49,140 nucleotides of DNA from assembly GCF_004343305.1 (NCBI RefSeq), contig NZ_SMAF01000023.1, positions 1 through 49,140 of the forward strand, written 5' to 3'. Shown here one piece after another: positions 1 through 49,140 of this stretch. Both the position numbers and the translations under genes were made by a program. This DNA comes from Pseudofulvimonas gallinarii (GTDB lineage: Bacteria > Pseudomonadota > Gammaproteobacteria > Xanthomonadales > UBA2363). The notes under the pieces were generated by a model. It did not search any database and was not told the origin of the DNA. It saw nothing but the letters and a program-made list of their open reading frames with translations. Position 1 is the first letter of the stretch; each line of letters opens with the position of its first letter.

Positions 1-324
1 ATCAACCTGGCGCTGCGCGCCATGGAAGCGCCGCTGCGCGAGATCGTCGCCAACGCCGGTGAAGAGCCGAGCGTCGTCGTCAACAACGTCAAGTCCGGCA
101 CCGGCAACTACGGCTACAACGCCGCCACCGGCGAATACGGCGACATGGTGCAGCTGGGCATCCTGGATCCGACCAAGGTGACGCGCAGCGCGCTGCAGCA
201 CGCCGCGTCGATCGCCGGCCTGGTGATCACCACCGAGGCGATGATCGCCGAGCTGCCGAAGAAGGAAGCGGCCGCCGACCACGGCCACGGCCATGGTGGC
301 GGCATGGGCGGCATGGATTTCTGA
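1..324 (+). CDS. groL: Chaperonin GroEL, C-terminal fragment (5' end outside window)
   Basis: This is the last 107 codons of the 60 kDa chaperonin GroEL, which forms the double-ring cytosolic folding chamber with GroES. The frame is open from base 1. The visible part holds the equatorial-domain end (MEAPLREIV, residues [16 protein letters not shown], then [13 protein letters not shown]) and the flexible tail [14 protein letters not shown], a typical Gly/Met-rich GroEL C-terminus with a His-rich stretch. The gene ends at TGA 322-324 and a strong stem-loop terminator follows at 414-441. The last 114 bases (211-324) recur in slightly altered form at 2342-2458, downstream of the Fic gene. Identification is certain; only the 5' part is missing because the window starts inside the gene. 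Confidence 0.97.
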
Positions 325-413
325 GGGCAGGACGCCCGAATGCCGCAAAGGCCAGGAGCCAAGCGCGGCTGATCCACGCCTACCAGCGTTATCGCGCCAG
401 GGATGGCGCAACG

Positions 414-441
414 AAAAGCCCGGCCTTGTGCCGGGCTTTTT
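414..441 (+). terminator. Rho-independent terminator of groL
   Basis: An inverted repeat AAAAGCCCGG / CCGGGCTTTTT with a 7-base loop CTTGTGC-like core is followed by a T run. It lies 90 bases after the groL stop. Its core AAGCCCGGCCTTGTGCCGGG recurs at 2486-2505 after the second groL tail. Confidence 0.9.
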
Positions 442-524
442 CTTGTTCCCGAATGATGGGTGAGTCATTCCGGGGCCTCCGATGCCGCTGCAAGTCGGAC
501 CGTGCGCCGGTCGCCGCTCCCTGA

Positions 525-626
525 AATCAGGGCGTGGCCGAGGCCGACCACCTCGCCGCCCTCAATTCCCACAAGCAGGGCCTGATGCAGCAACTGTTTC
601 CCGCACCGGCGGCCGCGGGCGCATGA
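525..626 (+). pseudogene. hsdS: hsdS remnant: C-terminal tail of a type I restriction specificity subunit
   Basis: In the frame ending at TGA 624-626 the peptide reads ...AALNSHKQGLMQQLFP followed by an Ala-rich end. ALKxHKxGLMQQLFP is the characteristic end of type I restriction-modification specificity subunits (HsdS), where the last helix of the conserved region terminates. Upstream, this frame is closed by a stop at 522-524, and nothing resembling the two target-recognition domains remains, so only the last 30 or so codons survive. The stop overlaps the start codon of the rhuM remnant (ATGA at 623-626), the layout expected of an intact hsdS-rhuM pair, which supports both calls. It is non-functional as it stands. 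Confidence 0.75.
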
Positions 627-923
627 GCGGCCTGATTCTCTACACAACGGAAGACGGCGCCAGCCGCATCCAGCGGCGCGCCGATGGCCGGCCTGTGTCG
701 CTCACGCAGGTCGAGATGGCGGAGCTGTTCTACGTCACCGCCGAAACATCCGCCAGCATCTGAAAAGTGTCTTTGCGGACAAGGAGTTGGGGCCTGAACG
801 AATCTCCAAGGATTCCATGGTAGTTCAACCGGAGGGCGGGCGCGCCATGCGCCGGCACGTCACGCAATGCATCCTTGACCGTCCTCGTCGTGGGCCGCCG
901 CGTCGGTCCCCGCGTGCCGCTTG
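623..923 (+). pseudogene. rhuM-family gene remnant, several frameshifts
   Basis: The ATG at 623 opens MSGLILYTTEDGASRIQ, then VSLTQVEMAELF, the typical start of RhuM-family (virulence protein RhuM/Fic-DOC associated) proteins that accompany type I restriction operons. The frame breaks at about 745. The next frame continues NIRQHLKSVFADKELGPE and VVQPEGGR, then RRHVTQCILD in place of the family's HVTQYNLD. After a second shift VLVVGRRV follows in the third frame, and a one-base loss returns to RSPRAA. These pieces line up in family order, so this is one gene with at least three frame lesions and no C-terminal half. The stop in the first frame is at 761-763. Confidence 0.75.
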
Positions 924-1106
924 GGATGGCAAGGTGACGGCTGGCTCGCAATGCTATGCAAGGCTGCCTTGTATATGGAGCCGACCTGCTCTTATATTAC
1001 TTCCAGCCTTCAATATGAGCCGAGATCGCCGCCTTATGCACGCCAGCCTTGCATGAGTACGCCGCCCGGAGTCACCGGCCGGCTGCCCAATCGTGCCGGA
1101 CGCTAC

Positions 1107-2258
1107 ATGGCGCAGCCGACCGGCTATCGCGCATTTTCCCCGGCGCCACTACCGCCGCAGCCGCCCGTCAGGCTCGAGGGTGAGCTGCAGGCCCTGCTAT
1201 CGAAGGCCGACCGCGCGCTGGGTCGCCTCGACGGCTCGATCCAGACCTTGCCCAACCCCGATCTGTTCGTCTTCATGTACGTGCGCAAGGAGGCAGTGCT
1301 GTCGAGCCAGATCGAAGGCACGCAGAGTTCGCTGCAGGATCTGCTGGCGGCGGAAGCGCGCATCCTTTCGCCCCATCTGCCGCGCGACGTCGACGAGGTG
1401 GTCAACTACGTCACCGCGATGAACTACGGGCTCGCGCGCCTGGCCACGCTCCCCGTCTCGGTGCGGCTGATCCGCGAGATCCACGAGCGCCTGCTGCAGG
1501 GCGTGCGCGGCGCGCGGTGTACGCCGGGTGAGCTGCGCCGCACGCAGAACTGGATCGGCCCGGGCGGCTGCACCTTGAACGAAGCGACCTTCGTGCCGCC
1601 ACCACCGCACGAAGTGCCCGAGGCGCTCGGTGCGCTGGAAACCTTCCTGCATGCCGACAGCGACATCCCCGCGCTCATCCAGATCGGGCTGGCGCATGCC
1701 CAATTCGAGACCATCCACCCGTTTCTCGACGGCAATGGTCGCGTCGGCCGCCTCTTGATCAGTTTCCTGCTCTGTCAGCGCGAGATCCTCGTCAAGCCGG
1801 TGCTGTACCTGTCGCACTACTTCAAGCGCCATCGCGCCGAGTACTACGAGCGGCTCCAGGCAGTACGCGACATCGGCGACTGGGAAGGCTGGCTGGCATT
1901 CTTCCTGCGCGGCGTTGCCAGCGTGAGCCTGGAAGCCACCGACACCGCGCGACGTATCCTCGCCCTGCGCGAAGACCACCGCGCCCGCGTCACGCAAGGC
2001 CTGGGCCGCGCCGCGGGCAACGGACACAAAGTGCTGGAGCACCTGTACCAGCGGCCGATCGTCGCCGTCGCCGATGTCGAGGCGCTGACCGCGACCTCGT
2101 ACACCGCGGCGAACAATCTCGTCTCGCGGATGGTGGAGCTCGGGGTGCTGGTCGAGGCGACGGGCTACCGGCGCAACCGGCTGTTCCGCTATCAGGCCTA
2201 TATCGATCTGTTTGGTGAGGGTGGGGAGCCGGGGCAGGGGCCGGGGCCGGAGCCATGA
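1107..2258 (+). CDS. Fic-domain protein AMP-transferase, class II with N-terminal inhibitory helix
   Basis: A 383-residue Fic protein. Such enzymes usually transfer AMP from ATP to a hydroxyl side chain of a target protein. The core motif HPFLDGNGRVGR (His near residue 204) is complete, with catalytic His, metal-binding Asp and the GNGR anion hole. The N-terminal part carries SSQIEG, matching the [S/T]xxxE[G/N] inhibitory helix of class II Fic proteins, so activity should be self-restrained. The C-terminal 80 residues look like a winged-helix segment. The start at 1107 (MAQPTGYRAF) was chosen because family similarity begins there; ATG 1053 and ATG 921 are in frame but give unrelated leaders. 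The ribosome site is weak. It is the only intact gene among relics of hsdS, rhuM and hsdM, families with which Fic genes often travel. The target is unknown. Confidence 0.9.
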   Translation: MAQPTGYRAFSPAPLPPQPPVRLEGELQALLSKADRALGRLDGSIQTLPNPDLFVFMYVRKEAVLSSQIEGTQSSLQDLLAAEARILSPHLPRDVDEVVNYVTAMNYGLARLATLPVSVRLIREIHERLLQGVRGARCTPGELRRTQNWIGPGGCTLNEATFVPPPPHEVPEALGALETFLHADSDIPALIQIGLAHAQFETIHPFLDGNGRVGRLLISFLLCQREILVKPVLYLSHYFKRHRAEYYERLQAVRDIGDWEGWLAFFLRGVASVSLEATDTARRILALREDHRARVTQGLGRAAGNGHKVLEHLYQRPIVAVADVEALTATSYTAANNLVSRMVELGVLVEATGYRRNRLFRYQAYIDLFGEGGEPGQGPGPEP

Positions 2259-2296
2259 CATCTCACAGCGCTCCCTGATTTCACGGCAGTTCAACC

Positions 2297-2458
2297 ATGA
2301 CCGACAAAGACCCTAAAGAACTGGGCAAGACCCTGTGGGCCATCGCCGGGCTGGTGATCACCACCGAGGCGATGATCGCCGAGCTGCCGAAGAAGGAAGC
2401 GGCCGCCGACCACGGTCACGGCCACTGCGGTGGCGGCATAGGCGGCATGGATTTCTGA
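2297..2458 (+). pseudogene. Chimeric 53-codon ORF: hsdM start fused to a groL 3' end
   Basis: The ATG at 2297 opens [17 protein letters not shown], the characteristic N-terminus of type I methyltransferase subunits (HsdM), where [10 protein letters not shown] is followed by an RGAMNADDFRDYM-like stretch. Here, after AIA, the peptide instead continues [16 protein letters not shown] and ends [11 protein letters not shown], the GroEL C-terminus, in frame. The junction falls on the bases ATCGCCG, present in both parents at that point (2342-2348 here, 211-217 in groL), so a short-homology deletion is the simplest origin. The ORF is open and starts 38 bases after the Fic stop; whether it is translated is unknown. 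It has no predicted function and is best read as a deletion scar. Confidence 0.8.
2342..2458 (+). repeat. Second, diverged copy of the groL 3' end (direct repeat of 211-324)
   Basis: 117 bases align with 211-324 with four substitutions and one inserted TGC codon. The differences include ATG to ATA in the Gly/Met tail and two silent third-position changes. The downstream spacer differs, but the terminator core recurs. The divergence suggests the copy came from a related groL rather than from a very recent local duplication. Confidence 0.9.
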
Positions 2459-2484
2459 TCCAGGCGTCTCCCAGGTTTGACCGC

Positions 2485-2509
2485 GAAGCCCGGCCTTGTG
2501 CCGGGTTTC
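2485..2509 (+). terminator. Second groL-type terminator stem, T run decayed
   Basis: GAAGCCCGG / CCGGGTTTC repeats the stem of the first groL terminator with the same loop CTTGTG. The right arm reads GGGTTTCG instead of GGGCTTTTT, so termination is probably weaker. From here to 2741 I see no gene. Confidence 0.6.
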
Positions 2510-2741
2510 GTGCATTCGGGCAGCACAAGCGCAATCGACTTGTGCCTGCCTCGAATCCGTCTTCGCCACAGTGACTTCTCGCGTGCTGCTCTTCGTTCTT
2601 GTCGGTGCGTAGCTGGCTGCGCACGCTCTTGTCGGGGTCGCGGTGTGATTGCCAGCGGCTTGGCGGCCGCAGCGGGCAGCAAGCTACCCGCCTACAGGAG
2701 CGCGGGGACGATGACGCTGCGGCCTGTCACGGCAGTGCCGG

Positions 2742-3941
2742 TTAGAAGTCGTCGATAAAGAGCAGGTCGACCGGTACCAGGCATTGCTGGTTTTGCGGGT
2801 AGTGGTAGTCGAACCAGATCATGCTGCATGGGGAGAATGCGGTGGCGGGATCGCTGGCGTTGATGCTGGGCCGCATGATGAAATTGTACGAGCAGTTCTG
2901 GGAGACGAATGCCGAGGTGAGTCCTATGGGCAGGCTGATTTGGTTGTCGTGCCGGGCGCCGAAGTTGTGGCCCATCTCGTGCGCGAGAAGGGTGGCGTTG
3001 CTGCCGCCGGAACCGGTCATCTGGTTGACGCCGAATCCTTTTGTGCGGCTGCACAGTCCGTTGATCCACGCGTAGCCGATCACTGCGCCGTCGAAGTCCT
3101 TGCCGCTCAGAAGGTGCGCCAGGCCATGCAGGGGAATGCGCTTGTCATTGACGAAGTCGCCGAACGCATCCAGCAGGTCCGCGTAACTGGTCGTGGTCAG
3201 CGGGCCGTTGTCGGTCAGCGCCAGCAGGTAGTGCAGGCGGATGCGTGTATCGACCTGTGCCGTGTAGAAGCCGTCGACGACATTGAGCGCGGCCAGGGCG
3301 ACGCTGGCGGGCGCGTCGTAGAGGTCCTGGAACTCGGTGTCCATCACCAGCGTCAGCCGCAGCTCCTGGTCCGTGCCACCGCGCACCGGCGACGGCATCC
3401 ACGCGCCCGCTGCAGCTGCATGTGCGGTGTGGTCGGCGGGCGTGTCGCCGTGGAAGTCCAGCGGCTGCGCGAGATCGGCCAGCGTATAGACCAGGGTGGC
3501 GCCGGCATCGACACCGATGCGCGTGGCCAGTTCGCGATGGTGGCTGGCCGGGTCTAGAAACCAGAGTTTTTCGCCGTCGAGGACGGCGCCCAGCCAGGCG
3601 TCGCCGATGCGCGTCAGACGCAGCCAGCTTCCGCTTCGTCCCGCCACGTCACCGGCGAAGACCTGTGTCGTGCCGTCGCGCACCTGCGGCACATGGGCGC
3701 GCGCGTCCTGCATCAGGGCGGTGTGCTCCACTAGCACGAGGTCCAGCAGCTGGCCATCGGGCGTGGCCAATCGCAACACCATTGCCGCTTCGCCATCGCT
3801 GGCTTGTGTACTGTCGACCCGATGCAGGCCGGCATCACTGGCGCGCAGCAACTTTCCGGCGATGGCCGGTGCCGGTGCAACCAGCACGAACGATACGGTG
3901 ACGGCCGCAAGCAGCCTCAGCCCATGTCGGAAAATATGCAT
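2742..3941 (-). CDS. Secreted reprolysin-like zinc metalloprotease (M12-type)
   Basis: A 399-residue exported protease. Residues 1-28 form a signal peptide (MHIFRHGLRLLAAV, cleavage near APAIA). The zinc site is HEMGHNFGARHD (His near 321), the full HExxHxxGxxHD signature of adamalysin/reprolysin-type metzincins, followed by a conserved Met further on (NFIMRPS) that may serve as the Met-turn. The N-terminal 150 or so residues look like a propeptide (TTQVFAGDVAGRSGSWLRL). The start at 3941 was preferred over an upstream TTG because GGGAG sits about 7 bases before it. The C-terminus LLFIDDF is close to the LIFADGFE end of the two beta-helix proteins at 5.6-10.4 kb, suggesting a shared export or anchoring tag. 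It diverges from the transporter gene at 4130; the 188-base gap should hold both promoters. Confidence 0.88.
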   Translation of the reverse strand: MHIFRHGLRLLAAVTVSFVLVAPAPAIAGKLLRASDAGLHRVDSTQASDGEAAMVLRLATPDGQLLDLVLVEHTALMQDARAHVPQVRDGTTQVFAGDVAGRSGSWLRLTRIGDAWLGAVLDGEKLWFLDPASHHRELATRIGVDAGATLVYTLADLAQPLDFHGDTPADHTAHAAAAGAWMPSPVRGGTDQELRLTLVMDTEFQDLYDAPASVALAALNVVDGFYTAQVDTRIRLHYLLALTDNGPLTTTSYADLLDAFGDFVNDKRIPLHGLAHLLSGKDFDGAVIGYAWINGLCSRTKGFGVNQMTGSGGSNATLLAHEMGHNFGARHDNQISLPIGLTSAFVSQNCSYNFIMRPSINASDPATAFSPCSMIWFDYHYPQNQQCLVPVDLLFIDDF

Positions 3942-4129
3942 TGCCAACTCCCTTGTCTCCCCGGTGCCAAGAAAGACGATCCAGACTGGAGATGCAAGTT
4001 GACCGGCAATACGTCATGGACGTTCTGCCTCGAGCGATTACGGGCGGCCGCAGCAGAACGGCATGCGCCGACATCGCCGCCAAGGTAGGCTTGGCCGGCG
4101 ATGCCGCAGCACGATCAGGGAGAGTCCGG

Positions 4130-5542
4130 ATGACGGAACACAGGTCATGGCCGTTGCGTACCGCCTTGCGCTGTGCGGCGTTTGCGGAAAAGTGGTTTCC
4201 CGATGCCTGGGTGTTCGCGGCGCTGGCGTTGGTGCTGGTGGCGTGCATCGCGCTGGCCTTTGGCGCGCCGCCGCAGACGGTGGCGCAAGGTTTCGGCAAG
4301 GGCTTCTGGAGCCTGATCCCGTTCACCATGCAAATGGCCTTCGTGGTTATCGGGGGCTACGTGGTGGCGACGGCGCCGGTGGTGTCGCGCTTGATCGTGC
4401 GCCTGGCGAAGCTGCCGCGAAGTGGTCGCGGCGCCATCGTTTTCGTGGCGACGCTGTCGATGCTCACCTCGCTGCTGAGCTGGGGTTTTTCCCTGGTGTT
4501 CGGCGGTCTGCTGGCGCGGGCGCTGGCGCAGCGCGAAGAGCTGCGCATGGACTACCGCGCTGCCGGTGCCGCCGCCTACCTGGGCCTGGGCGCGGTGTGG
4601 GCGATGGGTCTGTCATCATCGGCGGCACAGTTGCAGGCCAATCCGGCGTCGATGCCGCCGGGCCTGCTGGCGATCACCGGCGTCATTCCCTTCACCCAGA
4701 CCATCTTCCTGTGGCAGTCCATCGCCTTGACCACCGGGTTGATCCTGGTGTCGATCTGGGTGGCCTGGCTGACCGCGCCACAGGGCACGTCGGCACGCAC
4801 GGCGAAGGCGTTCGGTGTCGAAGCCGGATTGATGCAGTCGTCGCTTCCGCCGCGCACGCGCCCGGGCGAGTGGCTGGAGTACAGCCCGTTGTTGACGCTG
4901 CTGATCTCGCTGCTTGCCTTCGGCTGGCTGGCCGGCGAGTTCGTGAGCAAGCCGGCCGCCATCGCCATCGCCGATCTCAATACCTACAACCTGCTGTTCC
5001 TGTCGCTGGGCTTGCTGTTGCATTGGCGTCCGCGCAGCTTCATCGATGCGGTGACGCGGGCGGTGCCGGCCACCAGTGGCGTGCTCATCCAGTTCCCGTT
5101 GTACGGCGGCATCGCCTTCCTGCTGACTCAGGCGCCGGGTGCCGATGGCGAAACGCTTTCACACCGGTTGTCGGAACTGTTCGTCGCCGTCACCACGCAT
5201 GACACCTTCGCCCTGGTGATGGGCAGCTATTCGGCGGTGCTCGGCTTTTTCGTACCATCCGGTGGCGGCAAGTGGATCATCGAGGCGCCGTACGTGATGC
5301 AGGCGGCGAACGATCTGCACTACCACCTGGGCTGGTCGGTGCAGATCTACAACGCCGCCGAGGCACTGCCGAACCTGATCAATCCGTTCTGGATGCTGCC
5401 GCTGCTTGGCGTCATGGGCCTGAAGGCGCGCGACATCGTCGGCTTCACGTTCGTGCAGCTGCTGGTCCACGCGCCGCTGGTGCTGCTGGCGCTGTGGGTG
5501 CTGGGCGGAACGCTCGACTACCTGCCGCCGCAGATGCCGTGA
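4130..5542 (+). CDS. atoE: AtoE-type short-chain fatty acid transporter
   Basis: A 470-residue inner-membrane protein rich in hydrophobic helices along its whole length (about 10-12 segments). It matches the short-chain fatty acid transporter family (AtoE/TIGR00366), seen in the early motif FAEKWFPDAW, in SLLSWGFSLVFGGLLARALA-like segments and in the C-terminal GGGKWIIEAPYV and GWSVQIYNAAEALPNLINPFWMLP. AtoE in Escherichia coli is about 440 residues and works in short-chain fatty acid (butyrate/acetoacetate) uptake. The start at 4130 has an AGGGAGAG ribosome site 5-10 bases upstream; earlier in-frame codons give unrelated sequence. No ato catabolic genes lie nearby, so substrate assignment rests on family only. 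It ends 15 bases from the end of the convergent beta-helix gene, and no clear terminator is visible in the gap. Confidence 0.88.
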   Translation: MTEHRSWPLRTALRCAAFAEKWFPDAWVFAALALVLVACIALAFGAPPQTVAQGFGKGFWSLIPFTMQMAFVVIGGYVVATAPVVSRLIVRLAKLPRSGRGAIVFVATLSMLTSLLSWGFSLVFGGLLARALAQREELRMDYRAAGAAAYLGLGAVWAMGLSSSAAQLQANPASMPPGLLAITGVIPFTQTIFLWQSIALTTGLILVSIWVAWLTAPQGTSARTAKAFGVEAGLMQSSLPPRTRPGEWLEYSPLLTLLISLLAFGWLAGEFVSKPAAIAIADLNTYNLLFLSLGLLLHWRPRSFIDAVTRAVPATSGVLIQFPLYGGIAFLLTQAPGADGETLSHRLSELFVAVTTHDTFALVMGSYSAVLGFFVPSGGGKWIIEAPYVMQAANDLHYHLGWSVQIYNAAEALPNLINPFWMLPLLGVMGLKARDIVGFTFVQLLVHAPLVLLALWVLGGTLDYLPPQMP

Positions 5543-5557
5543 CCCGGTCATCGCGGC

Positions 5558-7912
5558 TTACTCGAAACCATCGGCGAAGATGAGGTCATCCAGCGACTCG
5601 ATCTCCAGGGTGACACCGTCGAAACGGCCAAGAACGCCACCGTTCGGAAAATCGACCGAATCGGTGACGACCGCGTACACGCCCAGCGAAGTGTTGGTGG
5701 TCCATTGTTCGGCGGTGACATCGAAGGTGACTGCCTGCGCCGGCCGATGCCAGGCATTGCCGCTTGTCAGGTCATGGTCACCACTGGCGATCACCGTGCC
5801 GGTGCAGTCCTCGCTGCCGTTCAGCCGAAGTTCCCAGCGCAGTGTCACCTGGTCGGTGAATAGCCCGTGTGACTTGCCCCAGGCATTGAGCGTGTAGCGC
5901 GCCGGGAACGGAAGGTGCACGCACTGTCGGGCGGCGGTGACTCGCGGACTTGCGATATTGCTCACGCTCACCAGCATCGAGCCGGAGCCGGTGCCGCCGC
6001 TGGCGTTCTGCGAACCGTCGCGGCTGATCGCTCCAGGAATCAAGGCTTCCCAGGCGTTGAGGTTGCTGTCGAAGTCGCCGTTGTGTAGCAGCGGCATCAG
6101 TGCCTGGCGTTCCAGGGCGCCGATGTCGCGCGCGGCGCCGACAATCACCGGCAGCCGCTGGTCGCGTGGCAGGCCGAAGACATCGATGTCGTTGCCGGTG
6201 ACCGGCACCGTGGCGTCGACCGCCGGCGAGGCGGCGCGCAGCCGGTAGTCGCCGTTCGCCAGATCGACGAAGCGCGGCGACGCCACCAGCACGTCCGGCG
6301 TGTTGCCGCCGTCCAGCGAGTCGCGCTCGCTGGCGATGATGCGGTCGAAAGTGCCGAACGGACGCTCGCAGCCATTGCATTGCAGGATCGGCTTGCCGGG
6401 CTGCCAGAAGATCGATCGGCTTAGTTGGAAACCGCGTTCGCCGATGGCCAGCATGTGGCTGCCGCCTATCTCGTTGCCGGCCAGGGTCGAGTCGATGATG
6501 CGAAGCCGCAGGTGGTCGTCGTCACCACTGCCGACGTCGATCAGTGCGCCGGTCAGGGTGTTGTCGGCGATCAGCGTGTTCTGAAGGTTTACCTTGCTTT
6601 CATCGCCGGCATGGACAAGGCTGCCGCCCTGGTTGCCTTCAATGAGAACGCCGCCCACACCTGCATGGCCCGAACCGATGACTAGTCTGCCGCTCTCTTC
6701 CACGCGGATGATCGCCCCATTGGTCAGCTGATTGTCGAATGTGGCGGCCCGGTTGTCGCTGATGCTGCCGCAGGGCTGGCCCACCGGGCAGGCATTCGTA
6801 TCGGGCAGCGCGTAGGCGTTGATATCCACATTGCTGCCCCACGGAGAGCCGAGAAAACTATCATGTGCTGCGACATAGATGGCGGCGCCATCGGGGGCCT
6901 GGTTCTCGTTGATCTGGCTGTTCCAGAGCCAGGCGGAGCCCAACGAAAGCCCAGAGGTCGCCGAATTCCAGGAACGGGTATAGAGACCGCCGCCGGCCTG
7001 GGTGGCGGTGTTGCCGCGTATGCGCATCGGGGACTCGGCCGAGGTCATCTGGGTCAGCAGCATTGCATTGCCGACCTCGTCGGTGTCCTGGCTCACAACG
7101 GCCACGCCGCCACCGAAGACGCCGGTATTGGCGAAGATCGTGCCCAGGCTGGTCACGCCCGGGCCGAGGTAGGCGTAGGCATTGAGGTTGCCGCTGCGGA
7201 TCATAAGTCCGCCGCCATAGCCACCGGTCCCGCCCAGGCCTTCGGCGGTGTTCCACATGATCACGCTGCCCGGTTCGCGCATGGCGAACTCCAGCTGGTC
7301 GATGTACACGCCACCGCCGCTGTAACGGGCGGTGTTGTCGCTGACGATGACATTGTTTCCGAACAGCACTTCGGCGGCGATGCCGGTACCACGGGCGAAC
7401 AGTCCGCCGCCATAGCCGGCGCTGTTTTGCGTCAAGGTGGTGTCGGCAATGTCCAGGCGGCCATTGCCCTGGAAGAAGATGCCGCCGCCTTCGCCGTTAC
7501 CGGCAATGTCGCCACCACGGATGAACAGGTTGCGCAGGCGGATCCAGGCACCGCTGGCGCCGAGGATGCGCAACACCGAACGCGCATTGCCGCCGGCACC
7601 GTTGAGGGTGGTGGTGCCGCTGGGCGTTCCCGGCGCGCAGGTGTCGTAGCCGCCGATCAGGTCGAGCTCCTGCGCGGTGTCGATCACCAGTTCCTGCGCC
7701 GTCCAGGTCAGGTTGCGGGCGATGTGGATGCGGTCGGGGCCGGGATTGGTGTGGGCGGCGTTGATCGCCGCCTGGATGGTGCTGTGTGTGCAGCCGGCGC
7801 CGTCGCCCACGCGGTAATCGGCAGCGTCGGCGCTGCCGGCCAGCAGCGGGAGCAGTGTGCCGGCCAGGCCGATCAGGGACGGCAGGCGCGAACGGTTGGA
7901 GGAGATGCACAT
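5558..7912 (-). CDS. Secreted parallel beta-helix protein with choice-of-anchor-Q-like and C-terminal sandwich domains, paralogue 1
   Basis: A 784-residue exported protein. The start at 7912 gives a signal peptide MCISSNRSRLPSLIGLAGTL ending near GSADA; GAGG lies about 10 bases upstream. Residues 30-500 are repetitive, with NSAGYGGGLFARGTG and similar Gly-rich turns plus IxxNTA/ISDN motifs, typical of right-handed beta-helices. Then comes DYRLRAASPAVDA...RDIGALE, the segment known from choice-of-anchor-Q proteins. A Cys-bearing sandwich domain starting NGDFDSNLNAWE resembles carbohydrate-binding modules. The protein ends LIFADGFE. It shares this entire architecture with the neighbour at 8046-10403, so the two arose by tandem duplication. 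Position suggests control by the sigma factor/kinase pair upstream. The ligand is unknown; polysaccharide binding or adhesion is only a guess. Confidence 0.85.
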   Translation of the reverse strand: MCISSNRSRLPSLIGLAGTLLPLLAGSADAADYRVGDGAGCTHSTIQAAINAAHTNPGPDRIHIARNLTWTAQELVIDTAQELDLIGGYDTCAPGTPSGTTTLNGAGGNARSVLRILGASGAWIRLRNLFIRGGDIAGNGEGGGIFFQGNGRLDIADTTLTQNSAGYGGGLFARGTGIAAEVLFGNNVIVSDNTARYSGGGVYIDQLEFAMREPGSVIMWNTAEGLGGTGGYGGGLMIRSGNLNAYAYLGPGVTSLGTIFANTGVFGGGVAVVSQDTDEVGNAMLLTQMTSAESPMRIRGNTATQAGGGLYTRSWNSATSGLSLGSAWLWNSQINENQAPDGAAIYVAAHDSFLGSPWGSNVDINAYALPDTNACPVGQPCGSISDNRAATFDNQLTNGAIIRVEESGRLVIGSGHAGVGGVLIEGNQGGSLVHAGDESKVNLQNTLIADNTLTGALIDVGSGDDDHLRLRIIDSTLAGNEIGGSHMLAIGERGFQLSRSIFWQPGKPILQCNGCERPFGTFDRIIASERDSLDGGNTPDVLVASPRFVDLANGDYRLRAASPAVDATVPVTGNDIDVFGLPRDQRLPVIVGAARDIGALERQALMPLLHNGDFDSNLNAWEALIPGAISRDGSQNASGGTGSGSMLVSVSNIASPRVTAARQCVHLPFPARYTLNAWGKSHGLFTDQVTLRWELRLNGSEDCTGTVIASGDHDLTSGNAWHRPAQAVTFDVTAEQWTTNTSLGVYAVVTDSVDFPNGGVLGRFDGVTLEIESLDDLIFADGFE

Positions 7913-7929
7913 GACGCGAACCTCGAGCG

Positions 7930-7948
7930 GATGACAGGGGCTGTCATC
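7930..7948 (-). promoter_or_regulatory. Stem-loop upstream of beta-helix paralogue 1
   Basis: GATGACAG / CTGTCATC with a 3-base loop is a perfect 8-bp inverted repeat, ending 17 bases before the start codon at 7912. It could be an operator or an RNA hairpin in the leader. No T run follows, so it is not a usual terminator. Confidence 0.5.
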
Positions 7949-8045
7949 TGCGGTAAACGGCGTCACCACCGTGATTGCGATATCGCCGGCCCGTGCCATT
8001 GCGGCGCAGGCCGGCGAAGTGCGTTCGGGTGCTGGAAAAATCCAC

Positions 8046-10403
8046 TCAGTCCGGCCCGGTGTCCTGCTCGAAGTCATCGGCGAAGATGAGATCCAGCGAT
8101 TCAACCTCCAGAGTGATGCCGTCGAACCAGCCACTCACGGCGGGCGGAAAGGTGACGCCGTTGTCGATCACCACCAGCTGGATGTTCAGCGAGCTGGTAT
8201 GGGTCCATGCCGACTCCGGCACTTCGATGCGGGCTGGTGTGGCGGCCGGGGCGAACACGACGCCGTTCGGCAGGAAGTGCTCGCCGCTGGCGTCGGCCTG
8301 GCCGGCATTGCAGCTTTCGCTGCCGCTGTGTCGCAGTTCCCAGCGCAGCAGCACCGAGTCACGGGTGGCGATGTTGGCACTGCTGCGGCCCCAGCCATTG
8401 AGCAGGTAGCGGCCGGGTCCCGGCAGGTGGATGCACTGCGAGCGGGCAGTGACCCGTGGCGCCGGGATGTTGCTCTGGCTGACATGGATCGAGCCCGAGC
8501 CGGGCGTGCCGATACCGTTCTGATCGGAGGTCCATGACGAGGCGCCGGGCGTCACTTCGGTCCAGTGGTTGAGGCGGCCGATGCTGTTGGAGTCGAAATT
8601 GCCATTGTGTACCAGTGGCGCAAGGGCCGGGCGTTCGAACGCGCCCAGGTCGCCGGCGCCGTTGCGGTTGGCCTTGATCGGCAGGTCGATGCCGCGGTCA
8701 GTGCCGACAAGGTCGGGGCCGCCGCCGCTGCCGGCGAAATCGACAGCCGGTGAGGCGGCACGCAGCCGATAATCGGAATTGGCCGGATCAATGAAACGCG
8801 GATTGGTCGCCACCACCCAGGGCGAGTTGCCGCCGTCCAGGGACTGGCGTTCGTTGGCGACGATGTTCTGCGCGAACAGCGGATCGCCCGAATGCGAAAC
8901 CAGAGTCTTGCCGGGCTGCCACAATACCGATCGCTGCACGCGGGTGCGACCGTTGCTGCTGATGGCGTGCGCGGCGCCGATGGCATTGCCGACCAGGGTG
9001 CTGTTCTCGAACAGCAGGTCGACATCGTCTTCGGTACGAATCACCTGTTGGCTGACCTCGTTGTCGGCCCACAGGGTGTTGACCGCCTCGACGGTGGTGT
9101 CGCCGCCAACGGCGCGCACAATGCGTCCGCCCCGGTTGCCCGACAACTCGGTGCGATCCATTATCAGGGTATTGTCGCGATCGACGAACAGGACCGAACC
9201 GCCGGTGGGGTCCCCTGCCAGATCGAGGTCGAAATTGCCGGCAATCCGGCTGCATGGCCGGTCCTGCGGGCAGGGCAGGGCTGCCGGCATGTTGTTGCCA
9301 CTATTGAACATCAAGGCGGAGAAGCCGACCGGAAACAGCCCTGGCGTGCGCGCCAGATAGGCTGCCGCCCCTTCCGGCGCCGAGTTGTCGAGCAGGCTGG
9401 CGTTGTGCAGGCGCGCAACCGCCGCGTGCCCGATGATGAAACCGCCACGGTCTTCGGCCCACAGGTACAGGCCGCCACCGGCCACCGAGGCGAAGTTGTC
9501 GCGGATCGCGGTTTGCCGCTGTGCATCGGTGCTGTAGACGATCAGCCGGGCGCCGGCGTTTTCACTGACCGACATCACCGAGATGCCGCCACCGTAACGC
9601 GCCTCGTTGGCATAGACGGGACCGGCGCCGCCGACGCCCGGGCTGCCGATGTAGGTGTGGCCGTCACGCGCGCCGCCGACGATCTGGATGCCGCCGCCGT
9701 AACCGCCTTGCCACTGCCCGGTGCCGGCGTTGTAGAGGCCGGTGGCCTGGTTGAACGCGATCCAGCTGTCCGGCGCATTCATCGTCATCTCCACGCCGTC
9801 GTTGTAAACGCCACCACCACTCAGGCGCGCGGTGTTGAAATGGATCAGCACATTGTTGCTCAGGATCAGCTCGGCATTGGGACCGGTGCCTTCGGCGTAG
9901 ATGCCGCCGCCGTAGCCGGCGCTGTTGTTGGTGATGGTGGACTCGATGACTTCCAGGATGCCGTCGCCACGGAAGTAAATCCCGCCGCCGTAGCCGGCGC
10001 CATCTTCGTCGCCGCCCTGGATGGTCAGGTGGCGCAGCTTGACGATGCCGCCGGTTCCGGTCGTGATGCGCAGCACCGGTGCCTGGGCGCCACCGGCGCC
10101 GTCGATGATGGTCGGGGTACCGTCAGCCGGCGATTGGTTGCAGGTGGCGAAGCCGCCGACGAGGTTGAGGTGCTGGTTGGTGTTGATGACCAGCGCCTGT
10201 TGCGTCCATGACTGCGTGCGGCTGACACGTACAGTGTCGAAACCGGGATTGAGTTCGGCGGAGTCGATCGCACTCTGGATCGTCGGATGCGTGCAGCCGG
10301 CGCCGCTGCCGACGGTGTAGATGGCGGCGCGGGCGAACGAGGAACACAGCAGCAGTGACAGGGTGATGGGGAGTAGAGGAAACAGCTTTCGGTAATGCAG
10401 CAC
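8046..10403 (-). CDS. Secreted parallel beta-helix protein, paralogue 2
   Basis: A 785-residue paralogue of the protein at 5558-7912 with the same order of parts. A signal peptide (LHYRKLFPLLPITLSLLLCS, cleavage near ARA) is followed by YTVGSGAGCTHPTIQSAI, then Gly-rich beta-helix coils (NNSAGYGGGIYAEGTG), DYRLRAASPAVDFAGSGGG...GDLGAFE, a sandwich domain beginning VHNGNFDSN, and the end LIFADDFEQDTGPD, in which the shared motif is followed by six extra residues. The start is GTG 10403: it opens the signal peptide and has GGAG 7 bases upstream. The open frame extends much further upstream but there overlaps the kinase gene and has no family features. The SD lies at the edge of a 7-bp hairpin (10413-10438). 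The function is unknown; export and surface location are likely. Confidence 0.85.
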   Translation of the reverse strand: MLHYRKLFPLLPITLSLLLCSSFARAAIYTVGSGAGCTHPTIQSAIDSAELNPGFDTVRVSRTQSWTQQALVINTNQHLNLVGGFATCNQSPADGTPTIIDGAGGAQAPVLRITTGTGGIVKLRHLTIQGGDEDGAGYGGGIYFRGDGILEVIESTITNNSAGYGGGIYAEGTGPNAELILSNNVLIHFNTARLSGGGVYNDGVEMTMNAPDSWIAFNQATGLYNAGTGQWQGGYGGGIQIVGGARDGHTYIGSPGVGGAGPVYANEARYGGGISVMSVSENAGARLIVYSTDAQRQTAIRDNFASVAGGGLYLWAEDRGGFIIGHAAVARLHNASLLDNSAPEGAAAYLARTPGLFPVGFSALMFNSGNNMPAALPCPQDRPCSRIAGNFDLDLAGDPTGGSVLFVDRDNTLIMDRTELSGNRGGRIVRAVGGDTTVEAVNTLWADNEVSQQVIRTEDDVDLLFENSTLVGNAIGAAHAISSNGRTRVQRSVLWQPGKTLVSHSGDPLFAQNIVANERQSLDGGNSPWVVATNPRFIDPANSDYRLRAASPAVDFAGSGGGPDLVGTDRGIDLPIKANRNGAGDLGAFERPALAPLVHNGNFDSNSIGRLNHWTEVTPGASSWTSDQNGIGTPGSGSIHVSQSNIPAPRVTARSQCIHLPGPGRYLLNGWGRSSANIATRDSVLLRWELRHSGSESCNAGQADASGEHFLPNGVVFAPAATPARIEVPESAWTHTSSLNIQLVVIDNGVTFPPAVSGWFDGITLEVESLDLIFADDFEQDTGPD

Positions 10404-10409
10404 GTTGAT

Positions 10410-10438
10410 TCTCCGTCTGGATGTCGTTACACAGACGG
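10410..10438 (-). promoter_or_regulatory. Hairpin abutting the ribosome binding site of beta-helix paralogue 2
   Basis: On the minus strand CCGTCTG and CAGACGG form a 7-bp stem with a 12-base loop. The 3' arm runs directly into AG, so that the Shine-Dalgarno GGAG (10411-10414) shares its GG with the stem. Folding would partly hide the ribosome site. Confidence 0.5.
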
Positions 10439-10536
10439 GAAACGCTGCGCAGGCAGAAACTGCGACATCGCGGACGAGGTTCGTGCAATCGCCGGCCATC
10501 CCGACGACTGGATGGCGGCGTGCAGGGGGCTTGAGG

Positions 10537-13341
10537 TCAGCCCGCAGCGGGCATGATCGCTTCAAGTGCGGCCGCACGCCGACGCAGCCGCGACGGCGGT
10601 TGCGGCAACGCCTGCAGTGCGGCCTGCGCCTGCGCGAAGGCGAGGCGCGTGGCATCGCTGTCGCCGCCTGCGTGCAGCGCGCTGGCATGCAGTAGCCACC
10701 AGTCGGCACGCTGCAACAGGTCGGCGGCGGCATGCTCGATGGCCGGCCGCGCCGCGTCCAGATGGCGCAGCGCGCTGCCACTGTCGCCCGCGTGCAGCGC
10801 CAGTTCCGCGCGCAACATGTCGGCACGACCGTTCCACCAGCTGTCGACGCGGCTGGCCGATGCCAGTGCCTGGTCGATGCAGTCGGGCATGCCCGCGGCG
10901 GCGGCGTGCCGGGCGCTGTCCAGGGCCAGGCGCGCGAATTTTTCGCAGGCTTCGGCCAGGCCATCGGCATCGTTGCCGATGCGCCGGTAGTCATCGATGG
11001 CCGCCTGCATCTGCGCCAGGCCGGTGTCGACATCGCCGGCCAGTCCGATCGCCATGGCGATGCCGCTGCGGGCGCGGATCGCCAGCGGGTAGTCGCGTCC
11101 GAAGTGGCCGCTGTAGCCGGCATCGGCCCGTTGCAGCCACGACTTTGCAGCGTCGGCCCGTTCCAGCGCCAGCGACAGGAAACCGGCGTTGCTGAACTCG
11201 TTGAAGGTCAGGGGGCTGTCGTCGCCCTGCGCGAGCGTGTTCACGCGCAGTGATTCCAGCGCCACGGACAGCGCCGCTTCGTAATCGTGGCGGTCGCGAT
11301 GCACCATCAGCAGGGCATTGAGGTGCTGCCCGCGGCGCCAGTCATCGGCCCCAAGCACGGCATCGTCGATCGCCAGCGCGCTGCGCGCTTCGCGTTCGGC
11401 GGCATCGAGATCGCCGCTTCGGCGGTAGATGCGCGACAGGTTGGCGTGAACCGCCGCCACCCGCCAATGCTGAAGGCCAAGTTCGTCCTGGCGTGCCGCC
11501 AGCTGCTCTTCCAGTACGCGCGCCGCGGCCGGAAAATCGCCGGACACGAAATGCGCCTGCGCAAGATGGCCGAGCGCTTCGGCGAGCAGCGCCGGATCAT
11601 CCAGCGACCGGGCCAGTTCCGCGGCGCTGCGGGCATCGGCCATACAGCGTTCCAGGTCGCGTTCGCGGATGGCGACGGTGGCCGACTGTCCGAGCACGGC
11701 GGCGCGCAATGCCGCGTCGCCGGGCGCGATGCGTGGCAGCATCTGCGTCATGCGTGCACGGGCTCCGGTTGTCTGGTGCGCCTGCACCTCGGCGCGCAGC
11801 AGTTCCAGTTCGGCCTGCAAGGACAGCTGGCTGTCGGCGCCGCGGTGCCGGGTGATGCCGGCCAGCGCCTCGCCGAGCACCTCCAGTGATTCGTCCAGCA
11901 CGCCCTGTTCGCGCAGCACCACGCCCAGGTGCATCAGCAGTTCGCCGCGCACCGATGGATCAAGGCGCGTGTCGTTGCGTGCCTGCACGATCGCATCGTG
12001 CACGACATCGGTGATGCGCGGCGCGCCTTCGCGCGGCGAGCCCGGTGCCGCCTGCTGGAAGGCGCCGACCATGAAATCGCGCAGGGCGTTGGCACGGCGC
12101 GACTCATGGCGCGCTTCGGCCGCCTGCCAGAGGGCGATGGCGGTGGCGGAAAGGATGGCGGTGAGCAGTGCCAGAGTGGCCACGACGCCACCGCGGTGGC
12201 GTTGCACGAACTTGCGCGTGCGGTACCAGCGTGACGGCGGATGGGCGCGGATCGGCTGCATCGCCAGATGCCGTTCGATGTCGTCGGCCAGCTGGTCGGC
12301 GCCGGCATAGCGGCGTGCCGGCTCTTCCGCCAGCGCCTTGAGCAGGATGGTGTCGAGATCGCCGCGCAGGGCGGCGCGCAGTTGTGGTCGCGCCACCGGC
12401 AGCCGCCACAGGTCGGTGACCAGCTCGTCGACGCGGGCGGAGGCGCGCAACGGTCGCCGCGGATCGGGGCGCTCGCCGAGCAGCAGCTCGTGCAGGATCA
12501 CACCGAGCGCATAGACATCGGTGGCGGTGGTGATGGTGCCGCCCTCGAACTGTTCCGGCGCCGCATAACCCGGAGTGAGTTGCGCGTAGCCGGTGCGGGT
12601 GGCGTCGGCCGGCAGCGCCTGTCCGGCGGCCAGCAGCTTGGCGATGCCGAAATCCAGCAGCTTCACCGTGCCGTCGTTGCTGACCAGGATGTTGGCCGGC
12701 TTGAGGTCGCGGTGCACGATCAGGTTGCGCTGCGCGTGTGCCACCGCGCGGCAGACCACCACCATCATCTGCAGGCGCTCGCGCAGACCCAGTTGCGCCG
12801 CGCAGGCGTGGTCGGTGATCGGGCTGCCATCGACATAGGTGATGACCAGGTAGGCGGTGCCTTCGGCGGTGACGCCGCCGTCGATCAGGTGCGCGATGTT
12901 GGGATGGTCCAGCGCGGCCAGCACCTCGCGTTCGCGGCGGAACTGCCGCTGCGCTTCCGGCGAATGCAGGCCGCGGTGCAACAGCTTGATCGCCGCCTGC
13001 TGCAAGGTGCCCTCGACGTTGCGCGTGGCCCGGAACACCGTCGCCGAGCCGCCGTCGCCCAGGTGTTCGTGCAGTGTCCAGCCGCCGATGCACTGACCGC
13101 TGCCCCAGCCCGGTACGGGCGCATCGCCCAGGGCGTCGGCAAGATCGGGTGCCGACAAGGTGGCCAGCGGATCGCGGCGGTCGTGGTCGGCGGCAAGCAG
13201 CTGCTCGATCTGCCGGCGCATGCGCAGGTCCGGGCAGCAGCTGGCCAGGAAGCCGGCGCGCTGGTGGTCGGGCAGGTCCAGGGCGCGTTCGAACAGGTCG
13301 CGGAGCGAGTCGGCGGAAGTCATGGCGAAGGGAAACGCCAT
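10537..13341 (-). CDS. Membrane-anchored Ser/Thr protein kinase with helical-repeat (TPR-like) sensor half
   Basis: A 934-residue Hanks-type kinase. The cytosolic kinase domain spans about 86-365: glycine loop LGDGGSATVF, Lys 119 in AAIKLL, catalytic HRDLKPAN (210-217), DFG 230-232 and APEQ 261-264, so all key residues are present. A membrane helix follows at about 385-405 (VVATLALLTAILSATAIALW). The remaining 500 residues are Ala/Leu/Arg-rich helix pairs of TPR type, which should lie outside the membrane. ATG 13341 gives MAFPFAMTSADS; ATG 13323 (MTSADSLRDLFERAL) is an equally good start and matches the usual family N-terminus. The gene begins 26 bases after the ECF sigma factor gene, so the two form an operon. 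By family precedent the kinase should regulate that sigma factor, but the phosphorylation target is not shown by sequence. Confidence 0.92.
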   Translation of the reverse strand: MAFPFAMTSADSLRDLFERALDLPDHQRAGFLASCCPDLRMRRQIEQLLAADHDRRDPLATLSAPDLADALGDAPVPGWGSGQCIGGWTLHEHLGDGGSATVFRATRNVEGTLQQAAIKLLHRGLHSPEAQRQFRREREVLAALDHPNIAHLIDGGVTAEGTAYLVITYVDGSPITDHACAAQLGLRERLQMMVVVCRAVAHAQRNLIVHRDLKPANILVSNDGTVKLLDFGIAKLLAAGQALPADATRTGYAQLTPGYAAPEQFEGGTITTATDVYALGVILHELLLGERPDPRRPLRASARVDELVTDLWRLPVARPQLRAALRGDLDTILLKALAEEPARRYAGADQLADDIERHLAMQPIRAHPPSRWYRTRKFVQRHRGGVVATLALLTAILSATAIALWQAAEARHESRRANALRDFMVGAFQQAAPGSPREGAPRITDVVHDAIVQARNDTRLDPSVRGELLMHLGVVLREQGVLDESLEVLGEALAGITRHRGADSQLSLQAELELLRAEVQAHQTTGARARMTQMLPRIAPGDAALRAAVLGQSATVAIRERDLERCMADARSAAELARSLDDPALLAEALGHLAQAHFVSGDFPAAARVLEEQLAARQDELGLQHWRVAAVHANLSRIYRRSGDLDAAEREARSALAIDDAVLGADDWRRGQHLNALLMVHRDRHDYEAALSVALESLRVNTLAQGDDSPLTFNEFSNAGFLSLALERADAAKSWLQRADAGYSGHFGRDYPLAIRARSGIAMAIGLAGDVDTGLAQMQAAIDDYRRIGNDADGLAEACEKFARLALDSARHAAAAGMPDCIDQALASASRVDSWWNGRADMLRAELALHAGDSGSALRHLDAARPAIEHAAADLLQRADWWLLHASALHAGGDSDATRLAFAQAQAALQALPQPPSRLRRRAAALEAIMPAAG

Positions 13342-13367
13342 CGGCGTCGCGATTGCGACACCGCAGC

Positions 13368-13925
13368 TCAGTCCAGGTTGGTCTTCAGGAAGGCGCGGGC
13401 AAAGCGCCAGTCGCGGTCGACGGTGCGCCGCACGACGCCCAGCACCTCGGCCGTCTGTTCAAGGGTCAGGCCGGCGAAGTACAGCAGTTCGACCACGCGC
13501 GCGGCGCGGGCGTCCTGCGCTTCCAGCCGAGCCAGTGCTTCGTCCAGGGCGATCGCCTTCTCGGCACTGTCGATCGCGAGCTGCTGGTCGATACCGCTGA
13601 GCGTGACGCGCTGCCAGTCACCGCCGGCGCGCAGGCGCAGGCGGTCGCGGGCACGATCCACCAGCAGGTGGCGCATGGCGCGCGAGGCATAGGTGAAGAA
13701 CTGCGCCGGATGCGCGAACTGTTTTTCGCCGGAACCGAGCATGCGCAGGTACAGCTCGTGCACCAGCGCCGTCGTCTGCAGCGTGCCGTCGGCCTGTCCG
13801 GCCAGGCGCTTGCCGGCCATCGCCTTCAGGCGGTCATACACGCTGGCGAACAGCGCATTGGCCGTGTCGGGCGCCAGCGCCGCCGCCTCGCCCTCGTTCC
13901 TGTCCTTGTCTTCCGCCATCGCCAT
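13368..13925 (-). CDS. ECF RNA polymerase sigma factor partnered with a Ser/Thr kinase
   Basis: A 185-residue ECF sigma factor of the TIGR02999 (SigX6-like) group that commonly sits next to TPR kinases. Region 2 is seen in LVHELYLRML and FFTYASRAMRHLLVDRARDR (the -10 binding helix). Region 4 is LTLEQTAEVLGVVRRTVDRDW, the -35 recognition helix-turn-helix. The start at 13925 (MAMAEDKDRN) has GGGAGA 12 bases upstream; ATG 13919 is a possible alternative. No anti-sigma gene is adjacent; the kinase at 10537-13341 follows at once, so phosphorylation by it is the probable control. It reads divergently from the oxidoreductase gene at 14137, with 211 bases between them. Confidence 0.92.
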   Translation of the reverse strand: MAMAEDKDRNEGEAAALAPDTANALFASVYDRLKAMAGKRLAGQADGTLQTTALVHELYLRMLGSGEKQFAHPAQFFTYASRAMRHLLVDRARDRLRLRAGGDWQRVTLSGIDQQLAIDSAEKAIALDEALARLEAQDARAARVVELLYFAGLTLEQTAEVLGVVRRTVDRDWRFARAFLKTNLD

Positions 13926-14136
13926 GGAAAGCGTGGTCTCCCGGCCCCTGCCCGTTGTGAACGTCGACCTAGAATACGCGGAATGGCTGCCGTCCGCGCC
14001 AGCGGCGAGCCGGTCGCGCGGCCGGCGCAGCATCTTCCCCGGCTGCGTCGTCCCCGCGCGGCGCGGCCGGCAAGCGCAGCCGGCCGGTGCAAGGCCGATG
14101 CGGTTACCATGCCGGTGTTTACAGGCGGCCCGACCG

Positions 14137-16395
14137 ATGGACAGCGGAAACAAGCCCTACGACAAACCCGCCGGCGGCATCGACGCGCTGGCCAGCTCGG
14201 TGCGCGCGCTGCGCAAGCAGGGCATCCTCGGCAAGGGCGCGAAGACGATGCTGCGTGCCAACCAGCCGCACGGCTTCGACTGTCCGGGCTGTGCCTGGCC
14301 GGACCGCAATCCGCACTCGACCTTCCAGTTCTGCGAAAACGGGGTCAAGGCGGTGGCGGCCGAGGCGACGGCGCGACGGGCCACGGCGGCATTCTTCGCC
14401 GCGCACACCGTCAGCGAACTGGCAACGTGGTCGGACATGGAACTGGAAGACCAGGGTCGCCTGACCGAGCCGATGCGCTACGACGCCGGCAGCGACCGCT
14501 ACCTGCCGCTGTCCTGGGACGATGCCTTCGCGCTGATCGCCCGCGAGTTGCAGGCGCTGGACGATCCGGACCGCGCGATCTTCTATACCTCGGGACGGAC
14601 ATCGAACGAGGCGGCCTTCCTCTACCAGCTGTTCGTGCGGCAATTCGGCACCAACAACTTCCCCGACTGTTCCAACATGTGCCACGAGCCGACCAGCCAG
14701 GCGATGCCCGAGCAGATCGGCGTCGGCAAGGGCACGGTGACGCTGGCCGATTTCGAGCAGGCGCAGGCGATCTTCATCTTCGGCCAGAACCCCGGCACCA
14801 ACCATCCGCGCATGCTCGGCGAGCTGCGCGAGGCGGCGCGTCGCGGTTGCCGCATCGTCGTCTTCAACCCGCTGCGCGAGCGTGGCCTGGAACGCTTCGC
14901 CGATCCCAAGCATCCGGTGGAGCTGCTCACCGGCAAGGGCACGGCGCTGGCGAGCCATTACTACACCCTGCGCGTGGGCGGCGACCTGGCGGCGGTAAAC
15001 GGGCTGATCAAGGCGGTGCTGGAGGCCGGTGCCGAGGATCGCCAGTTCATCCACGAACACTGCCGCGATTTCGAGCAGCTGGCCGATGCCGTGTCGGCGA
15101 TGTCGTGGCGCGACATCGAGCAGGGCAGTGGCCTGACCGAAGCCGAACTGCGCGAGGCGGCGCAGGTGTACATCGATTCGCCGGCGACGATCGTCTGCTG
15201 GGGCATGGGCATCACCCAGCACCGGCGTTCGGTCGCGACCATCCAGAGCCTGGTCAACCTGCTGCTGCTGCGCGGGAACATCGGGCGGCCGGGCGCCGGT
15301 GCCTGTCCGGTGCGCGGTCATTCCAACGTGCAGGGCGACCGCACGATGGGCATCAACGAGAAGCCGGCAGCGGCATTCCTCGATCGCCTCGGCAGCGAGT
15401 TCGGCTTCGAGCCGCCGCACCGGCATGGCCACGACACCATCGCCGCGATCGAGGCGATGGCCGCCGATCCGGGCACCGTTTTCATTGCGATGGGCGGCAA
15501 TTTCGCCGCCGCCACGCCGGACAGCGCGCGCACGCAGGCGGCACTGCGCAACTGCGCGCTGACGGTGCAGATTTCGACCAAGCTGAATCGGTCGCATGTC
15601 GTCCACGGGCGCGAAGCGCTGATCCTGCCCTGCCTGGGCCGTACCGAAATAGACATGCAGGCCGGCGGCATGCAGGCGGTGACGGTCGAGGATTCGATGA
15701 GCATGGTGCACCGGTCGGCGGGCATGAATCCGCCGGCGTCGCCGTACCTGCTGTCCGAACCGGTGATCGTCGCGCGCATGGCCGCGGCGACGCTGCCGGA
15801 CAGCCGGGTGCCGTGGCTGTGGCTGGTCGAGGACTACGACCGCATCCGCGAGCACATCGGCCACGTCGTCGCCGGCTTCGAGGACTTCAATGCCCGCGTC
15901 TGCGCGCCGGGTGGCTTCCACCTGCGCAACGCCGCCCGCGAGCGCGACTGGAGCGGCATCGGTGGTCGTGCGCGCTTCATCGCGCACGCGCTCGATCCGG
16001 CCGATGCGTCCATGCCGGCACCGGACCTGCTCACGCTGACGACGATCCGCAGCCACGACCAGTACAACACCACCGTCTACGGCCTGCGCGACCGCTATCG
16101 CGGCATCGACGGCGAGCGCCGCGTGCTGTTCATCGCCGCGGCCGACCTGGCGCGTCTGGATCTCGTCGCCGGGCAGCAGGTCGATATCGTTTCGGTCTGG
16201 GATGACGGCGAGCGCGTGGCGCCGTCGTTCAAGCTGGTCGAGTACGACATCCCGGCCGGGTGCGTGGCCGCGTATTACCCCGAGACGAACGTGCTGGTGC
16301 CTTTGGGCCACCACGCCGATCGCGCAAGGACGCCGGCGAGCAAGTCCATTCCGGTGCGCCTGCGTGCCGCGACGGACGCAGTCGCCGCGCCGTGA
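14137..16395 (+). CDS. FdhF/YdeP-like molybdopterin oxidoreductase
   Basis: A 752-residue molybdopterin-dependent oxidoreductase of the TIGR01701 (YdeP/formate dehydrogenase alpha-like) family. The N-terminus has GFDCPGCAWPD (Cys 49 and 52), the reduced cysteine pattern typical of this subgroup rather than a full four-Cys iron-sulfur motif. The motif NMCHEPTSQAM places Cys 182 as the expected molybdenum ligand, where FdhF has selenocysteine. GGNFAAATPD, TKLNRSHVVHG and the C-terminal RSHDQYNTTVYG segment of the molydopterin dinucleotide-binding domain are all present. No signal peptide is present, so it is cytosolic. The start at 14137 was chosen from the conserved GGIDALASSVRALRKQG stretch. 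It overlaps fdhD by GTGA, so the maturation factor is co-translated. The reaction is uncertain: YdeP of Escherichia coli is tied to acid resistance, not proven formate oxidation. Confidence 0.9.
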   Translation: MDSGNKPYDKPAGGIDALASSVRALRKQGILGKGAKTMLRANQPHGFDCPGCAWPDRNPHSTFQFCENGVKAVAAEATARRATAAFFAAHTVSELATWSDMELEDQGRLTEPMRYDAGSDRYLPLSWDDAFALIARELQALDDPDRAIFYTSGRTSNEAAFLYQLFVRQFGTNNFPDCSNMCHEPTSQAMPEQIGVGKGTVTLADFEQAQAIFIFGQNPGTNHPRMLGELREAARRGCRIVVFNPLRERGLERFADPKHPVELLTGKGTALASHYYTLRVGGDLAAVNGLIKAVLEAGAEDRQFIHEHCRDFEQLADAVSAMSWRDIEQGSGLTEAELREAAQVYIDSPATIVCWGMGITQHRRSVATIQSLVNLLLLRGNIGRPGAGACPVRGHSNVQGDRTMGINEKPAAAFLDRLGSEFGFEPPHRHGHDTIAAIEAMAADPGTVFIAMGGNFAAATPDSARTQAALRNCALTVQISTKLNRSHVVHGREALILPCLGRTEIDMQAGGMQAVTVEDSMSMVHRSAGMNPPASPYLLSEPVIVARMAAATLPDSRVPWLWLVEDYDRIREHIGHVVAGFEDFNARVCAPGGFHLRNAARERDWSGIGGRARFIAHALDPADASMPAPDLLTLTTIRSHDQYNTTVYGLRDRYRGIDGERRVLFIAAADLARLDLVAGQQVDIVSVWDDGERVAPSFKLVEYDIPAGCVAAYYPETNVLVPLGHHADRARTPASKSIPVRLRAATDAVAAP

Positions 16396-17192
16396 GCCGC
16401 AGGTTGCCCGAGCCGGTCCGCACCGTTGCGGCGACGCGAATCGACGGCGGGCAGTCGAGCCGGCGTGACGATCGCGTCGCCGGCGAGGAAGCGGTGGCAC
16501 TGGTGTACAACGGCGTGACGCACGCGGTGATGCTGGCGACGCCTGCCGACCTGGAGGATTTCGCGCTTGGCTTCTCGCTCAGCGAAGGCATCATCGACAG
16601 CCCGGCTGATTTCGATCTGGTCGAAGTGCGCGCCGGCGACGACGGCATTTCCGTGCAGGTGGCGATCCCCGGCCGATGCTTCGATCGCCTTGAGCAGCGG
16701 CGGCGCGCCCTGCCGGGCAACAGTGGCTGTGGGCTGTGCGGCAGCGAATCGCTCGCCGAGGTCCTGCGCATGCCGACGACCGCGCAGGCCGCGCCGGTGT
16801 CGCCGTCACCCATCAGCGCGGCGATGGCGCAGTTGTACGCGGCGCAGCCGATGAATGCGCAATGCCACGGACTGCACGCAGTGGGCCTGGCGAATGCCGA
16901 TGGTGGACTGGTGTGCGTACGCGAGGATGTCGGCCGCCACAACGCGCTCGACAAGCTGATTGGCGCCATGGCGCGCGAGGGCGTGCAGCCGGGAGGCCGC
17001 TTCATAGTCGCCACCTCGCGCGCCTCGTTCGAAATGGTGCGCAAGACGGCCGCCGCCGGAATCGGCCTGTTGGCCACCATCTCCGCGCCGACGTCGCTGG
17101 CCGTGCGCATGGCGGGGCAGGCCGGGCTGGCGCTGGTGGCCTTCGCGCGCGGGGAGGCGATGAGCGTGTACGCAGGCCGGCTGCCGGACTGA
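16392..17192 (+). CDS. fdhD: FdhD sulfurtransferase, formate dehydrogenase maturation factor
   Basis: A 266-residue FdhD, which passes sulfur from IscS to the molybdenum cofactor before its insertion into formate-dehydrogenase-type enzymes. The key NSGCGLCGSESL (Cys 113 and 116) carries the two conserved cysteines. EDVGRHNALDKLIG and SRASFEMVRKTAAAG are the other family signatures. The start is GTG 16392, which overlaps the stop of the upstream oxidoreductase (GTGA), implying translational coupling. This is strong contextual support that the oxidoreductase at 14137 needs sulfuration. The gene ends 21 bases from the convergent truncated gene at 17214; no clear terminator is visible. Confidence 0.95.
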   Translation: MSRRLPEPVRTVAATRIDGGQSSRRDDRVAGEEAVALVYNGVTHAVMLATPADLEDFALGFSLSEGIIDSPADFDLVEVRAGDDGISVQVAIPGRCFDRLEQRRRALPGNSGCGLCGSESLAEVLRMPTTAQAAPVSPSPISAAMAQLYAAQPMNAQCHGLHAVGLANADGGLVCVREDVGRHNALDKLIGAMAREGVQPGGRFIVATSRASFEMVRKTAAAGIGLLATISAPTSLAVRMAGQAGLALVAFARGEAMSVYAGRLPD

Positions 17193-17213
17193 CGGCAGCC
17201 GGCCATGCCGGCG

Positions 17214-17963
17214 CTACTGGAACACCGTGTCGGAGCCCGGCTTGCTCACCACCTCGAAGCCGTCATACAGGATGTGGTCGCCCACGAACACGTTCTGGTC
17301 GGCGACGATGCCGTGGATCGCCCAGGCCCGCGGATGCGGAACCGAACCGACCGCGTTGCCCAGGGCGACATCCCACGCCAGGAAGGCGGGCCCCGGAGAA
17401 TTGAACAAATGACTGCCCGCCACGCCGTCGCTGGCGATGTCCGCCAATGCGCCGGCGGTGAAGGCGCAGCAGTCCGCCGTGCCCGACGTCGACAGGCCGG
17501 TCACCTGGCCGGTGCCCGGGTTGATCCACAGCAGTCGGGTCTCGTTGGCGCCCTCCTGCCGACCCTGCGCCAGAAGGCGTCCGCTGCCTTCGTCGAAGTG
17601 GAGGTTGGAGAGGGCGTAGCCCGCCACCGGCACGTTGGCCAGGACGCTGCCCGCCGCCAGTGAAAACGTCAGCAGGCGTTGCCCGCTTCCATCATCTCCC
17701 AGGACATGCCATTGGCCGCGGCGCGGGTGCAGGCCGTGTGCGCCGGGCACCAGGCCCAGGTCCGCGGGCAGGAGCGCGCCGAGCACCGTGACCGTCCCGG
17801 TCGTGCTGGAAATATGGACAAGGCGGCGGTCGCCGTCGCTGTCGCGGGCGATGGCGTAGAGGCGGTTCTGCAGCCGGTTCCAGGCGGCGGCGAGCACCTG
17901 CCAGCCGGCACCGACGGTGACACGGCCGACCAGCGCACCGCTGACCGCGCTGATGCGTACCAC
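17214..17963 (-). pseudogene. N-terminally truncated beta-propeller-like protein
   Basis: A 249-residue frame from GTG 17963 with repeats such as LVHISSTTGTVTVLGAL, LLWINPGTGQVTGLS and ISAVSGALVGRVTV, which look like blades of a WD/NHL-type propeller. The coding frame runs on upstream without a stop to about 18125, with plausible sequence (LTFDPAQAETLLVQQAAGDHE), but I find no ATG or GTG there. Neither version has a signal peptide. The upstream part of the frame overlaps the end of the AraC gene (stop at 18086). The likeliest reading is a gene that lost its start and signal sequence by a deletion next to the AraC gene. A DGFE string also occurs here (ILYDGFEVV), 17 residues from the end, as in the tails of the window's secreted proteins. 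The family is not recognised. Confidence 0.55.
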
Positions 17964-18085
17964 TTCGTGGTCGCCGGCGGCCTGCTGGACCAGCAGGGTC
18001 TCGGCCTGGGCCGGATCGAAGGTCAGCGTGCCGGTGACAGTGCGGCAGCCGTCGACCAGTCCCGAGCCGACGCGGCGTCGCGGTC

Positions 18086-18901
18086 TCAGAGCATCGGCGC
18101 CGACTCATGGCGGACACTGCGCAGCATCCGTGGCGAAATGCCGTAGCGTGCAGCGAACCGGATCGCGAACCGGGAGGCGCTGAGATAGCCGACCGCATGC
18201 GCGATGTGGCTGACGGGCATCGACGTCGACATCAACATCTGCAACGCCTGGTTCATGCGCGCGTCTTCCAGGAGCATGCGGTAGGACGTGCCCTCCGCCG
18301 CCAGTTTCCGGCGCAACGTCGGCTCGGATACACCCAGGGCGGCAGCGACATCGGCGGCGGTCCAGTCGCGGGCGATGTCACGCGTGATCACCCGTTCGAC
18401 CTGTCGCCGTGCCGGCACTTCGCTGCGGAACAGGAACGGCAGCCGCCAGCCTTCCAGCGCCAGCTGCAGCAGTACGCCCTGGATCCAGTGCTCGATCATC
18501 GCCATCGGCAGCTGCGAGCGGATGGATCGGGTCATGTGGTTCCACAGCAGGGTCGATTCGGTGCTGCGTGTGAACACGAGCTGCTCCGGCGCGTCGCCAT
18601 CGACGAGGTCCCGCAGCAGCAGGCGATGCTGGCGCTCGAAGCCGGCGATGACCGGCTCGTCCAGACGCACGCTGTCGACCTGCAGGCCACCAATCCCGGG
18701 GATACCCCGAATGTCGACGCGCTCGCCGGCGGAGAGCAGCAACAGGTGGCCTTGCGGTGCGACCCAGGTGCGGCCGCGGCAACTGAGCGTCAGCTCGCCG
18801 CTTTCGACCAGAAGCAGCCGGTCGGCGCCGGTGTCGTGCGTGATCGGTGACCGCAGCCGATCGGTCCGGAAAGTGTCGAACAGCAGGGTGGGATCGTGCA
18901 T
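18086..18901 (-). CDS. AraC-family transcriptional regulator
   Basis: A 271-residue regulator. The C-terminal two-helix-turn-helix DNA-binding part is clear: WTAADVAAALGVSEPTLRRKL (first HTH), then YRMLLEDARMNQALQMLM, PVSHIAHAVGYLSASRFAIRF and YGISPRMLR, the AraC signature. The N-terminal 140 residues look like a cupin-type effector domain. The start at 18901 (MHDPTLLFDTF) is the first ATG in frame; a GTG at 19006 would add 35 poorly conserved residues, and neither has a strong ribosome site. It is divergent from the roadblock operon at 19263, with 361 bases between, so it is a candidate regulator of that operon or of itself. Its effector is unknown. Confidence 0.9.
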   Translation of the reverse strand: MHDPTLLFDTFRTDRLRSPITHDTGADRLLLVESGELTLSCRGRTWVAPQGHLLLLSAGERVDIRGIPGIGGLQVDSVRLDEPVIAGFERQHRLLLRDLVDGDAPEQLVFTRSTESTLLWNHMTRSIRSQLPMAMIEHWIQGVLLQLALEGWRLPFLFRSEVPARRQVERVITRDIARDWTAADVAAALGVSEPTLRRKLAAEGTSYRMLLEDARMNQALQMLMSTSMPVSHIAHAVGYLSASRFAIRFAARYGISPRMLRSVRHESAPML

Positions 18902-19262
18902 GTCGTCGGGTCGGTGTCCAGGGTCCCGGGCGCGGTTCCGGGCAGGCGTGATGGTGCGTGAGTCAACGTCCGTGTCAGGTGACCAAATGCAAGGCGCTGA
19001 AAACACTCACTTGGGAATGTACGCCACCTGTCCGAGTGTAGACGGCGTCACAGAATGTGACACAAAACGATCGGTTCGGCACCGTCTTTGATCGAAAGAG
19101 GGCATTCACAGCCGTACGGCTGAATAGGCTACGCGGCCTGTCGAAGGCTGCGCCATCGGTGCATCCGGAAACGGACGGATGCCGGGCAATGCGCGCGGAA
19201 GCGGCAACGGCGGGAGACGGCGCGGTCAGGCACCGCATTGGATTGGCCCAAGGAAGTTCGGA
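18902..19262. promoter_or_regulatory. Divergent intergenic region with two palindromes
   Basis: No gene is seen in these 361 bases between the AraC gene and the roadblock operon. Two perfect inverted repeats stand out: GTCACA-GAA-TGTGAC at 19047-19061 and CAGCCGTACGGCTG at 19109-19122. The first has its half-sites in the reverse order of a CRP/Clp site, so it is not a simple CRP box. Both are plausible operators for one or both divergent promoters. I cannot place -35/-10 boxes with confidence. Confidence 0.5.
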
Positions 19263-19733
19263 ATGGCAACAAAGAAGAAACCGGATCTTGCCGCCGGCCG
19301 GCGCCTGCTGGCCTCCGCGGCCTTCAAGGCGCGCTGCGAAGGCGTGCTGGAAGGTTGGCTGGGCAGGCATCCGGACATCGACGTGCTCTCCGTCTCGTCG
19401 GTGGACGGCCGCAACGTCGTCTGCATCCAGCGCGGCGAGTCCCAGCCGGGGCGCATCGCGGCCCTGAGCGCGACGCTGATGAGCGTCAGCGAGTCGCTGT
19501 CCCTGGAAGTCGGGGGCGAGGGCGTCGACCACGCACTTCTCGCACTCAAGCAGGGTGTGGTCGTCAGCCGCCGCCTGGCCGACCGCACCGGCATCTTCAC
19601 GCTGTCGCTGTTTGGCAGCACCCAGCTGAACCTGGCGCTGGCGCTGCGCGCGGCGATCGACGTTGCCGATGCGCTGGTCGGCGTGATCGACAGCGAAATC
19701 GAAACACCTTCACTGGCGGTGTCCGTCGCCTGA
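19263..19733 (+). CDS. Roadblock/LC7-type small protein (first of operon)
   Basis: A 156-residue protein with the alpha-beta pattern of the roadblock/LC7 (MglB-like) fold: a long helix ([13 protein letters not shown]), strand [20 protein letters not shown], helix [19 protein letters not shown], then strands [19 protein letters not shown] and a final helix. Roadblock proteins regulate or anchor Ras-like GTPases; MglB, for example, is the GTPase-activating partner of MglA. The start at 19263 has AAGGAAG 6-7 bases upstream. It opens a packed operon that includes a GTPase at 21242, supporting a partner role. The fold assignment is from pattern, not from a diagnostic motif. Confidence 0.7.
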
Positions 19734-19780
19734 GCCGGGACGGACACCTTTTTTGGCGTTGCAATCAACATCAAGGACAC

Positions 19781-20146
19781 ATGGAAATGGCAGGAAAAGT
19801 CTCCCTCGAGTCGCTGCGCAGCATCGACGGTTACATCGCTTCGGCCCTGGTCGATTGCGAAAGCGGAATGCTGCTGGCAGGTGACGGCACCGGCATCGAC
19901 CTGGAACTCGCCGCCGCAGGCAATACCGAGGTGGTGAAGGCCAAGCGCAAGGTCGCGAACGCACTGAAGTTGAACGACACCATCGAGGACATCCTGATCA
20001 CGCTGACCCGCCAGTACCACCTGATCCGTCCGCTGGAATCCAACCAGGGACTGATGCTGTACCTGGTCATCGACCGCAGTCGCTCGAACCTGGCCATGGC
20101 CCGCCACGAGCTGAAGACGTTCGAAAAGGACATCGATTTCACCTGA
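19781..20146 (+). CDS. Second roadblock-like small protein
   Basis: A 121-residue protein: helix [19 protein letters not shown], strand [10 protein letters not shown], helix [24 protein letters not shown], then [20 protein letters not shown] and [21 protein letters not shown]. This matches the roadblock/LC7 layout, and closely the DUF-type roadblock proteins in which xxGNTEVVxAK is conserved. The start at 19781 has AAGGA 5 bases upstream; ATG 19787 is in frame but less well placed. It follows the first roadblock gene by 47 bases. Two different roadblock proteins next to one GTPase suggest a heterodimeric or two-tier regulator. Confidence 0.72.
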
Positions 20147-20297
20147 CGGAAATCGATTGCAACAGTCCCGCGGCGTGCCGTTGTGGCGCGCTGCAGGACG
20201 CCGCAACACCGCCGCCTTTCCGGAATTCGCCATGCTCATCGCTCTTGCACGGATCGATCCCACCACCGACATCGAAGGCACGAGGAAACGACAGCCC

Positions 20298-21245
20298 ATG
20301 TACCTGAAAGTCTCCCTGGCCGGATTGCCCGAGGAACTGGCGAAGCGCACGCGCATCGCCTTCAACCTGCAGGCGGCGCATGGCTGTTCGGTCGGCTACG
20401 TCAACGGCCTCGGCCTGCCGGCCGACATGCTGGTGATCGACGCCGACAGCAAGGATGCGAAAGTGGTGATGGAACGCGCGCTGCAGGCCGGACGCAAGGT
20501 GCTGGCCTTCGGCCACGCCGCCGGGATCGAGCACGGCGTCACCGTGCTGAAGCGCGACACCCCGGTCACGGAACTGGGCAACCTGTTCCGTGCCGAAATC
20601 GATCGCCTGCGCGAGCGCCGCGACCCGGTCGACGGCGCGCCTCGTCGCCGCGGCGTGCCGGTCATCGTCCGCCTCGCCAGCGGTGGCATCGACGCCCGGG
20701 CCAACCTCAAGCTGGTCAGCGGCGACCTCACGCTGATCATCCGTCGCGGAGCCTCGCGCGTGCTGGCGCCCAGCCACAGCGACATCCTCGTCGCGGCGGA
20801 GCGCTTGATGACCACCGACTGGAAGGTCGAGGTCCTGACTTCGTTCGACATCATGTCGGTGCGCGGCTGGATGTCGCGCAGCCTCGACAGTTTCCTGGTG
20901 CGCGCCGTGCGTGCACGCGGCGTCGTGCTGCCGCGATTCCCGGATACGCCGGTGCGCCTGCATGACTGGCCCGACCTGGCCGAATGCAACGACCCGCTGG
21001 CCGTGGAAATGGCCGGACTGATGAGCCGCGGCCTGGTGACCATCGACCGCCTGGTGGAATACACCGGTGCCGGCCAGATCGACGTCTGCAACCTGTTGTG
21101 GGCGTTCCGCGCCGCCGGCCTGCTGACGGTGTCGGCGACGACGCCGGTGCGCCGGCCGACACCGCCCACGTCGCAGCGCCAGCACCGCGCCAGCCTGTTG
21201 ACCCGCATCGCCCGTCGCATCGGCATGGGATTCGCAGTGCCATGA
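20298..21245 (+). CDS. Unknown protein of the roadblock-GTPase operon (operon protein 3)
   Basis: A 315-residue protein I do not recognise. The first 90 residues (MYLKVSLAGLPEELAKRTRI to VLAFGHAAG) have an alternating strand/helix pattern resembling a receiver-like fold, with PADMLVIDADSKD, but lack a clear phospho-Asp context. The middle (VIVRLASGGIDARANLKLVSG) and the final third (LDSFLVRAVRARG, ITIDRLVEYTGAGQIDVCNLLWAF) suggest a winged-helix-like end. No signal peptide or membrane segment. The start at 20298 was chosen for its GAGG 12 bases upstream; ATG 20232 adds 22 residues. Its stop overlaps the GTPase start (ATGA), so the two are coupled. It could be an effector or scaffold of the GTPase; function is not shown. 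Confidence 0.75.
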   Translation: MYLKVSLAGLPEELAKRTRIAFNLQAAHGCSVGYVNGLGLPADMLVIDADSKDAKVVMERALQAGRKVLAFGHAAGIEHGVTVLKRDTPVTELGNLFRAEIDRLRERRDPVDGAPRRRGVPVIVRLASGGIDARANLKLVSGDLTLIIRRGASRVLAPSHSDILVAAERLMTTDWKVEVLTSFDIMSVRGWMSRSLDSFLVRAVRARGVVLPRFPDTPVRLHDWPDLAECNDPLAVEMAGLMSRGLVTIDRLVEYTGAGQIDVCNLLWAFRAAGLLTVSATTPVRRPTPPTSQRQHRASLLTRIARRIGMGFAVP

Positions 21246-21784
21246 CCGACCTCGACGCGGTCAAGATCGTTTTCGCCGGCCCGGTCGGTGCCGGCAAGAC
21301 CACGGCCATCCGCTCCGTGTCCGACATGCCGCCGGTCTCGACGGAGGTGCCGCTGCTGGAGGACGTCGATGGCGACAAGACGACGACCACGGTCGCGCTC
21401 GATTTCAGCACGCTGCTGCTGGACGACGGCACCGTGGTGCAGCTCTACGGGCTGCCGGGCCAGGAACATTTCGGATTCATGCGCGCCATCGTCCTCAGTG
21501 GCGCGATCGGCGCCGTCCTCGTGCTGAACGGCGCCGACGAGCAGGTCGCCGAGCATTGCCGCGAATGGCTGGCATCGTTGAACGAGGTGGCTGCCGGCAT
21601 TCCCATCGTCGTCGGCATCACCCGCACCGACATCGCGCCCGCTTTCGACCTGGGCGAGGTGCGCGCCGTCCTGCGCGCAGCCGACATGGTGACGCCGGTC
21701 ATGACCTTCGATGCGCGCGAGTCCGCGCAGACCGGCCAGGTACTGCGCTCGCTGCTGGCCGTCGCGCTGGCCGATGCCTGCTGA
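21242..21784 (+). CDS. MglA/CvnD-like small GTPase
   Basis: A 180-residue Ras-superfamily GTPase of the bacterial group COG2229 (related to CvnD of actinobacterial conservons and to MglA). The P-loop is GPVGAGKTT (13-21). Switch I lies around DKTTTTVALDF (45-55). The G3 motif is LYGLPGQEHF (68-77), with the Asp of DxxG replaced as in CvnD-type proteins. The G4-like GITRTD (125-130) stands where NKxD is expected. It overlaps the upstream gene by 4 bases and the downstream gene by 11. Such GTPases act as switches controlled by roadblock proteins. No lipid anchor or transmembrane segment is present, so the switch is cytosolic. Confidence 0.88.
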   Translation: MTDLDAVKIVFAGPVGAGKTTAIRSVSDMPPVSTEVPLLEDVDGDKTTTTVALDFSTLLLDDGTVVQLYGLPGQEHFGFMRAIVLSGAIGAVLVLNGADEQVAEHCREWLASLNEVAAGIPIVVGITRTDIAPAFDLGEVRAVLRAADMVTPVMTFDARESAQTGQVLRSLLAVALADAC

Positions 21785-22724
21785 CGACGGTGCCGTCCAC
21801 GGGCGGCTGCGGTGGTTGCGGGGCCACGGCCTGTCCGTCGGGCGGACGCTCGGCGAGATGCTTTCCGAGTTGCCGCACCACCGTACCGAGCGGCGTGGCT
21901 GCGGCTACACCCAGGCGACGCGGTACCTGGCGACGCGGATCGTGGCAGCCAGGGATCCGCTAGATCCTTCCGACCTGCTGTTGCTCGGCGACTGGCCGTT
22001 GCGCCGCGTCGAGGTGCTGGCCAGGCAGGCGCGGCAGGCCGGCTGGCCGGCGGGCTGGCGGGCGTTGCATCGCGCGCCGGCGGATGTACTTGAAGCGTTG
22101 CCGGACGTGGAATTGGTCGAGGCGGTGGCCGGCCCCGGGCGGGCGCTGGACACCCTGGCGCGGCTGGAGGGGCCTCCCGGCATGCGGGTGTTCGCCGGTC
22201 TGCTGCGGCAGGTCATCGGCGGCGGGCATTCCTCCGCGCCGGAACTGCCGGCAATGACCCGGCTGCCGGGCATCGGCAGCTGTTCGCAGGCCGAGGAATT
22301 CTTCCTCGAAATCGCGCACGGCAAGATCCGCCGTGGTGGCCGTGTCAACGTCTGTGCCGGCGCGGACGGCCAGCCGCTGCTGGTCGAGAAGATCGACCTG
22401 GGCGAGTCGCATTCGGCGATGTCGCTCGCGCCGCTGCAGTTGAACGGCGTCGAGCTGCCGGCGGGCAGCCTGTTCGCGCTGCAGGTGGACGGGTCGCGAC
22501 CGGCACTGGCGTCATCGCCGCGTGGCGGCGTGTTCGACCTGTCCGCGATAGGGCAGGCGCGATTCCTGCGCCTGTCCACGCTGGCGGTGCCGCCGGCGGA
22601 ACGTGCCAGCGTGTTCACGCGGCAATTCGAGACGCAGGTGCAGCGCGATTTCCTGTCGCCGGCGACCACCACCATCGACGACCTGGCGCACTACGCGCAG
22701 GTCCGGATCGCAGCCGCGGCATGA
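21774..22724 (+). CDS. Unknown protein of the roadblock-GTPase operon (operon protein 5)
   Basis: A 316-residue protein not recognised by me. It is Arg/Leu-rich with an N-terminal helical half (LRGHGLSVGRTLGEMLSELP, ATRYLATRIVAARDPLDPSD) and a C-terminal half richer in strands (GKIRRGGRVNVCAGADGQPLLVEKIDLGES, LFALQVDGSRPAL). No signal peptide or membrane helix. The start at 21774 (MPADDGAVHGRLR) lies inside the end of the GTPase gene, and the stop overlaps the next start by ATGA, so translation is coupled at both ends. The context says it works with the GTPase or the deacetylase-like enzyme; no function can be claimed from sequence. Confidence 0.75.
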   Translation: MPADDGAVHGRLRWLRGHGLSVGRTLGEMLSELPHHRTERRGCGYTQATRYLATRIVAARDPLDPSDLLLLGDWPLRRVEVLARQARQAGWPAGWRALHRAPADVLEALPDVELVEAVAGPGRALDTLARLEGPPGMRVFAGLLRQVIGGGHSSAPELPAMTRLPGIGSCSQAEEFFLEIAHGKIRRGGRVNVCAGADGQPLLVEKIDLGESHSAMSLAPLQLNGVELPAGSLFALQVDGSRPALASSPRGGVFDLSAIGQARFLRLSTLAVPPAERASVFTRQFETQVQRDFLSPATTTIDDLAHYAQVRIAAAA

Positions 22725-23650
22725 AGCGCGTTCCCGGCTTCTATTCAGCGCGGTACGCGCCGGCCGAGGTGGCCAGCCTCGCGCGTCTGCAGCTGGCTGC
22801 GGAGCAGATGCAGCGCTGTGGACTGGTCGATTTCCGTGCGCCAGCGCCGCTGGATCCGCAGCGCCTGCGTGGGCTGCACAGCGACCGCTACATCGACGCC
22901 TTCGTTTCCGGCTTCGAACCGCTGGCATCCAGCCAGGGCCTGCGCTGGAGCCCGCGCCTGCGTGACGCCACGCTGGCCATGCTCGGCGGACAGCTGGAAG
23001 CGAGCGGACAGGCCCTGCGCACCGGCCTGGCCCTGAACCTGGCGCGTGGCTTCCACCATGCCGTTCCCGAGCGCGGTGTCGCCTACTGCCCGTTCAATGG
23101 ACTGGCGCTGGTCGCGCATTGCTTGCCGCAGCGGCGTGTCTTCGTCATCGACTGCGACGAGCATGGCGGCAATGGCACGGAAGAGTTCGCCGCCCTGCTG
23201 CCGAACCTCCACGCCGCTTCGGTATTCGGTACGCGCTTCGGTTGCCGGGGCGGCGAGCGTTCGTGGGCCTTCCCGGTCCGCGTCGACCTCTTCGGCTTCG
23301 AAGTCTACGAGGCGGCGCTGGCGACGGTGTTCGACCTGGTCGACCGGGTGCAGCCGGACCTGGTGATCTACCAGGCCGGCGCCGACTGCCACATCGACGA
23401 TCCCAAGGGCCGCGCCGGCCTGACCACGCCAGAGCTGTTCCGGCGCGACCTGATGGTGTTCGAGGCGATGGCGGCGCGGGCGATCCCGCTGGTGTTCGTC
23501 GTCGCCGGTGGCTACCAGCAGGCGCGCCGGGTCGCGCGCATCAACACCAATACCGTGCGTGCGGCACGACGGGCCTACCTGCGACGCTTCCCCGCCGCGC
23601 TGCTGGACGCACCGGACGCATGCGACGTGGCGCTTGCGCCACCGTCCTGA
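22721..23650 (+). CDS. Histone deacetylase superfamily enzyme with complete zinc site
   Basis: A 309-residue protein of the arginase/deacetylase fold. The catalytic His pair is in GFHHAVPE (112-113). The first zinc ligands are in DCDEHGGNGT (Asp 146, His 148, equivalent to the DxH of HDACs). The second Asp is in QAGADCHIDDPKG (Asp 222). The transition-state Tyr is in VAGGYQQ (Tyr 265). The full set suggests an active hydrolase on acetyl-lysine or acetylpolyamine-like substrates; AcuC and acetoin-type relatives act on proteins. Its ATG overlaps the previous stop (ATGA). The length is near the usual 300-370. Finding this in an MglA-type operon is unusual and points to deacetylation as the output, or as an editor, of the GTPase switch. 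Confidence 0.88.
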   Translation: MKRVPGFYSARYAPAEVASLARLQLAAEQMQRCGLVDFRAPAPLDPQRLRGLHSDRYIDAFVSGFEPLASSQGLRWSPRLRDATLAMLGGQLEASGQALRTGLALNLARGFHHAVPERGVAYCPFNGLALVAHCLPQRRVFVIDCDEHGGNGTEEFAALLPNLHAASVFGTRFGCRGGERSWAFPVRVDLFGFEVYEAALATVFDLVDRVQPDLVIYQAGADCHIDDPKGRAGLTTPELFRRDLMVFEAMAARAIPLVFVVAGGYQQARRVARINTNTVRAARRAYLRRFPAALLDAPDACDVALAPPS

Positions 23651-23786
23651 GCGCGCCCTGGATTGACCGCGCCGCGCCCGGGAGGGCGGCCGGCTGTGTG
23701 CGTACGTGCGGCAGCGGACGGCCCGGGCAGCGGCCACACGCTACACTCCCGGCAGCAGGCCGGATGGTTCCGGCAGCAGGGACACG

Positions 23787-26357
23787 ATGACTGGACCCCG
23801 CGAGGACTCGGCATCGACAGGGCGGCCCGTTCCGCACGACGTGCAGGACGATGCAACCGTTGCCATCACGTCGCAGCCGCTGTCGCTGGCGCTGGCGTCC
23901 GCCGTCATCACCGACGGCAGCGTCATCGGCGGTTGGCGCCTGCTGCGCGAGATCGGCAGTGGCGGCATGGGCAGCGTGTTCCTGGCCGAGCGCGAAGACC
24001 GCGAATTCCGGCACCAGGCGGCGATCAAGATCGTCCGCGGCTTTCCCACCGCCGAGATACTCGAACGCTTCCGCCGCGAGCGCGAGTTGTTGGCGACCCT
24101 GCGACATCCCAACATCGCGCGTCTTTTCGACGGTGGCACCACGGCGGCCGGCCAGCCTTATCTGGTCATGGAATACGTCGACGGCATGCCGCTGGACGAA
24201 TGGTGCCGCGTACGGCGTCCGACCCTGCGGCAGCGCCTGCGCCTGTTCCAGTCGCTGTGCGCGGCCGTGCAGCATGCGCACCAGCAGCTCATCGTGCATC
24301 GTGACCTCAAGCCCGGCAACGTGCTGGTGCGCGGCGATGGCGAGCCGGTGCTGCTCGATTTCGGCATCGGCAAGCTGCTCGGTGAAAGTGAAAGCCCTGA
24401 TGAGGCGACCCTGTTCCAGGCGCTGACGCCGGCCTATGCCAGCCCCGAACAGTTGCGTGGCGGCATCGCCACGACACTCAGCGACATCTACGGCCTGGGC
24501 CTGATCCTCTTCGAGCTGCTCACCGGCGTCGCCCTGCGCAAGCAGAAAGGCGACACCACGCGGCTGATGCCCAGTTCGCTGGCGACCACGGGCGAAGACT
24601 GGCTGCGTGCGGATGCGCGCCTGCTGCGCGGTGATCTCGACAACATCGTCCGCAAGGCCTTGCGCGAGGAGCCGGAGCGCCGATACGCCAGTGCCGCAGC
24701 GTTGTCGGCGGATATCGAGGCCTGGTTCCAGGGGCGGCCGGTCGATGCGGCGCCCGATTCATGGACCTACCGGTTGCGCAAGTTCGTCGCCCGCCATCCG
24801 GTCTCGCTCGGCGCCACCGTCGCCGCGCTGGTCGCGCTGTCGGTCCTGTCGCTGCGGCTGGCCGCCGAGCGCGACCGCGCGCTCGCGCTGCAGGAGGAGG
24901 CGCGGCTGGAAGCCGAAGGCGCCAACCAGTCTGCGGAATTCCTGGTCGCGCTGTTCGATCGTGCCTCGCCGGAAGTGACGCGCGGACGCGAACTGGGCGT
25001 GCGCGAACTGATCCGCCAGGCCGGCGAGGAGATGGCAGGCCGCGACTTCAACCGGCCGGAAGTGAAGGCGCGCCTGCAGACGGCGCTGGGTCGCATCTAC
25101 ATCAGCCTCGGCCTGTCCGGCGACGCCGCGACGATGCTGGAGTCGGCGGTCGCCCTGGCGCGGCACCAGGAAGGGGGTGCCGATCCGCATGTCCTCATCC
25201 CCGCGCTGCGCCACTTCGCCCGTGCCTGCGACCTGCTGGAGCGCGATTCATCGGGACTGGCAGCGGCCACGGAAGCGCTTGAACTGGCGCGCCGGCACCT
25301 TGCCGCCGACGACCTGGAGATCGCGCACGTCCTGCAGACCCTGGGCGTGGCGGAAGAAAGCCAGGACCTGCACGAACAGGCGTTGGCGCACTTCCGCGAG
25401 GCCGAGCAGCGTTTCATCGCCGCCGGTCCGGAGCACACCGCCCATGTCGGCGCCGCGCTTCACAACCAGGGCTGGGCACTGAGTCGCCACGGCCGTGACG
25501 ACGAAGCGCTGCCCATCCTCGAACGGGCCATGCAGCTCAAGCGCGAAGCGCTCGGCGACCGGCATCCCTCCCTGCTCTACACTCTGGACGCGATGGGCAG
25601 GACGCGGGCGCACCTGCGTGACTTCGAAGGCGCCTTGAAGGACCTGCGCGCCTCGCTGGACTTGGCTATCCAGGTGCTGGGCCAGCCCAGCGCCCGCGTC
25701 GCCGCCAGCTGGCTCGAGCTGGGTTCGCTGCTGCAGGACATCGGGCGCTACGAGGAGGCCGAACAGGCCTATCTGGCCTCGATCGAACAGCACCGCGAGG
25801 TGGACGGCGAAGGCAGTGCGGCGCAGGCGATCGCGATCAACAACCTGGCGACGCTGCTGGAAGACATGGGCCGCTTCGACGAGGCCGCCGTGCGCTTCCG
25901 GCAGGCGCTGGCCATGCGCATCGCCGGTGGCGCGAACCCGCGTGCGATCGCGCGCGGGCAGGCCAACCTGGCGCGCCTGCTGGTCGAACTGGACGCCGAT
26001 GCCGAGGCGACGGAAATGGCCGAGGCGGCATGGATCGTCCGCGAACCCCTGACGCCGGCGGATCTGGGCGAGCGGCTGGATTCGCAGCTGCTGCTGGCGC
26101 GTCTGGATGTCCGTGCCGGCCGGCTGGATGCGGCGCGGCGTCGCATCGCACAGGTGCGGACGGATGCCGGCGACATCGACGGGGCGCTCCCGCAGATCCG
26201 CGCCCGCCTTGCACAGTCCGAGCGCGAGCTGGCACTCGCCGACAGCGATGCTGCCGCCGCGCGCGAGGCGCTTGAACGCGAGCGCGAAGCGCTGCGGGAA
26301 TTCCTGCCCGCAGGGCACTGGCGACTGCGACGGCTTGAGGCGACCGCACGGCCGTGA
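23787..26357 (+). CDS. Ser/Thr kinase with helical-repeat sensor half (no adjacent sigma factor)
   Basis: An 856-residue Hanks-type kinase. Kinase domain about 50-330: glycine loop IGSGGMGSVF, Lys 81 in AAIKIV, HRDLKPGN (171-178), DFG 191-193, then ALTPAYASPEQ as activation-loop end. A membrane helix (VSLGATVAALVALSVLSLRL) follows near residue 336. The remaining 480 residues are TPR-like (LGRIYISLGLSGDAATMLES, EHTAHVGAALHNQGWALSR, NNLATLLEDMGRFDEAAVRF). The start at 23787 has AGGG 5 bases before it. It begins 136 bases after the deacetylase gene on the same strand, so it may be co-transcribed with the operon before it; no terminator is evident. Unlike the kinase at 10537, no ECF sigma gene is next to it. 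Confidence 0.92.
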   Translation: MTGPREDSASTGRPVPHDVQDDATVAITSQPLSLALASAVITDGSVIGGWRLLREIGSGGMGSVFLAEREDREFRHQAAIKIVRGFPTAEILERFRRERELLATLRHPNIARLFDGGTTAAGQPYLVMEYVDGMPLDEWCRVRRPTLRQRLRLFQSLCAAVQHAHQQLIVHRDLKPGNVLVRGDGEPVLLDFGIGKLLGESESPDEATLFQALTPAYASPEQLRGGIATTLSDIYGLGLILFELLTGVALRKQKGDTTRLMPSSLATTGEDWLRADARLLRGDLDNIVRKALREEPERRYASAAALSADIEAWFQGRPVDAAPDSWTYRLRKFVARHPVSLGATVAALVALSVLSLRLAAERDRALALQEEARLEAEGANQSAEFLVALFDRASPEVTRGRELGVRELIRQAGEEMAGRDFNRPEVKARLQTALGRIYISLGLSGDAATMLESAVALARHQEGGADPHVLIPALRHFARACDLLERDSSGLAAATEALELARRHLAADDLEIAHVLQTLGVAEESQDLHEQALAHFREAEQRFIAAGPEHTAHVGAALHNQGWALSRHGRDDEALPILERAMQLKREALGDRHPSLLYTLDAMGRTRAHLRDFEGALKDLRASLDLAIQVLGQPSARVAASWLELGSLLQDIGRYEEAEQAYLASIEQHREVDGEGSAAQAIAINNLATLLEDMGRFDEAAVRFRQALAMRIAGGANPRAIARGQANLARLLVELDADAEATEMAEAAWIVREPLTPADLGERLDSQLLLARLDVRAGRLDAARRRIAQVRTDAGDIDGALPQIRARLAQSERELALADSDAAAAREALEREREALREFLPAGHWRLRRLEATARP

Positions 26358-26401
26358 CTGACCGGTAACGGTCGCCGTGCGGTGGCGGTCGCCGGCGATC
26401 A

Positions 26402-26419
26402 CTGTCCAGAACCGGACAG
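26402..26419 (+). promoter_or_regulatory. Inverted repeat CTGTCC-N6-GGACAG, possible enhancer-binding site
   Basis: A perfect 6-bp dyad (26402-26407 and 26414-26419) lies about 75 bases upstream of the sigma-54-like -24/-12 boxes, centred near -97 from the predicted start. This is a usual distance for a sigma-54 activator site. Confidence 0.5.
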
Positions 26420-26481
26420 AAGCCCGTTGCCCCTCGCGCCCCGATTGCGCAAGTGCGCTGATCTGAAAGGGAAAAAAGGAT

Positions 26482-26497
26482 TGGCACGCGGGCTGCT
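26482..26497 (+). promoter_or_regulatory. Sigma-54-like promoter of the ABC export operon
   Basis: TGGCAC-N5-CTGCT matches TGGCAC-N5-TTGCA/T with one or two changes, keeping GG (26483-26484) and GC (26495-26496) at exactly 12-base spacing. Counting from the -12 C, transcription would start at about 26508, one base before the start codon at 26509. This would make the transcript almost leaderless. Confidence 0.55.
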
Positions 26498-26508
26498 TGA
26501 AAGCCGGC

Positions 26509-27759
26509 ATGGACATCCAACGCACCGACCTCAAGATCAGGAAGCGCCGCCAGCGCATCATCTACGGCGTTGCCGGCGCGATCGCCGTGCTGGCCGCCGG
26601 CATCGTCATCGCCCGGCTGGAGCCGGCCGCACCCAGCGTCGAGCGCGGCACCGTCTGGTCCGACACCGTCAAGCGCGGCGAGATGCTGCGCGAGGTGCGC
26701 GGGCCCGGCACGCTGGTGCCCAAGGCCATCCGCTGGATCGCTGCGGAAACGGACGCGCGCGTCGAACGCATCGTCGTCAAGCCGGGCGCCCAGGTCGAGC
26801 CGGACACCGTGATCGTGGAGCTGTCGAACCCGGTGGTCGAGGACCAGCTCGCCGCCGCGCAGGCGGAGTTCATCGCCGCGCAGGCCAGCTACGCCGCGCG
26901 CGAAAGCGAGCTGGAAAGCCAGCTGCTCGACCAGCGCGCCAACTTCGCCGCGGTCGAAGCCGAATATGAAGGCGCGCGCCTGCAGGCGGAAGCCGAAGGC
27001 GAACTGGCCAGCAAGGGCATCATCCCGCGCATCCAGTACCAGCGCAGCCAGCTGGCGGCGGAAAGCCTGAAGGTGCGCCTGGAAATCGAACGCGACCGCA
27101 TGAGCAAGAGCCGCCAGAACATCGGCAAGCAGCTGGAAGCCGAGCGCGCGCGCATCGAACAGCTGGCACGCACCCGTGACCTGCGCCAGCGCCAGGCCGA
27201 TGCCTTGCAGCTGCGGGCCGGCATCGCCGGCGTGCTGCAGCAGGTGCCGGTCGAGGAAGGCCAGCAGGTGATGGCTGGCACCAACCTGGCGCGCGTCGCG
27301 CGGCCGGACGTGCTGATGGCCGAACTGCGCATTCCCGAGACGCAGGCCAAGGACATCGCCATCGGCCAGAAGGTCAAGGTCGACACGCGCAACGGCGTCG
27401 TCGTCGGGGAAGTCATGCGCATCGATCCGGCCGTGCTCAACGGCACGGTGCAGATCGACGTCGACTTGCCGGGCGAACTGCCGCCGGGTGCGCGTCCGGA
27501 CCTGTCGGTGGACGGCACCGTCGAAATCGAGCGCCTGGCCGACGTGCTCTATGTCGGACGCCCGGCCTTCGGCCAGCCGAACAGCCAGACGACGCTGTTC
27601 CGCATCGACGCCGATGGCCGCGCGGTGCGTGTCCCGGTCCAGCTTGGCCGCGCTTCCGTGAATCTGATCGAGGTGGTCCAGGGCCTGCAGGAGGGCGACA
27701 AGGTGATCCTTTCCGACACTTCCGCCTGGGACCAGCACGACCGTCTCCGCCTCAACTGA
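26509..27759 (+). CDS. HlyD/MacA-type periplasmic adaptor
   Basis: A 416-residue membrane-fusion protein, the link between an inner-membrane ABC exporter and an outer-membrane channel. A single N-terminal anchor (IIYGVAGAIAVLAAGIVIARL, about residues 20-40) is followed by the biotinyl-lipoyl half (DARVERIVVKPGAQVEPDTV), a long coiled-coil hairpin (about 105-225, heptad-like EFIAAQASYAARESELESQL and RMSKSRQNIGKQLEAER), the second lipoyl half (GVLQQVPVEEGQQVMAG) and a beta-barrel end (AKDIAIGQKVKVDTRNGVVVG). The start is ATG 26509; the TTG at 26497 upstream has no support. It heads the operon at 27817-37310. No outer-membrane channel gene is in view. Confidence 0.9.
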   Translation: MDIQRTDLKIRKRRQRIIYGVAGAIAVLAAGIVIARLEPAAPSVERGTVWSDTVKRGEMLREVRGPGTLVPKAIRWIAAETDARVERIVVKPGAQVEPDTVIVELSNPVVEDQLAAAQAEFIAAQASYAARESELESQLLDQRANFAAVEAEYEGARLQAEAEGELASKGIIPRIQYQRSQLAAESLKVRLEIERDRMSKSRQNIGKQLEAERARIEQLARTRDLRQRQADALQLRAGIAGVLQQVPVEEGQQVMAGTNLARVARPDVLMAELRIPETQAKDIAIGQKVKVDTRNGVVVGEVMRIDPAVLNGTVQIDVDLPGELPPGARPDLSVDGTVEIERLADVLYVGRPAFGQPNSQTTLFRIDADGRAVRVPVQLGRASVNLIEVVQGLQEGDKVILSDTSAWDQHDRLRLN

Positions 27760-27816
27760 AGCCGGCCGCGAAACGGCCGGCGCCATGCAACCCCTTCCCG
27801 ACAAGGACCTGACGAC

Positions 27817-28623
27817 ATGAACCTGCATCCCCACGACACCGGCACGGCGACCGGCACCGGCGAAGGCGGCCAGCGTGCGGTGCCCGACACCCTGATCAAG
27901 CTCGATGGCATCAAGAAGGTGTTCCTGACCGACGAAGTGGAAACCCACGCGCTGTCGGAAGTGCACTTCGACATCCATCGCGCCGAGTACGTGTCGATTT
28001 CCGGCCCGTCCGGTTGCGGCAAGTCGACGCTGCTGTCCATCCTCGGCCTGCTCGATACGCCCAGCGGCGGCAGCTACCTGCTCAACGGCCGCCAGGTCGA
28101 GGACATCAGCGCCGCCGAGCGGGCGCGAATCCGCAACAAGGAAATCGGCTTCATTTTCCAGGCCTTCAACCTGATCGGCGATCTCAACGTGTTCGAGAAC
28201 GTCGAGTTGCCCCTGACCTATCGCGACGGCATGGGCAAGGGCGAGCGTCGCGACCGCGTGCAGTGGGCGCTGGAGCGTGTCGGCATGGCCCACCGCCTGC
28301 GCCATTACCCGGCACAGCTCTCCGGCGGCCAGCAGCAGCGCGTCGCCGTTGCCCGCGCCCTGGTCGGCCAGCCGTCGATCCTGCTCGCCGACGAACCGAC
28401 CGGCAACCTCGACTCCAAGAACGGCGAGGCGGTGATGACGCTCCTCGACGAGCTGCACAAGGGCGGCGCGACCATCTGCATGGTGACGCATGACCCGCGC
28501 TACGCCGATTTCGCGCAGCGCAAGATCTTCATGTTCGATGGCCGCGTCGTCGACGAGGACACCATGCACCGGCTGCGCAAGGAAGAGGACGCGCGCCTGT
28601 TCCGTCGCGCCGAAACCGCCTGA
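27817..28623 (+). CDS. MacB/LolD-type ABC transporter ATP-binding subunit
   Basis: A 268-residue ABC ATPase of the MacB/LolD/FtsE group that powers periplasmic mechanotransmission rather than solute passage. Walker A GPSGCGKST (about 68-76), Q-loop FIFQAFNLIGDLNVFENV, signature LSGGQQQR, Walker B ILLADEPTGNLDS, H-loop VTHD. The first 25 residues are a non-conserved extension. The start at 27817 has AAGGA 10 bases upstream. It lies 57 bases after the adaptor and precedes the hydrolase and permeases; one ATPase may serve the four permeases that follow. Confidence 0.95.
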   Translation: MNLHPHDTGTATGTGEGGQRAVPDTLIKLDGIKKVFLTDEVETHALSEVHFDIHRAEYVSISGPSGCGKSTLLSILGLLDTPSGGSYLLNGRQVEDISAAERARIRNKEIGFIFQAFNLIGDLNVFENVELPLTYRDGMGKGERRDRVQWALERVGMAHRLRHYPAQLSGGQQQRVAVARALVGQPSILLADEPTGNLDSKNGEAVMTLLDELHKGGATICMVTHDPRYADFAQRKIFMFDGRVVDEDTMHRLRKEEDARLFRRAETA

Positions 28624-28661
28624 TCCACTTCGGCCCCACGATCGTCCACGGAGTCGCCGAC

Positions 28662-29894
28662 ATGTCGCCTCGGTCCACCCGCCATCCATCGTCGCCTGTG
28701 CGGATCCCGGCCGTGCCGCACGGCCGGCGCCAGAGGCGGAGCCGTGCCTGGCTGCTGGTCGTGCTCGGCTGGTTCATGCTGGCCACGCTCGGTGTCGCCG
28801 AGCGCCGCGAGCATCCGGTCGGGCGCGCGCATGCGGCCTACAGCGACGACAGCCGCCAGGACTGGAATGACCCGACGCGACCGCGTCCGCTGTCGGCGAC
28901 GGTGTGGTATCCGGCCGCCCGCGACAGCAGGGAGCAGCCCTGGCAGGCCGGCGTCTTCGAGTTCGGCATGATCGCACCGGATGCGCCGATGCCTGCCGGC
29001 GTCGGGCGCCTGCCGCTGGTCCTGGTGTCGCACGGCACCGGCGGTTCGGCGCCGCAGCTTTCGTGGCTGGCCGAAGCGCTGGCCGGGCAGGGTTTCCTGG
29101 TTGCGGGCGTGAACCATCACGGCAACACCGCCGCCGAAGCACGGACACTGGTCGCCGGTTTCACGCTGTGGTGGGAACGCGCCCGCGATGTCAGCGTGCT
29201 GCTGGACCGGCTGCTGGCGGATCCGCGTTTCGCCGACCTGATCGATCCGGATCGCATCGGCGTCGCCGGATTCTCCATCGGCGGTTTCACTGCGATGCTG
29301 CTCGCCGGCGCGCGCGTCGATCTCGACGCCTTCCATGCCCATTGCCGTGAACACAGCGGCGACCACACCTGCCGGCCGCCGCCGGAATCGGCCCAGACCG
29401 AGGAGGATTTCCAGCGCTTCCTGGCCGGCGACCGGCGCGCGCTGGCGTCGCTGCGCACGGCCGCGGACAGCTACCGCGACCCCCGTGTGCGCGCCGCCTT
29501 CGTGATGGCGCCGGCGTTGATGCCGGCGCTCTCCGACGAAAGCCTGCGCGGGCTCGACCTGCCCGTGCAGGTGGTGACGGGCGCCGCCGACACGCTCGTC
29601 CTGCCCGGATTCGTCCAGGCGCTGGCGCGGCGCATGGACCGCGTCGATATCGACACCCTGCCGGGTGTCGGCCACTACGCCTTCCTGGCGCCCTGCAATG
29701 ACGCCGGCGTCGAGCAGCTGGCGCGGTTCTGCGTCGATGCGCCGGGCATCGACCGTCGCCAACTGCACCATCGCGTCGCGGCCCACGCCGTGGCCTTTTT
29801 CAAACGCCAGCTCTGCCAGGCGCATCGCAATGATGCTGCGGCCGGGACGGCGTCCGACACCCACGAGGAGGTGGATCCATGTTCGACACCCTGA
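28662..29894 (+). CDS. Predicted exported alpha/beta hydrolase (dienelactone/PAF-hydrolase-like)
   Basis: A 410-residue alpha/beta hydrolase. A hydrophobic N-terminal segment (AWLLVVLGWFMLATLGVA, about 28-46) may be a signal anchor. The nucleophile is Ser 205 in GVAGFSIGGFT, the oxyanion strand is LVLVSHGTGG, and the His is probably in LPGVGHYAF. The Asp is likely in VTGAADTLV. The early SATVWYPA motif and a lid-like central insert resemble the platelet-activating-factor acetylhydrolase/dienelactone group. Its stop overlaps the next permease start by 16 bases, so it belongs to the operon. A hydrolase inside a MacAB-like locus may process or detoxify the exported compound; that link is inferred from position only. 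Confidence 0.82.
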   Translation: MSPRSTRHPSSPVRIPAVPHGRRQRRSRAWLLVVLGWFMLATLGVAERREHPVGRAHAAYSDDSRQDWNDPTRPRPLSATVWYPAARDSREQPWQAGVFEFGMIAPDAPMPAGVGRLPLVLVSHGTGGSAPQLSWLAEALAGQGFLVAGVNHHGNTAAEARTLVAGFTLWWERARDVSVLLDRLLADPRFADLIDPDRIGVAGFSIGGFTAMLLAGARVDLDAFHAHCREHSGDHTCRPPPESAQTEEDFQRFLAGDRRALASLRTAADSYRDPRVRAAFVMAPALMPALSDESLRGLDLPVQVVTGAADTLVLPGFVQALARRMDRVDIDTLPGVGHYAFLAPCNDAGVEQLARFCVDAPGIDRRQLHHRVAAHAVAFFKRQLCQAHRNDAAAGTASDTHEEVDPCSTP

Positions 29895-32362
29895 AACAGG
29901 ATCTCCGATACAGCCTGCGCAGCCTGCTGTCCAAGCCGGGATTCGTCCTTGCCGCGATCCTGACGCTGGCGCTGGGCATCGGCGCCAATACCGCCATTTT
30001 CAGTGTCGTCAACGGACTGCTGCTGAAGCCGTTGCCGTACGCCGATGGCGAACGTCTCGTGCTGGTGCACAACGTCTATCCGAAGATGGGCATCGACTAT
30101 GCCGGGACCTCGATTCCCGACTACTTCGACCGTCGTGAACAGGCCTCGGCGCTGGAAGACCTGGCGATCTACACCGGCGTCAGCCTGAATCTCGCCACCG
30201 ACGGCACGCCGCAGCGCCTTGTCGGACTGCGCGCATCGGCTTCGCTGTTCAGCACGCTGCAGGCAAGGCCCGCCATCGGCCGCGTCTTCGATGCCGATGC
30301 CGAACTGCCCGGCCAGGACAACGTCGCGGTGATCAGCGACGCGCTGTGGCGCTCGCAGTTCGCCGCCGACCCCGGCGTGATCGGCCGCGATGTACGCCTC
30401 AACGGCACGAGCCACCGCATCATCGGCGTGATGCCGGCGAGCTTCGTGTTTCCCAACCACACCACGCAGATCTGGCTGCCTTACGCCTTCTCGCCGGCGC
30501 AGAAGAGCGACGAGGAACGCGGCAACGAATTCTCTGAATCGGTGGGCCGGCTGGCACCGGGTGCCACCATCGCCCAGCTGGACAGTCAGCTCGACGCGAT
30601 CATCATGCGCAACGCCGAACGCTTCGCGGGGCTGGGTGATCCGCGGGCGACGCTGTTCGCCGATTTTTTCCGCGACGGCGGCATGGCTGGCCGCGGCAAG
30701 CCGCTGCGTGACGAATGGGTCGGCGACGTCCGCCCGGTGCTGTGGCTGCTGCAGGGCGTGGTCATGTTCGTGCTCCTGATCGCCTGCGCCAACGTCGCCA
30801 ACCTGATGCTGACGCGGGTATCGGCGCGCCAGAAGGAACTCTCGGTGCGAACGGCGCTGGGCGCCAGCCGCGGACGCATCATCCGCCAGCTGCTGATCGA
30901 GGCGGTGGTGCTGGCACTGGCGGGCGCCGTGGCCGGTATCGCCGTCGCCTACGCCTGCCTGCAGCTGCTCGATGCCCTCAACCTGACGCAGAGCCCGCTG
31001 CGCACCGGCATCGGCATCGACGGCCAGGTGCTGCTGTTCACGCTGGCGGTGTCGGTGCTTACCGGCCTGGTGTTCGGCCTCTTCCCGGCCTTCAGCCAGT
31101 CGTCCGGCAAGCCCTATGAAGTGCTGAAGGATGGCGGTCGCGGCAATACCGGTGGGCGCGCGGCGCGCGCCACGCGCAACGTACTGGTGATGGTGCAGAT
31201 CGCGCTTTGCGTGACGCTGCTGGTCGGCGCCGGGCTGATGATGAAGAGCTTCGACCGCCTGCAGGACGAGAATCCCGGCTTCCAGCGCGACGGCCTGATC
31301 ACGCTGCGCCTGGACCTGCCGGCGGGCAAGTACCCCGACGACGGCACAATCGTGCGTTTCTACAGCGACGCACTGCGCGAGTTGCGTGCCATTCCCGGCG
31401 TGACGCAGGCCGCCTACGTCAGCAACCTGCCGTTCGGGACCAGCACCTGGCAGAGCTCCTACGTCATCGAGGGCCATGACGCGGGCGCGGGTGTCGCCAG
31501 TCCGCACGGGTTTTCCCGCGTCGCCGACGAAGGTTTCTTCCAGTCGTTGCAGATCCCGCTGCTGGCCGGTCGATACTTCACCGCCGCCGACAGCGCCGAT
31601 GCCGCGCGCGTGGTGATCGTCGACGAGCTGCTGGCGGACAAGTATTTCCCGGACGGCGCCATCGGCAAGCGCATCCGCCGTTCCGGCGACGAGGCCGACA
31701 ATCCCTGGTGGACCATCGTCGGCGTCGTCGGCACCGTCAAGCATGGCAACCTCGCCGCCGAGATGACCAAGGAGGCGTACTACTTCCCGTACCAGCAGTT
31801 CGAATACACCCGCTACGGCAACCGCGACGGCTTCTTCGTGGTGAAGACCGACCTGCCGGCGGGGGGGCTGGTCCAACCGATCCGGCAGGCCGTCCTGCGC
31901 GTCGACCCGGAGCAACCGGTCTATGACATCCGTACCCTGGACGAACGCATCGCGCTGTCGCTGCAGGGGCGTCGCGCGCCGATGCTCCTCCTGGTGCTTT
32001 TCGCCGGTGTCGCGCTGGTGCTGTCGGCGGTCGGCATCTATGGCGTGCTCGCCTACGCGGTCGCGCAGCGCACCGGCGAACTGGGCGTGCGCATCGCGAT
32101 CGGCGCGCAGCGCGGGGACGTGGTGCGCATGGTGCTGGTGCAGGGCGGCCGCATCGCCCTGATCGGGCTCGCAGCCGGACTGGTCGGTGCGCTGGCACTG
32201 GGTGGTTTCCTCGGCAGCCAGCTGTTCGGCGTATCGCGGTTCGATCCGCTGACCTTCCTCTCGGTGGTCGCCGTTCTCGGCAGCGTCGCGCTGCTGGCCT
32301 GCTGGCTGCCGGCGCGTCGCGCCGCGCGCGTCGATCCCATCGTCGCCCTGCGCTACGAATAA
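29879..32362 (+). CDS. ADOP-like MacB/FtsX permease 1
   Basis: An 827-residue ABC permease of the duplicated (ADOP-like) type: N-terminal helix LSKPGFVLAAILTLALGIGANTAIF, a large periplasmic MacB core (to about residue 280), three FtsX helices (VVMFVLLIACANVANLMLTRVSARQKE marks the first), then a second periplasmic domain and FtsX block ending LVGALALGGFLGSQLF and CWLPARRAARVDPIVALRYE. The start at 29879 has GAGG 9 bases upstream. No ATPase domain is present, so it must pair with the ATPase at 27817. The family is linked to export of antimicrobials, peptides or lipoproteins; the substrate is not shown here. Confidence 0.92.
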   Translation: MFDTLKQDLRYSLRSLLSKPGFVLAAILTLALGIGANTAIFSVVNGLLLKPLPYADGERLVLVHNVYPKMGIDYAGTSIPDYFDRREQASALEDLAIYTGVSLNLATDGTPQRLVGLRASASLFSTLQARPAIGRVFDADAELPGQDNVAVISDALWRSQFAADPGVIGRDVRLNGTSHRIIGVMPASFVFPNHTTQIWLPYAFSPAQKSDEERGNEFSESVGRLAPGATIAQLDSQLDAIIMRNAERFAGLGDPRATLFADFFRDGGMAGRGKPLRDEWVGDVRPVLWLLQGVVMFVLLIACANVANLMLTRVSARQKELSVRTALGASRGRIIRQLLIEAVVLALAGAVAGIAVAYACLQLLDALNLTQSPLRTGIGIDGQVLLFTLAVSVLTGLVFGLFPAFSQSSGKPYEVLKDGGRGNTGGRAARATRNVLVMVQIALCVTLLVGAGLMMKSFDRLQDENPGFQRDGLITLRLDLPAGKYPDDGTIVRFYSDALRELRAIPGVTQAAYVSNLPFGTSTWQSSYVIEGHDAGAGVASPHGFSRVADEGFFQSLQIPLLAGRYFTAADSADAARVVIVDELLADKYFPDGAIGKRIRRSGDEADNPWWTIVGVVGTVKHGNLAAEMTKEAYYFPYQQFEYTRYGNRDGFFVVKTDLPAGGLVQPIRQAVLRVDPEQPVYDIRTLDERIALSLQGRRAPMLLLVLFAGVALVLSAVGIYGVLAYAVAQRTGELGVRIAIGAQRGDVVRMVLVQGGRIALIGLAAGLVGALALGGFLGSQLFGVSRFDPLTFLSVVAVLGSVALLACWLPARRAARVDPIVALRYE

Positions 32363-32374
32363 GGAAATCCGCCG

Positions 32375-32428
32375 ATGTCCTTCACCGCCTTCCAGCGCGA
32401 CCTCCGCTACGCCCTGCGCAACGAATGA
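32375..32428 (+). pseudogene. 17-codon relic of a MacB-like permease start
   Basis: MSFTAFQRDLRYALRNE is the typical first segment of this permease family (FQRDLRYALR before the first helix), preceded by AAGGAAATCCGCCG as a ribosome site, but a stop follows where the membrane helix should begin. It sits 12 bases after permease 1 and its stop overlaps an in-frame ATG of permease 2 at 32425. The next gene starts 24 bases later. This looks like the leftover 5' end of a lost permease; it could act as a leader peptide for the next gene. Confidence 0.6.
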
Positions 32429-32451
32429 CACCGTCTTCCTGGAGAACCGAC

Positions 32452-34854
32452 ATGCCAGTCTGGATCGATGACTTCCGCCACGGCCTGCGCACACTGCGCG
32501 GCAACGGGGGCGGAATGGTGTTCGCCGCCGCCATCCTGGCCTGCGGGCTGGGGCTGGCCATCGCCATGTGGTGCGTGGTCGACGCGGTCCTGCTTCGACA
32601 GCTGCCGTTTCCGAACGGCGAGCGCGTGGTGCAGGTCAAGGAGCTGACCGACGCCGGCAACGCGATCAACGTGGCAACGCCGAACCGCGCCGACCTCGAC
32701 GCTTCGGTCGATACGTTCGAGCGCAGCGCGCTGCACGCAACCGGGGCTTCGATCATCGCGACGCCGGAACGCTCGATGCAGGCGACGGCGACGACGCTGG
32801 TCGGCGATGTCTTCGCCGTGCTCGGCCAGTCGCCGCTGCTGGGGCGGACCTGGTCGTCGGAGAGTGCGAGCAACGAGGTCGTGATCGCGCATTCGCTGTG
32901 GCAGGGCCTGTTGCACGGCCGTGACGATGTCCTCGGCGGTGGCCTGCGCATCGACGACGTCGACTACACCATTGTCGGGGTGATGCCGCCGGGCGCCGAG
33001 TTTCCGGCGTCCAGCCAGGCCTGGGTGCAGGCCGACGCCTCGATGCTCACGTCGAGCCGTTCGGCGCACAACTGGGAGATGGTCGCGCTGCTGGGCGCCG
33101 TCGCCGAGCTGCCGCTGGCGCGGCAGCAGGCGCAGGCGCTGGCGACACGGCTGAAGGCCGGGCACGGCGACCAGGTGGACGCGCGCGGCTTCGACCTGAC
33201 GCCGCTGGCCGATGCCATCGCCGCACCGGTGCGCACCGCGCTGCGCGTGCTGCTGGTCGGCGTCGCCTTTTTGCTGCTGATCGCGATCGCCAATGCGGTG
33301 AACCTGCTGCTGTCGATCGCCATGGAGCGCCGCCGCGAGCAGGCGCTGCGCACCGCGCTGGGTGCCGGGCGCGCGCGTCTGTTCCGCCAGGCGCTGGCGG
33401 GAAACCTCGTGCTCGCTGGCGTGGCGTGGCTCGGCAGCGTGGCGATCGCCGTGGGCGCGCTGCGGCTGTTGACGCGACTGGCGGGTGCAAGTCTGCCGCG
33501 CCTCGCCGAAATCTCGCTGACAGCGTCCACGCTGGCCGCCTCCGCCCTGCTGGCCTTCGGCATCGCCGTCCTGCTGACGCTGGCAACGCGCCTGGGCGTC
33601 GGCGACACCGGCGTCAACGCCGTGCTCCGGGAAGGCGGTCGTGGCCAGTCGCCGGCGCGCTCGACGCTGCGCCTCCGCGCCGGGCTGCTGGTTGCGCAGA
33701 CGGCAATGACGACGGTTCTGCTGGTGGCAGCGGTGCTGATCGGCCGCAGTTTCTTCAGCCTGATGAACGTCGATGCCGGTTACGACGACCACGGCGCCGT
33801 GCGCATCGAGCTCAACCAGCCCTTCAGTCGCGACCCGGCGGTCACCGCCGCGAATGCCGGGCGCTACCGGCAACTGCTGGATGACCTCGCGGCAATGCCA
33901 GGCGTCTCCGCCGTGGGCGGCGTCAACCGCCTTCCGCTGACCGGCGGCGCCGATGGCGGTTTCTGGGACCACACGTTCACCGACTTCAGCGCGGCGCCGC
34001 CGGAGCCGCTGGGCTACGCGCACTATCGCGTCGCCAGCCATGGCTATTTCGAAGCCTCCGGGATCCCGCTGCTGCGCGGTCGCACGTTCACCGGCGCCGA
34101 CCGTGCCGAGGGCGAGCACGTCGCCGTCATCAGTGCGCGGCTGGCACGCGAGGTCTGGGGCGACCGCGATCCGCTCGGCCAGCGCATCCAGTACGGCAAC
34201 ATGGATGGCGATGCGCGGCTGCTGACCATCGTCGGCATCGTCGGTGACGTGTACCAGAACGGCCTGGATCGCCGGCCTTCATCGACGGTGTACGTCAATG
34301 TCGCGCAGCGGCCGGTCGCCGCCTCGCAGTTCAATGTCGTGGTGCGCAGCGAGCTGCCGCTGGCCTCGGTGATGCCGATGCTGCGCGAACGCCTCGAGCG
34401 CACGGTCGCGGAGATGCCGTACTCGCTGCAACCGCTCAGCCAGGTGCGTTCGGCTTCACTGGTGCAGCGCCGCTTCAACCTGGTGCTGCTGGCCGTGTTC
34501 GCGGGCACGGCACTGCTGCTGGCGGCCACCGGTCTGTACGGACTGATGGCGTTCTCGGTCGGACAGCGGCGCGGCGAATTCGCCATCCGGCAGGCCCTGG
34601 GCGCCTCGACGGCCGGTGTCCTGAAGCTGGTGCTGCGCGGCGGCCTGGTGGTGGCCGGACTCGGCATCGCCCTCGGCGCGGCTGTCGCGCTGGCGATGTC
34701 GCGCCTGTTCGCCGGACTGGTCCACGGCGTGCCCGTCGGCGATCCGCTCAGTTACGCGCTGGTGGCATCGCTGCTGGCGATGGTCGCGGTGGCCGCCTGC
34801 TGGCTGCCCGCACGTCGCGCATCGCGCGTCGCCCCGGCAACGGCCCTGCACTGA
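32452..34854 (+). CDS. ADOP-like MacB/FtsX permease 2
   Basis: An 800-residue permease of the same type: first helix MVFAAAILACGLGLAIAMWC, MacB periplasmic core, FtsX helices beginning RVLLVGVAFLLLIAIANAVNLLL, central HTFTDFSAAPPE region and second FtsX block ending ACWLPARRASRVAPATAL. The start at 32452 (MPVWIDDFRHGLRTL) has GGAG 7 bases upstream; an ATG at 32425 overlaps the relic's stop but has no such site. It differs from permease 1 in most positions, so the duplications are old. It has no ATPase domain. It lies 23 bases before permease 3. Confidence 0.92.
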   Translation: MPVWIDDFRHGLRTLRGNGGGMVFAAAILACGLGLAIAMWCVVDAVLLRQLPFPNGERVVQVKELTDAGNAINVATPNRADLDASVDTFERSALHATGASIIATPERSMQATATTLVGDVFAVLGQSPLLGRTWSSESASNEVVIAHSLWQGLLHGRDDVLGGGLRIDDVDYTIVGVMPPGAEFPASSQAWVQADASMLTSSRSAHNWEMVALLGAVAELPLARQQAQALATRLKAGHGDQVDARGFDLTPLADAIAAPVRTALRVLLVGVAFLLLIAIANAVNLLLSIAMERRREQALRTALGAGRARLFRQALAGNLVLAGVAWLGSVAIAVGALRLLTRLAGASLPRLAEISLTASTLAASALLAFGIAVLLTLATRLGVGDTGVNAVLREGGRGQSPARSTLRLRAGLLVAQTAMTTVLLVAAVLIGRSFFSLMNVDAGYDDHGAVRIELNQPFSRDPAVTAANAGRYRQLLDDLAAMPGVSAVGGVNRLPLTGGADGGFWDHTFTDFSAAPPEPLGYAHYRVASHGYFEASGIPLLRGRTFTGADRAEGEHVAVISARLAREVWGDRDPLGQRIQYGNMDGDARLLTIVGIVGDVYQNGLDRRPSSTVYVNVAQRPVAASQFNVVVRSELPLASVMPMLRERLERTVAEMPYSLQPLSQVRSASLVQRRFNLVLLAVFAGTALLLAATGLYGLMAFSVGQRRGEFAIRQALGASTAGVLKLVLRGGLVVAGLGIALGAAVALAMSRLFAGLVHGVPVGDPLSYALVASLLAMVAVAACWLPARRASRVAPATALH

Positions 34855-34877
34855 CAACAACCGGAACGGATTTCCCG

Positions 34878-37310
34878 ATGACTGCATTTCTGGACCATTT
34901 CCGCCATGCGTTGCGCCGCCTGGCGGCGCAGCCCGTCTTCTTCGCGACCGCCGTGCTGACGCTGATGCTGGGCATCGGCGCGGTGACGTCGATCTTCACG
35001 GTGTACGACGCGGTGTTCCTGAAGCCGCTGCCGTTCCGCGACGCCGACCGCATCGTGCGCGTTCTGCGCGACCAGCCGCCGGTGTCGTCCAGTCCGGTGT
35101 CGCCGCCGGTGCTGCGCGAGTGGCAGGCAGGCCATGGGGGCGTCTTCGACGCGTTCGGCGCCTGGGTGCCGCAGACCGTCAGCCTGACTGGCGAGGGCGA
35201 GGCCGTGCGCCTCAATGCCTATCTGGTGACGCCGGGTTTCTGGCAGGTCTTCAGCCAGCCGGTCGCGCTGGGCCGCGCCTTCGGCGACGAGGAGGAGAAT
35301 GCCGGCGAGCGCGTGGTGGTCATCGGCGAAGCCTTGTGGCGGGACCGCTTCGACCGTTCGCCCGATGTCATCGGCCGCGAGATCCGCCTCAACGGCGAAG
35401 CCTGGCGGGTCATCGGCGTGACCGAAGCCGGTTTCCGCTATCCGGAAGATGCGCAGCTGTGGATGCCGAGCTTCCTGCCGGCCAATACCGCGGGGCGCGG
35501 CAGCAATTCCTTCGCGCCGGTGGCCCGCCTGCGCCAGGGCGTCAGCGCCACGCAGGCGCAGGCGGCGATGCGCGCTGTCACGCAGGCGCAGGCGGCGGAG
35601 TTCCCCGACAATCACGCCGGCCTGACCGCCCGGGTCATGCCGCTGCGGGCGCTGGTCGGCCGCACCCTGCAGTCGCCCATGAGTACCCTGCTGGCGGCGG
35701 CGGTCGTCGTGCTGCTGATCGCCTGCGCCAACCTCGCCAACTTGATGTTGACGCGCGGCCAGAGCCGGGCACAGGAACTTGCCCTGCGCCGCGCGCTCGG
35801 CGCCGGGACCGGACGGCTGCTCGGCGACGTGATGGCCGAAGCGGCCCTGATCGCGTTGGCCGGCGCGGTACTGGCACTGTCGGTCGCGCCCTTCGCCGTC
35901 CATGCACTGCTGGCGATGGCGCCGGACCTGCTGCCTTCCTACAACGCACCGGGCGTGGACCTGCGCGCCATCGCCATCACCGCCGGCCTGGCGCTGGCGA
36001 CGCTGATGCTTTTCGCCTGGTGGCCGGCACGCCGGGCGGCTTCCGCCGATCCCGTGCAGGCGATGCAGGGCGCATCGCGCAGCCAGACCGGCAGTCGCGC
36101 CCAGGTACGCCTGCGTTCCTGGCTGGTGCGCATCGAGATGGCGCTGGCGATGATGCTGCTGGTCGGCGCCGGCCTGCTGATCGACAGCCTGCGGCGGCTC
36201 TCGCAGGTCGATGCCGGCCTCGCCGAACCCCAGTCGGTGCTGGCCGCCGGCATTTCCATGCCGGCACCGGTGATGCAGCCCGGCGAGGATTTCGGCGACT
36301 GGTACGCGCGCAGCCGCGTGGTGATCGCGCCGCGCATCGACGCCATCGTGCAGCGCCTGGGCAGCTTGCCCGGCGTCTCCTCGGTGGCCATCAGCGAACG
36401 CCTGCCGGCGTCCGGACAGGGCGGCTGGAATGGCGACTTCGGCATCGCCGGCCGCGAACTGCCGGATGAGCGCCTGGTCGAATACCGTTTCGTCAGCCCC
36501 GATTATTTCCGCACCTTCGGCATCGCTTTGAAGTCGGGACGTGCCTTCAATGCGAACGAGGGCGACGAGGCCCTGTTCCCGACCACGGCGCTGGTCAACG
36601 AATCGTTCGTGCGGACGTACCTGGGTGGTGACGATGCCGTCGGCGCGCAGGTGTCGACCTTCGATGGCGGCGAGAAGACCATCGTCGGCGTCGTCGCCGA
36701 CGTCCGCCAGCAGGGCCTGGACCGGCCGGCGGTGCCGGAGATCTATTTCCCGGCGCGGACCGTGCCGGTTGGCGACCTGGTCGTCGCGGTTAAAACGCAA
36801 GGCGATGCACTCGCACTCTCGGACAGCCTGCGCCGGGCGATGAAGGAGGTGGCGGCGGATACGCCGGTGCTCGCGGTGCGGACGATGGACGCGGTGGTCG
36901 GCGACACGCTGGCATTGCGCCGCTTCAACATGAGCCTGAGCACGGCGTTCGCCGCGGTGGCGGTGCTGCTGGCGGTGATCGGCCTGTATGGCGTGATCGC
37001 CTGGTCGGTCGGGCAACGTCGCCGCGAGATCGGCGTACGGCAGTCGCTCGGCGCGACCCGGGGCGCGATCCATCGCATGGTGCTGGGCGATGGCCTGCGC
37101 ATCGTGCTGCCCGGTCTGCTCGCCGGCGCCATCGGCGCGGTGCTGCTGGGACGGCTGGTCGCGGCGCAGCTGTATGGGGTCGATGCCGGCAGTCCGGTGG
37201 TCATGCTGCTGGCGGCACTCCTGCTCGCCGCCGTCGCCATGCTGGCCTGCCTGGTGCCGACGCGTCGTGCCGCGCGCGTTTCACCCATGACCGCATTGCG
37301 TGACGACTGA
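34878..37310 (+). CDS. ADOP-like MacB/FtsX permease 3
   Basis: An 810-residue permease with the same layout: DHFRHALRRLAAQPVFFATA then first helix, MacB core with FRDADRIVRVLRDQPPV, FtsX block (LLAAAVVVLLIACANLANLMLT), second core (ERLPASGQGGWNGDFGIAGR) and last helices ending LVPTRRAARVSPMTALRDD. The start ATG 34878 has GGAACGGA upstream. It is the last gene of the first transcription unit: 185 bases separate it from permease 4, with a GC-rich hairpin (37334-37355) soon after its stop. Confidence 0.92.
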   Translation: MTAFLDHFRHALRRLAAQPVFFATAVLTLMLGIGAVTSIFTVYDAVFLKPLPFRDADRIVRVLRDQPPVSSSPVSPPVLREWQAGHGGVFDAFGAWVPQTVSLTGEGEAVRLNAYLVTPGFWQVFSQPVALGRAFGDEEENAGERVVVIGEALWRDRFDRSPDVIGREIRLNGEAWRVIGVTEAGFRYPEDAQLWMPSFLPANTAGRGSNSFAPVARLRQGVSATQAQAAMRAVTQAQAAEFPDNHAGLTARVMPLRALVGRTLQSPMSTLLAAAVVVLLIACANLANLMLTRGQSRAQELALRRALGAGTGRLLGDVMAEAALIALAGAVLALSVAPFAVHALLAMAPDLLPSYNAPGVDLRAIAITAGLALATLMLFAWWPARRAASADPVQAMQGASRSQTGSRAQVRLRSWLVRIEMALAMMLLVGAGLLIDSLRRLSQVDAGLAEPQSVLAAGISMPAPVMQPGEDFGDWYARSRVVIAPRIDAIVQRLGSLPGVSSVAISERLPASGQGGWNGDFGIAGRELPDERLVEYRFVSPDYFRTFGIALKSGRAFNANEGDEALFPTTALVNESFVRTYLGGDDAVGAQVSTFDGGEKTIVGVVADVRQQGLDRPAVPEIYFPARTVPVGDLVVAVKTQGDALALSDSLRRAMKEVAADTPVLAVRTMDAVVGDTLALRRFNMSLSTAFAAVAVLLAVIGLYGVIAWSVGQRRREIGVRQSLGATRGAIHRMVLGDGLRIVLPGLLAGAIGAVLLGRLVAAQLYGVDAGSPVVMLLAALLLAAVAMLACLVPTRRAARVSPMTALRDD

Positions 37311-37364
37311 CAACGCCGAAGACCCGTGATAGTCGGGCCCGGGCCGGGCCCGTCGTGAAGCGGT

Positions 37365-37405
37365 GGATGTCCGCGCCTGACGCAAGGTGCCGTGGTCGGA
37401 CATCC
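37365..37405 (+). promoter_or_regulatory. Inverted repeat GGATGTCCG / CGGACATCC upstream of permease 4
   Basis: A perfect 9-bp inverted repeat (37365-37373, 37397-37405) with a 23-base centre. Its half-sites include TGTCC and GGACA, as in the dyad at 26402, but the spacing differs. It lies 39 bases upstream of a second sigma-54-like box. Confidence 0.4.
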
Positions 37406-37443
37406 GGCTACCGCGCACATCGCGCAAGGGCGCGCGTGCAACC

Positions 37444-37460
37444 GGGTACCGCGGTTGCAT
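37444..37460 (+). promoter_or_regulatory. Second sigma-54-like promoter, before permease 4
   Basis: GGGTAC-N5-TTGCAT: GG (37445-37446) and GC (37457-37458) are 12 bases apart and the TTGCA box is perfect, while TGGCAC is matched at four of six bases. The predicted start is at about 37470, giving a 26-base leader with a GGGGGAACGG ribosome site before ATG 37496. Confidence 0.45.
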
Positions 37461-37495
37461 CGGGCTGTATTCGACGCTGAGGGGGAACGGAAGCG

Positions 37496-39907
37496 ATGGG
37501 ACTGCAGGCACTGGGCAACGCTTGGCGAAGGGTCTGGTCGCGGCCAGGGCACTCGGCGCTGTCGATCGCCATCCTGGCACTGGGCCTGCTGGCGGCGACG
37601 TTCCTGTTCGGATCGGTCAACAGCATGGTGATCAAGCCGCTGCCGTTCCCCGACGCCGAGCGCCTCGTCGCTGTCGGCTGGAGCACGACGGGTAGCCCCG
37701 ACGAAGTCGGCGATCTCAGCACGGCGCAATGGCTTGCGATCCGCGACGGCCTGCCGGTCTTCGACCGCGTCGCCGTCGAGGCCGGGCCGGCCACGGTCGT
37801 CATCGGCGATGGCGACAGCGTGAAGCGCTACAACGGCGCGATCATCGACCACCAGCTGCTCCCGCTGTTCTCGGTACAGCCCCTGTTCGGACGCGGCTTC
37901 AGTGCCGAGGACGACCGGCCGGGGGCGCCGCTGACGGTGGTGCTGGGCGAGCAGGTGTGGCGCAATGAGTTCGGTGGCGATCCCGCTGTGGTCGGTCGCC
38001 AGGTGCGCGCCAACGGTGGCCCGGCGACGATCATCGGCGTGCTGCCGGCGTCTTTCGCCTATCCCTTCGACCAGCAGATGTGGATCCCGCGGCGCCTGGT
38101 GCTGGACGACGAGTTTGGCGTGCAGGTGCTGGCGCGGCTGGCGCCCGGCGTGACGCTGTCGCAGGCGCGGCAGGTACTGGCGGGTGCGACGGCGCGCATG
38201 GGCAGCGACGTCCTGGGCAGCCGCGACGGCGATTTCCTCAACGCGATCCCGTTGCACCACCGTTTCGTCGACCGGACGACCCGGCACATGCTGTGGATGA
38301 TGTTCGCCGCCGGGTTGCTGGTGCTGCTGTTGGCCTGCGTGAACGTGGCCAACCTGCAACTGGCGGCGATCCTGCCGCGTCGACGCGAACTTGCCGTGCG
38401 CAGCGCGCTCGGCGCGGGTCGCGGACGACTGTTGCGGGAGCTGATGGCCGAGGCGCTGCTGATGTCGCTGGTCGCGACGACGCTGGCTGCGCTGGGCAAT
38501 GACGTGCTCGGACGCGTGTTCGTGCAGCATCTCGCTGCCTCCGCCGTGGTGGTGCCGTTCTTCATCGACTTCGATTACGACTGGCGCGACCTGGCCTTCC
38601 TGCCGGCGGTCGCCTTCGCGACCTGCCTGCTCGCCGGCCTGATACCGGCGCTGAGAGCGGCTGGCGTCAATGCGCAGGACGCCTTGCGCGATGGCAGCAG
38701 GGGCAGCCACGGCGGCCTGTTCCCGCGCATCTCGCGCATCCTGGTGATCGGCGAGATCGCGCTTTCCGTCGTGCTGCTGGTCGGTGCGGCCATGTTCGTC
38801 CGCGGCATCAATGGCATGCTCGCCTTCGACCACGGCGCGCATGCCGATCCGGAAACGGTGCTGACCGGTCGCATCGGACTGTTCGAGAACGACTATCCGT
38901 CGGACGAGGAGCGCCTTCGCTTCTTCCAGCGCGTCAGCGAGGTCATCCGCCAGGATCCACGGGTGGTCGCCGCGACGGTGGGCACCGGCATGCCTGGCTG
39001 GACCAGTGGTGGCAGCGAGGAGCTGGTCGGGGAAGGCGGTGAACGGCCCTCCGGCGGTTTTGTCGATGCGGAAACCGCCGCCGTCGATGCAGCTTTCGCG
39101 GATGTCTACGGAATCCGCCTGCGCGAAGGCCGTTTCTTCAACGAGAACGACCGTGCCGGCACCCTGGCGGTGGCCGTGATCGACTCGCGTGCCGCCCAGC
39201 GCCTGTTCCCGGATCGCCCGGCACTGGGACAGCGGCTGACTGTTGATCCGGAAGGCAGCCAGGCGCGAACGGTCACCGTTGTCGGGGTGATCGACAATCT
39301 GCACCTGCGGCAGGTCGGGTCGACGCCACGCCCGAGCATGCTGGTCCCGTTCGCGCAGGCGCCCACCCGTTTCGCGACCGTGGCCGTGCGTGTCAATGGC
39401 GACGCGGCGGCCTTCGCGCCGCGATTGTCCGCCGCGATCCGCACGGTGGATCCGCATACGCCCGCCTACTGGGTGCAGACGCAGGCGTCGAACATCAAGG
39501 CCGGGCGCGCTGGCGCCGTCGTCCTCACGCAGATGTTCGTCGCCGTTGGCGTGCTGACATTGATCCTCGCGGCAGCCGGCCTCTATGGCGTGCTGGCATT
39601 CTCCGTCGAGCAGCGCACGCGCGAGATCGGCATCCGCCGGGCGATCGGTTCGGACCGCGCCGGCGTCACCCGGCTGGTGCTGAAGCGGCTCGTCGGCCAG
39701 GTGATGGCCGGCCTGGCGATCGGCGTCGCGATCGCGCTGCCGTGGTCGAAACTGCTCGCCAATCCCGCCTTCCACACGCGCGCCCATGATCCGCTGATCT
39801 TCGGCGCCACCGTCGTCCTGATCCTGCTTGTTGCGCTGTGCGCGTCGCTGGTGCCGCTGCGGCGGGCATTGCGCGTCGATCCGGTGATCGCGTTGCGCCA
39901 GGAATGA
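37496..39907 (+). CDS. ADOP-like MacB/FtsX permease 4
   Basis: An 803-residue permease: GNAWRRVWSRPGHSALSIAI then first helix, MacB core (PLPFPDAERLVAVGWSTTGS), FtsX helices starting MLWMMFAAGLLVLLLACVNVANL, the second core with TVGTGMPGWTSGGSEEL, and the end SLVPLRRALRVDPVIALRQE. It has its own possible sigma-54-like promoter and a bidirectional terminator after the stop. Being separated from the first three, it may form a different complex with the same ATPase, or be expressed with a different emphasis. Confidence 0.92.
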   Translation: MGLQALGNAWRRVWSRPGHSALSIAILALGLLAATFLFGSVNSMVIKPLPFPDAERLVAVGWSTTGSPDEVGDLSTAQWLAIRDGLPVFDRVAVEAGPATVVIGDGDSVKRYNGAIIDHQLLPLFSVQPLFGRGFSAEDDRPGAPLTVVLGEQVWRNEFGGDPAVVGRQVRANGGPATIIGVLPASFAYPFDQQMWIPRRLVLDDEFGVQVLARLAPGVTLSQARQVLAGATARMGSDVLGSRDGDFLNAIPLHHRFVDRTTRHMLWMMFAAGLLVLLLACVNVANLQLAAILPRRRELAVRSALGAGRGRLLRELMAEALLMSLVATTLAALGNDVLGRVFVQHLAASAVVVPFFIDFDYDWRDLAFLPAVAFATCLLAGLIPALRAAGVNAQDALRDGSRGSHGGLFPRISRILVIGEIALSVVLLVGAAMFVRGINGMLAFDHGAHADPETVLTGRIGLFENDYPSDEERLRFFQRVSEVIRQDPRVVAATVGTGMPGWTSGGSEELVGEGGERPSGGFVDAETAAVDAAFADVYGIRLREGRFFNENDRAGTLAVAVIDSRAAQRLFPDRPALGQRLTVDPEGSQARTVTVVGVIDNLHLRQVGSTPRPSMLVPFAQAPTRFATVAVRVNGDAAAFAPRLSAAIRTVDPHTPAYWVQTQASNIKAGRAGAVVLTQMFVAVGVLTLILAAAGLYGVLAFSVEQRTREIGIRRAIGSDRAGVTRLVLKRLVGQVMAGLAIGVAIALPWSKLLANPAFHTRAHDPLIFGATVVLILLVALCASLVPLRRALRVDPVIALRQE

Positions 39908-39928
39908 CACGCCATCCCGCGGAATGGG

Positions 39929-39955
39929 AAAAGGCCGCCCGGTGGGCGGCCTTTT
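39929..39955. terminator. Bidirectional terminator between permease 4 and TonB receptor
   Basis: AAAAGGCCGCC / GGCGGCCTTTT is an 11-bp stem with a 5-base loop. A and T runs on the two sides let it work on both strands, serving the convergent genes ending at 39907 and 40034. Confidence 0.9.
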
Positions 39956-40033
39956 CGTTGACGGGACGCAATGGTCGTCGCCACGTTGCGCGTTGGTGAC
40001 TCGGAGGCGTGCCCTACGCGCGCGGCTCGTCGT

Positions 40034-42427
40034 TCAGAAGCGCACGTTGAGCGACAGCCAGAGGTTGCGCGCCTTGTCCTTGTTGTTGAAATCGTCCAGC
40101 GCCGACATGGTGTAGGTGCCGTCCGGATTGGCGGTGAAGACCGTCTGGTAGCCGGTGAAGTCCTCGTCGAGCAGGTTGTTGATGCGGGCGCCCAGGGTCA
40201 TGTTGTCGTTGATGCGGTACTGCGCGGCCAGGTGCAGGATGTTGTAGCTGCGGTAGAAGAGGGGGTTGCCATCCTCGTCGGTGCTGCCACGGTAGCGGCG
40301 CGAGCGGGATTCGGCGATCAGCTGTGTCGAGAAGCGGTCGCTCGCCATCCATTCCAGGGTCGCGTTGGCCATGTGCTTCGCCGACTGCGCCAGCGGGAGG
40401 CCGGCCTCTTCGCCGGTCTTCTGTTCGCTGTCGGTCCAGGTGTAGTTGGCGCGCAGGGCCCAGCTGTCGCCGAGCTGGTAGCGGCCGGCGATCTCGGCGC
40501 CGACGACGCGTGCCTCGGCGACGTTGATGTTCTGGGCGTAACTGGTGTAGCCAAGCTGGGCGAAATCACCGAGGTTGGCGCAGGGACGGACGCCGCCGGT
40601 TGCCTCGCAGCTCTGGGTTACTTCGCCGCGCGAGATCTTGTCCTTGAAATCGTTGTGGAACACGGTGAAATTGAAATTGTGCGCGCCGTCCAGCGACGTC
40701 CAGTAGGCGGCCAGCTCGCTGTTGACGCTGGTTTCCGGCTGCAGGTCCGGGTTGCCGACGAAGGGCGTGGTGCCCTGGCCGCCGAAGCCGGTGATGCCGT
40801 CGTACAGGTCCGTCGTGTCCGGCGTCTTGTAGCCCGTGCTGACGCCGCCCTTGAGCGTCCAGGTGTCGCTCACCACATACAGGCCGTAGACCCGGGGGCT
40901 GACGTGGCCGCCGAACATGTTGTGGTCGTCGTAACGGATGCCGGCGGTCAGTGTCAGCCGGTCGTTGACGCTCCAGTTGTCCTCGGTGAACACCGACCAC
41001 ATCTCATGATCCTGAACGGTGCCGCCGCCGGGTCCGCCGGTTTCCATTCCGAAGACGCCATCTTCCAGCTCGCCGTCGATGATCTGGCCGCCGACCACGA
41101 CATGGTGGAAGCCGCCGCCTTCCAGTTCGATGGGCATGTCCAGCTTTGCGTCCAGCGTGTACTGGCTGCTTTCCATCGCCCGCTTCGGCCGCGGCAGGAA
41201 CGCCGCCTCCGCGGCGGCGCGGCGGTCGGCGACACTCATTCCTTCGTAGTCGCCGGTGCCCGAATACATCTGCTGCAGCAACTGGCGTTCGGCAACGGTG
41301 AAGGGCAGGGTGCGGCCGTTGTTGGCGGTATCGATCCAGGCCAGCGAAACGAAGCTGTTGCCGAAGCTCCAGTCGCCCTGGTGGGTGATCGACCACTGGT
41401 CGCGGGTGAATGTCTGCTCGTCGACGTAACCGACGCGCGGCTGCACCACGCCGCCGGTGGCGCGCCAGATGGTGTCGATGCTGTCGACGGTGCCGAGGGG
41501 ATAGGTCTCCGTGCCCAGGTTGTTGACGTACGGCGTATTGTCGTAGACCTGCTCGGAGCTGTCGGCATCGACGATCACCGACTGGTTGTCCGTCGGCGTC
41601 CAGGCCAGCGAGATGCCCACCGTCTGGTTGTGGTTGTCGACGGTCTTGCCACCGCCACCGAAACCGAGGCTGCGTTCATGCGGTGCGCCGGACGGGTCGT
41701 AAACGGTGTCGTATTCCGGATTGGAGGCATCGCGCTCGTAGCGCGCGCCCCTCAGGGTCAGGCCCAGTGTGTCGCCGAGGATCGGGCCCATGACTGCGAA
41801 GTCGAGCGTGCTGTCGCTGCCGAATTCGCTGTGCTCCTGCACGTTGTGGGTCACCGTCGCCGAACCACGCCAGCGGTCGGACACCTTGCGGGTGATGATG
41901 TTGACGACGCCGCCGAGTGCATCCGAGCCGTACAGGGTGGACGCCGGGCCGCGGATGACTTCGATCCGTTCGATCATGTCCAGCGGCGGGATGTGGTTGA
42001 ACTGGTTGCCGCCGAACGAGTTCGGATAGATGTCGCCGTGATTGTTCTGGCGCCTGCCGTCGATCAGGATCAGGGTGTAATCGGCGCCCATGCCGCGGAT
42101 CGAGATGGTCTTCTGCCCGGTCTTGTCGGAGGTTTCGCCCACATCGATCCCTTCAAGGTCGTTGACGGCGTCGATGAGCGTCATGTACGGACGCTTCTGC
42201 AATTCCTCGCGGGAGATGAGGCTGATGCTCGCGGGGGCATCGGTGAGCTTCTGCTCGAAGCCGGCGGCGGTGACGACCACCTGGTCGAGTACATTGGCGT
42301 CATCGGCGCCGTCGGTCGCGTCGCCCGGGTCCTGGGCGAGGGCGGCCATGGGCGACAGTAGCAGGGCGATGGCGAGGGCAAGAGGACGTGGCTTGAAGGA
42401 AAGAGGGCGGAATGTGCGGCCTGGCAT
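40034..42427 (-). CDS. TonB-dependent outer-membrane receptor (catecholate/FepA-like)
   Basis: A 797-residue receptor. A signal peptide (PLALAIALLLSPMAALAQ, to about 31), a TonB box-like DQVVVTAAG (48-56), the plug domain (ISLISREELQKRPYMTL, ...GLQ-type VRGPASTLYGSDALGG), and a 22-strand barrel ending in aromatic RF as expected for BamA recognition. The barrel strand MLDEDFTGYQTVF-like end and INNLLDED are family features. Sequence features resemble iron-siderophore receptors (FepA/IroN-like). The start at 42427 is an ATG that opens a normal signal peptide. A Fur-like operator overlaps the promoter, so iron limitation should switch it on. No siderophore biosynthesis or TonB genes are in view; substrate is inferred. 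Confidence 0.9.
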   Translation of the reverse strand: MPGRTFRPLSFKPRPLALAIALLLSPMAALAQDPGDATDGADDANVLDQVVVTAAGFEQKLTDAPASISLISREELQKRPYMTLIDAVNDLEGIDVGETSDKTGQKTISIRGMGADYTLILIDGRRQNNHGDIYPNSFGGNQFNHIPPLDMIERIEVIRGPASTLYGSDALGGVVNIITRKVSDRWRGSATVTHNVQEHSEFGSDSTLDFAVMGPILGDTLGLTLRGARYERDASNPEYDTVYDPSGAPHERSLGFGGGGKTVDNHNQTVGISLAWTPTDNQSVIVDADSSEQVYDNTPYVNNLGTETYPLGTVDSIDTIWRATGGVVQPRVGYVDEQTFTRDQWSITHQGDWSFGNSFVSLAWIDTANNGRTLPFTVAERQLLQQMYSGTGDYEGMSVADRRAAAEAAFLPRPKRAMESSQYTLDAKLDMPIELEGGGFHHVVVGGQIIDGELEDGVFGMETGGPGGGTVQDHEMWSVFTEDNWSVNDRLTLTAGIRYDDHNMFGGHVSPRVYGLYVVSDTWTLKGGVSTGYKTPDTTDLYDGITGFGGQGTTPFVGNPDLQPETSVNSELAAYWTSLDGAHNFNFTVFHNDFKDKISRGEVTQSCEATGGVRPCANLGDFAQLGYTSYAQNINVAEARVVGAEIAGRYQLGDSWALRANYTWTDSEQKTGEEAGLPLAQSAKHMANATLEWMASDRFSTQLIAESRSRRYRGSTDEDGNPLFYRSYNILHLAAQYRINDNMTLGARINNLLDEDFTGYQTVFTANPDGTYTMSALDDFNNKDKARNLWLSLNVRF

Positions 42428-42507
42428 GGGTGCGGTTCCCGAGGGCGGATGCGGCGGCGGCCCGGTTGTGTGAGTGGAGTCCCGGTGGCGGGATGTTGCG
42501 GGCGCAC

Positions 42508-42540
42508 ATTATACATGCGGGTAAGAGTGATTCGCATTTA
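42508..42540 (-). promoter_or_regulatory. TATAAT promoter with overlapping Fur-like box
   Basis: On the minus strand a perfect TATAAT lies at 42513-42508, about 80 bases before the receptor start. Upstream, 42540-42521 reads TAAATGCGAATCACTCTTAC, similar to common Fur boxes (AATGnGAATnATTCTCATT-like), and covers the -35 zone. Binding would block the promoter. Confidence 0.55.
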
Positions 42541-42677
42541 CTGGCCAAGCGTTTGTGTGGACGACGGTTGGCCGGCCGTCCATATTCCTGCGCGAGTCGT
42601 CGCACCGGGGCAGGAGCTGGACGCGGCGGTCCAGCTTCGTACGCCGCGAGGCTGGATTCCGCGGCTATGCTTGCGCC

Positions 42678-42965
42678 ATGGACATGTCGATGCCCTGGCT
42701 GGCTTTTGTAATCCAGATTCCCGTTTTCGCCATCGTCGGCTGGCTGTTCGTGCGCGGGCGGCCGGCGCGATGGACCGGGCCCGTTCTGCTCGGCACGCTG
42801 GTGCTGACGTTCGCGGCCACGATCTGGGCGTTCCACGGCGCCGATCGCACCTGGGGACTGATGTGGCCGCAGGTGCTGGCCGCCGTGCTCGGTTACGGCG
42901 TATTCCTGGCCGGTGTCGGCCTGGGCTGGCTGTTGCCTTGGCTGGTGGCGCGTTCACAGCGATGA
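42678..42965 (+). CDS. Small membrane protein, three helices, unknown
   Basis: A 95-residue protein: MDMSMPWLAFVIQIPVFAIV (first helix), PVLLGTLVLTFAATIWAF (second), QVLAAVLGYGVFLAGVGLGW LLPWL (third). No known family. The start at 42678 is an ATG with another Met two codons on; no strong ribosome site. It reads divergently from the TonB receptor with 250 bases between the two starts, so the two could share a regulatory region. Function cannot be assigned. Confidence 0.6.
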   Translation: MDMSMPWLAFVIQIPVFAIVGWLFVRGRPARWTGPVLLGTLVLTFAATIWAFHGADRTWGLMWPQVLAAVLGYGVFLAGVGLGWLLPWLVARSQR

Positions 42966-43125
42966 GACAGTGCGTTCCATTGCCGGTGCTTGTTGCCGGC
43001 GGGAACGGCCGGCATCCTAGGCGATCCGATCGCCAGGTCTTCCCGCCGGCGCCAGGCGCCGACCACGGATGCCTCCCGGTTTCCTGATACACGACATTCC
43101 GACACGCCTCCCAAGGAGTACACCG

Positions 43126-43704
43126 ATGAAGCGTCTTGCCCTCGCCACCGCCCTGTTTGCCGTCGCTGCGGGTGCCGCCCAGGCGGAAACCTACGAAATC
43201 GATACCCGCCATACGCAGGTGCACTTCACCTACAGCCACATGGGCCTGTCGAACATCACCGGCCGCTTCGCCGACGCCACCGGCACCATCGTCTATGACC
43301 CGGCCGATCCGTCATCGGCGTCCATCGAGATCAGCGTGCCGATCGCCAGCGTCAGCACCGGCGTCACTGCCATGGATGACCATTTCAAGCGCGACGACCT
43401 GTTCGACGAGGCCCGGTTTCCGACCGCCACCTTCAAGAGCACTTCGGTGCAGGCGGCTGGCGAAGGCAAGCTCAAGCTCACGGGCGACCTGACCATCCAC
43501 GGTGTGACCCGCGAGGCCAGCTTCGATGTCACCGTCAATGGCATGATGGAGCATCCGATGCGCAAGGTGCCGGCCGCGGGCTTCGATGCGGTGGGGACCA
43601 TCAAGCGCAGCGACTTCGGTGTCGACAAGTACTTGGGAGGCATCCCGGACGAAGTCCGCATCAACGTCACCATCGAGGCCATCGCCGCCGCCAAGGCGGA
43701 GTAA
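43126..43704 (+). CDS. YceI-family periplasmic lipocalin-like protein
   Basis: A 192-residue exported protein. Residues 1-20 form a signal peptide (MKRLALATALFAVAAGAAQA). The mature part begins ETYEIDTRHTQVHFTYSHMG and contains HFKRDDLFDEARFPTATFKS, LTIHGVTREASFDV and KRSDFGVDKYLGGIPDEV, the signatures of YceI proteins that bind polyisoprenoids in a lipocalin-like barrel. The start at 43126 has AAGGAG 8 bases before it. It stands alone: 115 bases to the next gene. Induction in related bacteria is often by base or osmotic stress. Confidence 0.95.
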   Translation: MKRLALATALFAVAAGAAQAETYEIDTRHTQVHFTYSHMGLSNITGRFADATGTIVYDPADPSSASIEISVPIASVSTGVTAMDDHFKRDDLFDEARFPTATFKSTSVQAAGEGKLKLTGDLTIHGVTREASFDVTVNGMMEHPMRKVPAAGFDAVGTIKRSDFGVDKYLGGIPDEVRINVTIEAIAAAKAE

Positions 43705-43820
43705 GCCGGTCGCCGGCGGCCGCCGCCACGCTGGCGGCCGCCTGGACACATGACCTTCGGGACGTCCATCGTTCCGCCGGCCGGTGCTAGTCTCCCACGC
43801 AGTCAACTGGGAGGCTTCAC

Positions 43821-45878
43821 ATGTACCGATCCTTGGGCCTGCTCGTGCTGATGGCCGCTGTCGGCGGTTGCGCCACGAAACCGCCGGCAACATCGACTGC
43901 CTCATCCATGGAAGCCGCGCCCACGGGAGCGGCCCTTGCGCCGCCCCTGATTCCGCGCGAAGTCCTGTTCGACAACCCGAGCCGTTCCAGCGGGCAGGTC
44001 AGTCCGGACGGCCGCTGGCTGGCCTACGTCGCGCCGCGCGATGGCGTGCTCAACCTCTACATCGCGCCGTCCGATGCACCCGACCAGGCGCGTCCGGTCA
44101 CCCACGACCGCGGCCGTGGCGTGCGCACCTTCGGCTTCGCCTACGATGGCAAGCACCTGCTGTATCCACAGGATGACGGTGGTGACGAGAACTTCCGCAT
44201 CCATGCCGTCAACCTGCTGACCGGGGAGGACCGCGTCCTGACCCCGGCGGGCTCGCGCGCGATGATCGCGAAGCTGACGCCGAAGCACCCGGATGCCGCG
44301 CTCGTGATGGTGAACGACCGTGACCCGCAGTACTTCGATCCGGTCCGCATCGACCTGGCCAGTGGTCGCAGCGAGCGCGTGTTCGAGAACAGCCGCTTCG
44401 GCGACATCATGTTCGATGACGACCTGGCCGTCCGCTTCGCCGTGCAGCCGACGCCGGATGGCGGCAACACCGTGCACCGGCGCGACGGCGACGACTGGCA
44501 GCCGTGGATCACCATCGGTGCCGACGACGCGCTGACGACGATGCCGCTGGGCCTGACCCGCGACGGCTCGACGCTGTACATGTTCGACAGCCGCGACCGT
44601 GACACCGCCGCGCTGGTCTCGGTGGACCTGGCGACCGGCGACCGCCGGGTGCTGCATGAGGATGCCCGTGCCGATGTCGACGACCTCCTGGTCGATCCGC
44701 GCACCGGCGTCATCCAGGCGGCCGGCGTCAACTACCTCAAGACCGAATGGACTGTCCTCGATCCGGCCATCGCCGACGACCTGGCCTACCTGTCCGGCCT
44801 GGGCGAGGGCGAGGTGATGATCGCCAGCCGCACGCTCGCTGACGACCGCTGGGTCGTCGCACAGATGACCGCGGAGCACGGCACCCGCTACTGGCGCTAC
44901 GACCGCGCGCGTCGCCATGCCGAACCGTGGTTCCACACCCGGCCGGCGCTGGAGCAGTACACGCTGGCGCCGATGCACGCGGTGGAAATCCCGTCGCGCG
45001 ACGGGCTCCGGCTGGTCAGCTACCTGACGCTGCCTGCGGAAAGCGATGCCGACCGCGACGGCATTCCCGCCGAGCCCGTGCCGCTGGTGCTGTGGGTGCA
45101 CGGCGGCCCCTGGGCGCGCGACGGTTTCGGCTTCAACAGCATCCACCAGTGGTTGGCCAACCGCGGCTATGCCGTGCTGAGCGTCAACTTCCGATCCTCC
45201 ACCGGTTTCGGCAAGGCGTTTCTCAATGCCGGCAACCTGCAGTGGGGCAGGACCATGCACGACGACCTGCTCGATGCCGTGCAGTGGGCCATCGACCGCG
45301 GCATCACGCATGCCGACAAGGTGGCGATCGGCGGCGGCAGCTATGGCGGATACGCGACGCTCGCGGGCCTGGCGTTCACGCCGGACGTGTTCGCCTGTGG
45401 CGTCGATATCGTCGGCCCCTCGAACCTGGTCACGCTGCTGGAAAGCATCCCGCCGTACTGGGGGCCGATGCGTGCGATGTTCGCCACGCGCATGGGCGAT
45501 CCGGATACCGGCGAAGGCCGCGCGCTGCTGGCAGAACGTTCGCCGCTGCACCAGGCGCACCGGATCCGCAAGCCGCTGCTGATCGGACAGGGTGCCAACG
45601 ATCCGCGCGTGAAACAGGCCGAGTCCGACCAGATCGTGCAGGCCATGCAGTCGCACGGCATCCCGGTGACCTACGTGCTGTATCCGGATGAAGGGCACGG
45701 CTTCCAGCGCCCGCCCAACCGCCTGAGCTTCAACGCCGTGACCGAGGCCTTCCTGGGCCGCTGCCTGGGCGGTCGCGTCGAGCCGGTCGGCGATGCCTTC
45801 GATGGCGCGACCATCACCGTGCCGCATGGCGCCGGGTTTCTGCCCGGCCTGCCTGAAGCCCTCGCGGCGAAGAAGTAA
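43821..45878 (+). CDS. S9-family prolyl oligopeptidase-like lipoprotein
   Basis: A 685-residue serine peptidase. Residues 1-17 (MYRSLGLLVLMAAVGGC) end in a lipobox-like Cys, so it is probably a periplasmic or outer-membrane lipoprotein. A beta-propeller spans about 45-385 (QVSPDGRWLAYVAPRDGVLN and similar WD-like turns). The catalytic alpha/beta domain has Ser 507 (IGGGSYGGYAT), Asp 594 (GANDPRVKQAES) and His 626 (DEGHGFQRP), with VHGGPWARDGFGFN supplying the oxyanion hole. The start at 43821 has GGGAGG 7 bases upstream. Such enzymes trim oligopeptides of up to about 30 residues, often in peptide nutrition. The gene ends before a hairpin (45887-45915). Confidence 0.95.
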   Translation: MYRSLGLLVLMAAVGGCATKPPATSTASSMEAAPTGAALAPPLIPREVLFDNPSRSSGQVSPDGRWLAYVAPRDGVLNLYIAPSDAPDQARPVTHDRGRGVRTFGFAYDGKHLLYPQDDGGDENFRIHAVNLLTGEDRVLTPAGSRAMIAKLTPKHPDAALVMVNDRDPQYFDPVRIDLASGRSERVFENSRFGDIMFDDDLAVRFAVQPTPDGGNTVHRRDGDDWQPWITIGADDALTTMPLGLTRDGSTLYMFDSRDRDTAALVSVDLATGDRRVLHEDARADVDDLLVDPRTGVIQAAGVNYLKTEWTVLDPAIADDLAYLSGLGEGEVMIASRTLADDRWVVAQMTAEHGTRYWRYDRARRHAEPWFHTRPALEQYTLAPMHAVEIPSRDGLRLVSYLTLPAESDADRDGIPAEPVPLVLWVHGGPWARDGFGFNSIHQWLANRGYAVLSVNFRSSTGFGKAFLNAGNLQWGRTMHDDLLDAVQWAIDRGITHADKVAIGGGSYGGYATLAGLAFTPDVFACGVDIVGPSNLVTLLESIPPYWGPMRAMFATRMGDPDTGEGRALLAERSPLHQAHRIRKPLLIGQGANDPRVKQAESDQIVQAMQSHGIPVTYVLYPDEGHGFQRPPNRLSFNAVTEAFLGRCLGGRVEPVGDAFDGATITVPHGAGFLPGLPEALAAKK

Positions 45879-45886
45879 ACCGATGG

Positions 45887-45915
45887 ACGGCCTGCCGTGC
45901 ACCGTGGCAGGCCGT
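45887..45915 (+). terminator. Stem-loop after the S9 peptidase gene
   Basis: ACGGCCTGCC / GGCAGGCCGT, 10-bp stem, 9-base loop, 9 bases after the stop. Only TTAT follows, so termination strength is uncertain. Confidence 0.5.
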
Positions 45916-45987
45916 TATCCGGCCGCCCGGCACGGGACGTTGTCCGGCGAGACGGCGCCGACCGCCGTGCAGCGGGGCGCAGGTGAT

Positions 45988-46623
45988 TCAGCCGCGCCCT
46001 TCGTTGTCCTGCCAGCGCAGGATGCGCCGCGTCACCCAGTTGTAGACGCGCTTGCCGGTGCGCCGCCATGTCCTTGCCAGCCAGGAGCTGCGCGCCAGCA
46101 GGCGCTTCTCGACCGGTGTCAGCGCTTCCGGGCAATAGGTGCGCTTGTGCTTGAGCAGGTGCCGCAGGTCTTCGCGCGCGAGCAGTCGGAACCAGCGCGC
46201 CCGCGTATCGCCCATGCCGGCGATCTGGAAATCGACGATGGCCGGCGAGCCGTCGTCGCGCACCAGCCAGTTCGGTTCCTTCGCCAGGTCGTTGTGGACG
46301 ACGCCACGGGCGCGCAGTTCGCGCAGCAGGCGATGCGCGCGACGGAAGTAGCCGGGGTCACGCGGTTGGCCCTCCTGCATCGGCTTGCCGGGAATCAGGC
46401 TGCGCTCCACGCGAAGCCGCGACGCCGACAGCAGCGCGGGAACGCCGTCGATGCCTTCGAGGCGACGCAGCACGCGTGCCTCGCGCGCCGCGGCGCGCGA
46501 GGCCAGTGGACGCAGCCACCACGACACCTGGGCGAGATCGCGACGGATCATTCCCTGGCTGCCGTCGTGGCAGAGATAGATCGCGCCGAACGCGTCGCGC
46601 TTGAGCAGGGTTTCCGTCATCAT
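45988..46623 (-). CDS. Small atypical Ser/Thr kinase (RIO/lipopolysaccharide-kinase-like)
   Basis: A 211-residue protein with an abbreviated kinase fold: RRDLAQVSWWLRPLASRAAAREARVL precedes the catalytic VVHNDLAKEPNWLV (HxDLxxxxN) and the metal-binding VDFQIAG (DFG-like, with Gln in place of Gly). Its small size, lack of a standard glycine loop and C-terminal basic tail (KRVYNWVTRRILRWQ) resemble proteins of the WaaP/InaA/RIO group that phosphorylate lipopolysaccharide core sugars or proteins. The ATG is at 46623 or the adjacent ATG at 46620. It is convergent with the S9 gene. Substrate unknown. Confidence 0.75.
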   Translation of the reverse strand: MMTETLLKRDAFGAIYLCHDGSQGMIRRDLAQVSWWLRPLASRAAAREARVLRRLEGIDGVPALLSASRLRVERSLIPGKPMQEGQPRDPGYFRRAHRLLRELRARGVVHNDLAKEPNWLVRDDGSPAIVDFQIAGMGDTRARWFRLLAREDLRHLLKHKRTYCPEALTPVEKRLLARSSWLARTWRRTGKRVYNWVTRRILRWQDNEGRG

Positions 46624-46783
46624 CCGCGGGCATTGTGCCGGCGCATGCCAGCGATGTCATGGGCCGGGACCCGCCCGCGGCGGACGGGCGGACGTTCCGC
46701 AAGCGGACCGCGGGATGCCGTTCGACCGCTCCGTCCGGGCGCGCAAGCTGTTGCCGGGGTCGCGGGGTCAATGGGAGGGCGAC

Positions 46784-47338
46784 ATGGAACCAGGTGAATT
46801 CACCGTGCTCATGGCGCGGTCGCGCGAAGGCGACGGCACGGCGCACGAGACCCTGTTCCGGATGATCTATGCCGAGCTGCGGCGGATCGCACGGCGCCAG
46901 CTTGCCGGCATGCCGCGCGGCGAAACGCTGGATACCACCAGCCTGGTCCACGAGTCCTACCTCAGGCTGATCGGCCCGGCGGCCAGCCACGTCGGCACGC
47001 GCTCGCATTTCCTGAACCTGGCGGCGCGGGCGATGCGCCAGATCCTCTGCGACTATGCTCGACGCCGACTGCGCACGCGCGAGCGCTTCGATGGCCGCTC
47101 GCTCGACGACATCCACGGCGCCGAAATCGCCGAGGCCGATCGCTGGGTCCGCCTCGACGAGGCGTTGGAGGAACTCGAGCGCGTGAACGCGCGCCAGGCG
47201 CGCATCGTCGAATGCAGGTTCTTCGGCGGACTCGGCGAAGAGGAGACTGCCGAGGCGCTGGCGGTCTCTGTGCGTACGGTCCAGCGTGACTGGAACAGCG
47301 CCCGGCAATGGCTGGGCGAACACATGCGCGAAGACTGA
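46784..47338 (+). CDS. ECF sigma factor, SigX6-like, without adjacent kinase
   Basis: A 184-residue sigma factor of the same group as that at 13368. Region 2 holds TSLVHESYLRLI and FLNLAARAMRQILCDYARRRLR. Region 4 holds LGEEETAEALAVSVRTVQRDW. The start at 46784 (MEPGEFTVLMARSREGD) has a strong GGGAGG 5-8 bases upstream. In this family a TPR kinase normally follows within 30-100 bases, as at 13341. Here only 325 bases of unassigned DNA and then an AT-rich foreign-looking gene follow, so the partner kinase may have been lost by the insertion. Confidence 0.92.
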   Translation: MEPGEFTVLMARSREGDGTAHETLFRMIYAELRRIARRQLAGMPRGETLDTTSLVHESYLRLIGPAASHVGTRSHFLNLAARAMRQILCDYARRRLRTRERFDGRSLDDIHGAEIAEADRWVRLDEALEELERVNARQARIVECRFFGGLGEEETAEALAVSVRTVQRDWNSARQWLGEHMRED

Positions 47339-47663
47339 TATTCAGCCGTCACGCCAAGCTCCAGCCGACATCGCGACCGGGGCCGGCTCCTGTTTCGCCA
47401 CTGGCCGTGTCACGGGTGTGATTGGCAGGGTGGCGCTTTCCCTCGCCAGGACCTGAGGGCCGGAAGGCACGGATACGCCAGCGCGGAGAGCTGCGCCGCC
47501 GGTCGCGGGCAGCCAGGCCCAGGTGCCCGGCTTCGTTACAGATTCCCTGGCGAGGCTGGGCGTAGTCAGCGCCACCCGTCGAAGCCGTCGGAACACTTTG
47601 ATCTGGTCTATGGAGGGACGAACATCAGTCAACGCGGAAAAAAATTGAACACGCTGGTTGTCA
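47339..47663. other. Gene-free stretch with imperfect inverted repeat
   Basis: No gene is supported in these 325 bases. An inverted repeat in two parts frames a 150-base core: GGGTGGCGCT (47428-47437) and CCTCGCCAGG (47441-47450) pair with CCTGGCGAGG (47546-47555) and AGCGCCACCC (47568-47577). It could be a small non-autonomous element or a structured RNA. The sequence turns markedly more AT-rich from about 47580 onward. Confidence 0.45.
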
Positions 47664-48950
47664 ATGAACAGACGCCACGGCCGAGGATGCATCGTCTTGA
47701 AATTTAAAGCAACGCTAACGACGCTGTTGATCCTGTTAAGCACCCAATTCGCGACCTCTGCGAGCGCTGATGACAGGCAAGAGAAGTGGGATCTGGCGTG
47801 GAGAACTCTTTATGAGGAGAACCGGCCTCTAAAAGCAATAGGCGATTTGGATTCGCTTATGAAAACAGGGTGGATTCATACAAACACCTTCGCTCAATTC
47901 TACGCCTTCACAGGGAATTTGATCGAAACCGAGTTTCTAGCTCACGCATATCTTGCTGAAGACATAGTTGACCCGCCAATTGAATTAATTTGCGAAGCGT
48001 ATATGCGCATTCCGGCTACTGAAGCAATTATGGACGTTGCAAGGAATGCGAAACTAGTGATGATGAATGAGAATCATTACTCACCGCTTCATCGCGCGTT
48101 CGCCAGCCAAGTCATCGGAGTGCTGAGACCTATTGGGTTTTCGCTCTTCGGCGCAGAAACTTTCAGCGAAGTGGTGGCAGAACGCTCAGATCGTCTCACG
48201 TCACCAACATTGGATCTTGGCGTCTATTCTGCGGAGCCAATGTTTGGGGATCTCATTAGACATGCGATTGCCCAAGGCTATGTATTATTTCCATATGAAC
48301 AGACCGCTGCCCAGTTAGTAGATGGAGTTGATGAAAATACTCGACGTGCAGTCCGTGAGCAAAGCCAAGCAGCGAATATCAAGAGGGTAATTGATGATAA
48401 CGCTGACAAGCTAGTTTTTATATATGGAACTCACATTAGAAAGACGCCAGGCAATGGTTCGAATACAATGATGGCGTATAGGCTCCAACAGTTGACCGGT
48501 ATAGAACCAATATCGATAGATCAAACCGGAGGCACACCTAGTTCTGCACGCCGATACCAAACGCCTCTCTATAGGGGTGTCGAGCGGTGCGGCAAGCTCG
48601 ATTACCCGGTGGCCCTTCGAAAGCGAGATGGCACGTACTTAGCCAGAGATGGGTACGACATCACGATATTCTTTCCGCATACCAACTACTCAATTGGCGG
48701 ACGACCGGATTGGTTAATCTCAATTGGAGGCCGGGCGTTTTTATCACTTAGGCTTCAGCCGGCTGCGCAGCAAACACTTGTGCGAATTTTTGTTCGAGAC
48801 GAGGCGGACGACGCCGTCGCTATTGATCATGTATTAGCGCCGCCAGAATCTGATAGGGTGACAGTCGCCCTACCGAAAGGACATTACCGTGCGGTTAGGG
48901 AATGGCCTGATGGGACGCAGAACGATCTGGGCGAACTCACGATTGATTAG
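47664..48950 (+). CDS. AT-rich exported protein, possibly ChaN/erythromycin-esterase-like
   Basis: A 428-residue protein of clearly lower GC than its neighbours, with AT-ended codons throughout, so probably acquired by transfer. Residues 12-35 (VLKFKATLTTLLILLSTQFA, cleavage near SASA) form a signal peptide. Residues 130-165 read LVMMNENHYSPLHRAFASQV... with GFSLFGAETF, and later VFIYGTHIRK. These fit the pattern of the ChaN/TIKI and erythromycin-esterase superfamily (Gxx or ExH, HR, then a GxxH), which cleave or bind small molecules or peptides. The match is by motif only. The ATG at 47664 has no ribosome site; TTG 47697 (GAGG 11 bases upstream, LKFKATLT) may be the true start. An IS66-type end starts 18 bases after its stop. 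Confidence 0.6.
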   Translation: MNRRHGRGCIVLKFKATLTTLLILLSTQFATSASADDRQEKWDLAWRTLYEENRPLKAIGDLDSLMKTGWIHTNTFAQFYAFTGNLIETEFLAHAYLAEDIVDPPIELICEAYMRIPATEAIMDVARNAKLVMMNENHYSPLHRAFASQVIGVLRPIGFSLFGAETFSEVVAERSDRLTSPTLDLGVYSAEPMFGDLIRHAIAQGYVLFPYEQTAAQLVDGVDENTRRAVREQSQAANIKRVIDDNADKLVFIYGTHIRKTPGNGSNTMMAYRLQQLTGIEPISIDQTGGTPSSARRYQTPLYRGVERCGKLDYPVALRKRDGTYLARDGYDITIFFPHTNYSIGGRPDWLISIGGRAFLSLRLQPAAQQTLVRIFVRDEADDAVAIDHVLAPPESDRVTVALPKGHYRAVREWPDGTQNDLGELTID

Positions 48951-48968
48951 CGCACGGATTGTCTCATC

Positions 48969-49140
48969 GTAAGCGTCTGCCGACGACACCTGTTTTCCCG
49001 GTCGCCAGCGGGGTTTGATGGGCACCCTCAATTCGATGGTGCCCTGTCATGCCCAGCAAGCGTACCCGATGGGCGGCCCATATGGCCGCCTGGCAATCCA
49101 GTGGCCTGAGCCAGTCGGCGTATTGCCGGCGGCATGCGTT
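48969..49140 (+). mobile_element. IS66-family element, left end (continues past window)
   Basis: GTAAGCGTCTGCCGACGACA (48969-48988) fits the conserved GTAAGCG start of IS66-family terminal repeats, and the first gene follows at 49049. The 8 bases before (GTCTCATC, 48961-48968) are the candidate target duplication. A 7-bp hairpin (GGGCACC/GGTGCCC, 49020-49044) lies just before the gene. Confidence 0.75.
49049..49140 (+). CDS. tnpA: IS66 accessory protein TnpA, N-terminal fragment (cut by window end)
   Basis: The visible 30 residues, from MPSKRTRWAAHMAAW to GLSQSAYCRRHA, match the helix-turn-helix start of IS66-family accessory proteins (WRxHVxAWxxSGLSQxxYCRRHGL). This is the first of the three genes usual in IS66 elements (tnpA, tnpB, tnpC); the others lie beyond the window. 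The start ATG at 49049 is 80 bases from the element end. TnpA is thought to assist transposition; its exact role is not settled. Confidence 0.75.
   Translation, partial: MPSKRTRWAAHMAAWQSSGLSQSAYCRRHA

Follow-up and report, generated by a model that had tools for sequence, protein, structure and literature searches.

Why should secreted proteins of different folds, encoded within one stretch of DNA, end in nearly the same few residues? The question is raised by the window analysed here, a stretch of 49,140 nucleotides from Pseudofulvimonas gallinarii (contig NZ_SMAF01000023.1). A first-pass annotation had noticed that two beta-helix proteins end LIFADGFE and LIFADDFE plus six residues, that a metalloprotease ends LLFIDDF and that DGFE appears near the end of a truncated propeller; the different folds were read as pointing to a sorting, secretion or anchoring signal.

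Four tagged ends in the window

All four ends were confirmed in the sequence (Table 1), with the qualification that the metalloprotease lacks the final E and that the propeller carries a variant. The propeller ORF ends DHILYDGFE-VVSKPGSDTVFQ, where L replaces the first F and VVSKPGSDTVFQ stands for the 12 residues past the E. A loose pattern, applied to the terminal 30 residues of ORFs in the window with at least 120 amino acids, matched only the ends at 5558, 8046, 2742 and 17214. The first of these ORFs matched the Pfam Beta_helix and NCBIfam choice-of-anchor Q models, both slightly under cut-off, and no match of the window proteins to NCBIfam, at E values up to 1, covered the tail. In a structure model of the window's beta-helix protein, built from only three input sequences, residues 774-784 had a pLDDT below 50, which fits a free tail.

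Table 1. Tagged ORFs of the window and their terminal tags (positions within the window)
Feature	Position	Strand	Remarks
C-terminal tag DLIFADGFE, abutting the stop codon	5561..5587	-	ORF 5558-7912 ends DDLIFADGFE before the stop
Tagged beta-helix-like protein with signal peptide	5558..7912	-	likely signal-peptide Met at 7912
C-terminal tag DLIFADDFE, then QDTGPD and stop	8067..8093	-	end of ORF 8046-10403
Tagged beta-helix-like protein with signal peptide	8046..10403	-	paralogue of 5558..7912, 43% identity
Variant tag DLLFIDDF, abutting the stop codon, without final E	2745..2768	-	
Reprolysin-type metalloprotease with variant tag	2742..3947	-	PF13688, E 3e-18
Variant tag DHILYDGFE, 12 residues ahead of the stop	17253..17279	-	
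Propeller-like fragment with variant tag	17214..17963	-	DUF6923, E 0.0036, under cut-off

A C-terminal tag on many exported proteins

Across this genome the tag has the consensus D-x-[I/L]-F-x-D-G-F-E, nine residues followed by 0-10 free residues. The pattern TTYNNNGAYGRNTTYGAR (FxD[G/D/E]FE) has 43 matches in the 3.45-Mb genome and its reversed control has none, which excludes a chance origin. Within 20 residues of a stop lie 38/43 of these matches, as do 32/33 and 28/30 in two congeners, so that 98 of 106 are near C-termini over the three genomes. The annotation's claim of a shared C-terminal motif, which random positions would have refuted, is therefore confirmed and was understated. Since the 38 C-terminal copies in this genome are encoded by 28 distinct DNA 18-mers, the tag is a protein signal rather than a DNA repeat. 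In 35 pairs between congeners, identity was 0.89 over the nine tag residues, 0.59 past the E and 0.73 over the rest of the domain; only reciprocal pairs with the motif in both partners were used, and the pairs are thus selected for it. A few tags lie away from the C-terminus, being found past the signal peptide (L035, L144), internally (L057, L199) or as a double copy (L038).

A signal peptide without a further membrane helix was scored in 23/29 tagged ORFs from loci of this genome, compared with 34/102 untagged ORFs, and in 7/7 compared with 70/248 in one relative. Overall, 84/98 tagged proteins scored a signal peptide, and the T2SS (type II secretion system) cargo criterion of a Sec signal and no further helix is met. 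Both the signal-peptide and membrane-helix calls rest on home-made heuristic scores; with that proviso, the suggested check for signal-peptide enrichment was passed. An alignment of 66 of the 98, from which one fragment and many orthologues had been removed by hand, showed D..FADGFE as its one common stretch, although some members are paralogues. The proteins match beta-helix, S8, FG-GAP, M14, M64, GSDH, MauG-like, CotH, Cu-oxidase and other families (E up to 0.001), and the earlier remark on different folds held. Choice-of-anchor Q was found in 13/66 and CSLREA in 8/66 (E up to 0.01), and 6/66 resemble rhombotarget A, a GlyGly-CTERM protein. It is shown by computation that the tag exists, sits at the C-terminus, goes together with signal peptides and occurs on different folds. 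Carried by dozens of exported proteins of varied kinds, it has the look of an undescribed shipping label.

Distribution and a switch from DGFE to DRFE

Within the order, 60/150 genomes have at least 10 matches, with up to 79 per genome; in 272 other genomes of the class the DG form has at most 7 matches each. Eight Thermoanaerobaculia-type genomes have 72-185 matches each. A longer form of the tail, as in these genomes, reads DxIFxDGFESGDTxAWSxxxP before the stop; the 18 tails of this form were hand-picked, by label and look.

In 13/15 genomes of genus g9, FxD[R/S]FE has 11-83 matches but FxD[G/D/E]FE only 1-8. One g9 genome was sampled evenly (400 kb): 11/11 C-terminal copies there are DRFE, and a signal peptide was scored in 8/9 copies with a visible N-terminal end, the ninth being a 61-residue fragment. 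There has been a genus-wide change of one tag residue from G to R in g9, and so coordinated a switch suggests that a single reader is shared. As a limit to this argument, FxD[R/S]FE also occurs outside g9: four genomes, belonging to the families f3 and f4, have 21-34 matches beside 38-79 of FxD[G/D/E]FE.

A second type II secretion system as candidate reader

In Lysobacterales, GspD was found over cut-off in 16/16 tagged genomes tested and in 11/13 untagged ones; as this does not separate the two groups, the T2SS in general was rejected as partner of the tag. One GspD clade, here clade A, does separate them, with one member each from 16/16 tagged and 1/13 untagged genomes of the order (support 0.994, or 0.997 with further secretins added; Fisher p 2.5e-7, although the genomes are not independent). 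The exception, G058, has a clade-A secretin and no tag by either pattern. For the GspD tree, the reading frame of each locus was chosen by similarity. The genomes for the rhombosortase and GspD searches were hand-picked, by high or low tag counts and for named loci, before GspD results were seen, and G010 and G027, at first in the tag-poor group, were reclassified as DRFE-tagged before the tree was made. In the genomes tested, then, the tag tends to co-occur with one GspD clade.

Homologues of one tagged protein, the GSDH family, lend further support: they are found in 16/16 tagged and 1/13 untagged genomes, the same genomes as the GspD clade, and over all 150 genomes they occur in 72/74 tag-rich (either pattern) and 13/76 tag-poor genomes. 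Several observations limit what can be drawn from this. In family f7, the GSDH family is carried by ten genomes that are tag-poor. The tag is absent from 4/27 readable GSDH homologues of tag-rich genomes, 3/30 loci having been excluded for a wrong frame. Since there are only about two independent co-absences (eight f2 genomes and four f11), ancestry or lifestyle could explain the co-occurrence. The two GspD genes of this genome lie on contigs C8 and C3 and the window on C23, so there is no gene-neighbour support. In the eight Thermoanaerobaculia-type genomes, all tag-rich, GspD was over cut-off in 0/8, and distant secretin matches were found in 8/8.

The clade-A operon of one g9 genome reads gspC-gspD-gspE-gspF, and its GspC contains a PDZ domain; only in this genome were GspC and its PDZ domain read whole. 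A regular expression for the end of the GspC PDZ domain matched upstream of gspD in 9/17 clade-A and 0/30 clade-B loci; for many loci little or no upstream sequence was available to the scan, and we do not rely on this count. Among 35 changes unique to g9 in GspD, acidic changes occur at 3 sites, which by themselves are not evidence.

Proposed model and its alternatives

We propose that the tag is a portable C-terminal sorting signal with the second T2SS as its likeliest receptor, an explanation that we favour by a modest margin. Tagged proteins would cross the inner membrane by the Sec machinery and fold in the periplasm, exposing the terminal tail D-x-[I/L]-F-x-D-G-F-E, which a single common receptor would read. 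That receptor is most likely the second T2SS, which has its own GspD clade and a GspC with a PDZ domain. Folded cargo would be brought to this machine by its tag, bound either by the GspC PDZ domain or by GspD at its N-terminal domains, and would then be released or held at the surface. A precedent exists in EpsC: secretion of VesB requires the EpsC PDZ domain, and a chimera bearing the VesB Ig domain is captured by it (PMC12369372). Binding of the tag by the second T2SS, the part of GspC PDZ or GspD N-terminal domains, and release or surface retention are all inferred, without binding or secretion data. The tags away from the C-terminus are unexpected for a strict C-end reader and count against this explanation. 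The first-pass reading is supported as to a sorting or secretion signal; anchoring is not shown. No protease was found as the co-occurring processing gene that it had suggested looking for, rhombosortase alone having been searched, and a co-occurring secretion machine was found instead.

A bolder reading, towards which we are more sceptical than accepting, is that of a linear, portable T2SS signal: a nine-residue C-terminal peptide would be bound by the GspC PDZ domain (or GspD N-terminal domains) of a second T2SS dedicated to the tag, tag and receptor would change together, and a new pocket in the g9 receptor would read DRFE rather than DGFE.

It remains possible that the tag is read by an unknown machine for surface attachment or processing, the second T2SS being a companion of lifestyle or a general upstream step for exoproteins. 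Many tagged proteins have choice-of-anchor Q, choice-of-anchor D or CSLREA domains, and these domains adjoin other anchors elsewhere; the resemblance of six of the 66 to rhombotarget A and the eight tag-rich genomes without GspD over cut-off point the same way, and the distribution of the second T2SS would be shared by whichever other gene the f2 and f11 lineages had both lost. Against such a machine, no co-occurring protease was found (among known ones only rhombosortase was searched), the tail lacks a membrane helix, and tandem and N-terminal tags suit binding more than cutting. We consider it very improbable that the tail is instead an eroded remnant of the beginning of a beta-sandwich domain, dispersed through domain shuffling and with no role as a signal. 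In favour of that idea, a lectin-like domain of Anaerolineae begins FxDGFE[SA]GNL[SA]AW, domains of L131 and L091 begin DxIF[SA]DGFE[SA]GNL[SA]AW, the longer tail is similar, and Foldseek likened the predicted domain, at low confidence, to alginate lyases and lectins. The structure came from a single model of low confidence (pLDDT 65.7 on average and below 50 over the tag), and a PDB sequence search gave only two weak, unrelated matches. However, tens of copies per genome share an end point, follow signal peptides and switch jointly in one genus, and relics are disfavoured because they would decay singly. The domain may still be the evolutionary origin of the tag.

The idea that the tag belongs to the pairs of serine/threonine kinase and ECF sigma factor beside tagged genes, for example as a ligand of a TPR part, can be all but dismissed. 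Kinase genes are the commonest untagged neighbour family (16 proteins, 12 locus groups), and one such gene lies next to the beta-helix genes in the window. Yet within 7 kb of a tag in this genome we counted 6/30 kinases against 3.7 expected (P 0.15) and 5/22 sigma genes against 2.7 expected (P 0.12); one of 31 kinase matches, under cut-off, was omitted. With proximity at about the level of chance in this genome, this partner was rejected. TIGR02999 counts in the 150 genomes (counted to at most 20 each) did not, by eye, appear to track tag counts.

Novelty and implications

The annotation knew of no described signal of this kind, and no covering model or paper was found in the databases and literature searched. 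No Pfam or NCBIfam model of the tag was seen among the matches of 66 full proteins (25/57 and 25/63 families examined; a tag model would be expected to match the majority of the proteins and to head the list), the terminal 80 residues of ten proteins with the longer tag had no match that covered it at E values up to 10, and literature searches, by motif letters and by topic, found nothing relevant on the tag. T2SS cargo recognition is described as unresolved, the substrates sharing no common sequence (PMC10128026), and no linear universal signal is recognised (PMC12369372). If the tag is a T2SS signal, a nine-residue peptide, a DGFE/DRFE variant pair and a matched secretin clade would make cargo recognition directly testable. 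Whatever its reader, the tag picks out tens of exported proteins per genome from sequence alone, and perhaps well over 100 in Thermoanaerobaculia-type genomes.

Comparison with known sorting systems

Like CTERM-type signals such as LPXTG, PEP-CTERM, GlyGly-CTERM and MYXO-CTERM, the tag is a signature motif close to the C-terminal end of proteins with a signal peptide. The 38 copies at C-termini in this genome have 0-10 residues past the E, too short a stretch for a transmembrane helix, and no basic tail was apparent by eye; because it has neither, the tag is not one of these four. Rhombosortase (TIGR03902) was rejected as a partner, being over cut-off in 3/40 genome handles, only one of them tag-rich (G430); the 40 handles are 38 different genomes, G434 and G437 being the same as G081 and G049. 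Rhomboid-like matches under the rhombosortase cut-off occur in most genomes.

The GlyGly-CTERM/rhombosortase system is alike in that proteins of one genome with signal peptides but no other relationship share a C-terminal region, which is sporadically distributed and added like a suffix (PMC3237569), and its carrier VesB exits Vibrio by the T2SS (PMC13393428). In contrast, our tag has no transmembrane helix or basic end, and reaches 79 matches per genome in the order, compared with up to 13 members for GlyGly-CTERM. With MYXO-CTERM/myxosortase, too, a genome encodes dozens of exported proteins that carry the tag, and their sorting to the surface is predicted to proceed via the T2SS (PMC11980579), but the MYXO tag consists of a cysteine motif, a helix and arginines, none of which is present here. 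Type IX secretion in Bacteroidota likewise relies on a C-terminal signal carried by numerous exported proteins, but there it is an entire folded domain, about 70-100 residues long, compared with nine residues for our tag. Comparable as well are composite T2SS signals such as those of Pel3 and of VesB, whose Ig domain engages the GspC PDZ domain: there, as is proposed here, exposed flexible segments or a cargo domain engage the T2SS, including the GspC PDZ domain (PMC7949064, PMC12369372). Those signals differ from protein to protein and are distributed across loops or across a folded domain, whereas ours would be a single linear peptide that many cargoes share.

A C-terminal tag on exported proteins

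The first-pass annotation had claimed that secreted proteins of the window share an IFxDGFE-type end, and all four of the ends it listed are present (see the table); we regard those of the metalloprotease and the propeller-like fragment as variants of the tail borne by the beta-helix-like proteins. A loose pattern search of window ORFs of at least 120 residues gave no fifth end of this type. The DNA pattern for FxD[G/D/E]FE has 43 matches in the 3.45-Mb genome versus none when read backwards, and C-terminal placement held: 38 of the 43 copies lie within 20 residues of the stop, as do 32/33 and 28/30 in two congeners. In this genome's 38 C-terminal copies, residue -3 is D in 34, residue -1 is I or L in every one, and A stands between F and D in 27; 32 read DGFE and six DDFE, and they are encoded by 28 different 18-mers. 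The final E is followed by 0 to 10 residues here and by up to 18 elsewhere in the order (L082).

Eight copies in three congeneric genomes are not near a stop. That at L008 lies in a protein that lacks a signal peptide and seems to match by chance; L234 and L181 hold one and the same protein in two genomes, which we take to be RlmN; L057 and L199 have internal copies; the L035 copy (L035:6693) directly follows the signal peptide rather than standing at the C-terminus; and L038 contributes a doublet within one protein. In L057 the tag precedes a further 164 residues and in L199, close to the end of the fetched piece, at least 77 more; judged by eye, the two stretches are possibly alike. Tandem tags, two per protein, occur at L133 (for example FADGFEGSDDLFSDGFE, then stop), L145, L246 and L038. 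At L144, from Thermoanaerobaculia, the tag directly follows the signal peptide as in L035, in a different phylum.

The first-pass annotation had also proposed a test for signal-peptide enrichment, and such enrichment is present: by a home-made test, a signal peptide without further membrane helix is found in 23/29 tagged versus 34/102 untagged ORFs (p 1.3e-5), and in a relative in 7/7 versus 70/248 (p 1.9e-4). Of 98 tagged ORFs, 84 passed a home-made signal-peptide score; contig or fetch ends truncate some of the other 14. Alignment of 66 of these 98 proteins, some of them paralogues, shows D..FADGFE as its one common stretch. Their Pfam matches (E up to 0.001) include beta-helix (11), subtilase (6), FG-GAP (4), DUF11 (4), MauG-like (2) and M14, M64, GSDH, multicopper oxidase and CotH (1 each), and their NCBIfam matches (E up to 0.01) choice-of-anchor Q (13), CSLREA (8), rhombotarget A (6), choice-of-anchor D (3) and NxxGxxAF (3). 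Choice-of-anchor families elsewhere bear one of several anchors; here the tail occupies the place expected of the anchor.

Features of the window and of a T2SS operon in a g9 genome
Feature	Location	Positions	Strand	Details
Beta-helix-like protein end	window			DLIFADGFE at stop
Second beta-helix-like protein end	window			DLIFADDFE, then QDTGPD and stop
Reprolysin-type metalloprotease end	window			DLLFIDDF at stop
Propeller-like fragment end	window			DHILYDGFE + 12 residues
Serine/threonine kinase with TPR parts or ECF sigma factor	window	10537-13341	-
Same	window	13368-14153	-
Same	window	23706-26357	+
Same	window	46601-47338	+
MacB_PCD/FtsX permease 1	window	start 29879	+	~800 aa; four genes consecutive
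Permease 2	window	start 32425	+	~800 aa
Permease 3	window	start 34878	+	~800 aa
Permease 4	window	start 37496	+	~800 aa
ORF after permeases	window	start 39971	+	796 aa; no Pfam match
Permease run plus ORF	window	29879-42361	+
gspC	L309	3948-4841
gspD	L309	4841-6754
gspE	L309	6747-8222
gspF	L309	8230-9423

Distribution and variation of the tag

Across 150 genomes of the order (Lysobacterales/Xanthomonadales), 60 have at least 10 FxD[G/D/E]FE matches, with a maximum of 79; the total is 2107 versus 148 for the backward control, which never exceeds five per genome. None of 272 genomes from other orders of the class has more than seven of the DG form. A scan by name, which required D at -3 and matched at least 118 loci, 118 of them inspected, placed C-terminal tags in Dokdonella, Tahibacter, Chiayiivirga (C. 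flava, G081; L068), Wenzhouxiangella (sp. XN79A, G049; L112), Marinicella and many Lysobacterales MAGs. Identical match positions show that G081 and G049 are the genomes of L068 and L112, which identifies the order. Thermoanaerobaculia and some further MAGs have a longer form of the tag, also C-terminal, and many other loci had an internal or chance-looking match. Whole-genome matches, their position not verified for all and with controls of at most 6, number 74 in Chiayiivirga flava, 41 in Wenzhouxiangella XN79A, 31 in Tahibacter harae and 28 in Dokdonella fugitiva. The eight genomes that we call Thermoanaerobaculia-type are five MAGs labelled Thermoanaerobaculia or Thermoanaerobaculales (72, 82, 120, 153 and 185), Acidobacteriota OFTM27 (103), an unlabelled MAG (107) and a MAG labelled Deltaproteobacteria (131); a further Deltaproteobacteria MAG with one long tail has only 4. 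An Alcanivoracaceae MAG (G440; L074) has 17 though labelled another order, and is possibly mislabelled or a separate tag-bearing lineage.

All 18 longer-form tails, picked by hand, have G at +2 and W at +7 from E. A lectin-like domain in Anaerolineae begins DxIF[SA]DGFE[SA]GNL[SA]AW, near this longer tail. The tag may derive from the opening of a domain of this kind; this is inferred from likeness, and the domain model is poor in just that part.

The tag also varies in concert. One tagged protein has GSDH-family homologues at 27 readable loci, and 23 of these carry a tag-like tail; in g9, a genus with little DGFE, the end is DRFE at 4/4. Thirteen of 15 sampled g9 genomes have 11 to 83 FxD[R/S]FE matches and one of a neighbouring genus (G129) has 42, beside 1-8 of the usual form, versus 1-12 beside 11-41 in other genera of the family. 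Beyond g9, four genomes (G004, G005, G015, G032) have 21-34, those listed for G004 being mostly DSFE. In an even 400-kb sample of one g9 genome, all 11 C-terminal F.D.FE copies read DRFE; of nine with the N-terminal end in view, eight pass the signal-peptide score, the ninth being a fragment of 61 residues, and three internal matches look like chance. An equal sample of an untagged genome (G090) gave one F.D.FE close to a C-terminus, and its ORF lacks a signal peptide. Many unlinked g9 genes have altered the same residue in concert, as expected of a tag following a change of its reader.

This is a real, lineage-wide C-terminal tag on exported proteins, of which we found no earlier description in the literature and family models searched. 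Judged from sequence alone, it is very likely a sorting signal.

Candidate readers of the tag

Our leading reading is that the tag would recruit exported proteins to a second type II secretion system (T2SS). GspD occurs above cut-off in 16/16 tagged and 11/13 untagged genomes of the order. A tree was built from 51 GspD-type proteins: all above-cut-off matches in these genomes, one below and one from Pseudomonas. In it, clade A (support 0.994) is represented in all 16 tagged genomes and in untagged G058, and in 0/12 other untagged ones (Fisher p 2.5e-7); the second clade spans 16/16 and 11/13. Adding six distant Thermoanaerobaculia-type secretins raised the support of clade A to 0.997; these form their own group (0.964) on the clade A side of the midpoint root. 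The Fisher value treats the genomes as independent, which they are not: since those lacking both tag and clade A all come from family f2 (eight) or f11 (four), independent co-absences number about two. Two genomes first placed in the tag-poor group (G010, G027) were re-read as DRFE-tagged before the tree was made. The GSDH family occurs in the same ones of these 29 genomes as clade A does (16/16, G058, 0/12); across all 150, it is in 72/74 tag-rich (either pattern) and 13/76 tag-poor genomes, 10 of the 13 belonging to family f7, which the GspD test left out.

Several observations count against this reading. Family f7 is mostly tag-poor though GSDH homologues are present. G058 has clade A GspD and no tag by either pattern; relatives in its family end ANGFE, QNGFE, ASDFE and similar, so unseen variants are possible there. 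Thermoanaerobaculia-type genomes have the most matches of all and no GspD above cut-off. Tags that come straight after a signal peptide (L035, L144) or lie inside proteins do not fit a strict C-end reader. Neither GspD gene is on the window's contig. Among other candidates, a rhombosortase as processor was found above cut-off in 3 of 40 genome entries searched (38 different genomes), only one of them tag-rich (G430); rhomboid-like matches below cut-off in most genomes mean that some other rhomboid is not excluded. A serine/threonine kinase/sigma pair adjoins tagged genes, both in the window and at other places; kinases of this TPR kind number about 30 in the genome and sigma hits 22, and closeness of such pairs to tagged genes was not clearly above chance in this genome, so we rejected them as tag partners. 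A special ECF sigma with an adjoining kinase gene lies beside tagged genes at L045:2220-6402, L049:4557-8043, L089 and L107, two in the window's own genome, where the sigmas score only 24-30 bits with PF07638, and two elsewhere.

On balance, recruitment to the second T2SS is the most likely role of the tag, though it is not proved and lacks cell data. How T2SSs recognise their substrates has been called unresolved in a review (PMC10128026). A sampled stretch of a g9 genome (L309 of G035) happens to contain the operon of this second T2SS, whose GspC combines a T2SSC domain with a PDZ domain at the C-terminus (PDZ_6, E 4e-7). PDZ domains often bind C-terminal peptides, and for this reason we tentatively name that of GspC as the first suspect reader, with the N-terminal domains of GspD second; there are no binding data. 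Among solved chains, this GspC best matches OutC and PulC, in their PDZ parts.
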